Shown piece after piece: positions 1-42,968 of a stretch of 42,968 nucleotides of DNA (within the stretch, counting starts at the first letter, position 1; every line of letters starts with the position of its first letter). Below the pieces are notes generated by a model. It made no database searches and had not been told where the DNA came from. It worked only from the letters and a program-made list of their open reading frames with translations. The stretch comes from a virus. The stretch covers positions 1 through 42,968 of IMG/VR virus record IMGVR_UViG_3300032516_000059; one strand, written 5' to 3'. The position numbers and the translations under genes are program-made.

Positions 1-1121
1 GCCAGATCTCCGTTAACAAAGTTTCCGCTTACGGCGGCCGAACCCGCTGCTCCCCGGGCTCCTGATAAGTAAATTTTCCAATTCGCTATTGTTCCGCTTC
101 CACCGCTACTCTGAACATCTACCACAAGAGTCGTCCCTGTATAGCTTGTTACCTGGCCATGCATATAATTTGCGTTACTGGCGGCATCTACTATTAAGAT
201 AAATTGCCCAGCCGCAAATTGCTTGCCGGCTTGAGTAGTAAAAGTCTTTGCTCCTGTGCCTATAGCTACGCTTGAGGTTGAGGTTCCTTGTAGTGCTGCG
301 GCATAGGTTTGAGCTAAATCTCTGGCCGCCTCAGCTGCGGTCTGGGCCGCCTCAGCGTTTGTCTCGGCTAATTCCGCATTCGTCTCAGCGGTTTCCGCAT
401 TTGTCTCGGCAAGTTCTGCGTTAGTCTCAGCGGTCTCAGCGTGAGTTTCGGCAAGTTCAGCTGCGGTCTGGGCTATTACGGCCGCATCTCTGGCGTTCTC
501 TGCTGCTAATTGGGCCGCCTCTGCGTTAGTCTCAGCGAGCTCGGCATTTGTTTCGGCAGTTTCAGCGTTGGTTTCTGCCGTTTCAGCATTCGTCTCGGCA
601 GTCTCGGCATGGGTCTCAGCAAGCTCTGCTGCGGTTTGCGCTGCTAAGGCTGCGGTTTTAGCTACATCTATAGCCGCTTTTATTACAGTTATCGTGTTTA
701 TAAAATCATCAAGTCCTGTTAGGGTCGGTGTTTTATCAACGGGATATTTCGGACAACGGCTTAGCTCTTCCGCATGTTGTTGAGTAATCATAGTTAGCTT
801 ATCGAGGGCCGCTTCTATTATATCGGCGTTGAACGAACCCTGAGTGATAAGGTCCAATAACTGAGTCAGAATCTCCACTCGCGTTATAGTCAACTTCATT
901 CCCGTTGCAAGCGGAGCTCCCATGTTGGGGTAGGTCACTGTGGCTGCCCCTACATTTACCGTGTATTCGGTTGTTAGCAACGTGATTACTCCTGCAGCGT
1001 CGGTCAGGTATACCAGTATATCGCTTCCGTCGGTCGTGCTGATCGGAAATGTATACGGGAATACCGTGGCTGCATCCTTTCCGTTGTATACGTGCTTAAT
1101 GGTAGTCGTAGATATGGCCAT
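1..1121 (-). CDS. Tail fibre protein, N-terminal 373 residues (gene cut by the window edge)
   Basis: The frame opens with ATG at 1121 behind a strong AGGAGG five bases upstream and stays open to base 1. The first ~90 residues (MAISTTTIKHVYNGKDAATVFPY...) resemble the virion-attachment domain of T7 gp17-like fibres. Residues ~165-270 are a run of AETNAET-like heptads, a likely trimeric coiled coil, followed by a small beta region and a short collagen-like GARGAAG. It follows the other tail genes, as expected for a receptor-binding fibre anchored to the tail. The last two bases here (GC) join in frame to the open frame at 42968, giving a 414-residue protein if the contig is circular. The N-terminal family assignment is by resemblance; the fibre role is well supported by architecture. 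Confidence 0.85.
   Translation of the reverse strand, partial: MAISTTTIKHVYNGKDAATVFPYTFPISTTDGSDILVYLTDAAGVITLLTTEYTVNVGAATVTYPNMGAPLATGMKLTITRVEILTQLLDLITQGSFNADIIEAALDKLTMITQQHAEELSRCPKYPVDKTPTLTGLDDFINTITVIKAAIDVAKTAALAAQTAAELAETHAETAETNAETAETNAETAETNAELAETNAEAAQLAAENARDAAVIAQTAAELAETHAETAETNAELAETNAETAETNAELAETNAEAAQTAAEAARDLAQTYAAALQGTSTSSVAIGTGAKTFTTQAGKQFAAGQFILIVDAASNANYMHGQVTSYTGTTLVVDVQSSGGSGTIANWKIYLSGARGAAGSAAVSGNFVNGDL
316..640 (-). repeat. Degenerate 21-bp repeats encoding AETNAET heptads
   Basis: About fifteen imperfect 21-base units encode variants of A-E-[TL]-[AN]-x-[AT]-x inside the tail fibre, interrupted near the middle by a QLAAENARDAAV-like segment. A-rich heptads with regular E and T/N are typical of phage fibre stalks. 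Units differ mostly at third codon positions, so the repeat is old or kept by selection on protein rather than a fresh DNA expansion. Confidence 0.75.
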
Positions 1122-1132
1122 TTATTCCTCCT

Positions 1133-4100
1133 TTATTCTGATTCCTCTATCAGATTATTAATGTTATCTATAGCGCTTTGTATGCCCTTTAGCGGGGCTA
1201 TATAGGTTTCCTCTATCCCTTTGTTTATTTCTATGTTGCTCGGCTCTTCTATGCCGGGTATGCGCAGATAGTTTGCGATCGCCTGTATTGAGTAGGCCAG
1301 TTCTTTCATTGTTGATAATACAGGATTATCTGTAATAGCATCTACTATCGGTCCAAGCGTGAATATCTCTATCATGTTCTGCACTACCTGCCCGGCTGAT
1401 TCCGCTACTTTTGCCCATTTAGCGAGTCCTGCGCGGAAGAGCTGGAATGACAGGTATTCCGCTATGCCCCAGATTATAAACTCATAAGATATGATACGCA
1501 TTGCTTTCTTGAAGCCCGCCTGATCCCCGGTTTTCTTGGCATTTACCGCATCCATTATGGTCCTGCGCAGGAGCATGGCGTTTGTTATCCTCCAGCGGAT
1601 CATCTGGAGTATCATGCGTCCATACCAGGTCTGAGCGAACAGAGGGCTTTCCGCTCTCGAGAATATGCTCTGCGTCTTGGCGATATCGTTCTTGAATTTA
1701 CGGTATCTTGCTGGGGATATAATTTCTGTATTCCATTCCTCTGGGGTGAGTTCGCTTACAAAGAGACAGGTCCTTATTTCTATCTCCCCGAGTTTCTGGT
1801 GTATCAGGTCGGCTCGAGTTATGGCCCGGAACATCTGCAGGGCTTTCTGCGCATAGTCAGCGTAGGTGCCTTCCAGTAAACCATGAGTCACTGCAAGCCT
1901 GTATGCTTTTTTGGGGTTCGATAAGAACCGTTGCTTGCCTGTCAGGTATTGCTTAAATCCTGTTAATATAAGGCTATTGGCTTCTCCTGCTATCAGGTTC
2001 TTCATGCCTGACCAGATACCTCCTGGGAGTCCGAGTAGCTTTAGGTATGATAAATCTATAATGTTATCTGCGAGTTTAGGAAGCCAGGCGGCACGTCCGG
2101 TCCGGAATGCGTGGTCTAAGCCTCTGCCTTTTAGGTTCTGCATATATCGTTTTATAAAGAGTGCGTTTTGCCCCTTCAATAGCGTGGTTGTCATCATCTG
2201 CCCGATCGGCAGGATTTGGTCAAGGGCTATTTTGGTCTCTAATAGTGAGGAGTATTCATGCAGTATCTTGCGCAGGTTAGTCGTCGGTTCTATACCGCCC
2301 TTGCGTTGAAGGGCGAAGCGGAAGAATTTTGTGCTGCCTATTACATTCTCGAGCTCTACCAGTATGTTGGTGTCAAGTTCTTCTTTAGCGGCCTGCTCTT
2401 TTATGTATTGCTGGATTGCCCCTATTATCCCGTGCTTTAGTATTTTCTCTGCCAGAGGTTGTTCAAGGTGAGTTACGTAGTTCATCCGATATTTCTTGAG
2501 TAGTCCTGGGCGCTCCTTTGCGGCTTCGAAGTAGTCTTGCAGATATTTTACCACATCTTTTTCTTCGGGGAGCAGATCCACGGCCTCTCCGCCTAATGCC
2601 TTGAATATTTCGTCATTGCCCCGGGTAAATGCACGGCGGATTCGTTCTGCTGTAGAAAGTAGTGCGTTGCGTGCTTTTTCGGCTATCTTTAATAGCTTGT
2701 CGAATGCGCTGTCTGTTCCCTGGACATTGGTATGCGCTTTGGATAGCGTGTCATCCGCCTCATTCATCAGATTCGCTACTATCGGGTTGCCTTCTTTTAT
2801 ATCTACCGCCGGTATAAATTCAAGAGGGATGTGCTTCATTATTCTACCGCCAAGAATATCTTTGTTTATCCCGAATTTTAGTATGGCTATGCGCTTAGGC
2901 ATTACCTCTATGTCTTTGATGTCGCCCATAAGTTTCTTAAGCACGTTGATTTCGTTATCCGATAATAGCCTGTCTCCGCCTTTTAGTACCGATAGGTATT
3001 CTATTACCTTCTGCAGTGCGGGGATTCCGGTGTTCTTCATCTCCCTGATGCCGAGGAATTTCTTTATCCGGGATACGGTGATCTTGGATAGAGACATGGT
3101 GGAGCGTATTCGCTCTATCTTGGCGATCAGCTCTTGCTTCTTGATCTCTGCCTGGCGCTTTTCTTCTTCCTTCTTTAGCCACTCAGTAAATCGTTCACTT
3201 TGTCCTGTAACTCTTTCGGCCACGTAGAGCTCTCCTGGGCCAGTTGCTTTTTCTCCGGTGGGCTGAAGTGGTCCCATAGTCCATTCAGGACCAAGACTAA
3301 ACCCGATAAGGCTGATAATTTCATCTCTTCCTCTCCTTTCGGCAACGGCTCTTACAGACTTCTCTATGTTATAGGGTAGTTTGTGGGCGCGCAGCCATTT
3401 TATCAATTCCGGTTCTGCGTTGTTGGTATATATAATCTTTACTCCTGTTTTTACCAGGGGCAGGAGGTGTGCTTCCAGGTTCTTCTTGTGACCTTCCCAA
3501 GTGTTGTCTTCGGAGCCTACAGTGTATGTGCCGGCTTCTTCTGTGGGATTCAGGTACTGTGGGTCTACGAGGACCACGGTTTCCTTAGCGTTTACTGTGC
3601 CTGCGTTCAAGTCTTGAACAAGCTTGTCCATTGCTTCCCAGGCGTCTTGTTGGGTGACCGGCATTCCTTGGTCGCGTTTTAGTTCTATATCAAATTTATC
3701 CTGCAGGTCTACCAGCCTACTTAAGATATCCTCGATGTAGGCGTGCCCTTTTTCTTTGCGCACTATTCCCTGAGCCTGATAGACATCAAAGGTTTCCAAG
3801 AAGAAGTACTTGGCGCTGGATTCAGGGGATACATACTTATCGGCTGCGGCCTCTGTCTTCAAGATATCCCAGAATTCCTCGATTACTTCCTTGGCGAAGT
3901 AGTACCTTTCACGCTGGAGCCCTAATTTCAGCCAGGTGTTCATCATCTCCAGGGCGTCTGCATCATCCTTGGCTTTCGGCAGACCGAAGGCGTTTTCCAT
4001 AACAGCAGTGAAGTCGGTCATGATCTTGGCCAGTGCCGTCTTCATTACCTTCTGTTTCTCGGGGTCCTTTACATTCTTGGCGTAGTTATACCGCTCATCG

Positions 4101-7100
4101 GTTAGCTCGTTGAAGTTGTAGTCGACAGCTGGGATGCCCGGGAAGAGTCCTGCCCGGTACCCTTTGGCGCCTCCCCATAGGTCATATACCTTGGCTACCC
4201 CTAAGCGCAGGGCGTTCTTTAGCGCCTTAGTCAGCCGGGATAGCACTTCGGCCTTGTTGCCAAGTAGGGAGAACGGCATATTCCTGAATATGGCTGATCT
4301 CTCTTCGTAGTCTATATCTTCCTTTTCGGAGATGACAGAGCCGTTTCCAATGCCTGTTATTGCCCGCTCAGGCTTTGCTGGCTTCATTTTCTTGGGTTTG
4401 CCGAGCCCCAGCCCTCTCTTTTGGGCTTTTGACGGCGTACGGCCTGCGCGAGCCTCTATTTCGTCATTAAAATATGATTCTATCAGAGCTATTACATCGT
4501 TATCGTTTTCTATTGGGAATCCCATCCCATTTAATTCTGTTAGGGTATCTGGCGTTGTGCCTTCGCCCTCTTTAGCCCAGAGCCAGGGGAGGAATTTTAA
4601 TTTGGAGTATTCTCCTTTTTGGCGTAATCCTGGCTTTAACTTACCAGTCAGGAACGATTTCAACGGCCTCTTTCTTCCTTGCTCTTCCTCATTTACAGCT
4701 TTTTCCATCTCTTCACGCATGTCATCGGCTATCTCCTGCAGGTGCGCGTATGTCCACATCTCGGTTTTCTTTACGTCCTCTATGTCTTCCCCGAGTTCTT
4801 TGGCGATCTGCGCCAGGGTCTTGCCTTCGTCAAGGTATTTCTTCAGGAATTCCCGTTCTGATTCTAAAAGCTGGCTGGTTATATCAGGGGTGTTTAGTAG
4901 CACCATCTCTTCTTTATGCTGCGCCTGGCGAGGCTTAGGAGTCTCTTCGCCTTCCGGTCCTGCGGCCACGGCGGTCTTGGGTGGCTTGGCTGGGGGCACC
5001 TTCCCCTCACCTGTGGGTATAAGTTTTGTTGGGCTCTCTTTAGCACTGGCTAATTCCATGTGTACATGCTTTGGAGTCAAGCTTGTATCTTCTACATTCA
5101 GTCCTACCTGTTGAGCTGCGGCCACAATATCTTCTTGAGATATTCCTGTTGCTCTCCAGTCTACATCCGCCGCCTTGCCCTGCAAGTGTACGCTCTTTTC
5201 TGCGGGGGTGTAGCCTCTTTTCTTAAGGTTTTTATTATACTTCTCTGTCCGGTATCCACTACTCACTGCAAGGCGAGTTTGCAAGATATCCTGCATCTCG
5301 TTCATTTTATCTATAAGTTCCTGGTCTACAAGTATCTGATCTTCCGGTAGCGGTTCCTCTTGCTGGTTAAAATCTGCCTTGGTAAGTGGGCGTGGATGCG
5401 TTAATCCGCCGGCTTTTGGTTGCTCTCCTTCTCCAAGCATCTTGCCCTTTAGCTTGGTTAGCTCTCCTGTATATACCGTCAGTTGCTTGCCGTCCTGCAG
5501 GCGCACCTTGTTGGGAACGAGGTTACCTTCGGAGTCATAGACAGGCAATACTCGATATTCCTTTCCCTTAGGAAGATTCACTATCTCGCCTCTGGTGTTA
5601 AATATATTGACAGCTTCGTCCATGCGGAATATCTTTATGCCCTTGAATTCTAACTGCGGGACGCCTGTTTCTTTTGTCATCTTCCCGAAGATAGGCTGAC
5701 CTTCGCCAAGTAGGGCTTGCTTCATTCCGGGGGTTATGGTGAGGGATTGCTGGGTTTCTCTGCCGGATAGCTCTCTTTCATAAAAAGCCACTATTCTTTG
5801 TGCTCCCTCTATTACCCTCTTAGGAATACCTTGCCCTACATCCATCTCGTCTGCCAGAACCAGATCTCCGTTAGAATCATAAAACCCTATCGTATTTCCT
5901 TCAGGGGAGATCTCTGGTTCAAGATTGTATTTTCTTAATTCGTCAAACTCAAGATTGAACCTGGACCTTAAATCCTCTTTCGTTGGTTTATTAACAACGT
6001 TTATCTCTACCGCCTTCACCTGCGCCCCGAATTTCTTGGCGTAGTCGTTGAGCCAATTAGGTATCTGCTTATCATATAGGTTTATAGCCCAGAAACCGCC
6101 GACCTTGAGGTTCTCGCCTTCGATTACTCTTGTGTCTTCGTATTCTTTAGTAGTGCCATAATACTTTGGGAATTCTTTTCTGGTCATCTGCCTACCTTCA
6201 TTGTTTCTTATTCTCTCTGCTATTTCTTTGCCGAAGTAGTCGTCGAGTTTTTTATCATTCATATCCTTAGACTCAAGTATCTGGTCATTTTTTATTATCT
6301 CTACTTCGGTATCGTCTACTCCGTGGCGTATGTAGTGGATTTTGTCTATATACTTCGCCAGGTTATAATGGTCTTGGGTCTGCGCTCCGGTTGCCCAGGA
6401 GACCATATCGTATCCGTTCTCTGCGGCATAGCGCAGGACACGCTTCAAGGCTATCTCAAGCCAGCGTTCTACGGCTGGATGATGCGGAGCTCTTGTTTGT
6501 CCTCTTCTTAGTGCCAGCATCCAGTCGCTTTGGAATTCCTCGACGAATAAAATCTTCTCTCCGTTGGGACCTATTCTGTCGGTCATGCGGACATGGGCGA
6601 AGACATTCTTTTCATCCCAGTGGCCGCCCGTAAATTCTATGGATGGCTTGGTTTGCTTGACCATTACTGTCGTGGTTCCCGGGCGATTCTGGTCATATTC
6701 AGGGATTACTGTCTGCTGGTCCGGCAATACCTCGGTGAGGGAATAGCCTTTTCCGTCAACATAAACTCTTGTTGATCCTGGCCCGGTTATCTGACCTGGA
6801 TTTCGGACGTATTGATATGGCGCATGCATGCCTCCTGTTAGAGATTGGCCTACTCCGTTTACCACGAATTTCTGGGTGTGATGCGTGCCCATTCTCTGTA
6901 CTTCATAGGGGAATACATAAGCCTCGGTCCATACCACATTCCTTGAGCCTTCAAGGAATTTTAGGGCATTGAATGTCTTTTGGGTTACTCTCTTGCTGAA
7001 TTCTTCCCAGCTGAGCTTATACCCTACTCCCTCCCATTGTCCTTTTTTCCCTACTGGGCATCGGAGATATTCTCTTTCAAGCCCGGCGAAGTTATGCCGA

Positions 7101-9505
7101 GCGCCTCCTCCGACTTTTTTTGCGACCATTGTCGTCTGTAGCTTGCTGGGGAGTTGCAGGAGCATCTCGCGATAGTTCTTTCCTCCTGGCACGATCCACT
7201 TGCTGTATTTAGTAGGTTTCTTTGCAACTACTGCCTCGAGTTCTGCGCGCGATTTGGCAGATTCAAGGGTTGTCCAGAAATCCCCGGGAGAAAGACTCGA
7301 TCCGTTTGGTTTAGTAATTATAAATTTACCTCCCTCCACGTTTTCTGATGGAATTTGGGTTATCTTCCAGCCTCCTGGTTCTATGATTGATTTGGCTCCC
7401 GCAACAGCGTATGGTCTCCAGTCAAGTTTCGGGGCCGTCTGTCCTTCCGGGAGTTCCATGCGTCTATATTTATCCTCTACGGATTTCATTGCAGCATAAA
7501 TTCTTCCGCCTGGGTCTGTATATTCGCCCCTATCTATGAAAGCCTTTAATTCAACGGACGTCATCATGTCTCCAGTTTCAACATCTCTAAATAATATCGG
7601 GGAATATCCGGGACCTTCTTCGTCGTTAGTTTCTATGGTCCATCCACTCTCTTGAAGCACTTTTGCCTCGGGGTACTTGGTAACATCTATGGCTACGGGT
7701 TGCTCGCCCTTCATCGTCTCTTCTATAGTCAGGCGGTTTTCTTGAAGATAATCAAGGAGCTCTAATTTATTTACTTTGTCTTTTCCTTTAAAGAAGTCCT
7801 CTATGCCAGACCATTGTATCTCTTCTAAGGATATCTGGGCGTTCCTTATTATCCCGCGCACCTGCTCTACCGATGCGTTCTCCGGCATCTTCTCTGCCAG
7901 AGAGGCCGCCATCTTACTGTAGAATATAGGCTCCAGCTCGTAGGGATGCGTTATCCCGCCAGCCATTGGTTGCTCCCCTCTGTACAGGTGGGTCAGGGGT
8001 TCGACTATTGTGTGTCCATCTATATCTATGTGAGCGGTGTTGCCTACTATGTCTATGATCTCCCCTGTTTTTGTTATCCCTTCCTCATTGGTAAAGCTTA
8101 TCGTCTCTCCGATATCAGGAATAGTCGAGGGAGCTGTTTTTCCGTTAGTGCGTAGAAAATAAATCCCTCCCTCTGCCTGGCGGTTTTTATAGTAGTATTC
8201 AGCTATGGCTTGGGTTGCTATTTCAGCCAGCCTATGTTTTTGCTCTATTCTCTCCGCTATCCTCCCAGGAGTATCGAGCGCCATGTATCCGGCTTGCGCC
8301 AGTCCGCCGAATGCGGTGATCCCCAGGGTCTCCGTAAGCAGGCGTTCTGTGCCCTCTGGTGTGAATAGTGGGGCTTTAAATGGCCTGCCTTCTATGGGGG
8401 CCTGGAATACCTCTGCGAGCTCTTCTTCGAATACTTCTCCTACGACACCGTTCCAGCCTGCAGTTTTAAATGCCTTAGCGAGCGCTCCTGGGGTCTTAAA
8501 TCCATGTATGGCGGCCCACTTGGCAAGGGTGGATGCTTTCAGGAATTTCATCGGCTTGGTCAGTAGCCCTCCGGCGTATTCTGTCACATAGTCTACTACC
8601 GTGGTTCCTATGGCTTTGCTTAATGCTGTGGAGAACGATATATCTTTTTCGTCCGCCAATAGTTTAGTAATGTCTGGGTGCTCGAGTTGCTCTGCGTTAG
8701 GTATCAGATAGTCTGCCGTGCGCTCACCTATCTCGGGCAGGTTAGCCATGCCTTGGGCCGCAGCTCCTATTGATACGCTCACTACCTTGCTCAGGGTCCT
8801 ATTCAAGCCTTGGCGCACGGTTTCGTATATCGGCTTTTGGATCGCCTGGCGTATGGGGTTTAGCATGACGAATTCGGCTATGAAGGTTGGCATCTCACCT
8901 ACCATCTTCCCTACATTATACCCCATGCCTCGCTTGTCCTCTATGCTTTGAGCGCGGTATCTATCCAATAGAGCCTGCTCTCCTCCGCTCAAGGTTTCTC
9001 CGGCTTCAGCTTTATTAGCGGCGTTCATTGCGTCTACTAATTCTACGGTGGCTTTTATTGATCCTGAGAATGGGGCGAGCTTCTCCGGCTCACTTAGTAC
9101 ATCGCTTACTCCTGACCACAGTTCTTCCAGGAAGGCGGGTTCTTTTTCTAAGCGTTTGAGTGCGCCCTGGTATATGTTTATGCTTCGCTGAATGTTATCT
9201 TTCTGCTTCTCCCATTCTTCAGTGCGAGAGTAGGAGTCAGCCCGGTCGAAGTATCCCTGCTCTTCTACGGTCTGGAGTTCTTTCTGCAGGCGAGGTATTT
9301 CTTTTTGGGCTATAGTTTTGCGCAGTAGATTCCAGTCTGTCTTTACTGGTGCCGTTTGGGCGATGCCTGTGAGCTTGGTCATTTCGTTTTCTACTTCCTC
9401 AACGGTTGTGGGGCGGGCGGTAGCGAGGTCAAATTGAGGCAGTTCATATAGACCGTCTCTGTTTTTTATTACAGGAGTCGCTGTTTTTATGTTAAAGTCG
9501 CTCAT
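1133..9505 (-). CDS. Giant polyvalent virion protein (2,790 aa) with LPP, M15 peptidase and adenine-methyltransferase-like domains
   Basis: This sits where T7 has gp16, directly after gp13/14/15-like genes (ATGA overlap with the gp15-like gene), so it is probably an internal protein ejected with the DNA. Segments in order: a hydrophobic Gly/Ala-rich region (~170-380); a large-polyvalent-protein domain at ~950-1070 (GGHWDEKNV, FVEEFQSDW, ALKRVLRYAAENGYD); an M15-type D,D-carboxypeptidase fold at ~1380-1486 (SGYRT, HLQGKAADV, HVHMEL metal ligands); a helix-turn-helix-like stretch at ~1560-1600; a D12/Dam-class methyltransferase-like region at ~1735-2070 (LGNKAEVLSRL, DLWGGAKG as motif I, VDPQY where DPPY is usual); and a mainly helical C terminus with hydrophobic stretches at ~2480-2750. 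Likely roles, inferred from the families: local wall digestion during entry and protection of incoming DNA. The DPQY variant leaves methylation activity uncertain. Confidence 0.8.
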   Translation of the reverse strand: MSDFNIKTATPVIKNRDGLYELPQFDLATARPTTVEEVENEMTKLTGIAQTAPVKTDWNLLRKTIAQKEIPRLQKELQTVEEQGYFDRADSYSRTEEWEKQKDNIQRSINIYQGALKRLEKEPAFLEELWSGVSDVLSEPEKLAPFSGSIKATVELVDAMNAANKAEAGETLSGGEQALLDRYRAQSIEDKRGMGYNVGKMVGEMPTFIAEFVMLNPIRQAIQKPIYETVRQGLNRTLSKVVSVSIGAAAQGMANLPEIGERTADYLIPNAEQLEHPDITKLLADEKDISFSTALSKAIGTTVVDYVTEYAGGLLTKPMKFLKASTLAKWAAIHGFKTPGALAKAFKTAGWNGVVGEVFEEELAEVFQAPIEGRPFKAPLFTPEGTERLLTETLGITAFGGLAQAGYMALDTPGRIAERIEQKHRLAEIATQAIAEYYYKNRQAEGGIYFLRTNGKTAPSTIPDIGETISFTNEEGITKTGEIIDIVGNTAHIDIDGHTIVEPLTHLYRGEQPMAGGITHPYELEPIFYSKMAASLAEKMPENASVEQVRGIIRNAQISLEEIQWSGIEDFFKGKDKVNKLELLDYLQENRLTIEETMKGEQPVAIDVTKYPEAKVLQESGWTIETNDEEGPGYSPILFRDVETGDMMTSVELKAFIDRGEYTDPGGRIYAAMKSVEDKYRRMELPEGQTAPKLDWRPYAVAGAKSIIEPGGWKITQIPSENVEGGKFIITKPNGSSLSPGDFWTTLESAKSRAELEAVVAKKPTKYSKWIVPGGKNYREMLLQLPSKLQTTMVAKKVGGGARHNFAGLEREYLRCPVGKKGQWEGVGYKLSWEEFSKRVTQKTFNALKFLEGSRNVVWTEAYVFPYEVQRMGTHHTQKFVVNGVGQSLTGGMHAPYQYVRNPGQITGPGSTRVYVDGKGYSLTEVLPDQQTVIPEYDQNRPGTTTVMVKQTKPSIEFTGGHWDEKNVFAHVRMTDRIGPNGEKILFVEEFQSDWMLALRRGQTRAPHHPAVERWLEIALKRVLRYAAENGYDMVSWATGAQTQDHYNLAKYIDKIHYIRHGVDDTEVEIIKNDQILESKDMNDKKLDDYFGKEIAERIRNNEGRQMTRKEFPKYYGTTKEYEDTRVIEGENLKVGGFWAINLYDKQIPNWLNDYAKKFGAQVKAVEINVVNKPTKEDLRSRFNLEFDELRKYNLEPEISPEGNTIGFYDSNGDLVLADEMDVGQGIPKRVIEGAQRIVAFYERELSGRETQQSLTITPGMKQALLGEGQPIFGKMTKETGVPQLEFKGIKIFRMDEAVNIFNTRGEIVNLPKGKEYRVLPVYDSEGNLVPNKVRLQDGKQLTVYTGELTKLKGKMLGEGEQPKAGGLTHPRPLTKADFNQQEEPLPEDQILVDQELIDKMNEMQDILQTRLAVSSGYRTEKYNKNLKKRGYTPAEKSVHLQGKAADVDWRATGISQEDIVAAAQQVGLNVEDTSLTPKHVHMELASAKESPTKLIPTGEGKVPPAKPPKTAVAAGPEGEETPKPRQAQHKEEMVLLNTPDITSQLLESEREFLKKYLDEGKTLAQIAKELGEDIEDVKKTEMWTYAHLQEIADDMREEMEKAVNEEEQGRKRPLKSFLTGKLKPGLRQKGEYSKLKFLPWLWAKEGEGTTPDTLTELNGMGFPIENDNDVIALIESYFNDEIEARAGRTPSKAQKRGLGLGKPKKMKPAKPERAITGIGNGSVISEKEDIDYEERSAIFRNMPFSLLGNKAEVLSRLTKALKNALRLGVAKVYDLWGGAKGYRAGLFPGIPAVDYNFNELTDERYNYAKNVKDPEKQKVMKTALAKIMTDFTAVMENAFGLPKAKDDADALEMMNTWLKLGLQRERYYFAKEVIEEFWDILKTEAAADKYVSPESSAKYFFLETFDVYQAQGIVRKEKGHAYIEDILSRLVDLQDKFDIELKRDQGMPVTQQDAWEAMDKLVQDLNAGTVNAKETVVLVDPQYLNPTEEAGTYTVGSEDNTWEGHKKNLEAHLLPLVKTGVKIIYTNNAEPELIKWLRAHKLPYNIEKSVRAVAERRGRDEIISLIGFSLGPEWTMGPLQPTGEKATGPGELYVAERVTGQSERFTEWLKKEEEKRQAEIKKQELIAKIERIRSTMSLSKITVSRIKKFLGIREMKNTGIPALQKVIEYLSVLKGGDRLLSDNEINVLKKLMGDIKDIEVMPKRIAILKFGINKDILGGRIMKHIPLEFIPAVDIKEGNPIVANLMNEADDTLSKAHTNVQGTDSAFDKLLKIAEKARNALLSTAERIRRAFTRGNDEIFKALGGEAVDLLPEEKDVVKYLQDYFEAAKERPGLLKKYRMNYVTHLEQPLAEKILKHGIIGAIQQYIKEQAAKEELDTNILVELENVIGSTKFFRFALQRKGGIEPTTNLRKILHEYSSLLETKIALDQILPIGQMMTTTLLKGQNALFIKRYMQNLKGRGLDHAFRTGRAAWLPKLADNIIDLSYLKLLGLPGGIWSGMKNLIAGEANSLILTGFKQYLTGKQRFLSNPKKAYRLAVTHGLLEGTYADYAQKALQMFRAITRADLIHQKLGEIEIRTCLFVSELTPEEWNTEIISPARYRKFKNDIAKTQSIFSRAESPLFAQTWYGRMILQMIRWRITNAMLLRRTIMDAVNAKKTGDQAGFKKAMRIISYEFIIWGIAEYLSFQLFRAGLAKWAKVAESAGQVVQNMIEIFTLGPIVDAITDNPVLSTMKELAYSIQAIANYLRIPGIEEPSNIEINKGIEETYIAPLKGIQSAIDNINNLIEESE

Positions 9506-11316
9506 TTCTTTTTCTCTTGGCCTTCCATGTACTTGGCGCCTTCTGATTTTTCACTCTCTACGTAAGGCTCTATCCTGCCGTCAGGATATCCCATTGCCAG
9601 ATTACCTTCTGCGTCCATCAGCAGAGTTCCTTTTTCAGGAGCCGTGCTTAACTCGGGTATCTTGTTTATTGTAAAGTCCTGTATTGCTTTATGGCTTGCT
9701 TCTATGGGGTTGCCTCCCTTAGCGGCGGTCCCCAGCAGGTTCTTGATGTTTATTACCAGCTCCTCTTCGGTGGCGCCGATACCCTTCATCCTGGATACCA
9801 TTATTTTTACTGCGGCTACCAGAGGCATCATGTTTGTCGTTACGTCCAGCACTGTTCCTATTGCACTCTGTGGCTGTTCTTTTTTACGGATGGTTTCTAT
9901 TCCCTTTATGTTTTTCCTTAGCCCATTCAGCAGGGGAGCCTCATCCCTGTTTACTATCCCGTCTTTGTATGCATCTGCCAGTATCTCCATTGCATACAGG
10001 GCGTCTGTTTTGTCATCTACAAATGCGTTTATCAGGTTCAGGTACTCAGTTAGCTTCTTTGCGTTCTCGGTAAGAGTTAGTTTGCCTACGCCCTTCGTTC
10101 CCCAAGGGACGCCTTGGGTAGTCTGTTTTATATCCCGCTCTAAGTTGTTGCCTATCCTCTTTACGATACCTTCTTTATATTTCAGTAAGGTTTTTAGCGG
10201 AAGACGGCCTTGCTCCTCAGGAATCTCAATTTCTTTTTGTATGTCCGCTAAGGTTATTGTATGGTTGTTTATTTTGGATAAGATATCATCATTGCGAGCT
10301 TCCTGGAATTCCTTGTTCTGCTGGACTTGGATTTGGCTATTGTAGTATATCTTCTGTTGCGATTCCTTGATAGACTTGTTCAGTTCGGTGGTGGGGAGAT
10401 ATCCGAATATACCTTGCTTGCCTTTCTGCAGTTCTGCCATTACCTTAGAATCTTCCTGGCGTACGCTCCTGTCCTGGGCTATAGCCATGTCTACGGCGCG
10501 CTGGCCTATTTTATTGCTTAGGTCTGTATAGGTGGCTGGGGCTATCTTATCTTTTATTCCCTCAAGCATTGTCTTGGCCTGGAGGTAGTTGCCGGTCTGT
10601 TCTATGGCCGCAAGGATAGAGGATTCTGCTACCTCCTTGGCTACTTTCTCATTCTGTATCTCCTGGGTTGCCTTATCGTATCTTCTGTTATATGGCGCTA
10701 TGGTTGCCCTTGCATCTTCTATGGCCATCACAAGTTGCTTGTCGTCTCTTATCAACGAGGCGTCCATTATCTTTTGCTTTATGTTAGATTCTGTGGCGTT
10801 CTTGAAGTCTTCGTCCAGCTGGTTAGCCTCATGGGTGATTACATTGTTGCGAGTGGACATATAATAATTGTCCATCGCTGGGCTTAGTTTGCTTGCTTGG
10901 TATTGGCTGAGACCGCCTAAGTATTGTTTTTTTATCTGGGTTTCGTAGGCCTGGTCCAGCTCTACAGTAGCTCCTTTTGCCTGGCCGAGAGGTCTTAGCA
11001 GTAAGCCTTTCTTGCGAGTTACATCCTGGCCGCCGATCTGTATGGTTTCATCTTCTGGGTTAGTTAGACGATTCTGCAGATCCATGCGGAACGATGTTTC
11101 TCTTTTTATCACTTCTTTATCTTGTGCATCAATAGCCATTTGCTTTATGTGCCCGGCTATCTTTCCTATCGCTGCGCCCATATTCTGGGTTGCTTCCCCT
11201 ATATTCGCACCGAATGCGTCAGGAATTACTCTCGGCATGGTTACATTGGGAGTTTGAATCGGGTCTATGTGCGGAGTTCCTATTTTTACTCGTTCTTCAT
11301 ATGTAGGTACTTTCAT
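9502..11316 (-). CDS. Internal core protein, T7 gp15-like
   Basis: A 604-residue, largely helical, charged protein whose opening (PTYEERV, then a stretch ending in IGEATQNMGAAIGKIAGHIKQ) and alpha-helical body resemble the gp15-type internal virion proteins of podoviruses. Those form part of the ejection conduit across the periplasm. It lies between a gp14-like gene and the giant protein, overlapping the latter by four bases, the T7 order gp14-gp15-gp16. No enzymatic motif is visible. Assignment rests on position, size and helical composition; sequence similarity to T7 itself looks weak. Confidence 0.65.
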   Translation of the reverse strand: MKVPTYEERVKIGTPHIDPIQTPNVTMPRVIPDAFGANIGEATQNMGAAIGKIAGHIKQMAIDAQDKEVIKRETSFRMDLQNRLTNPEDETIQIGGQDVTRKKGLLLRPLGQAKGATVELDQAYETQIKKQYLGGLSQYQASKLSPAMDNYYMSTRNNVITHEANQLDEDFKNATESNIKQKIMDASLIRDDKQLVMAIEDARATIAPYNRRYDKATQEIQNEKVAKEVAESSILAAIEQTGNYLQAKTMLEGIKDKIAPATYTDLSNKIGQRAVDMAIAQDRSVRQEDSKVMAELQKGKQGIFGYLPTTELNKSIKESQQKIYYNSQIQVQQNKEFQEARNDDILSKINNHTITLADIQKEIEIPEEQGRLPLKTLLKYKEGIVKRIGNNLERDIKQTTQGVPWGTKGVGKLTLTENAKKLTEYLNLINAFVDDKTDALYAMEILADAYKDGIVNRDEAPLLNGLRKNIKGIETIRKKEQPQSAIGTVLDVTTNMMPLVAAVKIMVSRMKGIGATEEELVINIKNLLGTAAKGGNPIEASHKAIQDFTINKIPELSTAPEKGTLLMDAEGNLAMGYPDGRIEPYVESEKSEGAKYMEGQEKKK

Positions 11317-11329
11317 AGTGAGTACTCCT

Positions 11330-11929
11330 TTATGAGGTTACTTTTAGCGCGCCCATGCCAGCCATTGAACCAGCGGTTGCGAGTAGAGTACCTGCCGTGT
11401 TTATATTGGCTGCCTTGCGCGCATTCTTAGCTGCTACTCCATAACCTACGGCTTCGGATTCTAATGACCAGGCTTTAAACTTGGTTTCTTCTCCGAGCGC
11501 CCATATTCCTTTTTTAGCACGGTCTTTTATTTCCCAGCTCCTCATGTCTGCGTTAAAGCGTATCGCTATCTCATCCATCTTGGATTTATCAAAGGTATCT
11601 GCGGCGATATCGGCAGCCGTTACTCCGCCTATTCCCAGCGTGCCTACGGTCGCTCTCTGTTGTCCTGCGATTTTGGCTACCTGCCGGAATAAAGCCTTGG
11701 ATTCTTCAGCTGCGGCTCCCTGCACTCCAGTGATGTTGGCTACGGCTGTTTCTTCCAGCGACTTCTTCTGTTCCTCAGCGTATTTCCTGGTGATGGCGGC
11801 CTGTTGCTGGGACAGGTATTGCTGGTATTGATACATCTTGGCGGTCGCCTTGCCTTGCGCATATTGCCCGTAGGCAGTTACAGCGCCCGATACAGCGATC
11901 ATAGATACTGCTACGATTACCCAGCTCAT
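11330..11929 (-). CDS. Internal virion protein, T7 gp14-like
   Basis: A 199-residue protein with a hydrophobic N terminus (residues ~2-20, VIVAVSMIAVSGAVTAYGQ), a long Gln/Ala/Lys-rich helix and Gly/Ala-rich segments. This is the usual make-up of gp14-type ejection proteins that form the outer-membrane part of the DNA channel. The start overlaps the stop of the preceding cupin-like gene by four bases. The family call is from layout and composition. Confidence 0.65.
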   Translation of the reverse strand: MSWVIVAVSMIAVSGAVTAYGQYAQGKATAKMYQYQQYLSQQQAAITRKYAEEQKKSLEETAVANITGVQGAAAEESKALFRQVAKIAGQQRATVGTLGIGGVTAADIAADTFDKSKMDEIAIRFNADMRSWEIKDRAKKGIWALGEETKFKAWSLESEAVGYGVAAKNARKAANINTAGTLLATAGSMAGMGALKVTS

Positions 11930-12402
11930 TTGGTCTCCTCTGTTATTTTAAATGCCTCTTTAAATAGTTTATCCATATGTTCTTGGTCAAATTCTGCGTA
12001 TGATTTAGAGATGATCTCCTCTTCTATCTTTACCAGATCCGTCTCTTGAGTTACGTGTATGGTTACCCATATGGTGTCTTCATGGATATATAGCACTCGT
12101 TTTGTGCCGGCTTTGGTTACGCCGTAGTATGGGGCCTTGATCCTGACTATCCCCTCTTCTGTGAATACAGAGACATCGCCTTTCATCACAAAGTAGGGAT
12201 GGGTTATTTTGTGTAGTTTAGATACTATCAGCATGCCTTTGGGCATAAATATTTCTCGGACATAAGCGCCGTCTACAAAGGTGTGCTTCAGAGGAAAGCA
12301 GTCTCCGCGCATAGCTCCTGGGATACTTTCTATGGCGGCCTGCATGGTAAGTATTTTTGTTCTTACCATCATAGGGTTAGGTTTTATTTTTAGGTCGTTC
12401 AT
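11926..12402 (-). CDS. Cupin-like podovirus protein of unknown function
   Basis: A 158-residue protein with a beta-rich core (FPLKHTFVDGAYVREIFMPKG, then LHKITHPYFVMKGDVSVFTEEG, then a YHYG-like stretch) that reads like a single-domain cupin. Small cupin-like proteins often sit beside gp13-like genes in podoviruses, but their role (virion or virion assembly) is not settled. It is coupled by four-base overlaps to the gp13-like gene before it and the gp14-like gene after it, so it belongs to the tail-core operon. The cupin metal-binding set is incomplete by eye, so it may not be an enzyme. Confidence 0.55.
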   Translation of the reverse strand: MNDLKIKPNPMMVRTKILTMQAAIESIPGAMRGDCFPLKHTFVDGAYVREIFMPKGMLIVSKLHKITHPYFVMKGDVSVFTEEGIVRIKAPYYGVTKAGTKRVLYIHEDTIWVTIHVTQETDLVKIEEEIISKSYAEFDQEHMDKLFKEAFKITEETK

Positions 12403-12887
12403 CTTTTAAATGTGAAGTATTGAAAAGGTGCTTGTTCTATGCCGTATGGCACTACAGGTCCTATTTCTGCCCTGCACCACTTCAGCCATCTTATTGATTG
12501 AGTGTTGTTTATGTCCACGTAGTTCTCAAGTATCGGATAAAAGCTCAGCATCAGGTTTATAAAATATCTCGAGTGTTTTAAGAACGCTCTTTGTATCTGC
12601 TCTAAATCCGGGGATGCCAGGAGCCATATCGTAGCTGTGTTTCCGGTTATGGTGAGCGGCACTATACCGAACATCCCCACTGGCTTTTCGTTATGCTCTA
12701 TGGTGAAGCAGAGGATGGAGTGCGTGAATTCGTATAGCAGGCCATCTTCCGGGGTCCTGTGGTGAGATTTCCATATTTCGTTTATATCGGATAGTCGGAG
12801 GTTGGGGGCGAGCTCAAATACATCTTCTACCTTGGCATCCCTGACTACCGCAAGTTTTGTCTTATAGTAGAGTTTGGTTGTCTGCAT
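12399..12887 (-). CDS. T7 gp13-like (GNAT-fold) protein
   Basis: A 162-residue protein with an acetyltransferase-like fold: the EKPVGMFGI segment, strand TATIWLLASPDLE, a helix with RAFLKHSRYFINLM, and a WLKWCRAEIGP segment near the C terminus. This matches the Gp13/DUF2833 type found in T7-like phages, where gp13 is needed for virion morphogenesis. It shares its start base region with the stop of the nozzle-like gene and overlaps the cupin-like gene by four bases. Catalytic acetyltransferase activity is unlikely to be its role. Confidence 0.7.
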   Translation of the reverse strand: MQTTKLYYKTKLAVVRDAKVEDVFELAPNLRLSDINEIWKSHHRTPEDGLLYEFTHSILCFTIEHNEKPVGMFGIVPLTITGNTATIWLLASPDLEQIQRAFLKHSRYFINLMLSFYPILENYVDINNTQSIRWLKWCRAEIGPVVPYGIEQAPFQYFTFKR

Positions 12888-15811
12888 TATAATACTTTCG
12901 ATGTGCCACCTATAGTCACGGTTGGTATCAGTGCTGCTATGGTTACAGGAAGAGGGTCGAGTTGACGGTAAAACATCCGTCCGCCGTCCGCATACCCTCC
13001 TGATAAACTTTCTGCATGATCGCCTGAGAATAACTCAAGCGGGTCGTCATATGTAGACCTTGTAGTTGCCGCTATCTCGAACAGGTCGTTTTCGTTTGGC
13101 CCTAACCAGCCGCCCCTTGAGTTTAGGAATCTTATTATTACGCTGGAGATTTTAACTTTTCTGCCTTGGGCTGTTCCGTCCGGCAAGTTTACCTCTACAT
13201 TTAAGGTTTCCATATCTGCGATATAAGGCAGACCTACTTGCACTACGCTGTAATCTGCCCCGAGGGATATCGCTCCGCTAACCACTATTTTTCTGGCAAG
13301 TACATTACCGTCAGCTAATACAGATACAGTACAGCCTTCAAGATGATCCAACCCTATTATCGTGGCGGTAGGCGCTCCATCATAAGTTATACCGCAGTCT
13401 ACGAAGAACTGATCCTCGGGCTCTGCGGATACCATGCGTTGAGCCATTCTTTCTATATAGCGATTACCGCCTCTGTTTACCGATACCCAGAGCTCATCAT
13501 ATCCGCTACCTCTTATTGTGCATAATGATTCGAAGCTGGCTTCTAAGGCTGTGGCTACCCAGTTGCCAGCCGCTAAGTCTACAGCAAAAGATGCGTCGGC
13601 TGTATGACCGATCTTACACAGATAAGTCGCATCTTCGTATTCTACCCAGTTTCCTGCTACATATGCGGTTCCTGTTACCCAGGGTAGTGCGTCGGAGCGA
13701 TAGGTATCGTGCCAGGACCAGGCTATGATCTCCTGCTCGCGCATGTAGGTCATTGACAGCAACAGACCGTCGTTTCTTATTGCCCAGACTATCTTGTCCG
13801 GGTTCTGCTGGTATGCCATGTCTACTATGGTGTGTCCTGTGAATAGATGGTTTGAGAATATGGTCAGGTCTGCGCCTTCGAAGGTATCTGATGTCAGCAC
13901 AAAACCAAGGTCTCTCATGATTGAGCCGGTGGATTGGATATATATTGCGCGGTTACCTACCAGGAGCGGCCTTATACCATAGGAACCTTCCCAGCCGTGC
14001 ACTTTGTTGTACACGGATGTTGGGGATATCGGTCCGGAGCTTGAGCGGATACTGCACTCATTTGATAAGGTTAAGGCTACCAGTTCACCAAGAGGTACGA
14101 GTCCGTTTATGCCGTTTACTTTTCTTGATGGTAGAGGGCTTGATATCGCATCGGAGTCTACCAGAGGAGAGCTTCTTGAGAAATCCGTATAATCCCCTGT
14201 CTGGGTCATCCAGTATGTCTGGGGTTCATCGTAGGTATTGGCGAATACCAGGCGATCCTCGGGATGAAACTCTACCACTGCAGGCCAGCCCCGGTAGTCG
14301 CTCCAGCTGCCTTCAGCCCAGTCTATGGTGTCAGTTGTCGCTCCGCAGTTTCTTAGTACGTCTGCCGTTGCTGTTGCTCCACCTGCGGCTACTGCGGTTA
14401 TCTTCACTATGCCGTTTTGGTAGTATGGGTCTGAGGTCAGGTTTGCATTACAGGTTCCGCTTGTATCTGCGGTACAGTTCAGCCTAACCAGGAATGGGTC
14501 GGCGTTATCAGACATATCTTCCGTTCCGTAGGTGTTGGCATTGAAGTCATCAGCAGAGGAGAATTCTCGAAGCATGGTCCAGGTTGAACCACCGTCTGTT
14601 GATTTTTCTATCCTTATGGTCATTGTCCAGGTACCGTGGGTTATTAGTCGCCAGGTTCCTCCGCAGGTTATTGAGCCTGTGGCTCCTGTTCCGGTTATAC
14701 CTACAGTTAAGGCCTGCCCCTCGATGTAGTGGATGAGTTTCCATATAGAGCCGACATGGTAGGCATCAAAAGTAAATCCTGTGGCGGTGAGGGTTTTCCC
14801 TGTGCCGGTTACGGCGGATATCTTAAGAAGATTTGATTCATCAACGTTACCAAGCATAAATGGTCCGCCTTGGTAGTCATAGGCGTTCGCTTCCCAGTTT
14901 AGGTCGGCGTGCCTCTCTATTTGCATGGGGGCATGATCTGGATGAGTTACATATAGTACGTCTGCGGATTGGGTATAGTTTAGCTCTCTCAGCTCGTCTT
15001 CAGCGTAGGGAGTTGCTATTTCATACATAGCTTGGTTGGTCCAGTAGGTTGTTTCTGCCGGAGGAAAGTGGTTGGTGTTTTCTGCTGCTCCTGCTGATGC
15101 GAGTATGCAGGTATATAGTTTAGCGTTGGCGGTCAGGGCTGTGGCGCCCAGAGTTACGCCTGCTGTGGGCCTGGCTGCGGCGTAGGCGGCGTTCTCGGTT
15201 ACATACCAGTCGTCAATAGAGGCGTTTGCGGCTCTTAGAGCTGCTTGGATCAGGGATGCCTTGTTTTTAGCGGCCGTGGCATTAGCCAGGCTTATGGTTA
15301 TCAGTCCTGCCACATAAGTCACGGCCAGAGTATCACCTGCAGCTATCGCTACGGCTACAGTCTTTCCGGTTACGCTTTCTCCGTATGGAGCAGATACATG
15401 CAGTCTTTTTGTAGTTCCGCAGTTCAGGGATATATATGGGCCTACCTTTACGAAGTTTACCGCATCGGTTGTGTAGGAGGTTACTGGATTGAAATTTGCG
15501 GCATCGGTTGCCGTGTATAATATCGGGGCGCCGTTCTTGTAGAACCGGCAATAATATTCCCCGAATTCTATTACATAGGCTTGAGTGGTTGAGAATTCAA
15601 AGGGAATCACTCGGATCGCCTTGTTGGCGGTTTTCCCTGTGGCTATGTACTTAAAGCCCGGACGGTTAGAGATACCTCCATGGGGGTGGATTATGAAGTT
15701 CCTCAGCTTGCGGGCGCCTATGGCGTACTTGGCTAAGTCAACGCGCGAATATAGCGAAGGGGCGAATTCTCCTCCCGAGAACGACGGCTTTATTCCTGTG
15801 ACTGGTTGCAT
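12887..15811 (-). CDS. Large tail nozzle/tail tubular B-like protein
   Basis: A 974-residue protein opening with KPSFSGGEFAPSLYSRVDLAKYA and ...HPHGGISNRPGFKYI (each shown in part), the hallmark start of the podovirus tail proteins placed after tail tubular protein A. Residues ~150-230 and ~340-460 look like inserted Ig-like or carbohydrate-binding beta domains (Ala/Thr/Gly-rich, e.g. WTMTIRIEKSTDGGSTWTM). The body from ~540 on (PSRKVNGINGLVPLGELVAL) carries the conserved nozzle core. It probably closes the tail tip and takes part in surface contact. T7 gp12 is ~790 residues, so this version is longer, consistent with the inserted domains. Confidence 0.8.
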   Translation of the reverse strand: MQPVTGIKPSFSGGEFAPSLYSRVDLAKYAIGARKLRNFIIHPHGGISNRPGFKYIATGKTANKAIRVIPFEFSTTQAYVIEFGEYYCRFYKNGAPILYTATDAANFNPVTSYTTDAVNFVKVGPYISLNCGTTKRLHVSAPYGESVTGKTVAVAIAAGDTLAVTYVAGLITISLANATAAKNKASLIQAALRAANASIDDWYVTENAAYAAARPTAGVTLGATALTANAKLYTCILASAGAAENTNHFPPAETTYWTNQAMYEIATPYAEDELRELNYTQSADVLYVTHPDHAPMQIERHADLNWEANAYDYQGGPFMLGNVDESNLLKISAVTGTGKTLTATGFTFDAYHVGSIWKLIHYIEGQALTVGITGTGATGSITCGGTWRLITHGTWTMTIRIEKSTDGGSTWTMLREFSSADDFNANTYGTEDMSDNADPFLVRLNCTADTSGTCNANLTSDPYYQNGIVKITAVAAGGATATADVLRNCGATTDTIDWAEGSWSDYRGWPAVVEFHPEDRLVFANTYDEPQTYWMTQTGDYTDFSRSSPLVDSDAISSPLPSRKVNGINGLVPLGELVALTLSNECSIRSSSGPISPTSVYNKVHGWEGSYGIRPLLVGNRAIYIQSTGSIMRDLGFVLTSDTFEGADLTIFSNHLFTGHTIVDMAYQQNPDKIVWAIRNDGLLLSMTYMREQEIIAWSWHDTYRSDALPWVTGTAYVAGNWVEYEDATYLCKIGHTADASFAVDLAAGNWVATALEASFESLCTIRGSGYDELWVSVNRGGNRYIERMAQRMVSAEPEDQFFVDCGITYDGAPTATIIGLDHLEGCTVSVLADGNVLARKIVVSGAISLGADYSVVQVGLPYIADMETLNVEVNLPDGTAQGRKVKISSVIIRFLNSRGGWLGPNENDLFEIAATTRSTYDDPLELFSGDHAESLSGGYADGGRMFYRQLDPLPVTIAALIPTVTIGGTSKVL

Positions 15812-15828
15812 GGGTTATGGGTCTCCTT

Positions 15829-16731
15829 TTAGAAGAAGTTAAGGGGCCATTCCTGGCCCCTTAACTTAAGTATCTTTAGACAGGTATCTCTTCCCAGGTT
15901 ACTGAATAGCCCATAACCATCGCTGCCATTCCAAGTTACTACATCCCCGGGGACATAGATTATATTTGAATTATATGGTTCGTCAATATACAGCGCTTCC
16001 CTTAAACCTTCATCGCTTACAGTTTGTTCAAGGGTTACATTTCTCTGTAATAGAGTGCTGGTTGCACCTACGGTAGCTGTTCCTGAAACGGAGACAGCAG
16101 TCTGATGAGATAGCGGAGCAAATGAGGCAGTTAGCATTGCCTCTGCTTTACCTGTGGTCGCTGCTGTAAATACTACCTTAAAAAATATTATGCCGGCAAC
16201 ATTAGCGGTAAATATACCGACTGCAGTTGCAGAAACTACGGAAGCCGAAGTCGCTGCCAAATTCGCTTTACAGGTCCAGGCATACCAAGTTGCTCCGTCT
16301 ATCGAAGCATAAAACGATACCGTCCCTGTCCATGTCCCCATAAGTTGTATCCCCACGACTCCATGTCCGTTGAGAGTAATCATTACTTCATCATTCGCCC
16401 TGCTCATTCTACCGTATACGATAGTCGGGGATGGAATAACCGATTCAACTCTTACTCTACCTTTATTGGTTAGATCCTGGCTCCCCAGAAGAGCATGGAG
16501 GAGGGTGTCGAAGGTTAGGATTTCTCTTACAGGATAATTCGGGGATTCTTTTTCGTGCTGTTGCAGAGGACCCTGATCACCACAAATTGAATTTCCTGGG
16601 TTGGTGTTTTTTGATAACTCTTCAATGCTGGATTTTATATCAGCTAAGTTACCGTCCTCTTTGGCGGGGTTGATGATCTCCCCAAGTGCATTCTTTAGGT
16701 ATGATATTACTCCCTGAAGCGGATTCGGCAT
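15829..16731 (-). CDS. Putative tail-associated structural protein
   Basis: A 300-residue protein not firmly recognised. The N-terminal ~75 residues are polar. Residues ~120-215 form a beta-rich domain (GVVGIQLMGTWTGTVSFYAS, DGATWYAW, then Thr/Ala-rich strands) of the kind repeated in phage tail-fibre and baseplate accessory proteins that display on virions. The start is an ATG directly after the TAA of the upstream gene, with GAGG five bases before it. It lies between the tail tubular A-like and nozzle-like genes, so a tail decoration or fibre-anchor role is likely. Confidence 0.55.
   Translation of the reverse strand: MPNPLQGVISYLKNALGEIINPAKEDGNLADIKSSIEELSKNTNPGNSICGDQGPLQQHEKESPNYPVREILTFDTLLHALLGSQDLTNKGRVRVESVIPSPTIVYGRMSRANDEVMITLNGHGVVGIQLMGTWTGTVSFYASIDGATWYAWTCKANLAATSASVVSATAVGIFTANVAGIIFFKVVFTAATTGKAEAMLTASFAPLSHQTAVSVSGTATVGATSTLLQRNVTLEQTVSDEGLREALYIDEPYNSNIIYVPGDVVTWNGSDGYGLFSNLGRDTCLKILKLRGQEWPLNFF
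15836..15867 (-). terminator. Perfect 14-bp hairpin inside the 3' end of the 15829-16731 gene
   Basis: AAGTTAAGGGGCCA at 15836-15849 and its exact complement at 15854-15867 enclose a four-base loop (TTCC on the plus strand). The stem encodes the last residues KLRGQEWPLNF and ends six bases before the stop codon. Only a short pyrimidine run (CTTCT) follows on the minus strand, so it may be a weak terminator, an RNA-stability element or a processing site between two late genes. Confidence 0.55.
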
Positions 16732-17064
16732 TTATACCTCTACGATGGTTGTCCTTAGGTTATCTACTCCTCCAGATATTGGTCCTCCGGCTGCCTCTAA
16801 TATGCTTTTGCTCTTAGCCGCCTCAGTCTTTGCTACCTCTCCTTCTTTGGCCTCAAAGGTTATGCGCTGAGACCATTTTGTGTTTTCTATGCCGCAGACC
16901 CTGCCTTTTAGTTTTATCTCTACCTCGTCATCAAGGTCTAAGCCTAAGCCCTCTACTACCGACAGGGGCAGGCTCACCTCGGGGTATTTTATTTTGTTCT
17001 TCTGCGCTTCAGGGCTTGTCGGGCTGTCGTATATATTTTTATCTTTCTCACCTAAGCTTTTCAT
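16732..17064 (-). CDS. Small conserved-looking protein in tail module, function unknown
   Basis: A 110-residue protein whose central part (VSLPLSVVEGLGLDLDDEVEI, shown whole would run on as a beta segment) reads like an AbrB/MazE-type swapped-hairpin strand pair: a polar loop then a DEVEIKLKGRV strand. The rest is charged and Ala/Gly-rich. Its place between tail tubular A-like and structural genes argues for a virion or assembly role rather than regulation. No enzymatic motif. Confidence 0.45.
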   Translation of the reverse strand: MKSLGEKDKNIYDSPTSPEAQKNKIKYPEVSLPLSVVEGLGLDLDDEVEIKLKGRVCGIENTKWSQRITFEAKEGEVAKTEAAKSKSILEAAGGPISGGVDNLRTTIVEV

Positions 17065-17078
17065 TTGGTCTCCTCTGT

Positions 17079-17687
17079 TTAGCCCCGGGAGTCTACGATA
17101 TCAGACTTCTCGTTGGATTCGTGGGCTTTGTTACTTTCATATGAGCTGTGCCTGTGAGCCTCACTGCATAAGGTGTTAAATATCGTCAGCTGGTCTTTTG
17201 CCATGTCCTTGTCTCCGCTTAGGGGCATCGCCAGTTCTGCGGCCAGCCTGTGCGATAGGGTGGTTATAAAGAAGCTGTCGAATTTTGTTACATCAGCTAC
17301 GAGGTAGGTGTACTCTGCATATGCGGTCTCGCAGTCTGTCACTATTATGTTCTGGTTGGTCGTAGGGTCATAGAGTACTTCAAATTTTTCTCCTACATCC
17401 TGGTCAAGAGTGCCGGCGTTGAATACCAGGCGCACGGCTACGCATTGGGCTGGCATAGCATAGGCGTATTCGTATATCAGCGGGGTGTAGGTGGCTACCT
17501 CCGCCAGGGCTACCTGCGTTTTGGCGAAGCCCCAGTTGTATCCTCGCAGGGTCTCTTTAAGTACGAAATCCCAGGCGCGCAGTGCGGCTTGGCATTGAAC
17601 AGTTACCTCTACCAGAGATTGGATGGGCTTCGCTGCTACGTGCGATAGAGAAAGATTTATTATGCTTACTTGGGTTGGGGCAGACAT
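17079..17687 (-). CDS. Tail tubular protein A (T7 gp11-like adaptor)
   Basis: A 202-residue protein with the family pattern INLSLSHVAAKPIQSLVE, a cluster of Cys/Ala ahead of AWDFVLKETLRGYNWGFAK, then YEYAYAMPAQCVAVRLVF and a C-terminal helix with SHRLAAELAMPLSGD. This family forms the ring between portal and nozzle. Its start overlaps the end of the O-antigen-ligase-like gene by 22 bases, suggesting translational coupling. The C-terminal tail is unusually rich in Ser, Glu, His and Asn. Confidence 0.85.
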   Translation of the reverse strand: MSAPTQVSIINLSLSHVAAKPIQSLVEVTVQCQAALRAWDFVLKETLRGYNWGFAKTQVALAEVATYTPLIYEYAYAMPAQCVAVRLVFNAGTLDQDVGEKFEVLYDPTTNQNIIVTDCETAYAEYTYLVADVTKFDSFFITTLSHRLAAELAMPLSGDKDMAKDQLTIFNTLCSEAHRHSSYESNKAHESNEKSDIVDSRG

Positions 17688-18634
17688 GTTTTCTCCTTTA
17701 TTTTTCGTTCACAGTAGGACAGGAATGCTATCCATATCAGCACTGTGTTCGCTACCCTTGTAGGAAAGTGAATGCTCATATCTATTGTTATCAATGACAG
17801 GCATATCAGCAGTAGCTTTTCTTTTCGTAAGCGATAGAATAAAAAGCCTAACGCGCCTATCATAAATACAAAGCCGGGGTATCCGCATTCAAATAATACC
17901 TGCAGGAAATCGTTGTGTGCGGTTACCCAGGACCAAGTCTTCAAGCCCGATAGAGGAAAGAATATATCTTTGTATGTGCCGATGCCCCAGCCCGCTATGG
18001 GGTGTTGGTTGGCAAGTTTAATTGTGATATCCCAGACTGGTAGCCTGCTGGCCAGGGGGTTATGGAGAATTGGGTCGGTGTAAATACATAGAATTAGGAC
18101 GAGTGATAGAACCGACAGTAGGACGGCTTTCCAGCTTATTCCTTTTATCGCTATTATCAATGCCAGTGCTACCAGGAGAAAACTTTCCGTCTGCATTCGG
18201 CTTCCTATTACTCCGTGCGATATTATTGTCTTGCCGGCGGAGAAGTTTAGCAGGCTGTCCTTGCCTAAGAATTGCATGGCCATAAAGAATATATTGAAAG
18301 CTACGAGGGCGAGTACGGCCTTGAATATGATATTCCAGTCCTTGATCCTGGTGCATAGGATATAAAAATAACAGCAGGCCATCAGGTTTACGTAGGCGGT
18401 GAATGCTATGTAGGGGGCTCGGCTGATAAAACAGTTTATCAGGGCTCCGATGGCTATCGCTTTTATGAATAAGTTGGTCTTGAGGAAGAGTATGCAGAAA
18501 CCAGCGAAGCTCGCCAGCACTGCCATCATTACCCAGAGGTGGAAGTTCGGGTTGGGTATATGAAATGGTATCGGCGGTATGAGTGCATAAAAAATTATCA
18601 GCGTAGCGACGCCGTAGGCCTTTATTTTATCCAT
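17666..18634 (-). CDS. O-antigen ligase/polymerase-like membrane protein (Wzy_C family)
   Basis: A polytopic protein of ~322 residues with about nine or ten hydrophobic segments. The family signature lies at ~215-275: SRLPVWD, then HPIAGWGIGTYKD, then the loop with AHNDFLQVLFECGYPG. WaaL/Wzy proteins join O-antigen to lipid A core or polymerise it at the periplasmic face of the inner membrane. Phage versions usually alter host surface polysaccharide to block superinfection. I start at ATG 18634 (an in-frame TTG lies six bases upstream); no clear Shine-Dalgarno is visible, and the start falls right behind a terminator hairpin. Sitting between capsid and tail genes it behaves like a moron gene. 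Ligase versus polymerase cannot be told. Confidence 0.75.
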   Translation of the reverse strand: MDKIKAYGVATLIIFYALIPPIPFHIPNPNFHLWVMMAVLASFAGFCILFLKTNLFIKAIAIGALINCFISRAPYIAFTAYVNLMACCYFYILCTRIKDWNIIFKAVLALVAFNIFFMAMQFLGKDSLLNFSAGKTIISHGVIGSRMQTESFLLVALALIIAIKGISWKAVLLSVLSLVLILCIYTDPILHNPLASRLPVWDITIKLANQHPIAGWGIGTYKDIFFPLSGLKTWSWVTAHNDFLQVLFECGYPGFVFMIGALGFLFYRLRKEKLLLICLSLITIDMSIHFPTRVANTVLIWIAFLSYCERKIKEKTCLPQPK

Positions 18635-18637
18635 TAG

Positions 18638-18666
18638 CAAAAGGGCCGCTTTTTAGGCGGCCCCTT
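18638..18666 (-). terminator. Intrinsic terminator after the capsid-module genes
   Basis: On the minus strand AAGGGGCCGC and GCGGCCCTTT pair (one G:U) around the loop CTAAAAA and are followed by TTTT. It begins eight bases past the stop of the 18674-19135 gene and ends just before the O-antigen-ligase-like start, so part of late transcription probably stops here. Confidence 0.7.
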
Positions 18667-18673
18667 ACCTTTG

Positions 18674-19135
18674 TTATGCCTGTCCTACGACTACGCTATT
18701 GGTGCCTATCACTATCCAGCCTACACTGGTGTCAACAAATAACAGTGTCGCTGAATCTAACGCCGCATCAAAGTACAAGGTCGTGAATCCTGTCTTGGTC
18801 GCTGGTGTAAGCGTAAAGGTTCCTGATCCGCTTACCGCCGTTATGAATATAGTCAGGATTTGACCGGGCGTGCCGTTTGCCAGTGTGCCGGTGGTGAAGC
18901 CGGACGCATCGGTTATGGCTTTTCTTACCAGTGAATAGCTCGTAGGGATAGTCGTTACGCTGGTTGCTATGGATGTGGCTCCGCCAAAAGTGGTTCCAGC
19001 TGCCTGTAGGTAGCTTGGCACTACTTTCTTCAGCAGGCCGTATGTGTCTGTCTCACCCCAGTTATTCGCGTCGCAATAGCCTAAGGATACTATCGCCAGC
19101 ATTATAACCAAGGTCAGTAGGAATGTTCTTCTCAC
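18674..19135 (-). CDS. Signal-peptide protein with virion decoration-like domain
   Basis: A 153-residue protein that starts with a clear Sec signal (MRRTF, hydrophobic core LLTLVIMLAIVSL, likely cleavage near CDA-NNW). The C-terminal ~85 residues (GTPGQILTIFITAV, TTLYFDAALDSATLLFVD, GWIVIGTN) match the beta-domain often seen in phage head- or tail-associated structural proteins. Its place directly after the cement gene also suggests a capsid link, yet the signal peptide directs export from the cytoplasm. Strong AGGAGG-type ribosome site upstream. Function unknown; the clash between domain and signal is discussed as a finding. Confidence 0.65.
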   Translation of the reverse strand: MRRTFLLTLVIMLAIVSLGYCDANNWGETDTYGLLKKVVPSYLQAAGTTFGGATSIATSVTTIPTSYSLVRKAITDASGFTTGTLANGTPGQILTIFITAVSGSGTFTLTPATKTGFTTLYFDAALDSATLLFVDTSVGWIVIGTNSVVVGQA

Positions 19136-19154
19136 TTATCCTCCTTTAGGATTA

Positions 19155-19173
19155 GGCGGGCTCATCGCCCGCC
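19155..19173 (-). other. GC-rich hairpin between cement and signal-peptide genes
   Basis: GGCGGGC at 19155-19161 and GCCCGCC at 19167-19173 form a seven-base GC-only stem with a five-base loop, in the 51-base gap between two late genes. No U-tract follows, so an RNA-stability or processing role is more likely than termination. Confidence 0.5.
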
Positions 19174-19186
19174 ATTATCCTCTTGG

Positions 19187-19612
19187 TTATTTTATCAGGT
19201 CCATAGTCTTGGCAACATCCAAGACGATGTGCGCGTCCATTGCGCCTGAATCCATTGCTGCGCTGAAAGTATAATACACTCTCAGGTACCTATAGGCTCC
19301 CGAGGGTATGACGGCGTCAAGAAGAACAACGCCTACTGCCCCTGCGGCCGTGGCCGCTCCTGCCGCGATGGTGATCGTCGGTCCGGAGATCAAGGTCTTC
19401 AGGACCGTCGCAAACCCGGAGTCTGTGTCCGTCTCCAGCTTCGCTATGATCGTTCCGCCGCCTGCGTCTACATAGGCGGTTGCGATCCTTACTCTGATCC
19501 GTGCCCCGGGCGATATGGCATCACCTGCGGCGAGTGTGTCGATGAAGCTGGTCGATGCGCCGGTGTTCAGTATCGCTTGAGCTTCGCTTAGTGCTAAATA
19601 TTTGTCAAGCAT
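19187..19612 (-). CDS. Capsid cement protein, Bbp16-like
   Basis: A 141-residue protein that starts MLDKYLALSEAQAIL, continues with a short Asp/Gly turn (TSFIDTLAAGDAI) and then a beta-sandwich pattern (RIRVRIATAYVDAGGGTIIAKLETDTDSGF in part; YRYLRVYYTFSAAM). This is the layout of the Bbp16 family, the jelly-roll cement protein of Bordetella phage BPP-1. It lies immediately after the major capsid gene, as in BPP-1-like phages. It presumably sits on the outside of the capsid at the threefold axes. Confidence 0.75.
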   Translation of the reverse strand: MLDKYLALSEAQAILNTGASTSFIDTLAAGDAISPGARIRVRIATAYVDAGGGTIIAKLETDTDSGFATVLKTLISGPTITIAAGAATAAGAVGVVLLDAVIPSGAYRYLRVYYTFSAAMDSGAMDAHIVLDVAKTMDLIK

Positions 19613-19647
19613 GTTATTTTCTCCTTCTTCGGTTGCGTTGCTTTGGG

Positions 19648-20667
19648 TTATGCTATTACTGCTTCAAGGTTATGAATCTGGTCAATACGGCGAATCGGTA
19701 TATCCTGGAATGCGAGGGTCGGCCTCTTTAACCCGGAGATTGGGCTCAGCCAATCCTTCAGGGTTATGTAGGTATTCGACTTATTGAACAGCTTGACTCT
19801 GATCATAGCGCGAACCCTGTTATTGCAGTAGAACACTGGGCGCACGGTGCCGTTCGACGGTAGTTTGTCTATGGCGATGGACATCTGCTTCAGGAGATTG
19901 GTGGAGGTATCTGCTACGTCTCCTGCTGTTTCAAGGGCTGATATATCGATGTTGCAGATACGTACTACGTATCTCCAGTCCTTTACTGCGATACCGGCTT
20001 TCCACTGGAAGTGGGTCCTGTACGCCTGGAAGGGCTTGCCGTCGCTGTCATTGACGGTCTGCTCTCCGAGGTCTTGTACGTCTAAGCCGGCTTTGGAGCC
20101 CTTGGGGAATATCCCGGCTATGGTCGATGGTGACCATCCTACGAGCCACATCGAGGTGTTATCTGATCCTGCCCCGGCCGCTGAGATCACGTTCCCTGCG
20201 GTTGTGGTACCGGTCGTGGCATAGTACCTGGGAGCTAACCCGACGAATTCCTCCGGGTCTACTGAGGTATCGCCGTAGATCAAGGTCTTGGCGAATTCCT
20301 GGTTCATCGCCTCGATGTGCGCGATGTCTTCGGTGTACCTAAACTCAGCCGTGTTGCCGTTGAGTTTAGCCAGATCCTTGTCTATGGTGGAATAGGCTTC
20401 CATCATACCGCAGACTTCGGTGACCTGGTTGCTCTGGGATTTGGTCGAGGTAACGCCCTGGTTTAGAAGCCTCCAGGTCGGAGTAGGCAGCGATGCACGC
20501 ACGGTCACCTTGTGTCCTGTGGGCAGGTTGCCTTCGATAAAGGTGATGTCATCGAGTATCTCGTTATACTCGTTGAGTGTTTCTACTACTGCGGCAATCT
20601 TGCCGTCTGGGTCTACCCTGCGCGCCCAATCTAAGAGCGTCAGTCTGTCAGATGATAATACAGGCAT
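19648..20667 (-). CDS. Major capsid protein (BPP-1-like, HK97 fold)
   Basis: A 339-residue protein with a short N-terminal region and no visible cleaved pro-domain. Typical segments are VVETLNEYNEILDDITFIEGN, SLPTPTWRLLNQGV, the E-loop-like SMIDKDLAKL region (here STIDKDLAKLNG), EFVGLAPRY and WLVGWSPSTIAGIFPKG. These are characteristic of the major capsid proteins of BPP-1-like podoviruses. It sits between a scaffold-like gene and the cement gene. An AGGAG ribosome site precedes the ATG at 20667. Confidence 0.85.
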   Translation of the reverse strand: MPVLSSDRLTLLDWARRVDPDGKIAAVVETLNEYNEILDDITFIEGNLPTGHKVTVRASLPTPTWRLLNQGVTSTKSQSNQVTEVCGMMEAYSTIDKDLAKLNGNTAEFRYTEDIAHIEAMNQEFAKTLIYGDTSVDPEEFVGLAPRYYATTGTTTAGNVISAAGAGSDNTSMWLVGWSPSTIAGIFPKGSKAGLDVQDLGEQTVNDSDGKPFQAYRTHFQWKAGIAVKDWRYVVRICNIDISALETAGDVADTSTNLLKQMSIAIDKLPSNGTVRPVFYCNNRVRAMIRVKLFNKSNTYITLKDWLSPISGLKRPTLAFQDIPIRRIDQIHNLEAVIA

Positions 20668-20690
20668 GTGTTTTCTCCTTTTTGGTTATG

Positions 20691-21449
20691 CTACGTTCTC
20701 CCTTGGTTAGGATATAAAATGTCCGCCTTGGGTTTTTCTCCTGCCGGTGTTGCCGGTGTTCCTGTCACTAACTTATCCTCCGATATCATCTTGCCGAGGT
20801 TGATCAGGTCTGTGATAAAAGCCTTATTGTTGGAGAGCCCTGATGCGTCAAGCAGTTCCCTGGTTTCCGCAGAGAGGCACTTGTCTCTTATCTTGGCGAC
20901 GAATACAAGCTCTTCCTGGTATTTGGGACCAAGGGCTTTTACGGTTTCGTCGTAGTCCTTCTTCTGCATCTCCTTGAAAGCGGCAGCCTGGTTGTTCAGT
21001 TCCATGTTGCGTATCTCGATGAATTTGTCCACCAGCTTCTGCGCATTCCCTTGGGATAGCCCTACCTCTTTGAAGATAGGGGTCACCAGGTCAAGGGCGG
21101 CCTGGTTCAGGGTGACGCCTTCGGGTGCCTTGAATTCATACTTCTCGGGCACCTGCTTTGACTTGGCGTCAGCATCAGCTTTCACTTTTGCGTCCGCCTG
21201 CTCCTTTACCACTATGGCTTTCTTGGCCAGATCCTCCGCGGACAGTTGGTCCTCGGGTGTTTCAAGCAGGCGCTTATCTTCTGTTTCTTTGACCTGCTGC
21301 GCTGCTTTAGCGGCATCATCAAGGACGTTTGGTTCCCCTGGTGCTGGCGCGGCCTTGCCTGCTTCTGCAAGCAGGTTCGGGTCTGTCGGTTTTACTGCTG
21401 CTGCCCCTGGGATTGGAGTTGCAGGGGGTGTTACGATTGGTTCAGGCAT
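20691..21449 (-). CDS. Capsid scaffolding protein
   Basis: A 252-residue acidic/lysine-rich protein. The first ~55 residues are Pro/Ala-rich and disordered, followed by a long charged helix (EDLAKKAIVVKEQADAKVKAD), a middle domain (ALDLVTPIFKEVGLSQGNAQKLVD) and a C-terminal region with KALGPKYQEELVFVAKI. Similar proteins precede the capsid gene in BPP-1-like and related podoviruses and act as internal scaffold. Position directly upstream of the capsid gene fits. Confidence 0.75.
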   Translation of the reverse strand: MPEPIVTPPATPIPGAAAVKPTDPNLLAEAGKAAPAPGEPNVLDDAAKAAQQVKETEDKRLLETPEDQLSAEDLAKKAIVVKEQADAKVKADADAKSKQVPEKYEFKAPEGVTLNQAALDLVTPIFKEVGLSQGNAQKLVDKFIEIRNMELNNQAAAFKEMQKKDYDETVKALGPKYQEELVFVAKIRDKCLSAETRELLDASGLSNNKAFITDLINLGKMISEDKLVTGTPATPAGEKPKADILYPNQGRT

Positions 21450-21450
21450 C

Positions 21451-21783
21451 TTAATCCTCCTTGGCTTGGTTCTTAGAGTTTAAGGCGCTTAGGTACTCAT
21501 TCTGCATCTTGGCGAAAGCGGTTATGTCAGCCTCGTTTATTTCTATCAGCAGGCTGAGCCCGACATTCCTTTGCCCTTCGCTAAAAGCAGTCTGGTTGGA
21601 GTTAAGGCTGAAGGAGTTATGAAATATCCCGCAGCGCCCTAACTGCCTCCAAAAATACCTGCGCCCCTCTGGCGTTTTTAATATCTTACGTAGGTCATCT
21701 ATATCCTTCAGCCGTTCACGTTTCTGCTCGGCGGTTATTTTTTTAAGCTGGGCCTCTGATTCAAATACGTTCTCGTCTGGCAT
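21451..21783 (-). CDS. Bbp19-like small head-module protein
   Basis: A 110-residue protein with the signature DLRKILKTPEGRRYFWRQLG, then CGIFHNSF, then EGQRNVGLSLLIEI, which matches the Bbp19 family of phage proteins encoded between portal and scaffold in BPP-1-like phages. Its role is not established. The stop lies just ahead of the scaffold start, and the start overlaps the stop of the preceding gene by one base. Confidence 0.75.
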   Translation of the reverse strand: MPDENVFESEAQLKKITAEQKRERLKDIDDLRKILKTPEGRRYFWRQLGRCGIFHNSFSLNSNQTAFSEGQRNVGLSLLIEINEADITAFAKMQNEYLSALNSKNQAKED

Positions 21784-21992
21784 TATTTTCTCGTCCTCGT
21801 TGTGTTCTGCTCGATGCAGATCGCCGGGCGCTCTATCGTTCCCAGCCCATGGCTGGTTATCAGCACGCTCTCGGATGATAGAAAAGTCTTCTTGTATATC
21901 CTGCAGCGCTTATGCTGGGCGAGGGTGTTGAGTTCCTCCAGCTCTTCACAGCTGTCGCAGTATCCCGGGTTTCTTAGTATCAGTTCTGCCAT
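21783..21992 (-). CDS. Small Cys-containing protein, unknown
   Basis: A 69-residue protein with CDSC near residue 12 and two further Cys residues (KRC, AIC), which could bind a metal. Nothing else is recognisable. It sits tightly between portal and Bbp19-like genes (two-base gap and one-base overlap), so it is co-expressed with head genes. Confidence 0.5.
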   Translation of the reverse strand: MAELILRNPGYCDSCEELEELNTLAQHKRCRIYKKTFLSSESVLITSHGLGTIERPAICIEQNTTRTRK

Positions 21993-21993
21993 G

Positions 21994-23760
21994 TTATTTC
22001 TGCTGCTCGTTGATTGCGCTTGTCAGTTTATCCAGGGCGCTTCCCGCGCCTACTGGGGCCTGGCTCATGCTCTTTACTGCTCCGGCGCCTTTGTTGGCGG
22101 CCTCTGCCATGGCCAGCATGCTTTCCTGTTTCTGGGCATTGGCGAGGGCATCCGCTTTCTGCTTCCTTAGGGCGGCTATCTTTTCCAGGGAGTTGATTAT
22201 ACTTGAGGGCACGCCCATGATCTCGGCTTTCTTTCGGTTCTTCTCGTCGAAGTTGATTATATCCAGAGAGTTGGGGTTGATGCTCGCCTCCTCCATAATG
22301 CCTGCGGCCCAGGCGTCTATGGCTTGAATCTCTATCATCTTCTGCGCTTGGGCGAGGACAGAGGTGTATTGTATCTTTATCTCCATGCCCGCTATCTCCT
22401 GCGGGGGCTCGGGGAACAACCCTTTGCGTACGCAGATAGCGAAGGTGCGCTCTATCAGGGATTTGATGAATTCGTCTCCCTGCCAGAGTTCCAGGAGCGG
22501 CCCTACCTTAGAGACTCTCTCGCTTTGTTTCTCGGCTATCTCGTAGGCAGTCACCGGCTGTCCGCTCTGCTCCGCGTTTATCATCATCAGGAACAGGTCG
22601 GCAAAGAAGAATTTCTTGATGGTCTGCTTGGTTTCGTTTATCGATGCGTCCAGGGCGGCGATGTCGAGGTTTACCTGGTAGGTTTCTTTTACGCCGGCGT
22701 TGGGAAGCTGTGCCGAGAAAGTCGTTATGCCTCCTGCCAGGGTATTCACGTCTCCTACTACGGAGGCGTCCCTCTGCAGGGGCGGATTGGTCTTTTTGTC
22801 CAGGGCTATCAGCAGGTTCTTCTTTTTCTTCTGCAGTTCCTTTACTGCGCCTAAGGCTTTCCAGCCGGAACCGCCTTTGCCGTAGGCGTCTGCGTTAGTG
22901 GTTATTTCCCAGCGGGGGGCCAGGATAGGCATCTCTTCGTATCCGCCGATGCGCAGGTAGTTGTTCCCGCCGTCTCCGTCTTCCCAGTATACCGAGCGAT
23001 AGGGCATGTTTGAGTAGTCTATCATGAAGGGGATGCGGTCGTCGTTGGTCTCGATCATGTGGTTTACTTTGTGCCAGGTGTCGGGCGAGTTGCCCTGGTA
23101 CTCCGCTTGCACTGTGGGCGAGCAGTTACCGATGCCGAACATCTCTACCATCTGCCCAGTCTTCATCCAGAACCTGTGGTAGAAGCCGTTCAGCCTGCCC
23201 TGGGCATCTCGGCTTAGGTAGTATTCGCCTGCGGTAAAGTTGTAGAGCCTGATTACGGTATGGGGGTCTTCTTCTACGTAGGCGCATGCCGTGCTGAATA
23301 CCGACAGCTCTTTCCACATTGAGGTCAAGACGGGGTATGTGTTGGATTTCTGAAAGACGTCGCGCATGGTGTCGTGGCAGTCTTCAAGCCAGAGCCTGAC
23401 GTCTTCGATTTCCATCACTGCGTCATCATCCAGGTATAGCCTGAACCACGGACGGGCTGGCGATGTGAAGCCGCTCTGCATGCCTGCCGCGAAGGTGTCT
23501 GTGTCAAGTGTTGCCTCTTCGTCTACCAGCGTCTTGTGGTCTATCTTGCTCCCCTGGTTGGGGGTTACCTCGTTGAAGAAGCCTTTTGTGGGGTATATGT
23601 AGGTTGCCAGCTCCTTCCAGGTCGGCTCCCAGCTTGCTCCCTCTGCTTTGATTGCGTTGGCGCGCTTTACCAGCTTAGTCTTATCAAGCTGTGTGTTGTA
23701 GAATTTCCCCGGGGTTATAGTCTTTACCTCTGCGTCTTTATTTACGAGTGCGCTTGGCAT
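21994..23760 (-). CDS. Portal protein (podovirus head-tail connector)
   Basis: A 588-residue protein with hallmark segments of the podovirus portal family: WKELATYIYPTKGFF, a DTFAAGMQSGFTSPARPWFRL stretch, RDVFQKSNTYPVL, ARPWF and ENLDIAALDASINETKQTIKKFF-type stem helices. Near the C terminus is a Gln/Ala-rich helical barrel (~510-575). It forms the dodecameric ring through which DNA enters the capsid and where TerL docks. Size is within the usual range for this family (500-700). Confidence 0.9.
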   Translation of the reverse strand: MPSALVNKDAEVKTITPGKFYNTQLDKTKLVKRANAIKAEGASWEPTWKELATYIYPTKGFFNEVTPNQGSKIDHKTLVDEEATLDTDTFAAGMQSGFTSPARPWFRLYLDDDAVMEIEDVRLWLEDCHDTMRDVFQKSNTYPVLTSMWKELSVFSTACAYVEEDPHTVIRLYNFTAGEYYLSRDAQGRLNGFYHRFWMKTGQMVEMFGIGNCSPTVQAEYQGNSPDTWHKVNHMIETNDDRIPFMIDYSNMPYRSVYWEDGDGGNNYLRIGGYEEMPILAPRWEITTNADAYGKGGSGWKALGAVKELQKKKKNLLIALDKKTNPPLQRDASVVGDVNTLAGGITTFSAQLPNAGVKETYQVNLDIAALDASINETKQTIKKFFFADLFLMMINAEQSGQPVTAYEIAEKQSERVSKVGPLLELWQGDEFIKSLIERTFAICVRKGLFPEPPQEIAGMEIKIQYTSVLAQAQKMIEIQAIDAWAAGIMEEASINPNSLDIINFDEKNRKKAEIMGVPSSIINSLEKIAALRKQKADALANAQKQESMLAMAEAANKGAGAVKSMSQAPVGAGSALDKLTSAINEQQK

Positions 23761-23763
23761 GGT

Positions 23764-24033
23764 TTAGCTCCCTAAGGTTACCTTCTTATCTCCGCTTCCC
23801 AGGTTAGGCATTAGGTCTATGCCTGTGCCTGCTACGCCTCTGGGTGAGGTCTTGACGGTTGACATATAGCCCGCCCTTATAGCTGCCAGCTTCTTGCGCT
23901 TATCAGCTGCCGCTACGGTTGTGGGCTCTGGCGACATGGGCGTGGGAAGAGGGTCTATCTTTGGCGCTGGTTCTACTGCCGGGGCTGCCGGGGTTGCCGG
24001 TGGTTCGTATTTGGGTGATCCTCCAAAGCACAT
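23764..24033 (-). CDS. Small Pro-rich protein between terminase and portal
   Basis: An 89-residue protein starting MCFGGSPKYEPP, then a Pro/Ala-rich stretch and a Lys/Arg-rich helix (AADKRKKLAAIRAGY). Short proteins with this MCFG start and proline tract occur at the same place in many podoviruses; their role is unknown. Start is supported by an AAAGGAG ribosome site. Confidence 0.6.
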   Translation of the reverse strand: MCFGGSPKYEPPATPAAPAVEPAPKIDPLPTPMSPEPTTVAAADKRKKLAAIRAGYMSTVKTSPRGVAGTGIDLMPNLGSGDKKVTLGS

Positions 24034-24047
24034 GGAGCTCTCCTTTG

Positions 24048-25583
24048 TTAGTCTAATACGTTCTGGTTAATTTGGTCTGCTCCGACCGCCATCTCTGCTG
24101 TCTCTTGGCCGAGCTGATTTTTTTTTCTTACCGGAAAGGCAAAGGTCAGCGCCAGTGCGTCTGCGTTGCCTGGTGAGGCAAGCCCGCGCTTGCGCATGCT
24201 CTCTTTGCTTTCAAGGACGATCTGGCTCCTTAGGTTTAGGTGGCTCTCTGGGCCTGTCAGGTCGTCTATCAGTTGCTGATCCTTGGGCGTACAGCCTCCC
24301 TCTATCAGCCATTGCTTCATCAGGCCCCACATTTCTGCCCGCTTGTTAGCGAAGCCTGCCGTGTTGCTCTTGGCCCCGAAGGCTACCAGGGTCCACTTAC
24401 GGTTTAGGGTCTTGCCGAATGAATATATGCCTGTGCCGTAGCCTTGGTCTATGAATACGCCGTCAGCTTTCTCTGCGTCTTCGTGCTTGGCGAGGGCGCC
24501 GGCTATCACGCTATCGTCATCGTTCTTTTGGAATTCTGCGAGCTTCTTGCTTACCAGGCCTTGGCGGAGATATATCACTATCTTGTCTCCTCCTGTCCAG
24601 GCTGGGTCAAGCCCGATTATCTTGGATGCGTAGTAGTAGCTGTGTTCGCCTATCTTGCGCCCGGAGGCTGCCTCGGCTATGTTTGTGGGTATGAATTGCA
24701 GGTCGCTTGCCTTGGGGAATTTACCGAATATATGGACCAGAACCCAGTCGCTCTCCAGCCCTAAGTCCTCGATCCACTGCCTTACCTCTTCCTGGTTGAC
24801 GAGCTGGCTGGTGCGTATATCTATCTGCCAGGTCTGCCAGCGGTGGCGGAATTTGCCCCAGCATTCGCGGAAGCGCCCGGTGTTGCGGGTTGGGTTGCCG
24901 CTTACCAGCCATATTATCTCGGTGTCTTTGTCGGTTAGGGCGCCTTCTGCTACCTCCCATATCTTGTCCGGGATGGCCGAGGCTTCGTCAAATATCAGTA
25001 TTATGCGCTTGCCTTTGTTGTGCAGGCCTGCAAAAGCCTCTACGTTCTCTTCGCTCCAGGGCACTTGGTCCATGCGCCAGGTGCGCTCGTGCTCCTTGTC
25101 TTTGGCGTATATGGCGGTGGCTGTCAGTACGAACCACGGCTTGGCTATGCAGAGCCGGAACCACTTGGCGAGCTCGCTCCATGTCTTGGTGCGCAGCTGG
25201 GTGTCTGTGTTTGCGGTCACTACGCCTCTGGTGTCTGCGGCTGTGGTCATGCCCCATAGCATAATCCAGGCTACCAGGGCGCTCTTGCCTGGCCCGTTGC
25301 CTGCGCTTATGGCTATTCTTAGTACTATGCTTACGGCTTGGGTTGGGGTGATCCTCCCTGCCTGGAGTTGGGTGGTCAGGTATTGCAGGACCTCGGTCTG
25401 CCAGGTATCGGGGCCTGTGTATTTTTCCAGCTCACTGCCCGGTTCGTTCCAGGGGAAGGCGTATTTTACCCAGCCTAAGGGGTCGCGTTTGAATTTTAGG
25501 AGGCTGTCTAAGACGTCTTCTTGGAGCTTGTTTATTGCGGCGGGGTCTACGATGCCTTTGGGGGATTGGTTGCCTGTGGGCAT
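24048..25583 (-). CDS. terL: Terminase large subunit
   Basis: A 511-residue two-domain protein. The ATPase has a Walker A-like GNGPGKSAL at ~93 and Walker B IILIFDEAS at ~195, with a coupling-motif-like VSGNPTRNTG after it. The C-terminal RNase H-fold nuclease shows IIGLDPAW at ~320, an Asp in VFIDQGYG at ~375 and an Asp in PGNADALALTFA at ~480. It cuts and pumps DNA into the capsid through the portal. The start overlaps the stop of the small subunit by one base. Confidence 0.95.
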   Translation of the reverse strand: MPTGNQSPKGIVDPAAINKLQEDVLDSLLKFKRDPLGWVKYAFPWNEPGSELEKYTGPDTWQTEVLQYLTTQLQAGRITPTQAVSIVLRIAISAGNGPGKSALVAWIMLWGMTTAADTRGVVTANTDTQLRTKTWSELAKWFRLCIAKPWFVLTATAIYAKDKEHERTWRMDQVPWSEENVEAFAGLHNKGKRIILIFDEASAIPDKIWEVAEGALTDKDTEIIWLVSGNPTRNTGRFRECWGKFRHRWQTWQIDIRTSQLVNQEEVRQWIEDLGLESDWVLVHIFGKFPKASDLQFIPTNIAEAASGRKIGEHSYYYASKIIGLDPAWTGGDKIVIYLRQGLVSKKLAEFQKNDDDSVIAGALAKHEDAEKADGVFIDQGYGTGIYSFGKTLNRKWTLVAFGAKSNTAGFANKRAEMWGLMKQWLIEGGCTPKDQQLIDDLTGPESHLNLRSQIVLESKESMRKRGLASPGNADALALTFAFPVRKKNQLGQETAEMAVGADQINQNVLD

Positions 25584-26164
25584 TATGGTTGTCCTCCGGG
25601 CGGCGCTTCTTTCATTCTTTCCTCTGCGGCCTTGTAGCGCGCTGCCAGCTCGCTTAGCCCGGGTACTTCGTGTATGTCTACGAACATTTTGAGGTAGCGG
25701 CCGAGCAGTTCATAGGCGCGGTGGGCGTCCATTAGTTTTATTTTTTTTGTGTAGCCAATTAGTTTTCTGTCTTTGCCTTGGCCATCCCATAGCTCCTCTG
25801 TGGTTATTTCGAGGATTGCTTTCTGTATGAGCTCGGGCATGTCGTGTATATTTTTTAGGGTGTTGGTTCCTGGATCGTAGGCGTCGGCTATGTTTGCTGC
25901 GGTGTTTTTTAGTAGGCCGTCTGTTATATATTTTATTTCTAATTTTACTCTGCTGAATTCCTCGAGGAGTAATTCATTGATGCGTGCCTTGATGTAATCA
26001 TTCGTCATTAACCTTCCAGCATTCTGTCTTGCCCCGTCTTCGCTGTATCCCGCTCTGATATAAGCCTTTGTCTGGTTTCTGTCTTTAATATACTCTAAGC
26101 AGAACAGCTCTTGGTTGGGGTTTAGCTGATAGGTGGGTTCTTGATTTTCTGGTTTGGGTTCCAT
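25583..26164 (-). CDS. terS: Terminase small subunit
   Basis: A 193-residue protein with the Terminase_2-type N terminus: a helix-turn-helix LFCLEYIKDRNQTKAYIRAGY followed by ARQNAGRLMTNDYIKARI, then a central helical oligomerisation region and a short C-terminal tail for TerL contact. It recognises the packaging site. No Shine-Dalgarno precedes the ATG at 26164; instead a TTGACA box lies exactly 29 bases upstream, the same geometry as the RHH gene at 28116, so its mRNA may be leaderless. Confidence 0.9.
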   Translation of the reverse strand: MEPKPENQEPTYQLNPNQELFCLEYIKDRNQTKAYIRAGYSEDGARQNAGRLMTNDYIKARINELLLEEFSRVKLEIKYITDGLLKNTAANIADAYDPGTNTLKNIHDMPELIQKAILEITTEELWDGQGKDRKLIGYTKKIKLMDAHRAYELLGRYLKMFVDIHEVPGLSELAARYKAAEERMKEAPPGGQP

Positions 26165-26199
26165 GTTAAAGGCTTAACATAAAAAAAGCCTTTTGTCAA
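26165..26199 (-). promoter_or_regulatory. Candidate promoter/operator of terS
   Basis: TTGACA lies at 26194-26199; 17 bases on is TAAGCC (poor -10), then TTTAAC and the ATG. An inverted repeat, AAAGGCTT and AAGCCTTT around a ten-base loop, covers the spacer and -10 and could be an operator or, on the plus strand where TTTT follows, a terminator. The weak -10 suggests activation by another factor. Confidence 0.45.
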
Positions 26200-26270
26200 T
26201 AGTTTTCTTTTGTGGGGTTTGTGTGGTGGGGTAGGGTTGTTCTTTTAGTCCTTCTTTTGTTTAGGGGCTT

Positions 26271-26447
26271 TTAGGCTCTACCCCGACGGAGATTTTTATT
26301 GCTTATCCGGTAGGTTGCGCTGGTCATAAGCATCGGAAATACGCAGTGGCGGATTATGCCGTCGCTCCCTTGATGCCATCCGTAATTTTTCTTTGTGGTG
26401 TCGTAGGCCCTTTTGCATACCGTGCAGATTGGTCTTTTATCTTTCAT
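26271..26447 (-). CDS. 58-aa zinc-ribbon-like protein upstream of terS
   Basis: Translating from ATG 26447 gives MKDKRPICTVCKRAYDTTKK..., with CxxC at residues 8-11 and an RHC at ~34-35, a probable Cys3His metal site, and a basic C terminus (NKNLRRGRA). An AGGGGCAGG-type purine run precedes the start, and the ORF begins 19 bases after the preceding gene. Unknown function; position beside terminase genes suggests DNA or packaging. Between its stop and terS lie ~106 bases with the terS promoter candidate. Confidence 0.5.
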   Translation of the reverse strand: MKDKRPICTVCKRAYDTTKKNYGWHQGSDGIIRHCVFPMLMTSATYRISNKNLRRGRA

Positions 26448-26465
26448 GGTCCTGCCCCTTCTTTT

Positions 26466-26696
26466 TTAGTGATAGAGGTTTAGGGAGCGCGATATCTGTA
26501 TCTCTTTGTGGTTGAGACGTTGCTCTTCCTTTACGTATCCGGCGTGTTCCGGAGTGCCCATGGCTGCTATCAGCAGCTGGAAGTTTTCTTCATATTTTTT
26601 TTTGACGGCTGTTAGGCTTGCTTGCGTGTATTTCTTTTTCATTGAGTATTTGCTCTTGCCCTTGCTGGCTTCGGTGGTCTTTTTCTCCTTTTTCAC
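26466..26696 (-). CDS. Small lysine-rich protein, unknown
   Basis: A 76-residue, strongly basic protein (Lys-rich first 35 residues, then a helix EENFQLLIAAMGTPEH). Its start overlaps the stop of the next upstream gene by four bases. No family recognised; a nucleic-acid-binding role is possible from charge alone. Confidence 0.5.
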   Translation of the reverse strand: MKKEKKTTEASKGKSKYSMKKKYTQASLTAVKKKYEENFQLLIAAMGTPEHAGYVKEEQRLNHKEIQISRSLNLYH

Positions 26697-27058
26697 TTCT
26701 GCCTCCTTTGCTGGTCCTCAAAGAAAGCCTTGACCAGCTCTGCGGTCCTGGCGTGGTGGCTGCCTATGTGCCAGTCGGTTATCTTGAGGATCGGGGTGCC
26801 GGCTTGCCCTAAGTAGCGCGGTCCGTCCTTGTAGTTGTATATGGTGAAGGGTTCGCCTGCTATCAGTCCCTGCCACTCCACGTCTGTCTTGTGATCCTGG
26901 CTTGTTTCTTCCGTGTTTGTGTTGGGGGGGCCGAAGACTTGGCAGAGCTGGGCGTAGGTGGCGTTTAGCTCTCCCTGCTTGGAGGTGCCCCAGCGCTCTT
27001 TGCCTATGTCTTTTAGTTCTACCTCTACCCTTACTTTAAGTGTGGCTGTCTTCTTCAT
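26693..27058 (-). CDS. Small protein of a phage-common type, unknown
   Basis: A 121-residue protein with the pattern ATYAQLCQVFGPPN, VEWQGLIAGEPFTIYNYKDGP and a WHIGS near the end. This 'YxxLxxxFGxP...TIYNYKDG...WHIGG' pattern recurs in many phage small proteins whose role is unknown. The ATG at 27058 has AGGAGG ten bases upstream. It precedes a 17-bp tandem repeat. Confidence 0.55.
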   Translation of the reverse strand: MKKTATLKVRVEVELKDIGKERWGTSKQGELNATYAQLCQVFGPPNTNTEETSQDHKTDVEWQGLIAGEPFTIYNYKDGPRYLGQAGTPILKITDWHIGSHHARTAELVKAFFEDQQRRQK

Positions 27059-27075
27059 CGGTAGGCCTCCTTCTG

Positions 27076-27115
27076 GTCAATGTGTCAAATGCGTCAATGT
27101 GTCAAATGCGTCAAT
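27076..27115. repeat. Tandem 17-bp repeat with five TTGAC boxes
   Basis: GTCAATGTGTCAAATGC occurs twice exactly (27076-27092, 27093-27109) followed by GTCAATC. Read on the minus strand it gives five TTGAC words 8-9 bases apart, just upstream of the ribosome site of the 26693-27058 gene. It looks like a cluster of protein-binding sites; no matching -10 box is at the right distance. Confidence 0.6.
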
Positions 27116-27119
27116 CTGG

Positions 27120-27518
27120 TTATGCCTTCTTCCTGCTTCCCCAGCCGGCTTTCCAGCGCTCCTGGGCTGCCTGCTGAATCACGGTTATCTCCTGGGGGCT
27201 GATGCTGTCTGCCAGGACCTTGGCCAGCTCTTCCTTGGTTAGTATCCTGAAATACTTGATGCCTCTCTTCTGCGCCTCTGTCATGAGGGCTGCCCGGGTG
27301 CCTTGTTTGGTGGTTTTGACCTGGGCATCTATGCCTAAGCCTGTATCAATCGCCTCACCTGGGGTCTCTGCTGGCGTAACTTTAGGTGCCTCAAGGGCTT
27401 TCAGTGCCTTCTTGTCCTTAATTACCTTCTTTACCTTGGCTTCCTGTTTAGCCCTGCGGCCCGGCTTTCCCTTGTAGTACTTGTCGTGGAGTTCGCTGAT
27501 CTTCTGTTTCGCAGTCAT
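27120..27518 (-). CDS. Basic protein with SAP/Rho-N-like C-terminal motif
   Basis: Start chosen at ATG 27518 (132 aa) because AAAGGAAG lies six bases upstream and it overlaps the previous stop; an 18-residue longer frame has no ribosome site. The N-terminal half is Lys/Ala-rich. Residues ~78-110 (RAALMTEAQKRGIKYF then TKEELAKVLAD) resemble a SAP or Rho N-terminal helix-extended-helix nucleic-acid-binding motif. Function unknown; a DNA-binding accessory of packaging is one guess from its neighbours. Confidence 0.55.
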   Translation of the reverse strand: MTAKQKISELHDKYYKGKPGRRAKQEAKVKKVIKDKKALKALEAPKVTPAETPGEAIDTGLGIDAQVKTTKQGTRAALMTEAQKRGIKYFRILTKEELAKVLADSISPQEITVIQQAAQERWKAGWGSRKKA

Positions 27519-27667
27519 GTCTTCTTCCTTTCTTTGGTTAGGGCGCGTATCCTGACGCCCGGTTTTAGCCATTGCCTCTTGACTCGTTCCTTACCCTTGT
27601 AGTTGTAGTAGTGGTCTACGACTACCGCCTCTCCTGCTGGGTTGAAGCCTATGCCTATGCCTCCCAT
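27515..27667 (-). CDS. 50-aa basic protein, unknown
   Basis: Start taken at ATG 27667, which follows AAAGGAGG by four bases; the frame runs to a TGA at 27515 overlapping the next ATG. The protein has a Gly-rich N terminus (MGGIGIGFNPAG), a VVVDHYYNYKGK segment and a basic tail. It overlaps the end of the HNH gene by 13 bases. No recognisable family. Confidence 0.5.
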   Translation of the reverse strand: MGGIGIGFNPAGEAVVVDHYYNYKGKERVKRQWLKPGVRIRALTKERKKT

Positions 27668-27948
27668 GCTCCCTCCTTTAGTCTTTGTTGCTTTTGGTAA
27701 AAATGCTTGTTCCATCCCATTGGCCTAAAACTGGCTCGATGAATCTCTTTGTGGCAGGGGTGGCATAAATAAAGCAGGTTCCCTGGTTGGTTGTTAGTTT
27801 CATTGTAATCTAAGTGGTGTATTACCATCCGGCGTGGCCTCTCATCGTATTCTGCGCATCGATAACACCTCCTTCCTGCGCGGTTTATCACGCTTTCCCT
27901 TATTTTTTCAGGTACTCTTTTCTGTTCGTAAGTTCCTGTCATTGTCAT
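27655..27948 (-). CDS. HNH endonuclease
   Basis: A 97-residue protein. After a basic N-terminal stretch come a Cys pair (RCYRCAEY), the catalytic MVIHHLDYNETNNQPGNL and a second zinc knuckle with LCHPCHKEIH. This is the compact zinc-containing HNH type found beside terminase genes. Such enzymes often nick or cut DNA during packaging at cos sites, a link supported here by the gene lying ~1.5 kb upstream of terS. Start at ATG 27948 behind GGAGG; an in-frame TTG 15 bases earlier is less likely. Confidence 0.8.
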   Translation of the reverse strand: MTMTGTYEQKRVPEKIRESVINRAGRRCYRCAEYDERPRRMVIHHLDYNETNNQPGNLLYLCHPCHKEIHRASFRPMGWNKHFYQKQQRLKEGAWEA

Positions 27949-27969
27949 TACAAATTCCTCCAAAATTTT

Positions 27970-28116
27970 TTAGCTCTTTCCGAATTTCCTGAATAGCCAA
28001 AGTATAAAAGCTGATACACTGTCAAATCCCTGGCTCTTAGCTTTAGCCTCAATTTCCTGCTTTTCCGTCGGCGTTATTCTTATCTGCAGGTATTCTTTTT
28101 TAGGTTCTCTGTCCAT
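27970..28116 (-). CDS. Ribbon-helix-helix regulator (48 aa)
   Basis: The frame from ATG 28116 encodes MDREPKKEYLQIRITPTEKQ..., then ...AKSQGFDSVSAFILWLFRKFGKS. The strand YLQIRITP, helix EKQEIEAKAKSQG and helix SVSAFILWLFRKF form the classic RHH/Arc-CopG fold, which binds DNA as a dimer. There is no Shine-Dalgarno; a near-consensus promoter ends six bases before the ATG, so the message is probably leaderless and the protein may repress its own promoter. The HNH gene follows after 21 bases. Confidence 0.75.
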   Translation of the reverse strand: MDREPKKEYLQIRITPTEKQEIEAKAKSQGFDSVSAFILWLFRKFGKS

Positions 28117-28122
28117 AGTTAA

Positions 28123-28151
28123 AGCATATCACATTGTATTAGCGTTGTCAA
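28123..28151 (-). promoter_or_regulatory. Promoter of the RHH regulator
   Basis: TTGACA (28146-28151), a 17-base spacer and TATGCT (28123-28128) give a good sigma70-type promoter on the minus strand. The expected start of transcription falls at or next to the ATG at 28116. The small palindrome ACATTGT in the spacer is a possible operator core. Confidence 0.75.
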
Positions 28152-28175
28152 GTCTTTTTTTGCTTATTTTTGGTG

Positions 28176-28209
28176 GGCTGGCCGCTCCGTGTTTGTGGTT
28201 AAGCCAGCC
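28176..28209. repeat. Inverted repeat in decayed region
   Basis: GGCTGGC (28176-28182) and GCCAGCC (28203-28209) can pair around a 20-base loop. No U-tract follows on the minus strand. It lies between the RHH promoter and a chain of tiny ORFs and has no clear role. Confidence 0.4.
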
Positions 28210-28263
28210 TATCGGTCATTGGCTCCACTTTGGGTTCGCTAACAAGTCCCCGATGCGCTTCAC
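28199..28263 (-). pseudogene. Tiny overlapping ORF remnants
   Basis: Two very short frames overlap stop-to-start here: a GTG-started 15-residue frame (VKRIGDLLANPKWSQ, 28216-28263) and a six-residue frame from ATG 28219. The stop/start overlaps copy those of real phage operons but the peptides are too short to be convincing. I read them as leftovers of a deleted gene, part of a decayed stretch up to 28514. Confidence 0.3.
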
Positions 28264-28424
28264 CTGGTGCTCCCTGCTACGCCGTAGCCGGCGCGCTTGC
28301 CTTTTTTGATCTGGCGGTCCTGGCCGCGCTGGTATTACTCTTTATGTTTAGGGTTGCAGAATAGTTCGCCTGGTTTGCAGGGGAGGCCGCACTTCCAGCA
28401 GAAGCCGGTAGGCTCAAGGCTCAT
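28260..28424 (-). pseudogene. Zinc-ribbon peptide gene interrupted by an in-frame TAA
   Basis: From ATG 28424 the frame encodes 29 residues, MSLEPTGFCWKCGLPCK then ELFCNPKHKE, and stops at TAA (28335-28337). Two CxxC-type pairs suggest a zinc ribbon. The same frame continues past the TAA for 24 codons (YQRGQDRQIKKGKRAGYG, then VAGSTR) to a TGA, giving a plausible 53-residue ribbon with a basic tail if the TAA were GAA. So it is either a 29-residue metal-binding peptide or a gene broken by a single nonsense change. No strong ribosome site is visible. An 18-codon frame (28421-28477, behind GGAG) ends in an ATGA overlap with its start. Confidence 0.45.
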
Positions 28425-28448
28425 TTTGTCTCTTGCTTTTCTGGGGTT

Positions 28449-28514
28449 TTAGTGTCTGTTGCTTTTATCGCTCTCATTATCTCCGATGCCTGAGAATATG
28501 TCAAGGTGATTCAT
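28449..28514 (-). pseudogene. Truncated start of a cytosine-C5 DNA methyltransferase
   Basis: The 21-residue frame from ATG 28514 reads MNHLDIFSGIGDNESDKSNRH. Its first eleven residues match the universal motif I opening of Dcm-type methyltransferases (LDLFSGIGG), found at the very N terminus of that family. After SGIG the match is lost and a stop follows, with none of the later motifs (PC, ENV, QRR) nearby. It starts inside the end of the 28501-28731 gene, the usual operon overlap. Best read as the stub of a deleted methyltransferase gene; the match is short. Confidence 0.5.
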
Positions 28515-28731
28515 TGAGGCATCCTGGCCTGGGGCCGAGTATATGCACTATCATCTCCGCCTCGCATACTGTGAGTTCGTTGAAGGGCTTGCCGTAATAG
28601 GCTTTTGTGTAGTCATCTGCCGAGCCTATGAAGCCGGTGTCCATGATCACGGAGCAGACCTCAGCCATCAGTTTGGTTGAGAGCTGAGAGGGCTTTTCCT
28701 CTTGCTTAGCTTTCGCTTTTTCCTTGGTCAT
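28501..28731 (-). CDS. Small protein, unknown
   Basis: A 76-residue protein with a Lys/Glu-rich start (MTKEKAKAKQEE) and a more ordered body (MAEVCSVIMDTGFIGSADDYTKAYYGKPF, seen in two parts, then ELTVCEAEMIVHIL). No family recognised. Its start overlaps the end of the deoxyribosyltransferase-like gene by 26 bases. Confidence 0.5.
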   Translation of the reverse strand: MTKEKAKAKQEEKPSQLSTKLMAEVCSVIMDTGFIGSADDYTKAYYGKPFNELTVCEAEMIVHILGPRPGCLNESP

Positions 28732-29044
28732 AGTCTTGGAGCTCCTTTATGGCGTAGAATACCGGGATGCTGTGTTCCTTGGCGTATTCTACCTCTTTGT
28801 CTGCCCCTGGGCTTTCTCCGCCTATGCGCAACAAGGCATCGCAACGGGCTAAGATCTCGAGGTCATATGCATACCAGAACTCCGGCGGATGCGGTTGTAG
28901 GAGGTGCCAGAGCAGGTTCAGGTGTGGTATCACTGGAGTGAATCCTAAGTCTACCAGGGCCTGCGCTGTCCATATGGCGAAGCCGGTGTTGGCCACGGGG
29001 TCTGGGTTGGTGTAGGGTGCGGCTATGTAGATTAGCTTTTTCAA
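28706..29044 (-). CDS. DUF4406/nucleoside 2-deoxyribosyltransferase-like protein
   Basis: A 112-residue Rossmann-like protein: LIYIAAPYTNPDPVANT at the N terminus, ALVDLGFTPVIPHLNLLW, EFWYAYDLEIL, CDALLRIGGESPGADKEVEYA and GIPV-like SIPVFY. This is the DUF4406 pattern, related to nucleoside 2-deoxyribosyltransferases that exchange or cut the N-glycosidic bond of deoxynucleosides. The Asp/Glu pair in GADKEVEYA would be the catalytic region. Likely role: nucleotide salvage or nucleotide-signal metabolism in the infected cell. It overlaps the GroES-like gene by four bases. Confidence 0.7.
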   Translation of the reverse strand: MKKLIYIAAPYTNPDPVANTGFAIWTAQALVDLGFTPVIPHLNLLWHLLQPHPPEFWYAYDLEILARCDALLRIGGESPGADKEVEYAKEHSIPVFYAIKELQDYDQGKSES

Positions 29045-29358
29045 TGCGGCAGCCTCCTGGCTTCCGGCACCGGGCTTATCTTGCGCAGTGGAGCTACTAT
29101 TACCCGGACGGCGCCCTCGGTAAATACCATATAGTCTTGGTGATTATAGGCAAAGGATATCGATGAGCTGGGGTCGAAGACCACCATGTCTCCGGCTTTT
29201 ACGTTCAGGCAGTCTGGCCCTGCGAAGAGCACTACCAGCTCCAGCATTGGGATCGCCCTGGGGTCCTGGTTCTCCGGGCGTAGTATCACGGATTTTTTGC
29301 TCTCGTCTCTTTTTACTATCACGTAGTCGAATATCGGCATCAGTACTTCCTCTTTCAT
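29041..29358 (-). CDS. GroES-fold (Cpn10-like) small protein
   Basis: A 105-residue protein with the Cpn10 beta-barrel outline: a first strand DYVIVKRDE, a mobile-loop-like polar stretch (KKSVILRPENQDPRAIP), strand LVVLFAGPDC then NVKAGDMVVFDPSSS, and closing strand FTEGAVRVIVAP. Phage GroES relatives (T4 gp31 type) modify host GroEL for capsid folding, but this one is too divergent to claim that. Both ATGs (29358 and 29340) have Shine-Dalgarno sequences; I keep the first. Confidence 0.55.
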   Translation of the reverse strand: MKEEVLMPIFDYVIVKRDESKKSVILRPENQDPRAIPMLELVVLFAGPDCLNVKAGDMVVFDPSSSISFAYNHQDYMVFTEGAVRVIVAPLRKISPVPEARRLPH

Positions 29359-29359
29359 T

Positions 29360-29473
29360 TTACTGCCTCCCTTTCTTTTTGAAGAACCCTCTGAATAATC
29401 CCTTGAGCCCTTTTGGCTCTTGCTGGGGTGGTTGTTGCTTCTGTGTCATCCTGGGCTTACTTTGCAGCTTCAT
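29360..29473 (-). CDS. 37-aa basic peptide
   Basis: From ATG 29473 the frame encodes MKLQSKPRMTQKQQPPQQEP, then a basic Phe-containing end (LFRGFFKKKG). A GGAGGAAGATAGGAG run precedes the start and the stop sits one base before the GroES-like ATG, so it is arranged like a real operon member. The C-terminal amphipathic, basic part could contact membrane or nucleic acid. No known family. Confidence 0.45.
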   Translation of the reverse strand: MKLQSKPRMTQKQQPPQQEPKGLKGLFRGFFKKKGRQ

Positions 29474-29493
29474 CTCTCCTATCTTCCTCCTTT

Positions 29494-30096
29494 TTATATT
29501 GCATTAGATTCGACAACCGCTATCTTCTTCTTTCTACCGCCTCTTGCACCGTAATATCTGGCTGAATAACAGGTCAAAATCTTCATAATATCTTCGGCTA
29601 ATTCTTCCTCATATTTACGCTCTTTGGTGTCCATAATCTCAACTTTAACGCCTAAGTTTCTAAAGATAGAATCAAGATATTCATAGCCGAATCTTGCTAT
29701 GCGGTCTTTGTATTCAATCAAAACTCTCTCTACTTTTCCTTGAAATGCAAGGTTAAGTAATTTATGCAGACCTTTTCTTTTCTCATTTATCCCGCTGGCT
29801 ATTTCATCAATGACCATGTATTTATAGCTCTGGGTTTCGGCGTGTTTCGTTAGTCTATCTTTTTGTCGCTGGAGATTTTCTTTCTGTTTTGCAGTTGAAC
29901 ATCTGGCATAAACAACGGTTAGTTTTTCTGGCTTCACTGCGAGCCTGCCAGTGAACGAATCTAAATCTTCTTGCATAAAACGCCTATGCCCGCCAGTGGT
30001 TTTGAAAGATTTAATCTTCCCATTATTGGCAAGCGTCTTGATTGTGTTTATGCTTACGCCGATATACTTACTTGCTTCTGTTGATTTTAATATCAT
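29494..30096 (-). CDS. tnpA: IS607-family serine recombinase (TnpA)
   Basis: A 200-residue protein with the IS607 order: an N-terminal MerR-type HTH (STEASKYIGVSINTIKTLANNGKI, TTGGHRRF), then a serine-recombinase domain with catalytic Ser in VVYARCSTAKQKENLQRQ, IASGINEKRKGLHKLL, EYKDRIARFGYEYL and a C-terminal YYGARGGRKKK. All family segments are present, so it is probably intact. IS607 TnpA integrates DNA between GG dinucleotides without target duplication. No TnpB/IscB partner is found anywhere in the window, which is unusual. No good Shine-Dalgarno; the start lies within the preceding gene. The surrounding AT-rich stretch may be its cargo. Confidence 0.9.
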   Translation of the reverse strand: MILKSTEASKYIGVSINTIKTLANNGKIKSFKTTGGHRRFMQEDLDSFTGRLAVKPEKLTVVYARCSTAKQKENLQRQKDRLTKHAETQSYKYMVIDEIASGINEKRKGLHKLLNLAFQGKVERVLIEYKDRIARFGYEYLDSIFRNLGVKVEIMDTKERKYEEELAEDIMKILTCYSARYYGARGGRKKKIAVVESNAI

Positions 30097-30268
30097 AATT
30101 ACATAATTCTTTTAAAGCATTTTCATAGTTTTCTTTTACAACATTCAAATAATCTTCTTTTTCGTGGATTGGACAAGGCAACCAACCTTTCATGTTTCCA
30201 CCAAGCCTTGCTTGTTTTGCATAATGTTTAGCGTTTATATAACACCTACATTTTTTTGTTTTACTCAA
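30068..30268 (-). CDS. Cys-rich small protein, unknown
   Basis: A 66-residue protein started by TTG at 30268, with AAGGAG seven bases upstream. It has CRC near residue 7, a Lys/Ala/Arg helix and CPIHEKEDYL at ~32, together a possible Cys/His metal site, then a charged helix. It overlaps the serine recombinase start by 29 bases. AT-rich like the rest of the island. Unknown function. Confidence 0.5.
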   Translation of the reverse strand: MSKTKKCRCYINAKHYAKQARLGGNMKGWLPCPIHEKEDYLNVVKENYENALKELCNYDIKINRSK

Positions 30269-30350
30269 GTTATTTCTCCTTCGCTTTTGCTGGTCTAAAT
30301 TTCATGCACGAACAATATTTTTGAATATCTGTAGGCGTCCTAAATTGTGA

Positions 30351-30390
30351 ATAAAAACAACCAAAATCTGATTGAAATAGTTGTTTTTAT
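30351..30390 (-). terminator. AT-rich hairpin at the 3' end of the 30387-30587 gene
   Basis: ATAAAAACAAC (30351-30361) pairs with GTTGTTTTTAT (30380-30390), an 11-base stem with an 18-base loop. It begins at the stop codon and on the minus strand ends with a T-rich arm. It may be a weak terminator. The ~80 bases up to 30268 hold no convincing gene. Confidence 0.4.
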
Positions 30391-30587
30391 CTTTCTGAGT
30401 TTATCCATTCTTCTTCTCCTATAAGTGCTGTATTAAAATCATTATATGATATTTCATTACCTACACTATTCTTACCCATAGTTGTAGAAAATAAAAAAGT
30501 TCTTTTTGCAATTATTTTGTTATTACCAATTTCCACTATTTTGCTTTTTCTATCACTATTTGTTAATTCTATTACACGGTTCTTCAT
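30387..30587 (-). CDS. Small protein of the AT-rich island, unknown
   Basis: A 66-residue protein (MKNRVIELTNSDRKSKIVEIG..., ...NDFNTALIGEEEWINSER) with AAGGAG five bases before its ATG and a four-base overlap with the preceding gene. Beta-strand-like alternation in the first 35 residues; no recognised family. Confidence 0.5.
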   Translation of the reverse strand: MKNRVIELTNSDRKSKIVEIGNNKIIAKRTFLFSTTMGKNSVGNEISYNDFNTALIGEEEWINSER

Positions 30588-30787
30588 TTCTTCTCCTTGT
30601 CAATCACGGAGGGCTCCGTGATTTGTTCTTTCTTCATTTTCTGTATCTCCCCAAGCAAAAACTTCTCATTCTCATTCATCAACTCTTGCAATTCAGAAAC
30701 GGTCATCTCCTCATCTAACGGCTCGAAGAAATAAACCCGCTCTCCCTCGGTTTCAAAGTATGTTTTTGTTACTTTCGTTATCTTCAT
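30584..30787 (-). CDS. Small acidic protein of the AT-rich island, unknown
   Basis: Start taken at ATG 30787 because GGAGG lies seven bases upstream; an ATG six bases earlier (30793) is too close to GGAGG but fits a leaderless start from the promoter at 30800-30828. The protein has a beta-like start (MKITKVTKTYFETEGERVYFF, in parts) and an acidic helix (SELQELMNENEKFLLGEIQKM). Unknown function. Confidence 0.5.
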   Translation of the reverse strand: MKITKVTKTYFETEGERVYFFEPLDEEMTVSELQELMNENEKFLLGEIQKMKKEQITEPSVIDKEKK

Positions 30788-30799
30788 TTCCATGCCTCC

Positions 30800-30828
30800 A
30801 ATTTACCATTTTTAGTCTAAAAAGTCAA
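30800..30828 (-). promoter_or_regulatory. Promoter inside the AT-rich island
   Basis: TTGACT (30823-30828), a 17-base spacer and TAAATT (30800-30805) form a sigma70-like promoter on the minus strand, six bases before GGAGGC-ATG spacing ends at ATG 30793. The spacer carries TTTTTAG-TC-TAAAAA, a short inverted repeat. It would drive the three small genes and tnpA. Confidence 0.55.
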
Positions 30829-30878
30829 GCTAATTTAATCGTATTTATACGGTTTTGGCGTGATTATGTTAGCAGTTA

Positions 30879-31433
30879 CTAACCTCCTTCTTGGCTGGGT
30901 GGGGTTAACCTATTTTTTCCCCTTCTGCAAATTTCATCAAAAGCGTCAAAGATAATCTCAAGCCAGGGATTTAATTTTTTAATTAAAGGTATAAACTCAT
31001 AATCCCTGCCTTTTGGCAAATTGTCGTAAGCATAAACCATATAGCGTTCTTCACACTCATCTACTTGGTTTAATAAATCTTTTAAATATTCCTTTTCGTC
31101 CTCATCTAATTCTTCTTCTTTTCCTGCAAGTCTTTCTTCAATTTCTTTTCTTGTTCTTTCTGGGTCATAGTCGCTTGGTTTTTGTGTTGACGCCATTCTT
31201 AACTTCTCGCACCAATAACTATCACTTACAAATCCTTCCGCAGAAGGATGAAATTCTCGGCAGAATATCCAATTACCATAATCACCAGTAATTGCCAATA
31301 TTCCTTGTGTATTGATAAATTTAATTGAACCACAAACTGTATTGGGTTTAGCGAATATATGAATTAAAACCTCTGGGGTATCTATTATCTTTAATTCGTG
31401 TTTATCAAAATTTACATCCGTTCTCTTTGTCAT
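30879..31433 (-). CDS. 184-aa acidic protein, unknown
   Basis: No family recognised. Segments: a beta-rich N-terminal half (LKIIDTPEVLIHIFAKPN, GSIKFINTQGILAITGDYGNW, ICREFHPSAEGFVSDSYWCEKL in part), a strongly acidic central helix (EERLAGKEEELDEDEKEYLKD in part) and a C-terminal globular part with WLEIIFDAFDEICRRGKN. It is the largest non-mobile gene of the AT-rich island. Start behind AGGAGGGGGAGG. The gap 30794-30878 after it carries only the promoter and small palindromes. Confidence 0.5.
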   Translation of the reverse strand: MTKRTDVNFDKHELKIIDTPEVLIHIFAKPNTVCGSIKFINTQGILAITGDYGNWIFCREFHPSAEGFVSDSYWCEKLRMASTQKPSDYDPERTRKEIEERLAGKEEELDEDEKEYLKDLLNQVDECEERYMVYAYDNLPKGRDYEFIPLIKKLNPWLEIIFDAFDEICRRGKNRLTPPSQEGG

Positions 31434-31447
31434 CCTCCCCCTCCTAT

Positions 31448-31681
31448 TTAGCCCTGCAAAGGTTTATAGCAACACCAATCACCTAACTTCGCCCCACAGT
31501 CACAATTTTTTCCACATCCAGCAAATGACCAAAGATAAACTTCAATTTCATCTTTACAAAAAGGACAAACAACGGTTTTAGTTGACCTACCAAATTCACT
31601 TCTCCCTTGATATGCAGGTAAACTTGCTCTAATTTCACATTTTACTCGCTTACCCTTTATTAAGATTTCTCTTGTTTCCAT
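31448..31681 (-). CDS. Zinc-finger-like small protein
   Basis: Start chosen at ATG 31681 (77 residues): AGGAG lies seven bases upstream; an adjacent ATG at 31684 and a longer frame are possible. After a strand ILIKGKRVKCEI come CPFCKDEIEV and later CGKNCDCGAKLGDWCC, giving two Cys clusters typical of a zinc ribbon. Function unknown. Low GC like its neighbours. Confidence 0.55.
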   Translation of the reverse strand: METREILIKGKRVKCEIRASLPAYQGRSEFGRSTKTVVCPFCKDEIEVYLWSFAGCGKNCDCGAKLGDWCCYKPLQG

Positions 31682-31709
31682 CATCCTTCTCCTTTTAGCC
31701 CTACCTAAC

Positions 31710-31937
31710 CTAACCATACCTATTATTTAGTTTTTTTTCAAAGTCTTTTAGCTTGCGGTCTATCTCATCAGAGCTTGGTTTCATTAGGATCAGTAATAAT
31801 ACAAAGCAGGTTATCGCTCCTATTGTCACTACCATGCCAGTGTTCTCTGTGCAGTGGTAGATGATGCTGACCAGGGCTCTGTCTGCCAGTGCTTCCCACC
31901 AGATATCCCAACCGTTCAAAAAATCCGCTATCATCAT
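31710..31937 (-). CDS. Single-span membrane protein (75 aa)
   Basis: Start taken at ATG 31937, which overlaps the TGA of the nuclease gene (ATGA) behind AAAGGAG; a longer frame has no ribosome site. The protein has a polar/aromatic N terminus (DFLNGWDIWWEAL), one hydrophobic span (MVVTIGAITCFVLLLILM) and a charged, helical tail (DEIDRKLKDFEKKLNNRYG). Size and layout would fit a small holin, antiholin or membrane anchor; nothing decides between them. Confidence 0.5.
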   Translation of the reverse strand: MMIADFLNGWDIWWEALADRALVSIIYHCTENTGMVVTIGAITCFVLLLILMKPSSDEIDRKLKDFEKKLNNRYG

Positions 31938-32302
31938 GCCACTCCTTTCAAGTATTTCTCTGTCTCTTCCTCCAGGAATTTCCTGGCCTCCCAGAAATCC
32001 AGCTTGCCTGGTATTATGATTGCGTAGTATCCCCTGGCCAGGAGGTCGTCTCGCCATTGTTTTTGTTCCGGGCTGGGGTATGTCTTCACTTTTAGTTCTA
32101 CAAACATGCCGTGGTATTTGCCTCTGGGTTCTAAGATAGCTATGTCAGGAAAGCCTGCCTTGTAGCCAGCGCGTTTCATGCGAATTGCGGCCATCTTGTT
32201 TGGGGTATGCATGCCTCCGCTCGAAGCGCAGAACAACACTCCTCGGCTGTATAGGTAAAACGTGTATTGCTCTTGGAGGGTTTGTTCGAGTTGCTTACTC
32301 AC
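31934..32302 (-). CDS. VRR-NUC nuclease
   Basis: A 122-residue PD-(D/E)XK enzyme of the VRR-NUC type: an N-terminal helix (LEQTLQEQYTFYL), GMHTPNKMAAIRMKRAGYKAGFPDI with the key Asp, EPRGKYHGMFVELK with the catalytic E-x-K, then SPEQKQWRDDLLARGYYAIII. Phage members resolve branched DNA or act with recombination systems. It overlaps the replication gene by four bases and follows SSB and RecT, so a role in DNA processing fits. Confidence 0.85.
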   Translation of the reverse strand: MSKQLEQTLQEQYTFYLYSRGVLFCASSGGMHTPNKMAAIRMKRAGYKAGFPDIAILEPRGKYHGMFVELKVKTYPSPEQKQWRDDLLARGYYAIIIPGKLDFWEARKFLEEETEKYLKGVA

Positions 32303-33048
32303 TTCATCACCTTAAATATCTCCGCCAGGCTCATTGCCGGCTGGCTCTTTATTTGCCTATGCTCTTCTATGTTCTTTATAGCGAAGTATTCCTCGCTGGC
32401 CTTGCGGATCGCTGTTTTAAACCATGCCCATTGGTCTTTTATGCCTGCTTTGTTTTTGGCGTAGGAGTCGCAGACCTTAAGCAATACCTCTTCTGGGAAT
32501 AGCCTGCCGGGCTCCCATTTTAGCTCTTTCTTTAATCGTTCTAAGAGCTTATATATATTGAATCCGTCTTTATAGACTTTATCTAAGGCAGACTTCAGTT
32601 TTTCTGAAGGCTGTTCTTTATTCAACTCTACTCTACTCAACTCTACTCTACTCTGTGTGAGTGGTATGTGAGGGCTCAGTGAGGGCTCAGTGAGGAGTAT
32701 AGTATAGAGCTCTTTTACTTGTTTGGGTGGGGCTGGGTAGGATCGCCTTGAGGGGTGCTGGATGTGCTGGTGTTTAAGTAGGGTGGGACACCAGAGCCAG
32801 TGTTTACCCTCGGCTTCAAAGGGAAATAGTCGACGAGCTTTAATGCACTCTTGTATTAAGTCTTCTACGTTAACATTGTCTGCTGGGAATATTTGCCCTT
32901 TAAGTAAAAATGTGTCGTAAGGCATTACGCCGTTGGCGTCGTCCATGTGGCACCAACTCATTATATAGAAATACCTGGCGGGTATGGTAAGCTGGGCGAT
33001 CTCCTGCTCCAGCGGGTATATTGGGTCTATCTGTCGTTTTCTGGCCAC
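32299..33048 (-). CDS. Replisome-organizer/DnaD-like replication protein
   Basis: A 249-residue protein. Residues ~1-115 look like the winged-helix N-terminal domain of phage replication initiators (IPARYFYIMSWCHMDDANGVM, IQECIKARRLFPFEAEGKHWLW, KHQHIQHPSRRSYPAPP). A low-complexity linker with tandem SRVEL and EPSLS words follows, then a helical C terminus (VCDSYAKNKAGIKDQWAWF). Such proteins bind the origin and bring in helicase loader. The DNA coding for the linker carries tandem repeats that could be the origin, as in the lambda O gene. Family call by resemblance. Confidence 0.6.
   Translation of the reverse strand: MARKRQIDPIYPLEQEIAQLTIPARYFYIMSWCHMDDANGVMPYDTFLLKGQIFPADNVNVEDLIQECIKARRLFPFEAEGKHWLWCPTLLKHQHIQHPSRRSYPAPPKQVKELYTILLTEPSLSPHIPLTQSRVELSRVELNKEQPSEKLKSALDKVYKDGFNIYKLLERLKKELKWEPGRLFPEEVLLKVCDSYAKNKAGIKDQWAWFKTAIRKASEEYFAIKNIEEHRQIKSQPAMSLAEIFKVMK
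32623..32696. repeat. Two neighbouring tandem repeats inside the replication gene: origin candidate
   Basis: CAACTCTACTCTACT occurs twice in tandem (32623-32637, 32638-32652), and 15 bases on GTGAGGGCTCA occurs twice (32668-32678, 32679-32689) followed by GTGAGGA. An AT-rich GTATAGTATAGAG follows. Iterons plus an AT-rich side within the initiator gene is the lambdoid origin layout. Confidence 0.55.
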
Positions 33049-33408
33049 CTATCCCTCCGTTTGCTCCGTGCTTGTGCCTTCCTGGGTACGGTCCAGGTAT
33101 TGGATCGTGTCTATGGTTAGCTCTATTACTGAGTGTTTCTGCCCTGGCGGGGCTTCCCATGACCGGGTTGTCAGGCCGCCCTCTACGAATACCGCACTGC
33201 CTTTTTTGAGGTGCTCGTTGCAGTTTTCTGCGCGCTTGCCCCAGATTACGGCAGTTATGAACAGCTTGTCTTCCCGGTCTTCCTCTGCCTTGGTCTTGTA
33301 GATGCGCGAGGATGCCAAGCGCAGGTTGCAGACTGGGGTACCTTGGGGCGTGTAGCGCAGTTCCGGGTCCTTGGTCAGATTGGCTACGAGAATAAGTTTG
33401 TTTAGCAT
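33049..33408 (-). CDS. ssb: Single-stranded DNA-binding protein
   Basis: A 119-residue OB-fold protein: MLNKLILVANLTKDPELRYTPQG (in parts), VCNLRLASSR, DKLFITAVIWGKRAENCNEHLKKGSAVFVEGGL (in parts) and RSWEA...VIELTIDTIQYL. These are the bacterial SSB family landmarks. The usual Gly-rich linker and acidic DDIPF tip are replaced by a short TSTEQTEG tail, so it may not recruit host partners the normal way. It coats DNA for the RecT/YqaJ recombination and replication genes nearby. Confidence 0.95.
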   Translation of the reverse strand: MLNKLILVANLTKDPELRYTPQGTPVCNLRLASSRIYKTKAEEDREDKLFITAVIWGKRAENCNEHLKKGSAVFVEGGLTTRSWEAPPGQKHSVIELTIDTIQYLDRTQEGTSTEQTEG

Positions 33409-33419
33409 GGGTCTCCTTC

Positions 33420-33710
33420 TTAGAAGAAGTGTTGCTGTTGTTCTTTAGTCTCTGTTCTTTCGCGATAGATACGCACGGCCTCGGAGTGCGAGCATCGGTT
33501 ATATTTTCTGTAGCCTTGGCAGTTGCAGGCGAGGCGACCGATCTGTTCCCTGATCGTGTACGGCGTTATGTTGTAGCCGGGGATAGGTAGCACCTGGTAG
33601 ACGCCGTCAGCTATCTTTTTTATCAGCTCGAGCTCGAGAAGTTTTTTTACTTTATAGCTTACTGGCTGAGCGAACGTGCCTGTGCTTGCTTCGTAGTGTT
33701 GGATAACCAT
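33420..33710 (-). CDS. SWIM zinc-finger protein
   Basis: A 96-residue protein. The C-terminal half has CNCQGYRKYNRCSHSEAVRIY, the CxC-xn-CxH SWIM zinc-binding motif, which binds DNA or proteins and in other systems works with recombination factors. The N-terminal half (VKKLLELELIKKIADGVYQV) resembles a small winged-helix. The ATG at 33710 follows GAGG at nine bases and overlaps the end of the RlpA-like gene by 59 bases, three bases after the stop of the nested ORF. Confidence 0.75.
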   Translation of the reverse strand: MVIQHYEASTGTFAQPVSYKVKKLLELELIKKIADGVYQVLPIPGYNITPYTIREQIGRLACNCQGYRKYNRCSHSEAVRIYRERTETKEQQQHFF

Positions 33711-34239
33711 ATCTTAGTACCTCAATTTTGATTGGAACAAGCCCCTCACTAAGTTTTGCAAGGCGGCTGAAGGCCAACTTCGAAAGGTCGACGGCTCTGC
33801 CTTTGGCGACGAGCCTTTTAGCTGGTCCTCGGTCTGTAACGAGTACCACAACAGAATTATTCCTCTTAGCAGAGCCCCGAACCTTCGTCTTCCGATGTGT
33901 AGCCTTATTAGGTTCAAGGCGAGTAATTCTAAGCAGAGTACCAAAAGGATAGCTTGGGTGAGCACATGTAAGTTCATTTTCGTTGAACCTCCTTCCTGAA
34001 GCGGTTGTGAAGTGAGGCCAGGGATCGCAGGTGTCTCCTTCCTGGCCATACCATGATGCGTATATGGGTGATTTGTCAGCCCTGCTTTCTTGGTGCACCA
34101 GCAGACCGCCGAGTGCCATGATAATTACGGGCCAGCACGGGATCGACCCGATTGTTTTTTTAAGGGAGTAGATAGTCCTGTGCTTTAACCTATCTACTAT
34201 CAGTAAGAACGACGCCTTCATGGCGTATGCTGGCCCCAT
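33652..34239 (-). CDS. RlpA-like cell-wall enzyme (double-psi beta-barrel)
   Basis: A 195-residue protein with an N-terminal signal-anchor-like span (IPCWPVIIMALGGLLV, ~33-48) and then the RlpA domain: YASWYGQEG, TTASGRRFNENELTCAHPSYPFGT, VVVLVTDRGPAKR and GRAVDLSKLAF with the catalytic-type Asp. RlpA is a lytic transglycosylase acting on naked glycan strands at the division septum, at the periplasmic face. Here it may be the endolysin or an entry/lysis helper. A weak AAGGA precedes ATG 34239. It follows RecT by three bases, an unusual place for a lysis gene. Confidence 0.8.
   Translation of the reverse strand: MGPAYAMKASFLLIVDRLKHRTIYSLKKTIGSIPCWPVIIMALGGLLVHQESRADKSPIYASWYGQEGDTCDPWPHFTTASGRRFNENELTCAHPSYPFGTLLRITRLEPNKATHRKTKVRGSAKRNNSVVVLVTDRGPAKRLVAKGRAVDLSKLAFSRLAKLSEGLVPIKIEVLRYGYPTLRSKHRHVRSASKL
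33714..33977 (-). CDS. Nested membrane-protein ORF within the RlpA-like gene (candidate)
   Basis: In a second frame inside the RlpA-like gene, ATG 33977 follows a full AAGGAGGT at ten bases and opens an 87-codon ORF. It starts MNLHVLTQAILLVLCLELLALNL, one strong hydrophobic span, then a basic turn (IGRRRFG) and a second hydrophobic piece (ALLRGIILLWYSL), the outline of a small holin or nested lysis protein. Its TAA at 33714 lies three bases before the SWIM-gene ATG, as for a normal gene. The ribosome site coincides with codons for the conserved GRRFNENEL of RlpA, so chance is not excluded. Confidence 0.4.
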   Translation of the reverse strand: MNLHVLTQAILLVLCLELLALNLIRLHIGRRRFGALLRGIILLWYSLQTEDQLKGSSPKAEPSTFRSWPSAALQNLVRGLFQSKLRY

Positions 34240-34242
34240 GGT

Positions 34243-35280
34243 TTATTTGTCCTTGCTGTCTGCGTAGGCTTTGCTTATCCTGCGCAGGAAGTCATTCGCT
34301 TGCTCTATGGTTTGGAGATCCGCTACCTCTCCGAGCCCCATCTCTTCGCCGAGTACCCTCATAAATAGCTTGTCGCCTACCTTCGTCTTGGTTATGGCGA
34401 TATTGTTTATGATGTGTTGCGGCAGAGCGGATTTTTCTGTTGACTTCGGAGGTTCTTCTACTACCGTGCCTGCGGCCTCGATAGGTTCTTCCTGCCAGGT
34501 TGTGTTATCAGGTTGATCTAACATGCTGCCTACGCCTGGTCTGTACTCACGGCTGGTCTCATCGATAGAGAGGGCTTTCTGGGTTTCGATAGACAGAGGC
34601 AGGTTCTTGCTTAGCTGTAGCAGGCAGGTCTTCTTGCACATTGCGTCTTCATCGTCTGCCCAGGGGGTTCCTGGCATGAATTTCTCTGTCCTCTTATCGA
34701 AGACCTTGCTGTGTTTCTTGCCGTGGTCGATGCATTCCTCTTTGCTCATGACAAGGAACAGCATTGCGCCGTCTTTCATCTTAGCGAGAGCATAGTATTT
34801 TATGGTAGGTCCGCGTTCTCCCTCTGCCGGTTTGTGGCGCAGAAGGCTTTGCGTGCCGTATTCGTAGTCGAACCTATCTTTTTCGTGTACCTCATGGGCC
34901 TCTATGGTCAGTGCCGATTCGTGCCGATAGAAGAGGTCGGAGTATCCTTTGTAGCCTATGAGCGCCTGGACCTCGAGTTGTTTTTTCCATTCCTCCTTAC
35001 CGTTTACCATGATCTTCCTGCTGTTCATGAAGGGCAGAAGATATGCCCTGCCGGCTACCGGCTCCAGGCCTACCTGCTCAAGCACGATCAGGCTGCCTAC
35101 AAAACTCGCTGGGGTGCACTTAGCCAGCTTGGGGTTCAGTCTTATCGCTGTGGCCGCTACCCTGACCAGGTGTAGCGAGTTAAGCTTTACTTCTTTGGCG
35201 GCCTGAGATACTATATCTATCAGGCTCTGCGCCTCGGGTATTACCTCTAATGCTTTTACTACGTCCTCTTGTTTCGCCAT
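34243..35280 (-). CDS. recT: RecT single-strand annealing protein
   Basis: A 345-residue protein with RecT landmarks: VRVAATAIRLNPKLAKCTPASF, GLEPVAGRAYLLPF, VQALIGYKGYSDLFYRH, GPTIKYYALAKMKDGA and DEDAMCKKTCLLQLSKNLPLS. It anneals complementary single strands made by the exonuclease encoded just upstream. The C-terminal ~100 residues are a variable tail. The YqaJ-RecT-SSB-VRR-NUC run is a complete Red-like recombination set. Confidence 0.92.
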   Translation of the reverse strand: MAKQEDVVKALEVIPEAQSLIDIVSQAAKEVKLNSLHLVRVAATAIRLNPKLAKCTPASFVGSLIVLEQVGLEPVAGRAYLLPFMNSRKIMVNGKEEWKKQLEVQALIGYKGYSDLFYRHESALTIEAHEVHEKDRFDYEYGTQSLLRHKPAEGERGPTIKYYALAKMKDGAMLFLVMSKEECIDHGKKHSKVFDKRTEKFMPGTPWADDEDAMCKKTCLLQLSKNLPLSIETQKALSIDETSREYRPGVGSMLDQPDNTTWQEEPIEAAGTVVEEPPKSTEKSALPQHIINNIAITKTKVGDKLFMRVLGEEMGLGEVADLQTIEQANDFLRRISKAYADSKDK

Positions 35281-35284
35281 CTTC

Positions 35285-36262
35285 CTACCTCCTTACTGAT
35301 AGTCTTAATACTCTCTTCTCTTTTTCTGGTGTGTATTTTTCGTATAATCCAGGCTCTTCCCTCTTGAAGAGCTCTACGTCTATCCTCCTCTCGCTCTGGT
35401 TCTTCCAGGTTATTTTATATTTTGAGGTCATGCCTGTCTCATAAGTCTTCAGCATTGCCTTGAGCGTATTCTCCTGCTCTTCGATTTCTTTTTTGAGCAC
35501 CTTATTATCCGCTTTCATAGAGTCCAGGTTCTCGCATATCTTGCTGGCCTCATCGTCCAGCTCTATCACGCTCTCTTCTGCGGCTTGGGGGAACAAGGCG
35601 TACAGGATGCCGGAGTCCTCTGAGGTTATCTGCATCGGCATGACCTTGGGCACTATGAAGGTATTCCAGAAGTAGACCTCTTTAGCTATCATATCGTCCA
35701 GGGTCTTGGGCTCTACTGGGATGATGTCTTTTTTGGAGATATGGGGTATCTCAGGAAAGGCATTCAGTGCATCGGTGCGCACGAATACTTTCCACAGGAA
35801 CTTCATATTGCCTATCAATACAGCGATGTACCATATCGGCAGGCCTGTCACTGCCATGTAGTGCATGCATTGGATGGCGTATTCTGCCGGTATCTGCTCG
35901 TCTTCCCATTCGCTGGCTTTGAATTGGTTGGTGGTCTTGGCTTCAAAACCTGCGGCCTCATTGAGTACTCGACGGTCTATGTTCGCTCCGATGAAGGGGT
36001 ACTTGGGGTGGAAGAGGGTTTTGTTTACCTTGACCAGCTCCTTGCCTGTGGCGTCCATGAAGAATTCCGAGACGGCTTGCTCGAGTTTGTTCCCGAGCTT
36101 TACAGCTACCACGTCATCGATGTCGGGTGGTACGATCTCTCCAGTCTTTATTGCCCAGACCTGCAGGGGTGTCTTGTACCGGGATATCCCAAGGATCGCT
36201 GCGGCGTCTGATCCGCCGATGTATTGCTTGCGTGCTTCTACTGCTTCTTTTGTCCAGTCCAT
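35285..36262 (-). CDS. YqaJ-type viral exonuclease
   Basis: A 325-residue PD-(D/E)XK protein: RKQYIGGSDAAAILGISRYKTPLQVW, VKLGNKLEQAVSEFF, YPFIGANIDRRV with the active Asp, AGFEAKTT with E-x-K, and EYAIQCMHYMAVTG. These are the YqaJ recombinase landmarks, equivalent to lambda Exo. It degrades one strand of duplex ends for RecT. The C-terminal ~90 residues form a coiled coil. Four bases separate it from recT. Confidence 0.9.
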   Translation of the reverse strand: MDWTKEAVEARKQYIGGSDAAAILGISRYKTPLQVWAIKTGEIVPPDIDDVVAVKLGNKLEQAVSEFFMDATGKELVKVNKTLFHPKYPFIGANIDRRVLNEAAGFEAKTTNQFKASEWEDEQIPAEYAIQCMHYMAVTGLPIWYIAVLIGNMKFLWKVFVRTDALNAFPEIPHISKKDIIPVEPKTLDDMIAKEVYFWNTFIVPKVMPMQITSEDSGILYALFPQAAEESVIELDDEASKICENLDSMKADNKVLKKEIEEQENTLKAMLKTYETGMTSKYKITWKNQSERRIDVELFKREEPGLYEKYTPEKEKRVLRLSVRR

Positions 36263-36360
36263 AAGTTACGCTCCTCGTTTAGCATAATAGTGAGAAACGC
36301 GATTTGATATGCCAACCACATTTCTTCCATTATTATGTGCTCTTCTATCGGCAAGATCAT
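36238..36360 (-). CDS. 40-aa peptide between ATPase and exonuclease
   Basis: From ATG 36360, overlapping the TAA of the ATPase gene (TAATG) behind GGAG at eight bases, the frame encodes MILPIEEHIIMEEMWLAYQI then AFLTIMLNEERNLW and ends inside the exonuclease gene. A mixed hydrophobic/acidic helix is likely. It is arranged like a real coupled gene; no homology recognised. It fills the ~100-base gap between its neighbours. Confidence 0.5.
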   Translation of the reverse strand: MILPIEEHIIMEEMWLAYQIAFLTIMLNEERNLWTGQKKQ

Positions 36361-37916
36361 TATCTCGTCTCCACCTTTAGTTCTCCGTCCGTTACGATCG
36401 TCACGAAGTATTGGTATTCTGTGTCTGCCTCTATCTGTGTCAGGAATTCCGCCCGGACCGTCTCGTCCAGGTGCTCTACCTTATCGATGCATATCAGTTT
36501 CAACGGGTTATCCTTGGCCATGGCTCTGGCGATATCCAGGCAGGTCCTGACCTGTTGCGCTGTGGATAGGTTCGACAGGGGCAGTCCGTTTATGGTCACG
36601 TTGCCCTTGCCGTCTACGCCCAGACCTTTTACCGGCAGTTCTACCGCCGTCAGTAGTTCGTGGGGTTTCGCCCTGGCTGCCTCTACGCATGCGTCGTAGC
36701 GCTGCGCTGCGGTTATCTCTGCGGCGTGGCGTTGCTCGAGTGATCCTACCTCTTTGGCCAGAGGGATGAACGACTTCATGTGCTCTACGTCCGTGGCCCG
36801 GGCAGTAAGAGGAGCAATATCGATGGGGCTGTGGGTTTCAAGGAAGAATTCCGCCTGGGTTTTATCGGTATCAAACTTCGCCAGCTCTCTCTTTTTCTGG
36901 TCTTCTATTGTAGCGAGGCGGTCCTTGGTGATCTGCGTGAGGGCGGATTTCCTCTCGGTCAGGGTTACTGCGTCCAGGTTCTTTAGGTTCTCCAGCATTA
37001 CCGCCTTTTCTTTTTCGAGCGACTGGATCGTTTCTTCAGTTCTTTTTATAATATGCAGGAGTGCGCTCTTCTGTTTCTCAATATCAGACTTGGCTTTCTC
37101 GTACTCGGCGTTTTCGTTCTCCTGAGTCTCCTTTTCCTGCACGGTGTATTTAAGGGTAAGGTCGTTCCTGCTCTGGGGGTATTTTGCAATAAACTCCTTG
37201 CACTTCTCTATCTCCCTGTTAGCTTCCTGGGCGTCTTGAATCTCGGCGTATAGTTGCCCAAGGCTCATGTCTACCCAGTCATCTACTTTATAGTTATCCG
37301 GCAGGCGCTTGGCTACGGCTTCGCATTCGTTCTTTACGGCCTTTACCCTGGCGTTGGCTTCTGCCCGCGCTTCGTAGAACCACTGCTCGAGGTCTTTTAG
37401 TACCTGCAGGCCGTGCTTCTCGTAGTTTACCTTGGGGGCCTCGCCGAACCAGGCTTGGGCTTCCTGGGCGGTTACCCTGATAGGAAGAAGGCTCAGCAGG
37501 ATATCAGTCTGCTCGGTATCTTTCTTCTGCATAAAATCTACTGGGTTGAAGGCGAACACGTCGCGCCCCTTCTTGCCGGTGATCCCGAATAGTTCCTTGA
37601 GGAACGTCTCGGGGGCCTTTACAGGTACGCCGTCTTTGGTTACCTTTACACTGCCTTCGTCCAGCCCTGCTTCGTCCTCTTTGACGGTCCGCTTGATGCT
37701 TAAGTTATCGTCAGTCTCGAGCTCTATGTATGCCTTCTCTGCGCCTGCTCGGACAAATTTCGCCCGGCGCTTGGTGTTGAACAGGGCTTTCTCTATGGTC
37801 TCAAGTATCGAGGTCTTGCCTTTTTCATTGCCTCCGGATATCACGTTTACTTTGCCTGGGGTGATGGCGAGTTCTTCGATACCCAGGCAGTCTTTTATTA
37901 CGAGTCTCTTAATCAT
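36360..37916 (-). CDS. SMC/RecF-type ATPase of the recombination module
   Basis: A 518-residue protein. Walker A is ISGGNEKGKTSILETI near residue 28; a long coiled coil runs from ~185 to ~390 (Lys/Glu/Gln-rich); the signature-like NGLPLSNLSTAQQVRTCLDIARAMA and Walker B LKLICIDKVEHLD follow at ~440-480. The layout is that of SbcC/RecF family proteins without an intact zinc hook. Phages often carry such an ATPase next to exonuclease and RecT. It may tether DNA ends or load recombination factors. Confidence 0.85.
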   Translation of the reverse strand: MIKRLVIKDCLGIEELAITPGKVNVISGGNEKGKTSILETIEKALFNTKRRAKFVRAGAEKAYIELETDDNLSIKRTVKEDEAGLDEGSVKVTKDGVPVKAPETFLKELFGITGKKGRDVFAFNPVDFMQKKDTEQTDILLSLLPIRVTAQEAQAWFGEAPKVNYEKHGLQVLKDLEQWFYEARAEANARVKAVKNECEAVAKRLPDNYKVDDWVDMSLGQLYAEIQDAQEANREIEKCKEFIAKYPQSRNDLTLKYTVQEKETQENENAEYEKAKSDIEKQKSALLHIIKRTEETIQSLEKEKAVMLENLKNLDAVTLTERKSALTQITKDRLATIEDQKKRELAKFDTDKTQAEFFLETHSPIDIAPLTARATDVEHMKSFIPLAKEVGSLEQRHAAEITAAQRYDACVEAARAKPHELLTAVELPVKGLGVDGKGNVTINGLPLSNLSTAQQVRTCLDIARAMAKDNPLKLICIDKVEHLDETVRAEFLTQIEADTEYQYFVTIVTDGELKVETR

Positions 37917-38214
37917 GGTCTTCCTCCTTTGTCTGCGCTTTTTCCATTAGCTCTAAGTATTTTTGCACCACTGGGGTTCTTATTGCTTCGTAGGTTACTT
38001 TATTTATGGGGTGGTATATAGGTATGTCTCTTCCTGGGGTTATTACTTTTGAGGGGAATACTAACCGGTATTCTCCTGGGGCGTTCAGGCAGGTATGTAT
38101 CGCTATGTTTCCAAGATAGAATTGATCGTTAAGAAGACAGGAGGCAAAGGCTACGAGTCCGTCTTTGGGTTTAAGGGGTATGATTTGTACTTCGGAGATT
38201 TGTATTTCCCACAT
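37909..38214 (-). CDS. SpoVG-like protein
   Basis: A 101-residue protein with the SpoVG outline: ISEVQIIPLKPKDGLVAFASCLLND, FYLGNIAIHTCLNAPGEYRLVFPSK and RDIPIYHPINKVTYEAI. SpoVG-type proteins bind nucleic acid and tune transcription. It is the second gene after the early promoter, overlapping the ATPase gene by eight bases, which suits a regulator of the early operon. Confidence 0.75.
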   Translation of the reverse strand: MWEIQISEVQIIPLKPKDGLVAFASCLLNDQFYLGNIAIHTCLNAPGEYRLVFPSKVITPGRDIPIYHPINKVTYEAIRTPVVQKYLELMEKAQTKEEDHD

Positions 38215-38229
38215 TTTTTTCTTGCTCTT

Positions 38230-38391
38230 TTAGCGTTTCGTCTTTTTGTTTGAGCGTATCTTTAGGTAGTTACTCAGTGCGCGGTTAATCAGGAAGTTTA
38301 TTTTCTTGCCTTCCACGATCGCCATCTCTTTTATTTGGAAGTACAGTTCTGGATTTATCTTTACCGCTAAGTCTTTGTTTGTTTTTGGCAT
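38230..38391 (-). CDS. Ribbon-helix-helix regulator, first gene of the early operon (53 aa)
   Basis: From ATG 38391, behind AGGAG, the frame encodes MPKTNKDLAVKINPELYFQI, then a second helix GKKINFLINRALSNYLKI and a basic end. Strand LAVKINP plus two helices is the RHH/CopG fold. It sits 19 bases below a promoter with a near-consensus -35, a typical autoregulated repressor. Not the same as the RHH at 28116; they share only the fold. Confidence 0.7.
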   Translation of the reverse strand: MPKTNKDLAVKINPELYFQIKEMAIVEGKKINFLINRALSNYLKIRSNKKTKR

Positions 38392-38409
38392 CTCTCGCTC
38401 CTGGTAAGA

Positions 38410-38437
38410 AGTTTACTACAAATTCCCACTTTGTCAA
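38410..38437 (-). promoter_or_regulatory. Early promoter for the recombination operon
   Basis: TTGACA (38432-38437), a 16-base spacer and TAAACT (38410-38415) form a strong sigma70-like promoter on the minus strand. An SD-bearing leader leads to the RHH gene at 38391. It lies directly after the late-operon terminator. Confidence 0.75.
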
Positions 38438-38452
38438 GTTTTATTTTCACTT

Positions 38453-38506
38453 AAAAAGGAGGGAGCCAGAGGTCGTTGCAGGTGGGCAGTCCGCTCGCTC
38501 TGGCTC
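38453..38506 (-). terminator. Terminator closing the late operon
   Basis: GAGCCAGAG (38463-38471) and CTCTGGCTC (38498-38506) pair with a 26-base loop; on the minus strand CCTCC-TTTTT follows. The long loop is unusual. It lies between the last late gene (stop 38546) and the early promoter. Confidence 0.6.
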
Positions 38507-38513
38507 GTCGGAA

Positions 38514-38538
38514 GAAGAGGCGCAGGTGTGTCCTCTTC
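38514..38538 (-). other. Second hairpin ahead of the late terminator
   Basis: GAAGAGG (38514-38520) pairs with CCTCTTC (38532-38538) around an 11-base loop, eight bases before the larger terminator stem. Together they may form one structured RNA end. Confidence 0.45.
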
Positions 38539-38545
38539 GCTAATT

Positions 38546-39031
38546 TTATTTAATCAACAGTGATGAAAAAGGATAGGCATTGGTCATCAGGTACAACAGT
38601 GCGCACACAAAGACTTCTTCTGCGGGTGCGTACAGGGGGTTCTTTATTCCCAGATAGATACTCCAGGCGGCAACGCCTATGTTGGGAATAAAAATCCAAA
38701 GCATCTTGGGTCCGTATAAAAATATAAAAAGCAGGGCTACCGTAAGGTTCATTGCACAGTATACCAGCCTACGGAATAATTTACTTCCAGTGGTTTCTCC
38801 TCCATAGCCGAAAGAGAAACCTATCGCCACCAGTATATAGGTAAGTAGTAGCCAGGCATTCCATATTCCCATTATCCAGGCGCACAGGTTCGTGCTGGCT
38901 TCCTGGAATAGGGGTGCGATAAACCTACGGAGCCATTTGTTCTTCCGGCCGCCAAGCATATAAAATAAGCACATAAACGCCAGGGCGAATATAGCTCCGG
39001 TTGCCGCGTATCCTATAGTGTACTCATTCAT
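38546..39031 (-). CDS. Polytopic membrane protein (about 4-5 spans)
   Basis: A 161-residue protein with hydrophobic segments at ~8-26, ~52-72, ~90-108, ~110-128 and ~135-152 separated by short basic loops (GGRKNKWLRR, TTGSKLFRR). No family recognised. It is the last gene of the late region and overlaps the preceding -1-frame ORF by eight bases. Possible roles are a holin or superinfection-exclusion membrane protein; not decided by sequence. Confidence 0.55.
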   Translation of the reverse strand: MNEYTIGYAATGAIFALAFMCLFYMLGGRKNKWLRRFIAPLFQEASTNLCAWIMGIWNAWLLLTYILVAIGFSFGYGGETTGSKLFRRLVYCAMNLTVALLFIFLYGPKMLWIFIPNIGVAAWSIYLGIKNPLYAPAEEVFVCALLYLMTNAYPFSSLLIK

Positions 39032-39260
39032 GGATCTCGAATTCCCAGTGGCATTTTACTCTGGGAGCTGTGCCATCGCAGACCAGCTTGGCCTTCCTGA
39101 TCTGCCCCGGCTTGGAGTTCTTGTTCTCTATCACCGTGTCTATGGTATGTATTTCTTCTGGTAGCTTCTTGTTGGTCCAGAACCAGAAGCCAAACTTCCA
39201 GCGCAGGAGCTTGAGTATAGCCTTGTATGCCAGGGACTCAAGTACCAGCGCCCAGATTAG
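39024..39260 (-). CDS. 78-residue -1 frame extension of the 39257-39490 gene (candidate frameshift product)
   Basis: This frame, LIWALVLESLAYKAILKLLR (first 20 residues) and on to ...KCHWEFEIHE, has no ATG, GTG or TTG before its conserved-looking body, so it needs another way to start. It is in the -1 frame relative to the 77-residue gene before it, and C-CCA-AAC straddles the end of that gene just before its TAA. A -1 slip would make a 155-residue protein. Its stop overlaps the next gene's ATG in normal operon fashion. The extension adds a hydrophobic/aromatic helix (LRWKFGFWFW) and a beta-like soluble tail. Confidence 0.5.
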   Translation of the reverse strand, partial: LIWALVLESLAYKAILKLLRWKFGFWFWTNKKLPEEIHTIDTVIENKNSKPGQIRKAKLVCDGTAPRVKCHWEFEIHE

Positions 39261-39490
39261 TTTGGGAGAGTTACCTTCCCAGCCATCTTCTCAGATAGCC
39301 AGTACAAGCCTTTTTTAATAGCTGATGCTACTGCATCTACCTTGGGGATCAGCCAGTCGTCCTTCTTGGTAGGCGTTATAGATACTACGCCTGCGATCAG
39401 TTTAGCTATGGCCTCAACGATGCCCACCACTAAGGCCACATTCTTGACTATCCAGGCCAAGATGCCTAAGATAAAATGTATTACCACCAT
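39257..39490 (-). CDS. Small membrane protein (77 aa), zero-frame product
   Basis: Start ATG 39490 behind a perfect AGGAGGT. Residues 1-38 are hydrophobic (HFILGILAWIVKNVALVVGIV, then IAKLIAGVV), probably one or two spans, followed by a soluble helix (DAVASAIKKGLYWLSEKMAG). The gene ends VTLPN with the heptamer CCCAAAC right before its TAA. Holin-like in size, but no family is recognised. Confidence 0.6.
   Translation of the reverse strand: MVVIHFILGILAWIVKNVALVVGIVEAIAKLIAGVVSITPTKKDDWLIPKVDAVASAIKKGLYWLSEKMAGKVTLPN
39260..39266 (-). promoter_or_regulatory. Candidate -1 frameshift slippery site C CCA AAC
   Basis: Read on the minus strand in the frame of the 77-residue gene, C CCA AAC fits X XXY YYZ exactly and is followed at once by TAA. 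A stem CTTGAGT/ACTCAAG (39210-39242) lies 17 bases downstream, somewhat further than usual for a stimulatory hairpin. Confidence 0.5.
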
Positions 39491-39506
39491 CTTTACCTCC
39501 TTTTAG

Positions 39507-39851
39507 TTAGTTCCACCCTCTTACTGTTAAATATCCGATATAGTTATTTACATAAAACCAGCTGGCCAGGTACGTGGATTCAAGCAAGATCTGCAGGTGT
39601 CCTGGGCTGTTGGCTGCTTTTTCATATAATAAGTACGCAATGGTATTGTCATCGCTTCCTCTATAACTGCATCCTCCTACTACCTCTGCTTTGTTTTCCC
39701 GGTAACACTCAGGGGCGTGCATGACCTCGTAGCTGTTCGCCATGTGCAGGCAGTGCGCCAGGCAATTCTCGTGCTCTTCCTGGTTCGCCGGGATCGCAGG
39801 AGATTTACCGTATTTAGCCCGGAATGTATTGATATGTTCGTCAAGCGTCAT
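39507..39851 (-). CDS. CAP-superfamily (SCP/PR-1-like) protein
   Basis: A 114-residue protein with the short CAP pattern: LAHCLHMANSYEVMHAPEC (first His pair), GGCSYRG, AYLLYEKAANSPGHLQILL (the SPGH signature) and YIGYLTVRGW closing strand. CAP proteins are usually secreted and bind lipids or wall components; phage examples are rare. No signal peptide is visible at this start, though the gene sits among membrane and exported proteins. It has four Cys. It overlaps the next upstream gene by 11 bases. Confidence 0.65.
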   Translation of the reverse strand: MTLDEHINTFRAKYGKSPAIPANQEEHENCLAHCLHMANSYEVMHAPECYRENKAEVVGGCSYRGSDDNTIAYLLYEKAANSPGHLQILLESTYLASWFYVNNYIGYLTVRGWN

Positions 39852-40146
39852 GGTTCGCTTTTTTAAGCAATGCGTCTACTCCAGCTTTTATATCAGGGAT
39901 ACATGCTACCTTAGCTTTTATCTCGGCTATGTTTTCATTTACCTGCTTGTGTACTAACTCGCAGAGCTTAGCATCTACCTTTTTGTCATCTAACTCTTTA
40001 TTCCTTTCGTCAATCCTGGTGTATATCCTTGCCCTCTTACCAGCCTCGTCATTAGACACCTTGTACATAAAGTTAAGGAACCCGGCGCCTAATCCAAGTA
40101 CGGTGATACCTAAACTACCAAATGCTATACCTTCCCCTGGGGTCAT
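39841..40146 (-). CDS. Membrane-anchored coiled-coil protein
   Basis: A 101-residue protein with an N-terminal hydrophobic span (AFGSLGITVLGLGAGFLNFMY) and then a charged coiled coil (RIYTRIDERNKELDDKKVDA, VHKQVNENIAEIKAKV). This is the outline of small phage lysis accessory proteins (XhlA-like or spanin-like, but with the span first). Function not certain. It overlaps the CAP gene start. Confidence 0.55.
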   Translation of the reverse strand: MTPGEGIAFGSLGITVLGLGAGFLNFMYKVSNDEAGKRARIYTRIDERNKELDDKKVDAKLCELVHKQVNENIAEIKAKVACIPDIKAGVDALLKKANHDA

Positions 40147-40155
40147 ACGGCCTCC

Positions 40156-40608
40156 TTATTCTTTTGCTACTATATAAGCTTTGACGGTTAGAAGGTCATC
40201 TGCATCGGTGTTGGTTGCTGCGGTGGCCAGTCTTACGTATGGAACCACCAGGTCTTTATTGGTCCAGCAGTAGTAGCTCCCATCGGCTGAGATAGTCTCG
40301 GAGGTCTGCAGGGTTGCTCCGCCGGTATAGTCATAGAAAGATGCGGCCTGCCAAGTTATGTTGTCGTAGGATATCTCCATGGTTACTGCTGCCGATATAG
40401 CAGCGCCTACCTGGGTTTCATCGTAGGTGACAAAGAACGCCGTCTTTTCGTAGCCTGCTACGCTGGTTGCCGTAGAATTTACAGCGGTGGTTACGTCGTT
40501 GAACGTGGTATTCATTATCTGGGTGTTTAATACTGTTCCTGCCATTGCGATCCCTGACATTAAGACTAATGCCAGTAATACTAAACCGAACTTTTTGAGC
40601 ATGTTCAT
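40156..40608 (-). CDS. Signal-peptide protein with virion-like beta-domain
   Basis: Start ATG 40608 (150 aa) is set by AAAGGAGG four bases upstream; the longer frame has no ribosome site. A Sec signal (MNMLKKFGLVLLALVLMSGIAMA, cut after AMA) precedes a beta-rich domain with TMEISYDNITWQAASFYDY, SETISADGSYYCW and VPYVRLATAATNTDADDLLTV. The same domain type is found in phage tail or head decoration proteins. An exported version is unexpected. Unknown function. Confidence 0.65.
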   Translation of the reverse strand: MNMLKKFGLVLLALVLMSGIAMAGTVLNTQIMNTTFNDVTTAVNSTATSVAGYEKTAFFVTYDETQVGAAISAAVTMEISYDNITWQAASFYDYTGGATLQTSETISADGSYYCWTNKDLVVPYVRLATAATNTDADDLLTVKAYIVAKE

Positions 40609-40621
40609 GTATCCTCCTTTG

Positions 40622-41029
40622 TTATTCACTTGTATCTTCGTTAATATCAAGTTTACCCTCTACTTTTAATTGCTGTATGGCCTCGGCGCGGGCTATGGCT
40701 TCCTTCTTCTCAGCAATAAGCTGTTCCTTCCTCTGTTTCTTTTGAGCCTCTGCGGTCACTAACTTTTCAGCCTCAAGCTTTGCTATATCCGTAACGCTCA
40801 TATCCTCTGCCGATAAGGTAGCCATAAAAGGTTGCCCTGTCCTAACATTGACTAAATCGCTATCAGAGAATCTCATCTTTGAGCCATTGTCATTGAGGTA
40901 ATACCATCCCTTTGCATCCCTGACTATCTCCGTTGCCTTTTTATTGATAGTCACCGTTTCCGCAAAGCAAAGACTGATTAAAACCATCACCACCACTAAC
41001 GCCAAAAATACAGGTATAAATCTTTTCAT
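40622..41029 (-). CDS. Exported protein with C-terminal coiled coil
   Basis: A 135-residue protein: Sec signal MKRFIPVFLALVVVMVLISL then CFA-ET as likely cleavage; a short SH3-like or beta segment (TINKKATEIVRDAKGWYYLN, RFSDSDLVNVRTG); and a Lys/Glu/Ala-rich helix from ~80 on (LEAEKLVTAEAQKKQRKEQL). No family recognised. It may be periplasmic, for example a partner of the other exported proteins around it. Confidence 0.6.
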   Translation of the reverse strand: MKRFIPVFLALVVVMVLISLCFAETVTINKKATEIVRDAKGWYYLNDNGSKMRFSDSDLVNVRTGQPFMATLSAEDMSVTDIAKLEAEKLVTAEAQKKQRKEQLIAEKKEAIARAEAIQQLKVEGKLDINEDTSE

Positions 41030-41043
41030 CTTTTCTCTCCTTT

Positions 41044-42213
41044 TTAGTTAAGGTTTAATTTCTCTAATACATAAAAAGTTCCGATGCCAAGAGCATTGGC
41101 ATCCTCACTATTTATAACTAAACTTGTGATTTCATCTGCCGTGTTATTCCAAACACTACCATGCAATTCTATGGCAGTTATGGTAGTAGTCGCAACTCCT
41201 ATAACTGACTCTATTATTGCTGTCCTTACATATCCAGATTTGGCATAGATGAGTGCTTCATAATAACCAATGTCTCCCGCTGTTACTGCATAACCTAACC
41301 ACCAATGATACCCATAGGAAGTTGAACGATAGGCTGCTACAGTGGTGTCGCTACCATATAATCTTTGAATGCCATAATTAGCAGTTGTAGTATCCCCATT
41401 AGGTTCAAGAAATATAGAGGAGGAATTTACTCCTTCAACATGTCTAACCCTCAACCTATAAATCACATCAGTATTGCCCGTAAGATTGCTTATCGTTACC
41501 GAGGTTGCTGCACCCGTCAGCGTTCCCTTTGTCACTTCTTGCCAAACATTTTTAACCTTGCCTTTTATATTCATGGCCCCATATCGCTTACCGCTTGTGG
41601 CATCTACTTTTTTGAGTAGGATCATGCGAGAGCCGATACCTATACCATCGGCATCTAATGCCAATACATTTATTTCTGTGATATTATCTGCGGTGTTATT
41701 CCAAGAATCTCCCCACAACATTATATTGCTTACAGTAGTGGTATATATATTTTCAGCACTTTTAAGTATTACTGTCCTGACATACCCTGATTTGGCATAA
41801 ATATGGGCAATTCCCAAGCAAGAGCTTCCAGTTATACTTGAACTGCCAAATCTATAAATGGCTCCTATACCTGTATTCCTTGCAGCACTTGCAGTGGTGT
41901 TACTTCCACTCAATACTTGAAAACCATAATTGGTAGCCCCAGAGTCGTTATTAAATCTCATAATAAAACTTGTTCCGTTATTTCCAGCTACACCATCTAT
42001 TCCTCTCACTATCATTTCATATTCCTTATCAGTATTACCGTTAAGGTTATTTATCGTTACCGAAGTTGCCGCAGCCCCTAATTCTCCGCTATCCGACACT
42101 ACCTGCATTAAGTCATTTATCTTGCCGTCTATACTGCCGTAGTCTTTTGCGAAACTGACTTGCGGTATGATTAAACTTAATGCCAATAAAAATAAAAGGA
42201 TTATTTTTTTCAT
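41044..42213 (-). CDS. Exported protein with two copies of a fibre-like module
   Basis: A 389-residue protein with a Sec signal (MKKIILLFLLALSLIIPQ, cut near FA-KD). The rest is two copies of a ~165-residue beta-rich module with shared landmarks: ATSVTI-NL-GNT, NYG-Q-L-GS-TT, IYAKSGYVRT, I-LWGDSWNNTAD/HGSVWNNTADEIT and G-GIG. The same module occurs once in the next upstream gene. It looks like a receptor-binding or adhesin beta domain, placed right after the tail fibre. Probably a surface-displayed or virion-associated protein; AT-richer than the structural genes. Confidence 0.6.
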   Translation of the reverse strand: MKKIILLFLLALSLIIPQVSFAKDYGSIDGKINDLMQVVSDSGELGAAATSVTINNLNGNTDKEYEMIVRGIDGVAGNNGTSFIMRFNNDSGATNYGFQVLSGSNTTASAARNTGIGAIYRFGSSSITGSSCLGIAHIYAKSGYVRTVILKSAENIYTTTVSNIMLWGDSWNNTADNITEINVLALDADGIGIGSRMILLKKVDATSGKRYGAMNIKGKVKNVWQEVTKGTLTGAATSVTISNLTGNTDVIYRLRVRHVEGVNSSSIFLEPNGDTTTANYGIQRLYGSDTTVAAYRSTSYGYHWWLGYAVTAGDIGYYEALIYAKSGYVRTAIIESVIGVATTTITAIELHGSVWNNTADEITSLVINSEDANALGIGTFYVLEKLNLN

Positions 42214-42833
42214 TGTTTATATTCCTTTCCCCAAAGACAGATGTATGTGCCGATGCCCAGACCACTTGCTTGGTCTGCACTAATAACCAAACTTGTTACT
42301 TCATCTGTGGTATTATTCCAAGATTGACCTACTAAGTAAAGTTGACCCACTGTAGTTGTAACAATATGGCTTATTCGCCCTTGAATACCAGTCCTTACAT
42401 ATCCTGATTTAGCGTGAATTAGAGTTTCGCTCAATGAAGTACTACCTAAAGCAGAAGCTGCCCCTACATACAGAAAAGCATCGGCATACCTGGAAGCAGT
42501 AACAGTAGTATTTATTGCGCGTAAATGTTGTATTCCATAATTAGCCCCGGTATCATTATTTATAGTTAACCCTGCGTAACAAGAGCCATCATACCCATTG
42601 ACTACCTTTGTATTTAATCTATACTCCACCGTCGTATTCCCTGCGAGGTTGCTTATCGTGACCGAGGTGGCATTAGCCAAAAGGGTTGTTTCATATATCT
42701 TGGTAAAGCAATCCGAGCTAAAATTACCCTGCGGATAGACCTTGCCCATCTGCTTGTAGTTCGTGGCGAAGATGTCATCAACACAGCTGAATATCAATGC
42801 TCCGGCTATTATTAAATAGAGTAGTTTTTTCAT
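42210..42833 (-). CDS. Exported protein with one copy of the fibre-like module
   Basis: Start ATG 42833 (207 aa) is chosen since AAGGAG lies eight bases upstream and a Sec signal begins there (MKKLLYLIIAGALIFSCVDD, lipobox-like IFSC or cleavage near IFA-TN). Then comes one copy of the module seen twice in the next gene (ATSVTISNLAGNT, NYGIQHLRAINTT, IHAKSGYVRTGI, SWNNTTDEVT, GLGIGT). It follows the tail-fibre stop by 11 bases and overlaps the next gene by four. Confidence 0.6.
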   Translation of the reverse strand: MKKLLYLIIAGALIFSCVDDIFATNYKQMGKVYPQGNFSSDCFTKIYETTLLANATSVTISNLAGNTTVEYRLNTKVVNGYDGSCYAGLTINNDTGANYGIQHLRAINTTVTASRYADAFLYVGAASALGSTSLSETLIHAKSGYVRTGIQGRISHIVTTTVGQLYLVGQSWNNTTDEVTSLVISADQASGLGIGTYICLWGKEYKQ

Positions 42834-42844
42834 TCCTGTTCTCC

Positions 42845-42968
42845 TTATAAGTAGCGGTATCCCCAAGTTCCCGATAGTGTAGCGTAATCAGTTAGGTCTA
42901 TCGCAAAAGTATTCGTGGCAAAGGTAATCGGGCAGTCTACCTCCTTGCTGTTGTTATCTACTACCTTA
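42845..42968 (-). CDS. Tail fibre, C-terminal end (continues from base 1 if circular)
   Basis: The frame from the right edge (K V V D N N S K E V D, then DCPITFATNT, TDYATLSGTWGYRYL) ends with TAA at 42845-42847. Joined to the left-edge fibre it reads ...FVNGDLA-KVVDNN..., a natural fibre sequence without a frame break. On its own it is a 40-residue fragment. Its C-terminal SGTWGYRYL resembles fibre tips of related genes. Confidence 0.75.
   Translation of the reverse strand, partial: KVVDNNSKEVDCPITFATNTFAIDLTDYATLSGTWGYRYL

Follow-up and report, generated by a model that had tools for sequence, protein, structure and literature searches.

The window, by which we mean the whole 42,968-nucleotide stretch of viral DNA analysed here (IMG/VR record IMGVR_UViG_3300032516_000059), carries at 38-42 kb a tight run of four genes, g1 to g4, right behind the tail fibre gene; the start of g2 overlaps the stop of g1 by 4 bp, and gaps of 14 nt and 13 nt follow (Table 1). 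We call g1 to g3, possibly joined by g4, module A. Module B is a pair of genes in the capsid module, between cement and tail-adaptor genes, that encodes an exported protein and a membrane protein of the O-antigen ligase/polymerase superfamily. The first-pass annotation had also listed RlpA-like, O-antigen-ligase-like and CAP genes. The RlpA-like assignment was borne out by Pfam (DPBB_1, 62.5 bits, E 4.5e-17), as was the ligase-like one (PF04932, 37 bits against a curated cut-off of 31.7, in a multi-TM protein with the catalytic Arg and His), and the CAP label for 39507-39851 was not supported, as no Pfam family matched at E<=1. The products of the genes at 38546, 39257, 39507 and 39841 are membrane or soluble proteins, none of them with a convincing cleavable signal peptide in our home-made scan; that of 39257 scored 9.8, yet it is a 77-aa TM protein. 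For g4 there were no relatives in isolated phages, nor in IMG/VR at the sensitivity used, and the protein has no similarity to cement protein 19187.

Table 1. Features of the two modules and their surroundings in the window (signal peptides and cuts as predicted)
Feature	Position	Strand	Description
g1	42210..42833	(-)	signal peptide 42765-42833, cut between VDDIFA and TNYK; one fibre-type beta-domain; 207 aa
g2	41044..42213	(-)	signal peptide 42148-42213, cut between QVSFA and KDYG; same beta-domain twice in tandem; 389 aa
g3	40622..41029	(-)	signal peptide 40961-41029, cut between LCFA and ETV; small domain, then coiled coil
g4	40156..40608	(-)	signal peptide 40540-40608, cut between GIAMA and GTV; domain of ~127 residues, family unassigned
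Holin/i-spanin-like small protein	39841..40146	(-)	single N-terminal TM; L003 equivalent is 10181-10504
Tail fibre gene, C-terminal end	42845..42968	(-)	~70 bp absent between the two contig ends
Tail fibre gene (same gene), N-terminal part	1..1121	(-)	MAISTTTIKHVYNGKDAATVFPYTF...
Exported partner of Wzy_C gene	18674..19135	(-)	signal peptide 19067-19135, flexible linker, beta-domain
Wzy_C membrane protein, O-antigen ligase/polymerase superfamily	17666..18634	(-)	~8 TM; invariant R197, H240-N241, G251
RlpA-like double-psi beta-barrel protein	33652..34239	(-)	PF03330; possible long signal peptide; not within the run

Textbook signal peptides had been claimed for g1 to g4 and for the exported protein of module B, and all five indeed score as Sec leaders on a home-made scale that combines n-region charge, h-region and the -3/-1 rule and is not SignalP: 8.4 (42833), 11.3 (42213), 11.1 (41029), 11.8 (40608) and 9.5 (19135). 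Familiar Sec leaders of E. coli, used as positive controls, gave 8.4-11.7 on the same scale; of the twelve controls, the one from an enterotoxin is to be left out of account. Of shuffled N-termini, 2.6% reached a score of 8, 0.3% reached 10 and 0.05% reached 11; the only plausible matches that the same scan returned were Lom and Rz1 in lambda and Rz1 alone in phiV10. Each of the five proteins has a positive n-region, a hydrophobic h-region, small residues at -3/-1 and no further TM. True starts downstream of the signal peptides were rejected, because strong Shine-Dalgarno sequences lie upstream of all five called starts and because the counterparts of g1 to g3 in the lambda-type phage L003 have no internal Met there and likewise have strong Shine-Dalgarno sites before their signal peptides. 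That these are ordinary cytoplasmic virion proteins, with hydrophobic N-termini that serve as uncleaved anchors or stem from a wrong start, is very improbable: g1, with the lowest score and an Asp-Asp in its c-region, would suit such a reading best, but the predicted cleavage sites are of the AXA type and, like the Shine-Dalgarno sequences, speak against it, the -3/-1 residues are conserved in L003, and homologues that lack a signal peptide start where the mature form is predicted to start. On the strength of their N-termini we regard the five as authentic Sec-exported phage proteins, and their export as well supported. A possible lipobox is found in g1 (LIFSC at Cys17; LIFGC in L003), as judged by a permissive PROSITE-like pattern, and a type I site fits too; apart from it, no route across the outer membrane is evident.

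One beta-domain (AlphaFold pLDDT 91.7) occurs three times in g1 and g2 together. It matches a domain that is widespread in viral proteins, tail fibres included: 370 BFVD entries match at E<=1e-3, several of them named tail fibre, Stf repeat or collagen-repeat. Tail-fibre and fibre-tip proteins (BFVD A0A6J5NIY9 and A0A6J7WNA6; phrog_31512) are like g1 and g2 in fold (TM-score 0.72-0.80), and in relatives they likewise occur in tandem copies and behind the tail fibre, so that fold, sequence family and position all agree with fibre-tip proteins. A lectin identity was considered and is not claimed, the PDB matches being only weak beta-sandwich or galectin-like ones with TM mostly <0.4. The earlier count of three or more exported proteins with virion-type beta-domains holds for three (42833, 42213 and 19135) and is unproven for 40608 and 41029; the domain of 18674-19135 is weakly like CBA120 TSP4 and the T4 gp9-gp10 adaptor domains. 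Neither g1 nor g2 has relatives among isolated phages. A pair of the g1/g2 type stands directly behind the tail fibre in the window and in L003, L004, L011, L012 and L064, the fibres of all six sharing one C-terminal domain, and in L010 one small gene intervenes. The beta-domain is present in exactly three copies per virus record in 5/5 records, as in the window. L009, L010 and L067 carry a LamG-like insert, the sequence of which suggests carbohydrate binding.

What sets the window and L003 apart is the signal peptide. Most other relatives found have the pair behind the tail fibre, always without a signal peptide, and alignment to the mature part shows the signal peptide to be an N-terminal add-on placed before residue 1 of these homologues. 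The signal-bearing form of g1 to g3 is known from these two phages only, between which the three proteins keep it at 52-65% identity (62% for g3). Over the 68 signal codons of the three proteins pN is 0.23 against a pS of 0.63, and the signal peptides of g1 to g3 are thus under purifying selection. The protein at the syntenic g3 position of L004 is signal-less and has only the C-terminal coil in common with g3.

Module B proved to be a conserved two-gene unit. An exported protein is encoded just upstream of a Wzy_C-like gene in 17/17 distinct contigs (20 loci), an arrangement like that of an enzyme beside its substrate, although the acceptor role is only putative. The catalytic Arg/His/Asn of the ligase and its HN-x9-G spacing are invariant in 16. 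At 14 Wzy_C loci, the genes other than the pair encode just 2 soluble signal-peptide proteins. Where the 18674-type beta-domain is found, a Wzy gene accompanies only those domain proteins that bear a signal peptide. Among isolated phages the 18674 protein finds only weak matches at E=0.3.

The first-pass annotation had grouped all these genes into one envelope-directed set. The envelope theme stands (signal peptides, the RlpA-like protein, Wzy_C), whereas the single set gives way to two modules, which we take to be independent because L003 has module A without B and because none of the 13 Wzy-bearing viral contigs searched has a member of module A. A literature search returned no description of this set of genes. 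The host is probably a member of the little-known diderm phylum Omnitrophota, the sole ground for this being phage contigs in MAGs of that phylum, among them two of the 17 contigs with the module B pair. A fibre-domain search of 384 Omnitrophota genomes matched only the MAG already known; the Wzy alignment matched two more Omnitrophota MAGs, both on short phage contigs, and had no match in 388 genomes from the phylum to which the Lentisphaerae MAG belongs.

These observations suggest that the phage re-dresses the surface of its host during infection, probably so that virus particles no longer adhere there. Our preferred reading, to which we give a probability of roughly 0.45, is that of two independent envelope modules, of which A masks the receptor with an exported fibre-tip set and B alters surface glycans. 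Module A (g1 to g3, possibly g4) would be an exported version of the fibre-tip set, copies of which would reach the periplasm or outer membrane late in infection and there bind the phage's own receptor or a surface glycan; the resulting block of adsorption would save progeny from being caught on the dying cell and would exclude superinfection. A precedent is Llp of phage T5, which blocks the phage's own receptor from the periplasm; like Cor of T1 and phi80 it belongs to the superinfection-exclusion lipoproteins (PMC9586334), phage proteins that are exported to the periplasm, and a receptor block is what we propose for g1 to g3. Llp, however, differs in origin: it has been proven to be a lipoprotein and acts on FhuA, whereas the domain of g1 and g2 derives from a fibre family and lipidation is only possible for g1; PHROG and Pfam scans of the window proteins named no Llp or Cor family.

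In phages without the signal peptide the same domains are probably parts of the virion, and capture onto the virion is therefore a real alternative to masking. Here g1 to g3 would fold in the periplasm and dock at lysis onto the C-terminal domain of the tail fibre, which, together with the N-termini of mature g1 and g2, is kept in signal-bearing and signal-less phages alike; three domains per phage could also cap a trimeric fibre. We nevertheless think this unlikely, as the first-strand Trp of the six signal-less g1 proteins examined is replaced by Phe in the two with a signal peptide, which may mean a relaxed docking segment, and we know of no phage that assembles fibre parts by such a detour. 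Less probable still is lysogenic conversion unrelated to the receptor, with g1 to g3 as cargo for Lom-like adhesion or envelope traits. Lambda lom encodes an exported product directly behind gene J, the central tail fibre, just as g1 and g2 are placed, and L003 has genes for an integrase and a repressor; yet the annotation of Lom is that of an outer-membrane protein, the exported proteins here are fibre-domain homologues with beta-sandwiches and not beta-barrels, and no integrase turned up among those window proteins that were scanned.

For module B we propose that the exported beta-protein and its dedicated O-antigen-ligase-family enzyme change the glycans that reach the surface, the enzyme perhaps transferring a lipid-linked glycan to its partner as PglL does with a neighbouring pilin. 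The pair may be a dedicated glycoprotein acceptor with its transferase. In PglL/TfpO/PilO systems, where 21/31 pglL genes adjoin their pilin substrate (PMC3643930), the gene of a PF04932 enzyme likewise directly adjoins that of a single exported protein, in the same orientation and with the catalytic Arg and His kept; there the acceptor is a pilin, whereas the candidate acceptor here is a phage beta-domain protein. Among five members only PF04932 matched in 5/5, and the PglL-specific models PglL_A and PglL_B did not; PilO likewise lacks these motifs (PMC3643930). The full picture of a probably Omnitrophota-infecting phage whose capsid-cluster unit diverts lipid-linked sugars onto the exported beta-protein, beside receptor-masking fibre-tip copies, we hold to be rather doubtful.

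Plain seroconversion of the Wzy-beta or WaaL type, as in D3 and epsilon15, with the exported protein as helper and not substrate, is a fairly unlikely alternative. PF04932 spans polymerases, ligases and PglL alike, and the O-glycosylation ligase model TIGR03097 matched, weakly, in only 1/5 members (E=9e-5). The seroconverting phages D3, epsilon15, phiV10 and VarioGold encode O-antigen enzymes of their own; D3 and VarioGold have genes of the Wzy_C kind, as does Halomonas phage YPHTV-1, where an O-acetyltransferase gene adjoins it. In phiV10, which has its capsid and tail gene order in common with the window, an O-acetyltransferase for superinfection immunity adjoins the tail fibre, a further precedent for our preferred reading. 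In VarioGold, too, the gene immediately before Wzy_C, VG_p26, encodes a signal peptide, as in module B, but its pair did not match profiles of the window pair, and no homology between VG_p26 and the exported partner was detectable. Against seroconversion stands the partner itself: an exported beta-protein is not required for it, and yet the enzyme has such a neighbour in 17/17 contigs.

By common assumption, phage fibre domains are produced and assembled inside the cytoplasm. If fibre-tip proteins have gained a signal peptide before residue 1, maintained by selection in two unrelated phage types, this would, if the reading is correct, imply either that receptor binders have been reused as exported blockers or that fibres are assembled outside the membrane. 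Likewise, an exported protein and a ligase-family enzyme that are so strictly paired would form a phage-borne unit for glycosylation or surface remodelling.

Five soluble exported proteins are a high number for a 43-kb phage. The first-pass annotation had placed Sec signal peptides on the genes starting at 42833, 42213, 41029 and 40608 (here g1 to g4) and at 19135, and this reading is borne out: in all five N-termini a positive n-region precedes a hydrophobic core, which is followed by a small-x-small cleavage site, and with a simple, home-made scorer, not SignalP, they reach 8.4-11.8, in the range of known E. coli leaders (8.4-11.7), while shuffled N-termini exceed 10 in 0.3% and 11 in 0.05% of cases. 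The same scorer picks out Lom and Rz1 in lambda and Rz1 in phiV10; its few other matches are ORFs overlapping or opposing known genes. The genes g1-g4 make a single tight run, of which g1-g3, possibly with g4, form module A; the fifth protein and its Wzy_C-family neighbour form module B.

By gene content the window, an IMG/VR virus record of 42,968 bp, is a podovirus with a capsid and tail set of phiV10/epsilon15 type (terminase, portal, protease, major head, cement and tail adaptors), coded almost entirely on the minus strand. Its tail-fibre gene exits at position 1 and continues from 42968; L003 is a siphovirus contig of lambda type that encodes an integrase and a repressor of its own, and comparison with its tail fibre, whose C-terminal end reads ...FVNGDLSTGKLTVTHSLGLSAPYTRIVVVVDNNNKVIDCPITF...GTWGYRYI, puts the gap between the contig ends at only ~70 bp, which makes g1 the first gene after the tail fibre. 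Behind its own tail fibre L003 keeps counterparts of g1-g3 in the same order, at 52-62% identity and with a signal peptide on all three. Over 68 codons of the signal region pN is 0.23 and pS 0.63 (saturated), so the signal peptides are under purifying selection, as the mature parts are. This signal-bearing form was seen in these two phages only; a search for relatives of g4 found none.

Signal-less homologues of the g1/g2 pair are present in the virus contigs L004 (identical to L013, a contig of an Omnitrophica MAG), L009, L010, L011, L012, L064 and L067. The pair lies directly behind a tail-fibre gene with the same C-terminal domain in L004, L011, L012 and L064, and one small gene away from the tail fibre in L010. 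The g2 alignment is exact, L004 MKTGSLEGFVDRTWQIVHDSGEL against window SFA/KDYGSIDGKINDLMQVVSDSGEL, so the signal peptide has been added ahead of residue 1; g3 and the syntenic protein of L004, which lacks a signal peptide, share only the coil at their C-termini. Every virus record searched, the window included, holds exactly three domain copies, typically one in g1 and two in g2, which suggests a pseudo-trimer. In a tree the copies fall mostly into positional groups, and in each of these the window and L003 are neighbours (moderate support).

AlphaFold2, given 17 domain sequences, predicts a confident beta-sandwich (pLDDT 91.7, pTM 0.86). Its matches in BFVD number 370 (E<=1e-3, TM up to 0.8), some of them under the names tail fiber, Stf repeat or collagen repeat; PDB matches are weak. 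A LamG-like insert (LFDGTGDYLSLASSTDWYFGSGDFTIDFW...) is found in some of the signal-less relatives, and its sequence suggests glycan binding. The fold, the BFVD matches and this insert place g1 and g2 in a fibre/receptor-binding domain family, with export acquired.

Features of the window and of compared virus contigs
Contig	Position	Feature
Window	start 1121	tail-fibre gene
Window	1133-9505	2,790-aa protein, probably internal virion protein; weak lysozyme/endolysin-like segment at ~residues 1390-1465 (phrog_894)
Window	17666-18634	Wzy_C (PF04932) gene, module B
Window	18674-19135	exported protein, module B
Window	29494-30096	transposase/resolvase family match (phrog_6620, 1e-51) inside the phage genome, by our own reading IS607-like
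Window	30-32 kb	low-GC stretch (35% vs ~49%) adjoining the preceding gene
L003	15107-15574	endolysin of CHAP type bearing a clear Sec signal peptide (lambda-type relative)
L004 (= L013)	10036-10581 (= 12036-12581)	signal-peptide protein with carbohydrate-binding module CBM_5_12, directly behind the signal-less g1-g3 homologues
L009	2710-3573	phage gene for an exported beta-barrel protein of the outer membrane (weak OMP_b-brl match), preceding the fibre pair
L083 (= L148)	2081-5494 (= 2697-6101)	744-aa fibre-like partner, strong signal peptide, directly upstream of a Wzy_C-like gene
L006	7623-8177	second copy of the beta-domain, further downstream in the structural module; apparently bears export signal; some phages thus have two
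L073	6220-6804	as in L006
L158	2081-4230	VG_p25-p26 of Variovorax phage VarioGold (isolated, temperate): signal-peptide and Wzy_C pair

In module B the Wzy_C gene follows 39 bp after that of the exported protein. The beta-domain of the latter is common among phages; a signal peptide scored at 8 of 64 further loci with it, and a Wzy relative occurs only where the signal peptide is present. Searching IMG/VR with a Wzy alignment gave 18 loci on 15 distinct contigs, all 18 with a signal-peptide protein (scores 9.4-12.4) directly upstream, once a short spurious ORF overlapping the Wzy start at L151 is set aside. With two more contigs, from two Omnitrophota MAGs, the linkage holds in 17/17 distinct contigs, down to ~26% Wzy identity to the window protein; across 14 pair loci no more than two soluble genes outside the pair reach such scores. 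The usual place of the pair is behind the major capsid gene and a cement-like one.

R197, H240, N241 and G251 are invariant in 16 aligned Wzy proteins, and R197 and H240 fit the Arg and His essential in WaaL (R288/H338, E. coli) and kept in PglL; both enzymes belong to PF04932, and 21 of 31 pglL genes adjoin a pilin gene (PMC3643930). The partner is predicted to start with a signal peptide, continue in a flexible stretch of low confidence and, from ~residue 51, form a beta-domain (pLDDT ~90), for which the best PDB matches, though weak, are phage CBA120 TSP4, T4 gp9 and further adaptor domains of virions. Many partners have a Gly/Ala/Ser/Thr-rich stretch (GGATSMAS) ahead of this domain, which we speculate is a candidate acceptor site.

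The modules are independent, because L003 has A without B, with no Wzy match within its contig, and no module A domain was found in 13 Wzy contigs, most of them fragments. The host is probably Omnitrophota, judged from phage contigs in MAGs, where mis-binning is possible.

We propose the host envelope as the target of both modules. Module A, standing beside lysis-like genes, would send binders of the phage's own fibre-tip type to the periplasm or outer membrane late in infection; its main rival is capture of these proteins onto virions at lysis. The binders would serve to occupy the receptor, and T5 Llp, which shuts off the receptor of its own phage from the periplasm (PMC9586334), is the precedent. 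Module B may alter surface glycans, possibly through glycosylation of its exported partner, and here the main rival is seroconversion without a protein acceptor. The phiV10 O-acetyltransferase, D3 and VarioGold are precedents for glycan enzymes in seroconversion. In VarioGold, too, a signal-peptide gene directly precedes Wzy_C; its protein is unrelated to the module B partner. On our preferred reading the phage would thus occupy its receptor with exported binders and alter the glycans of the host surface.
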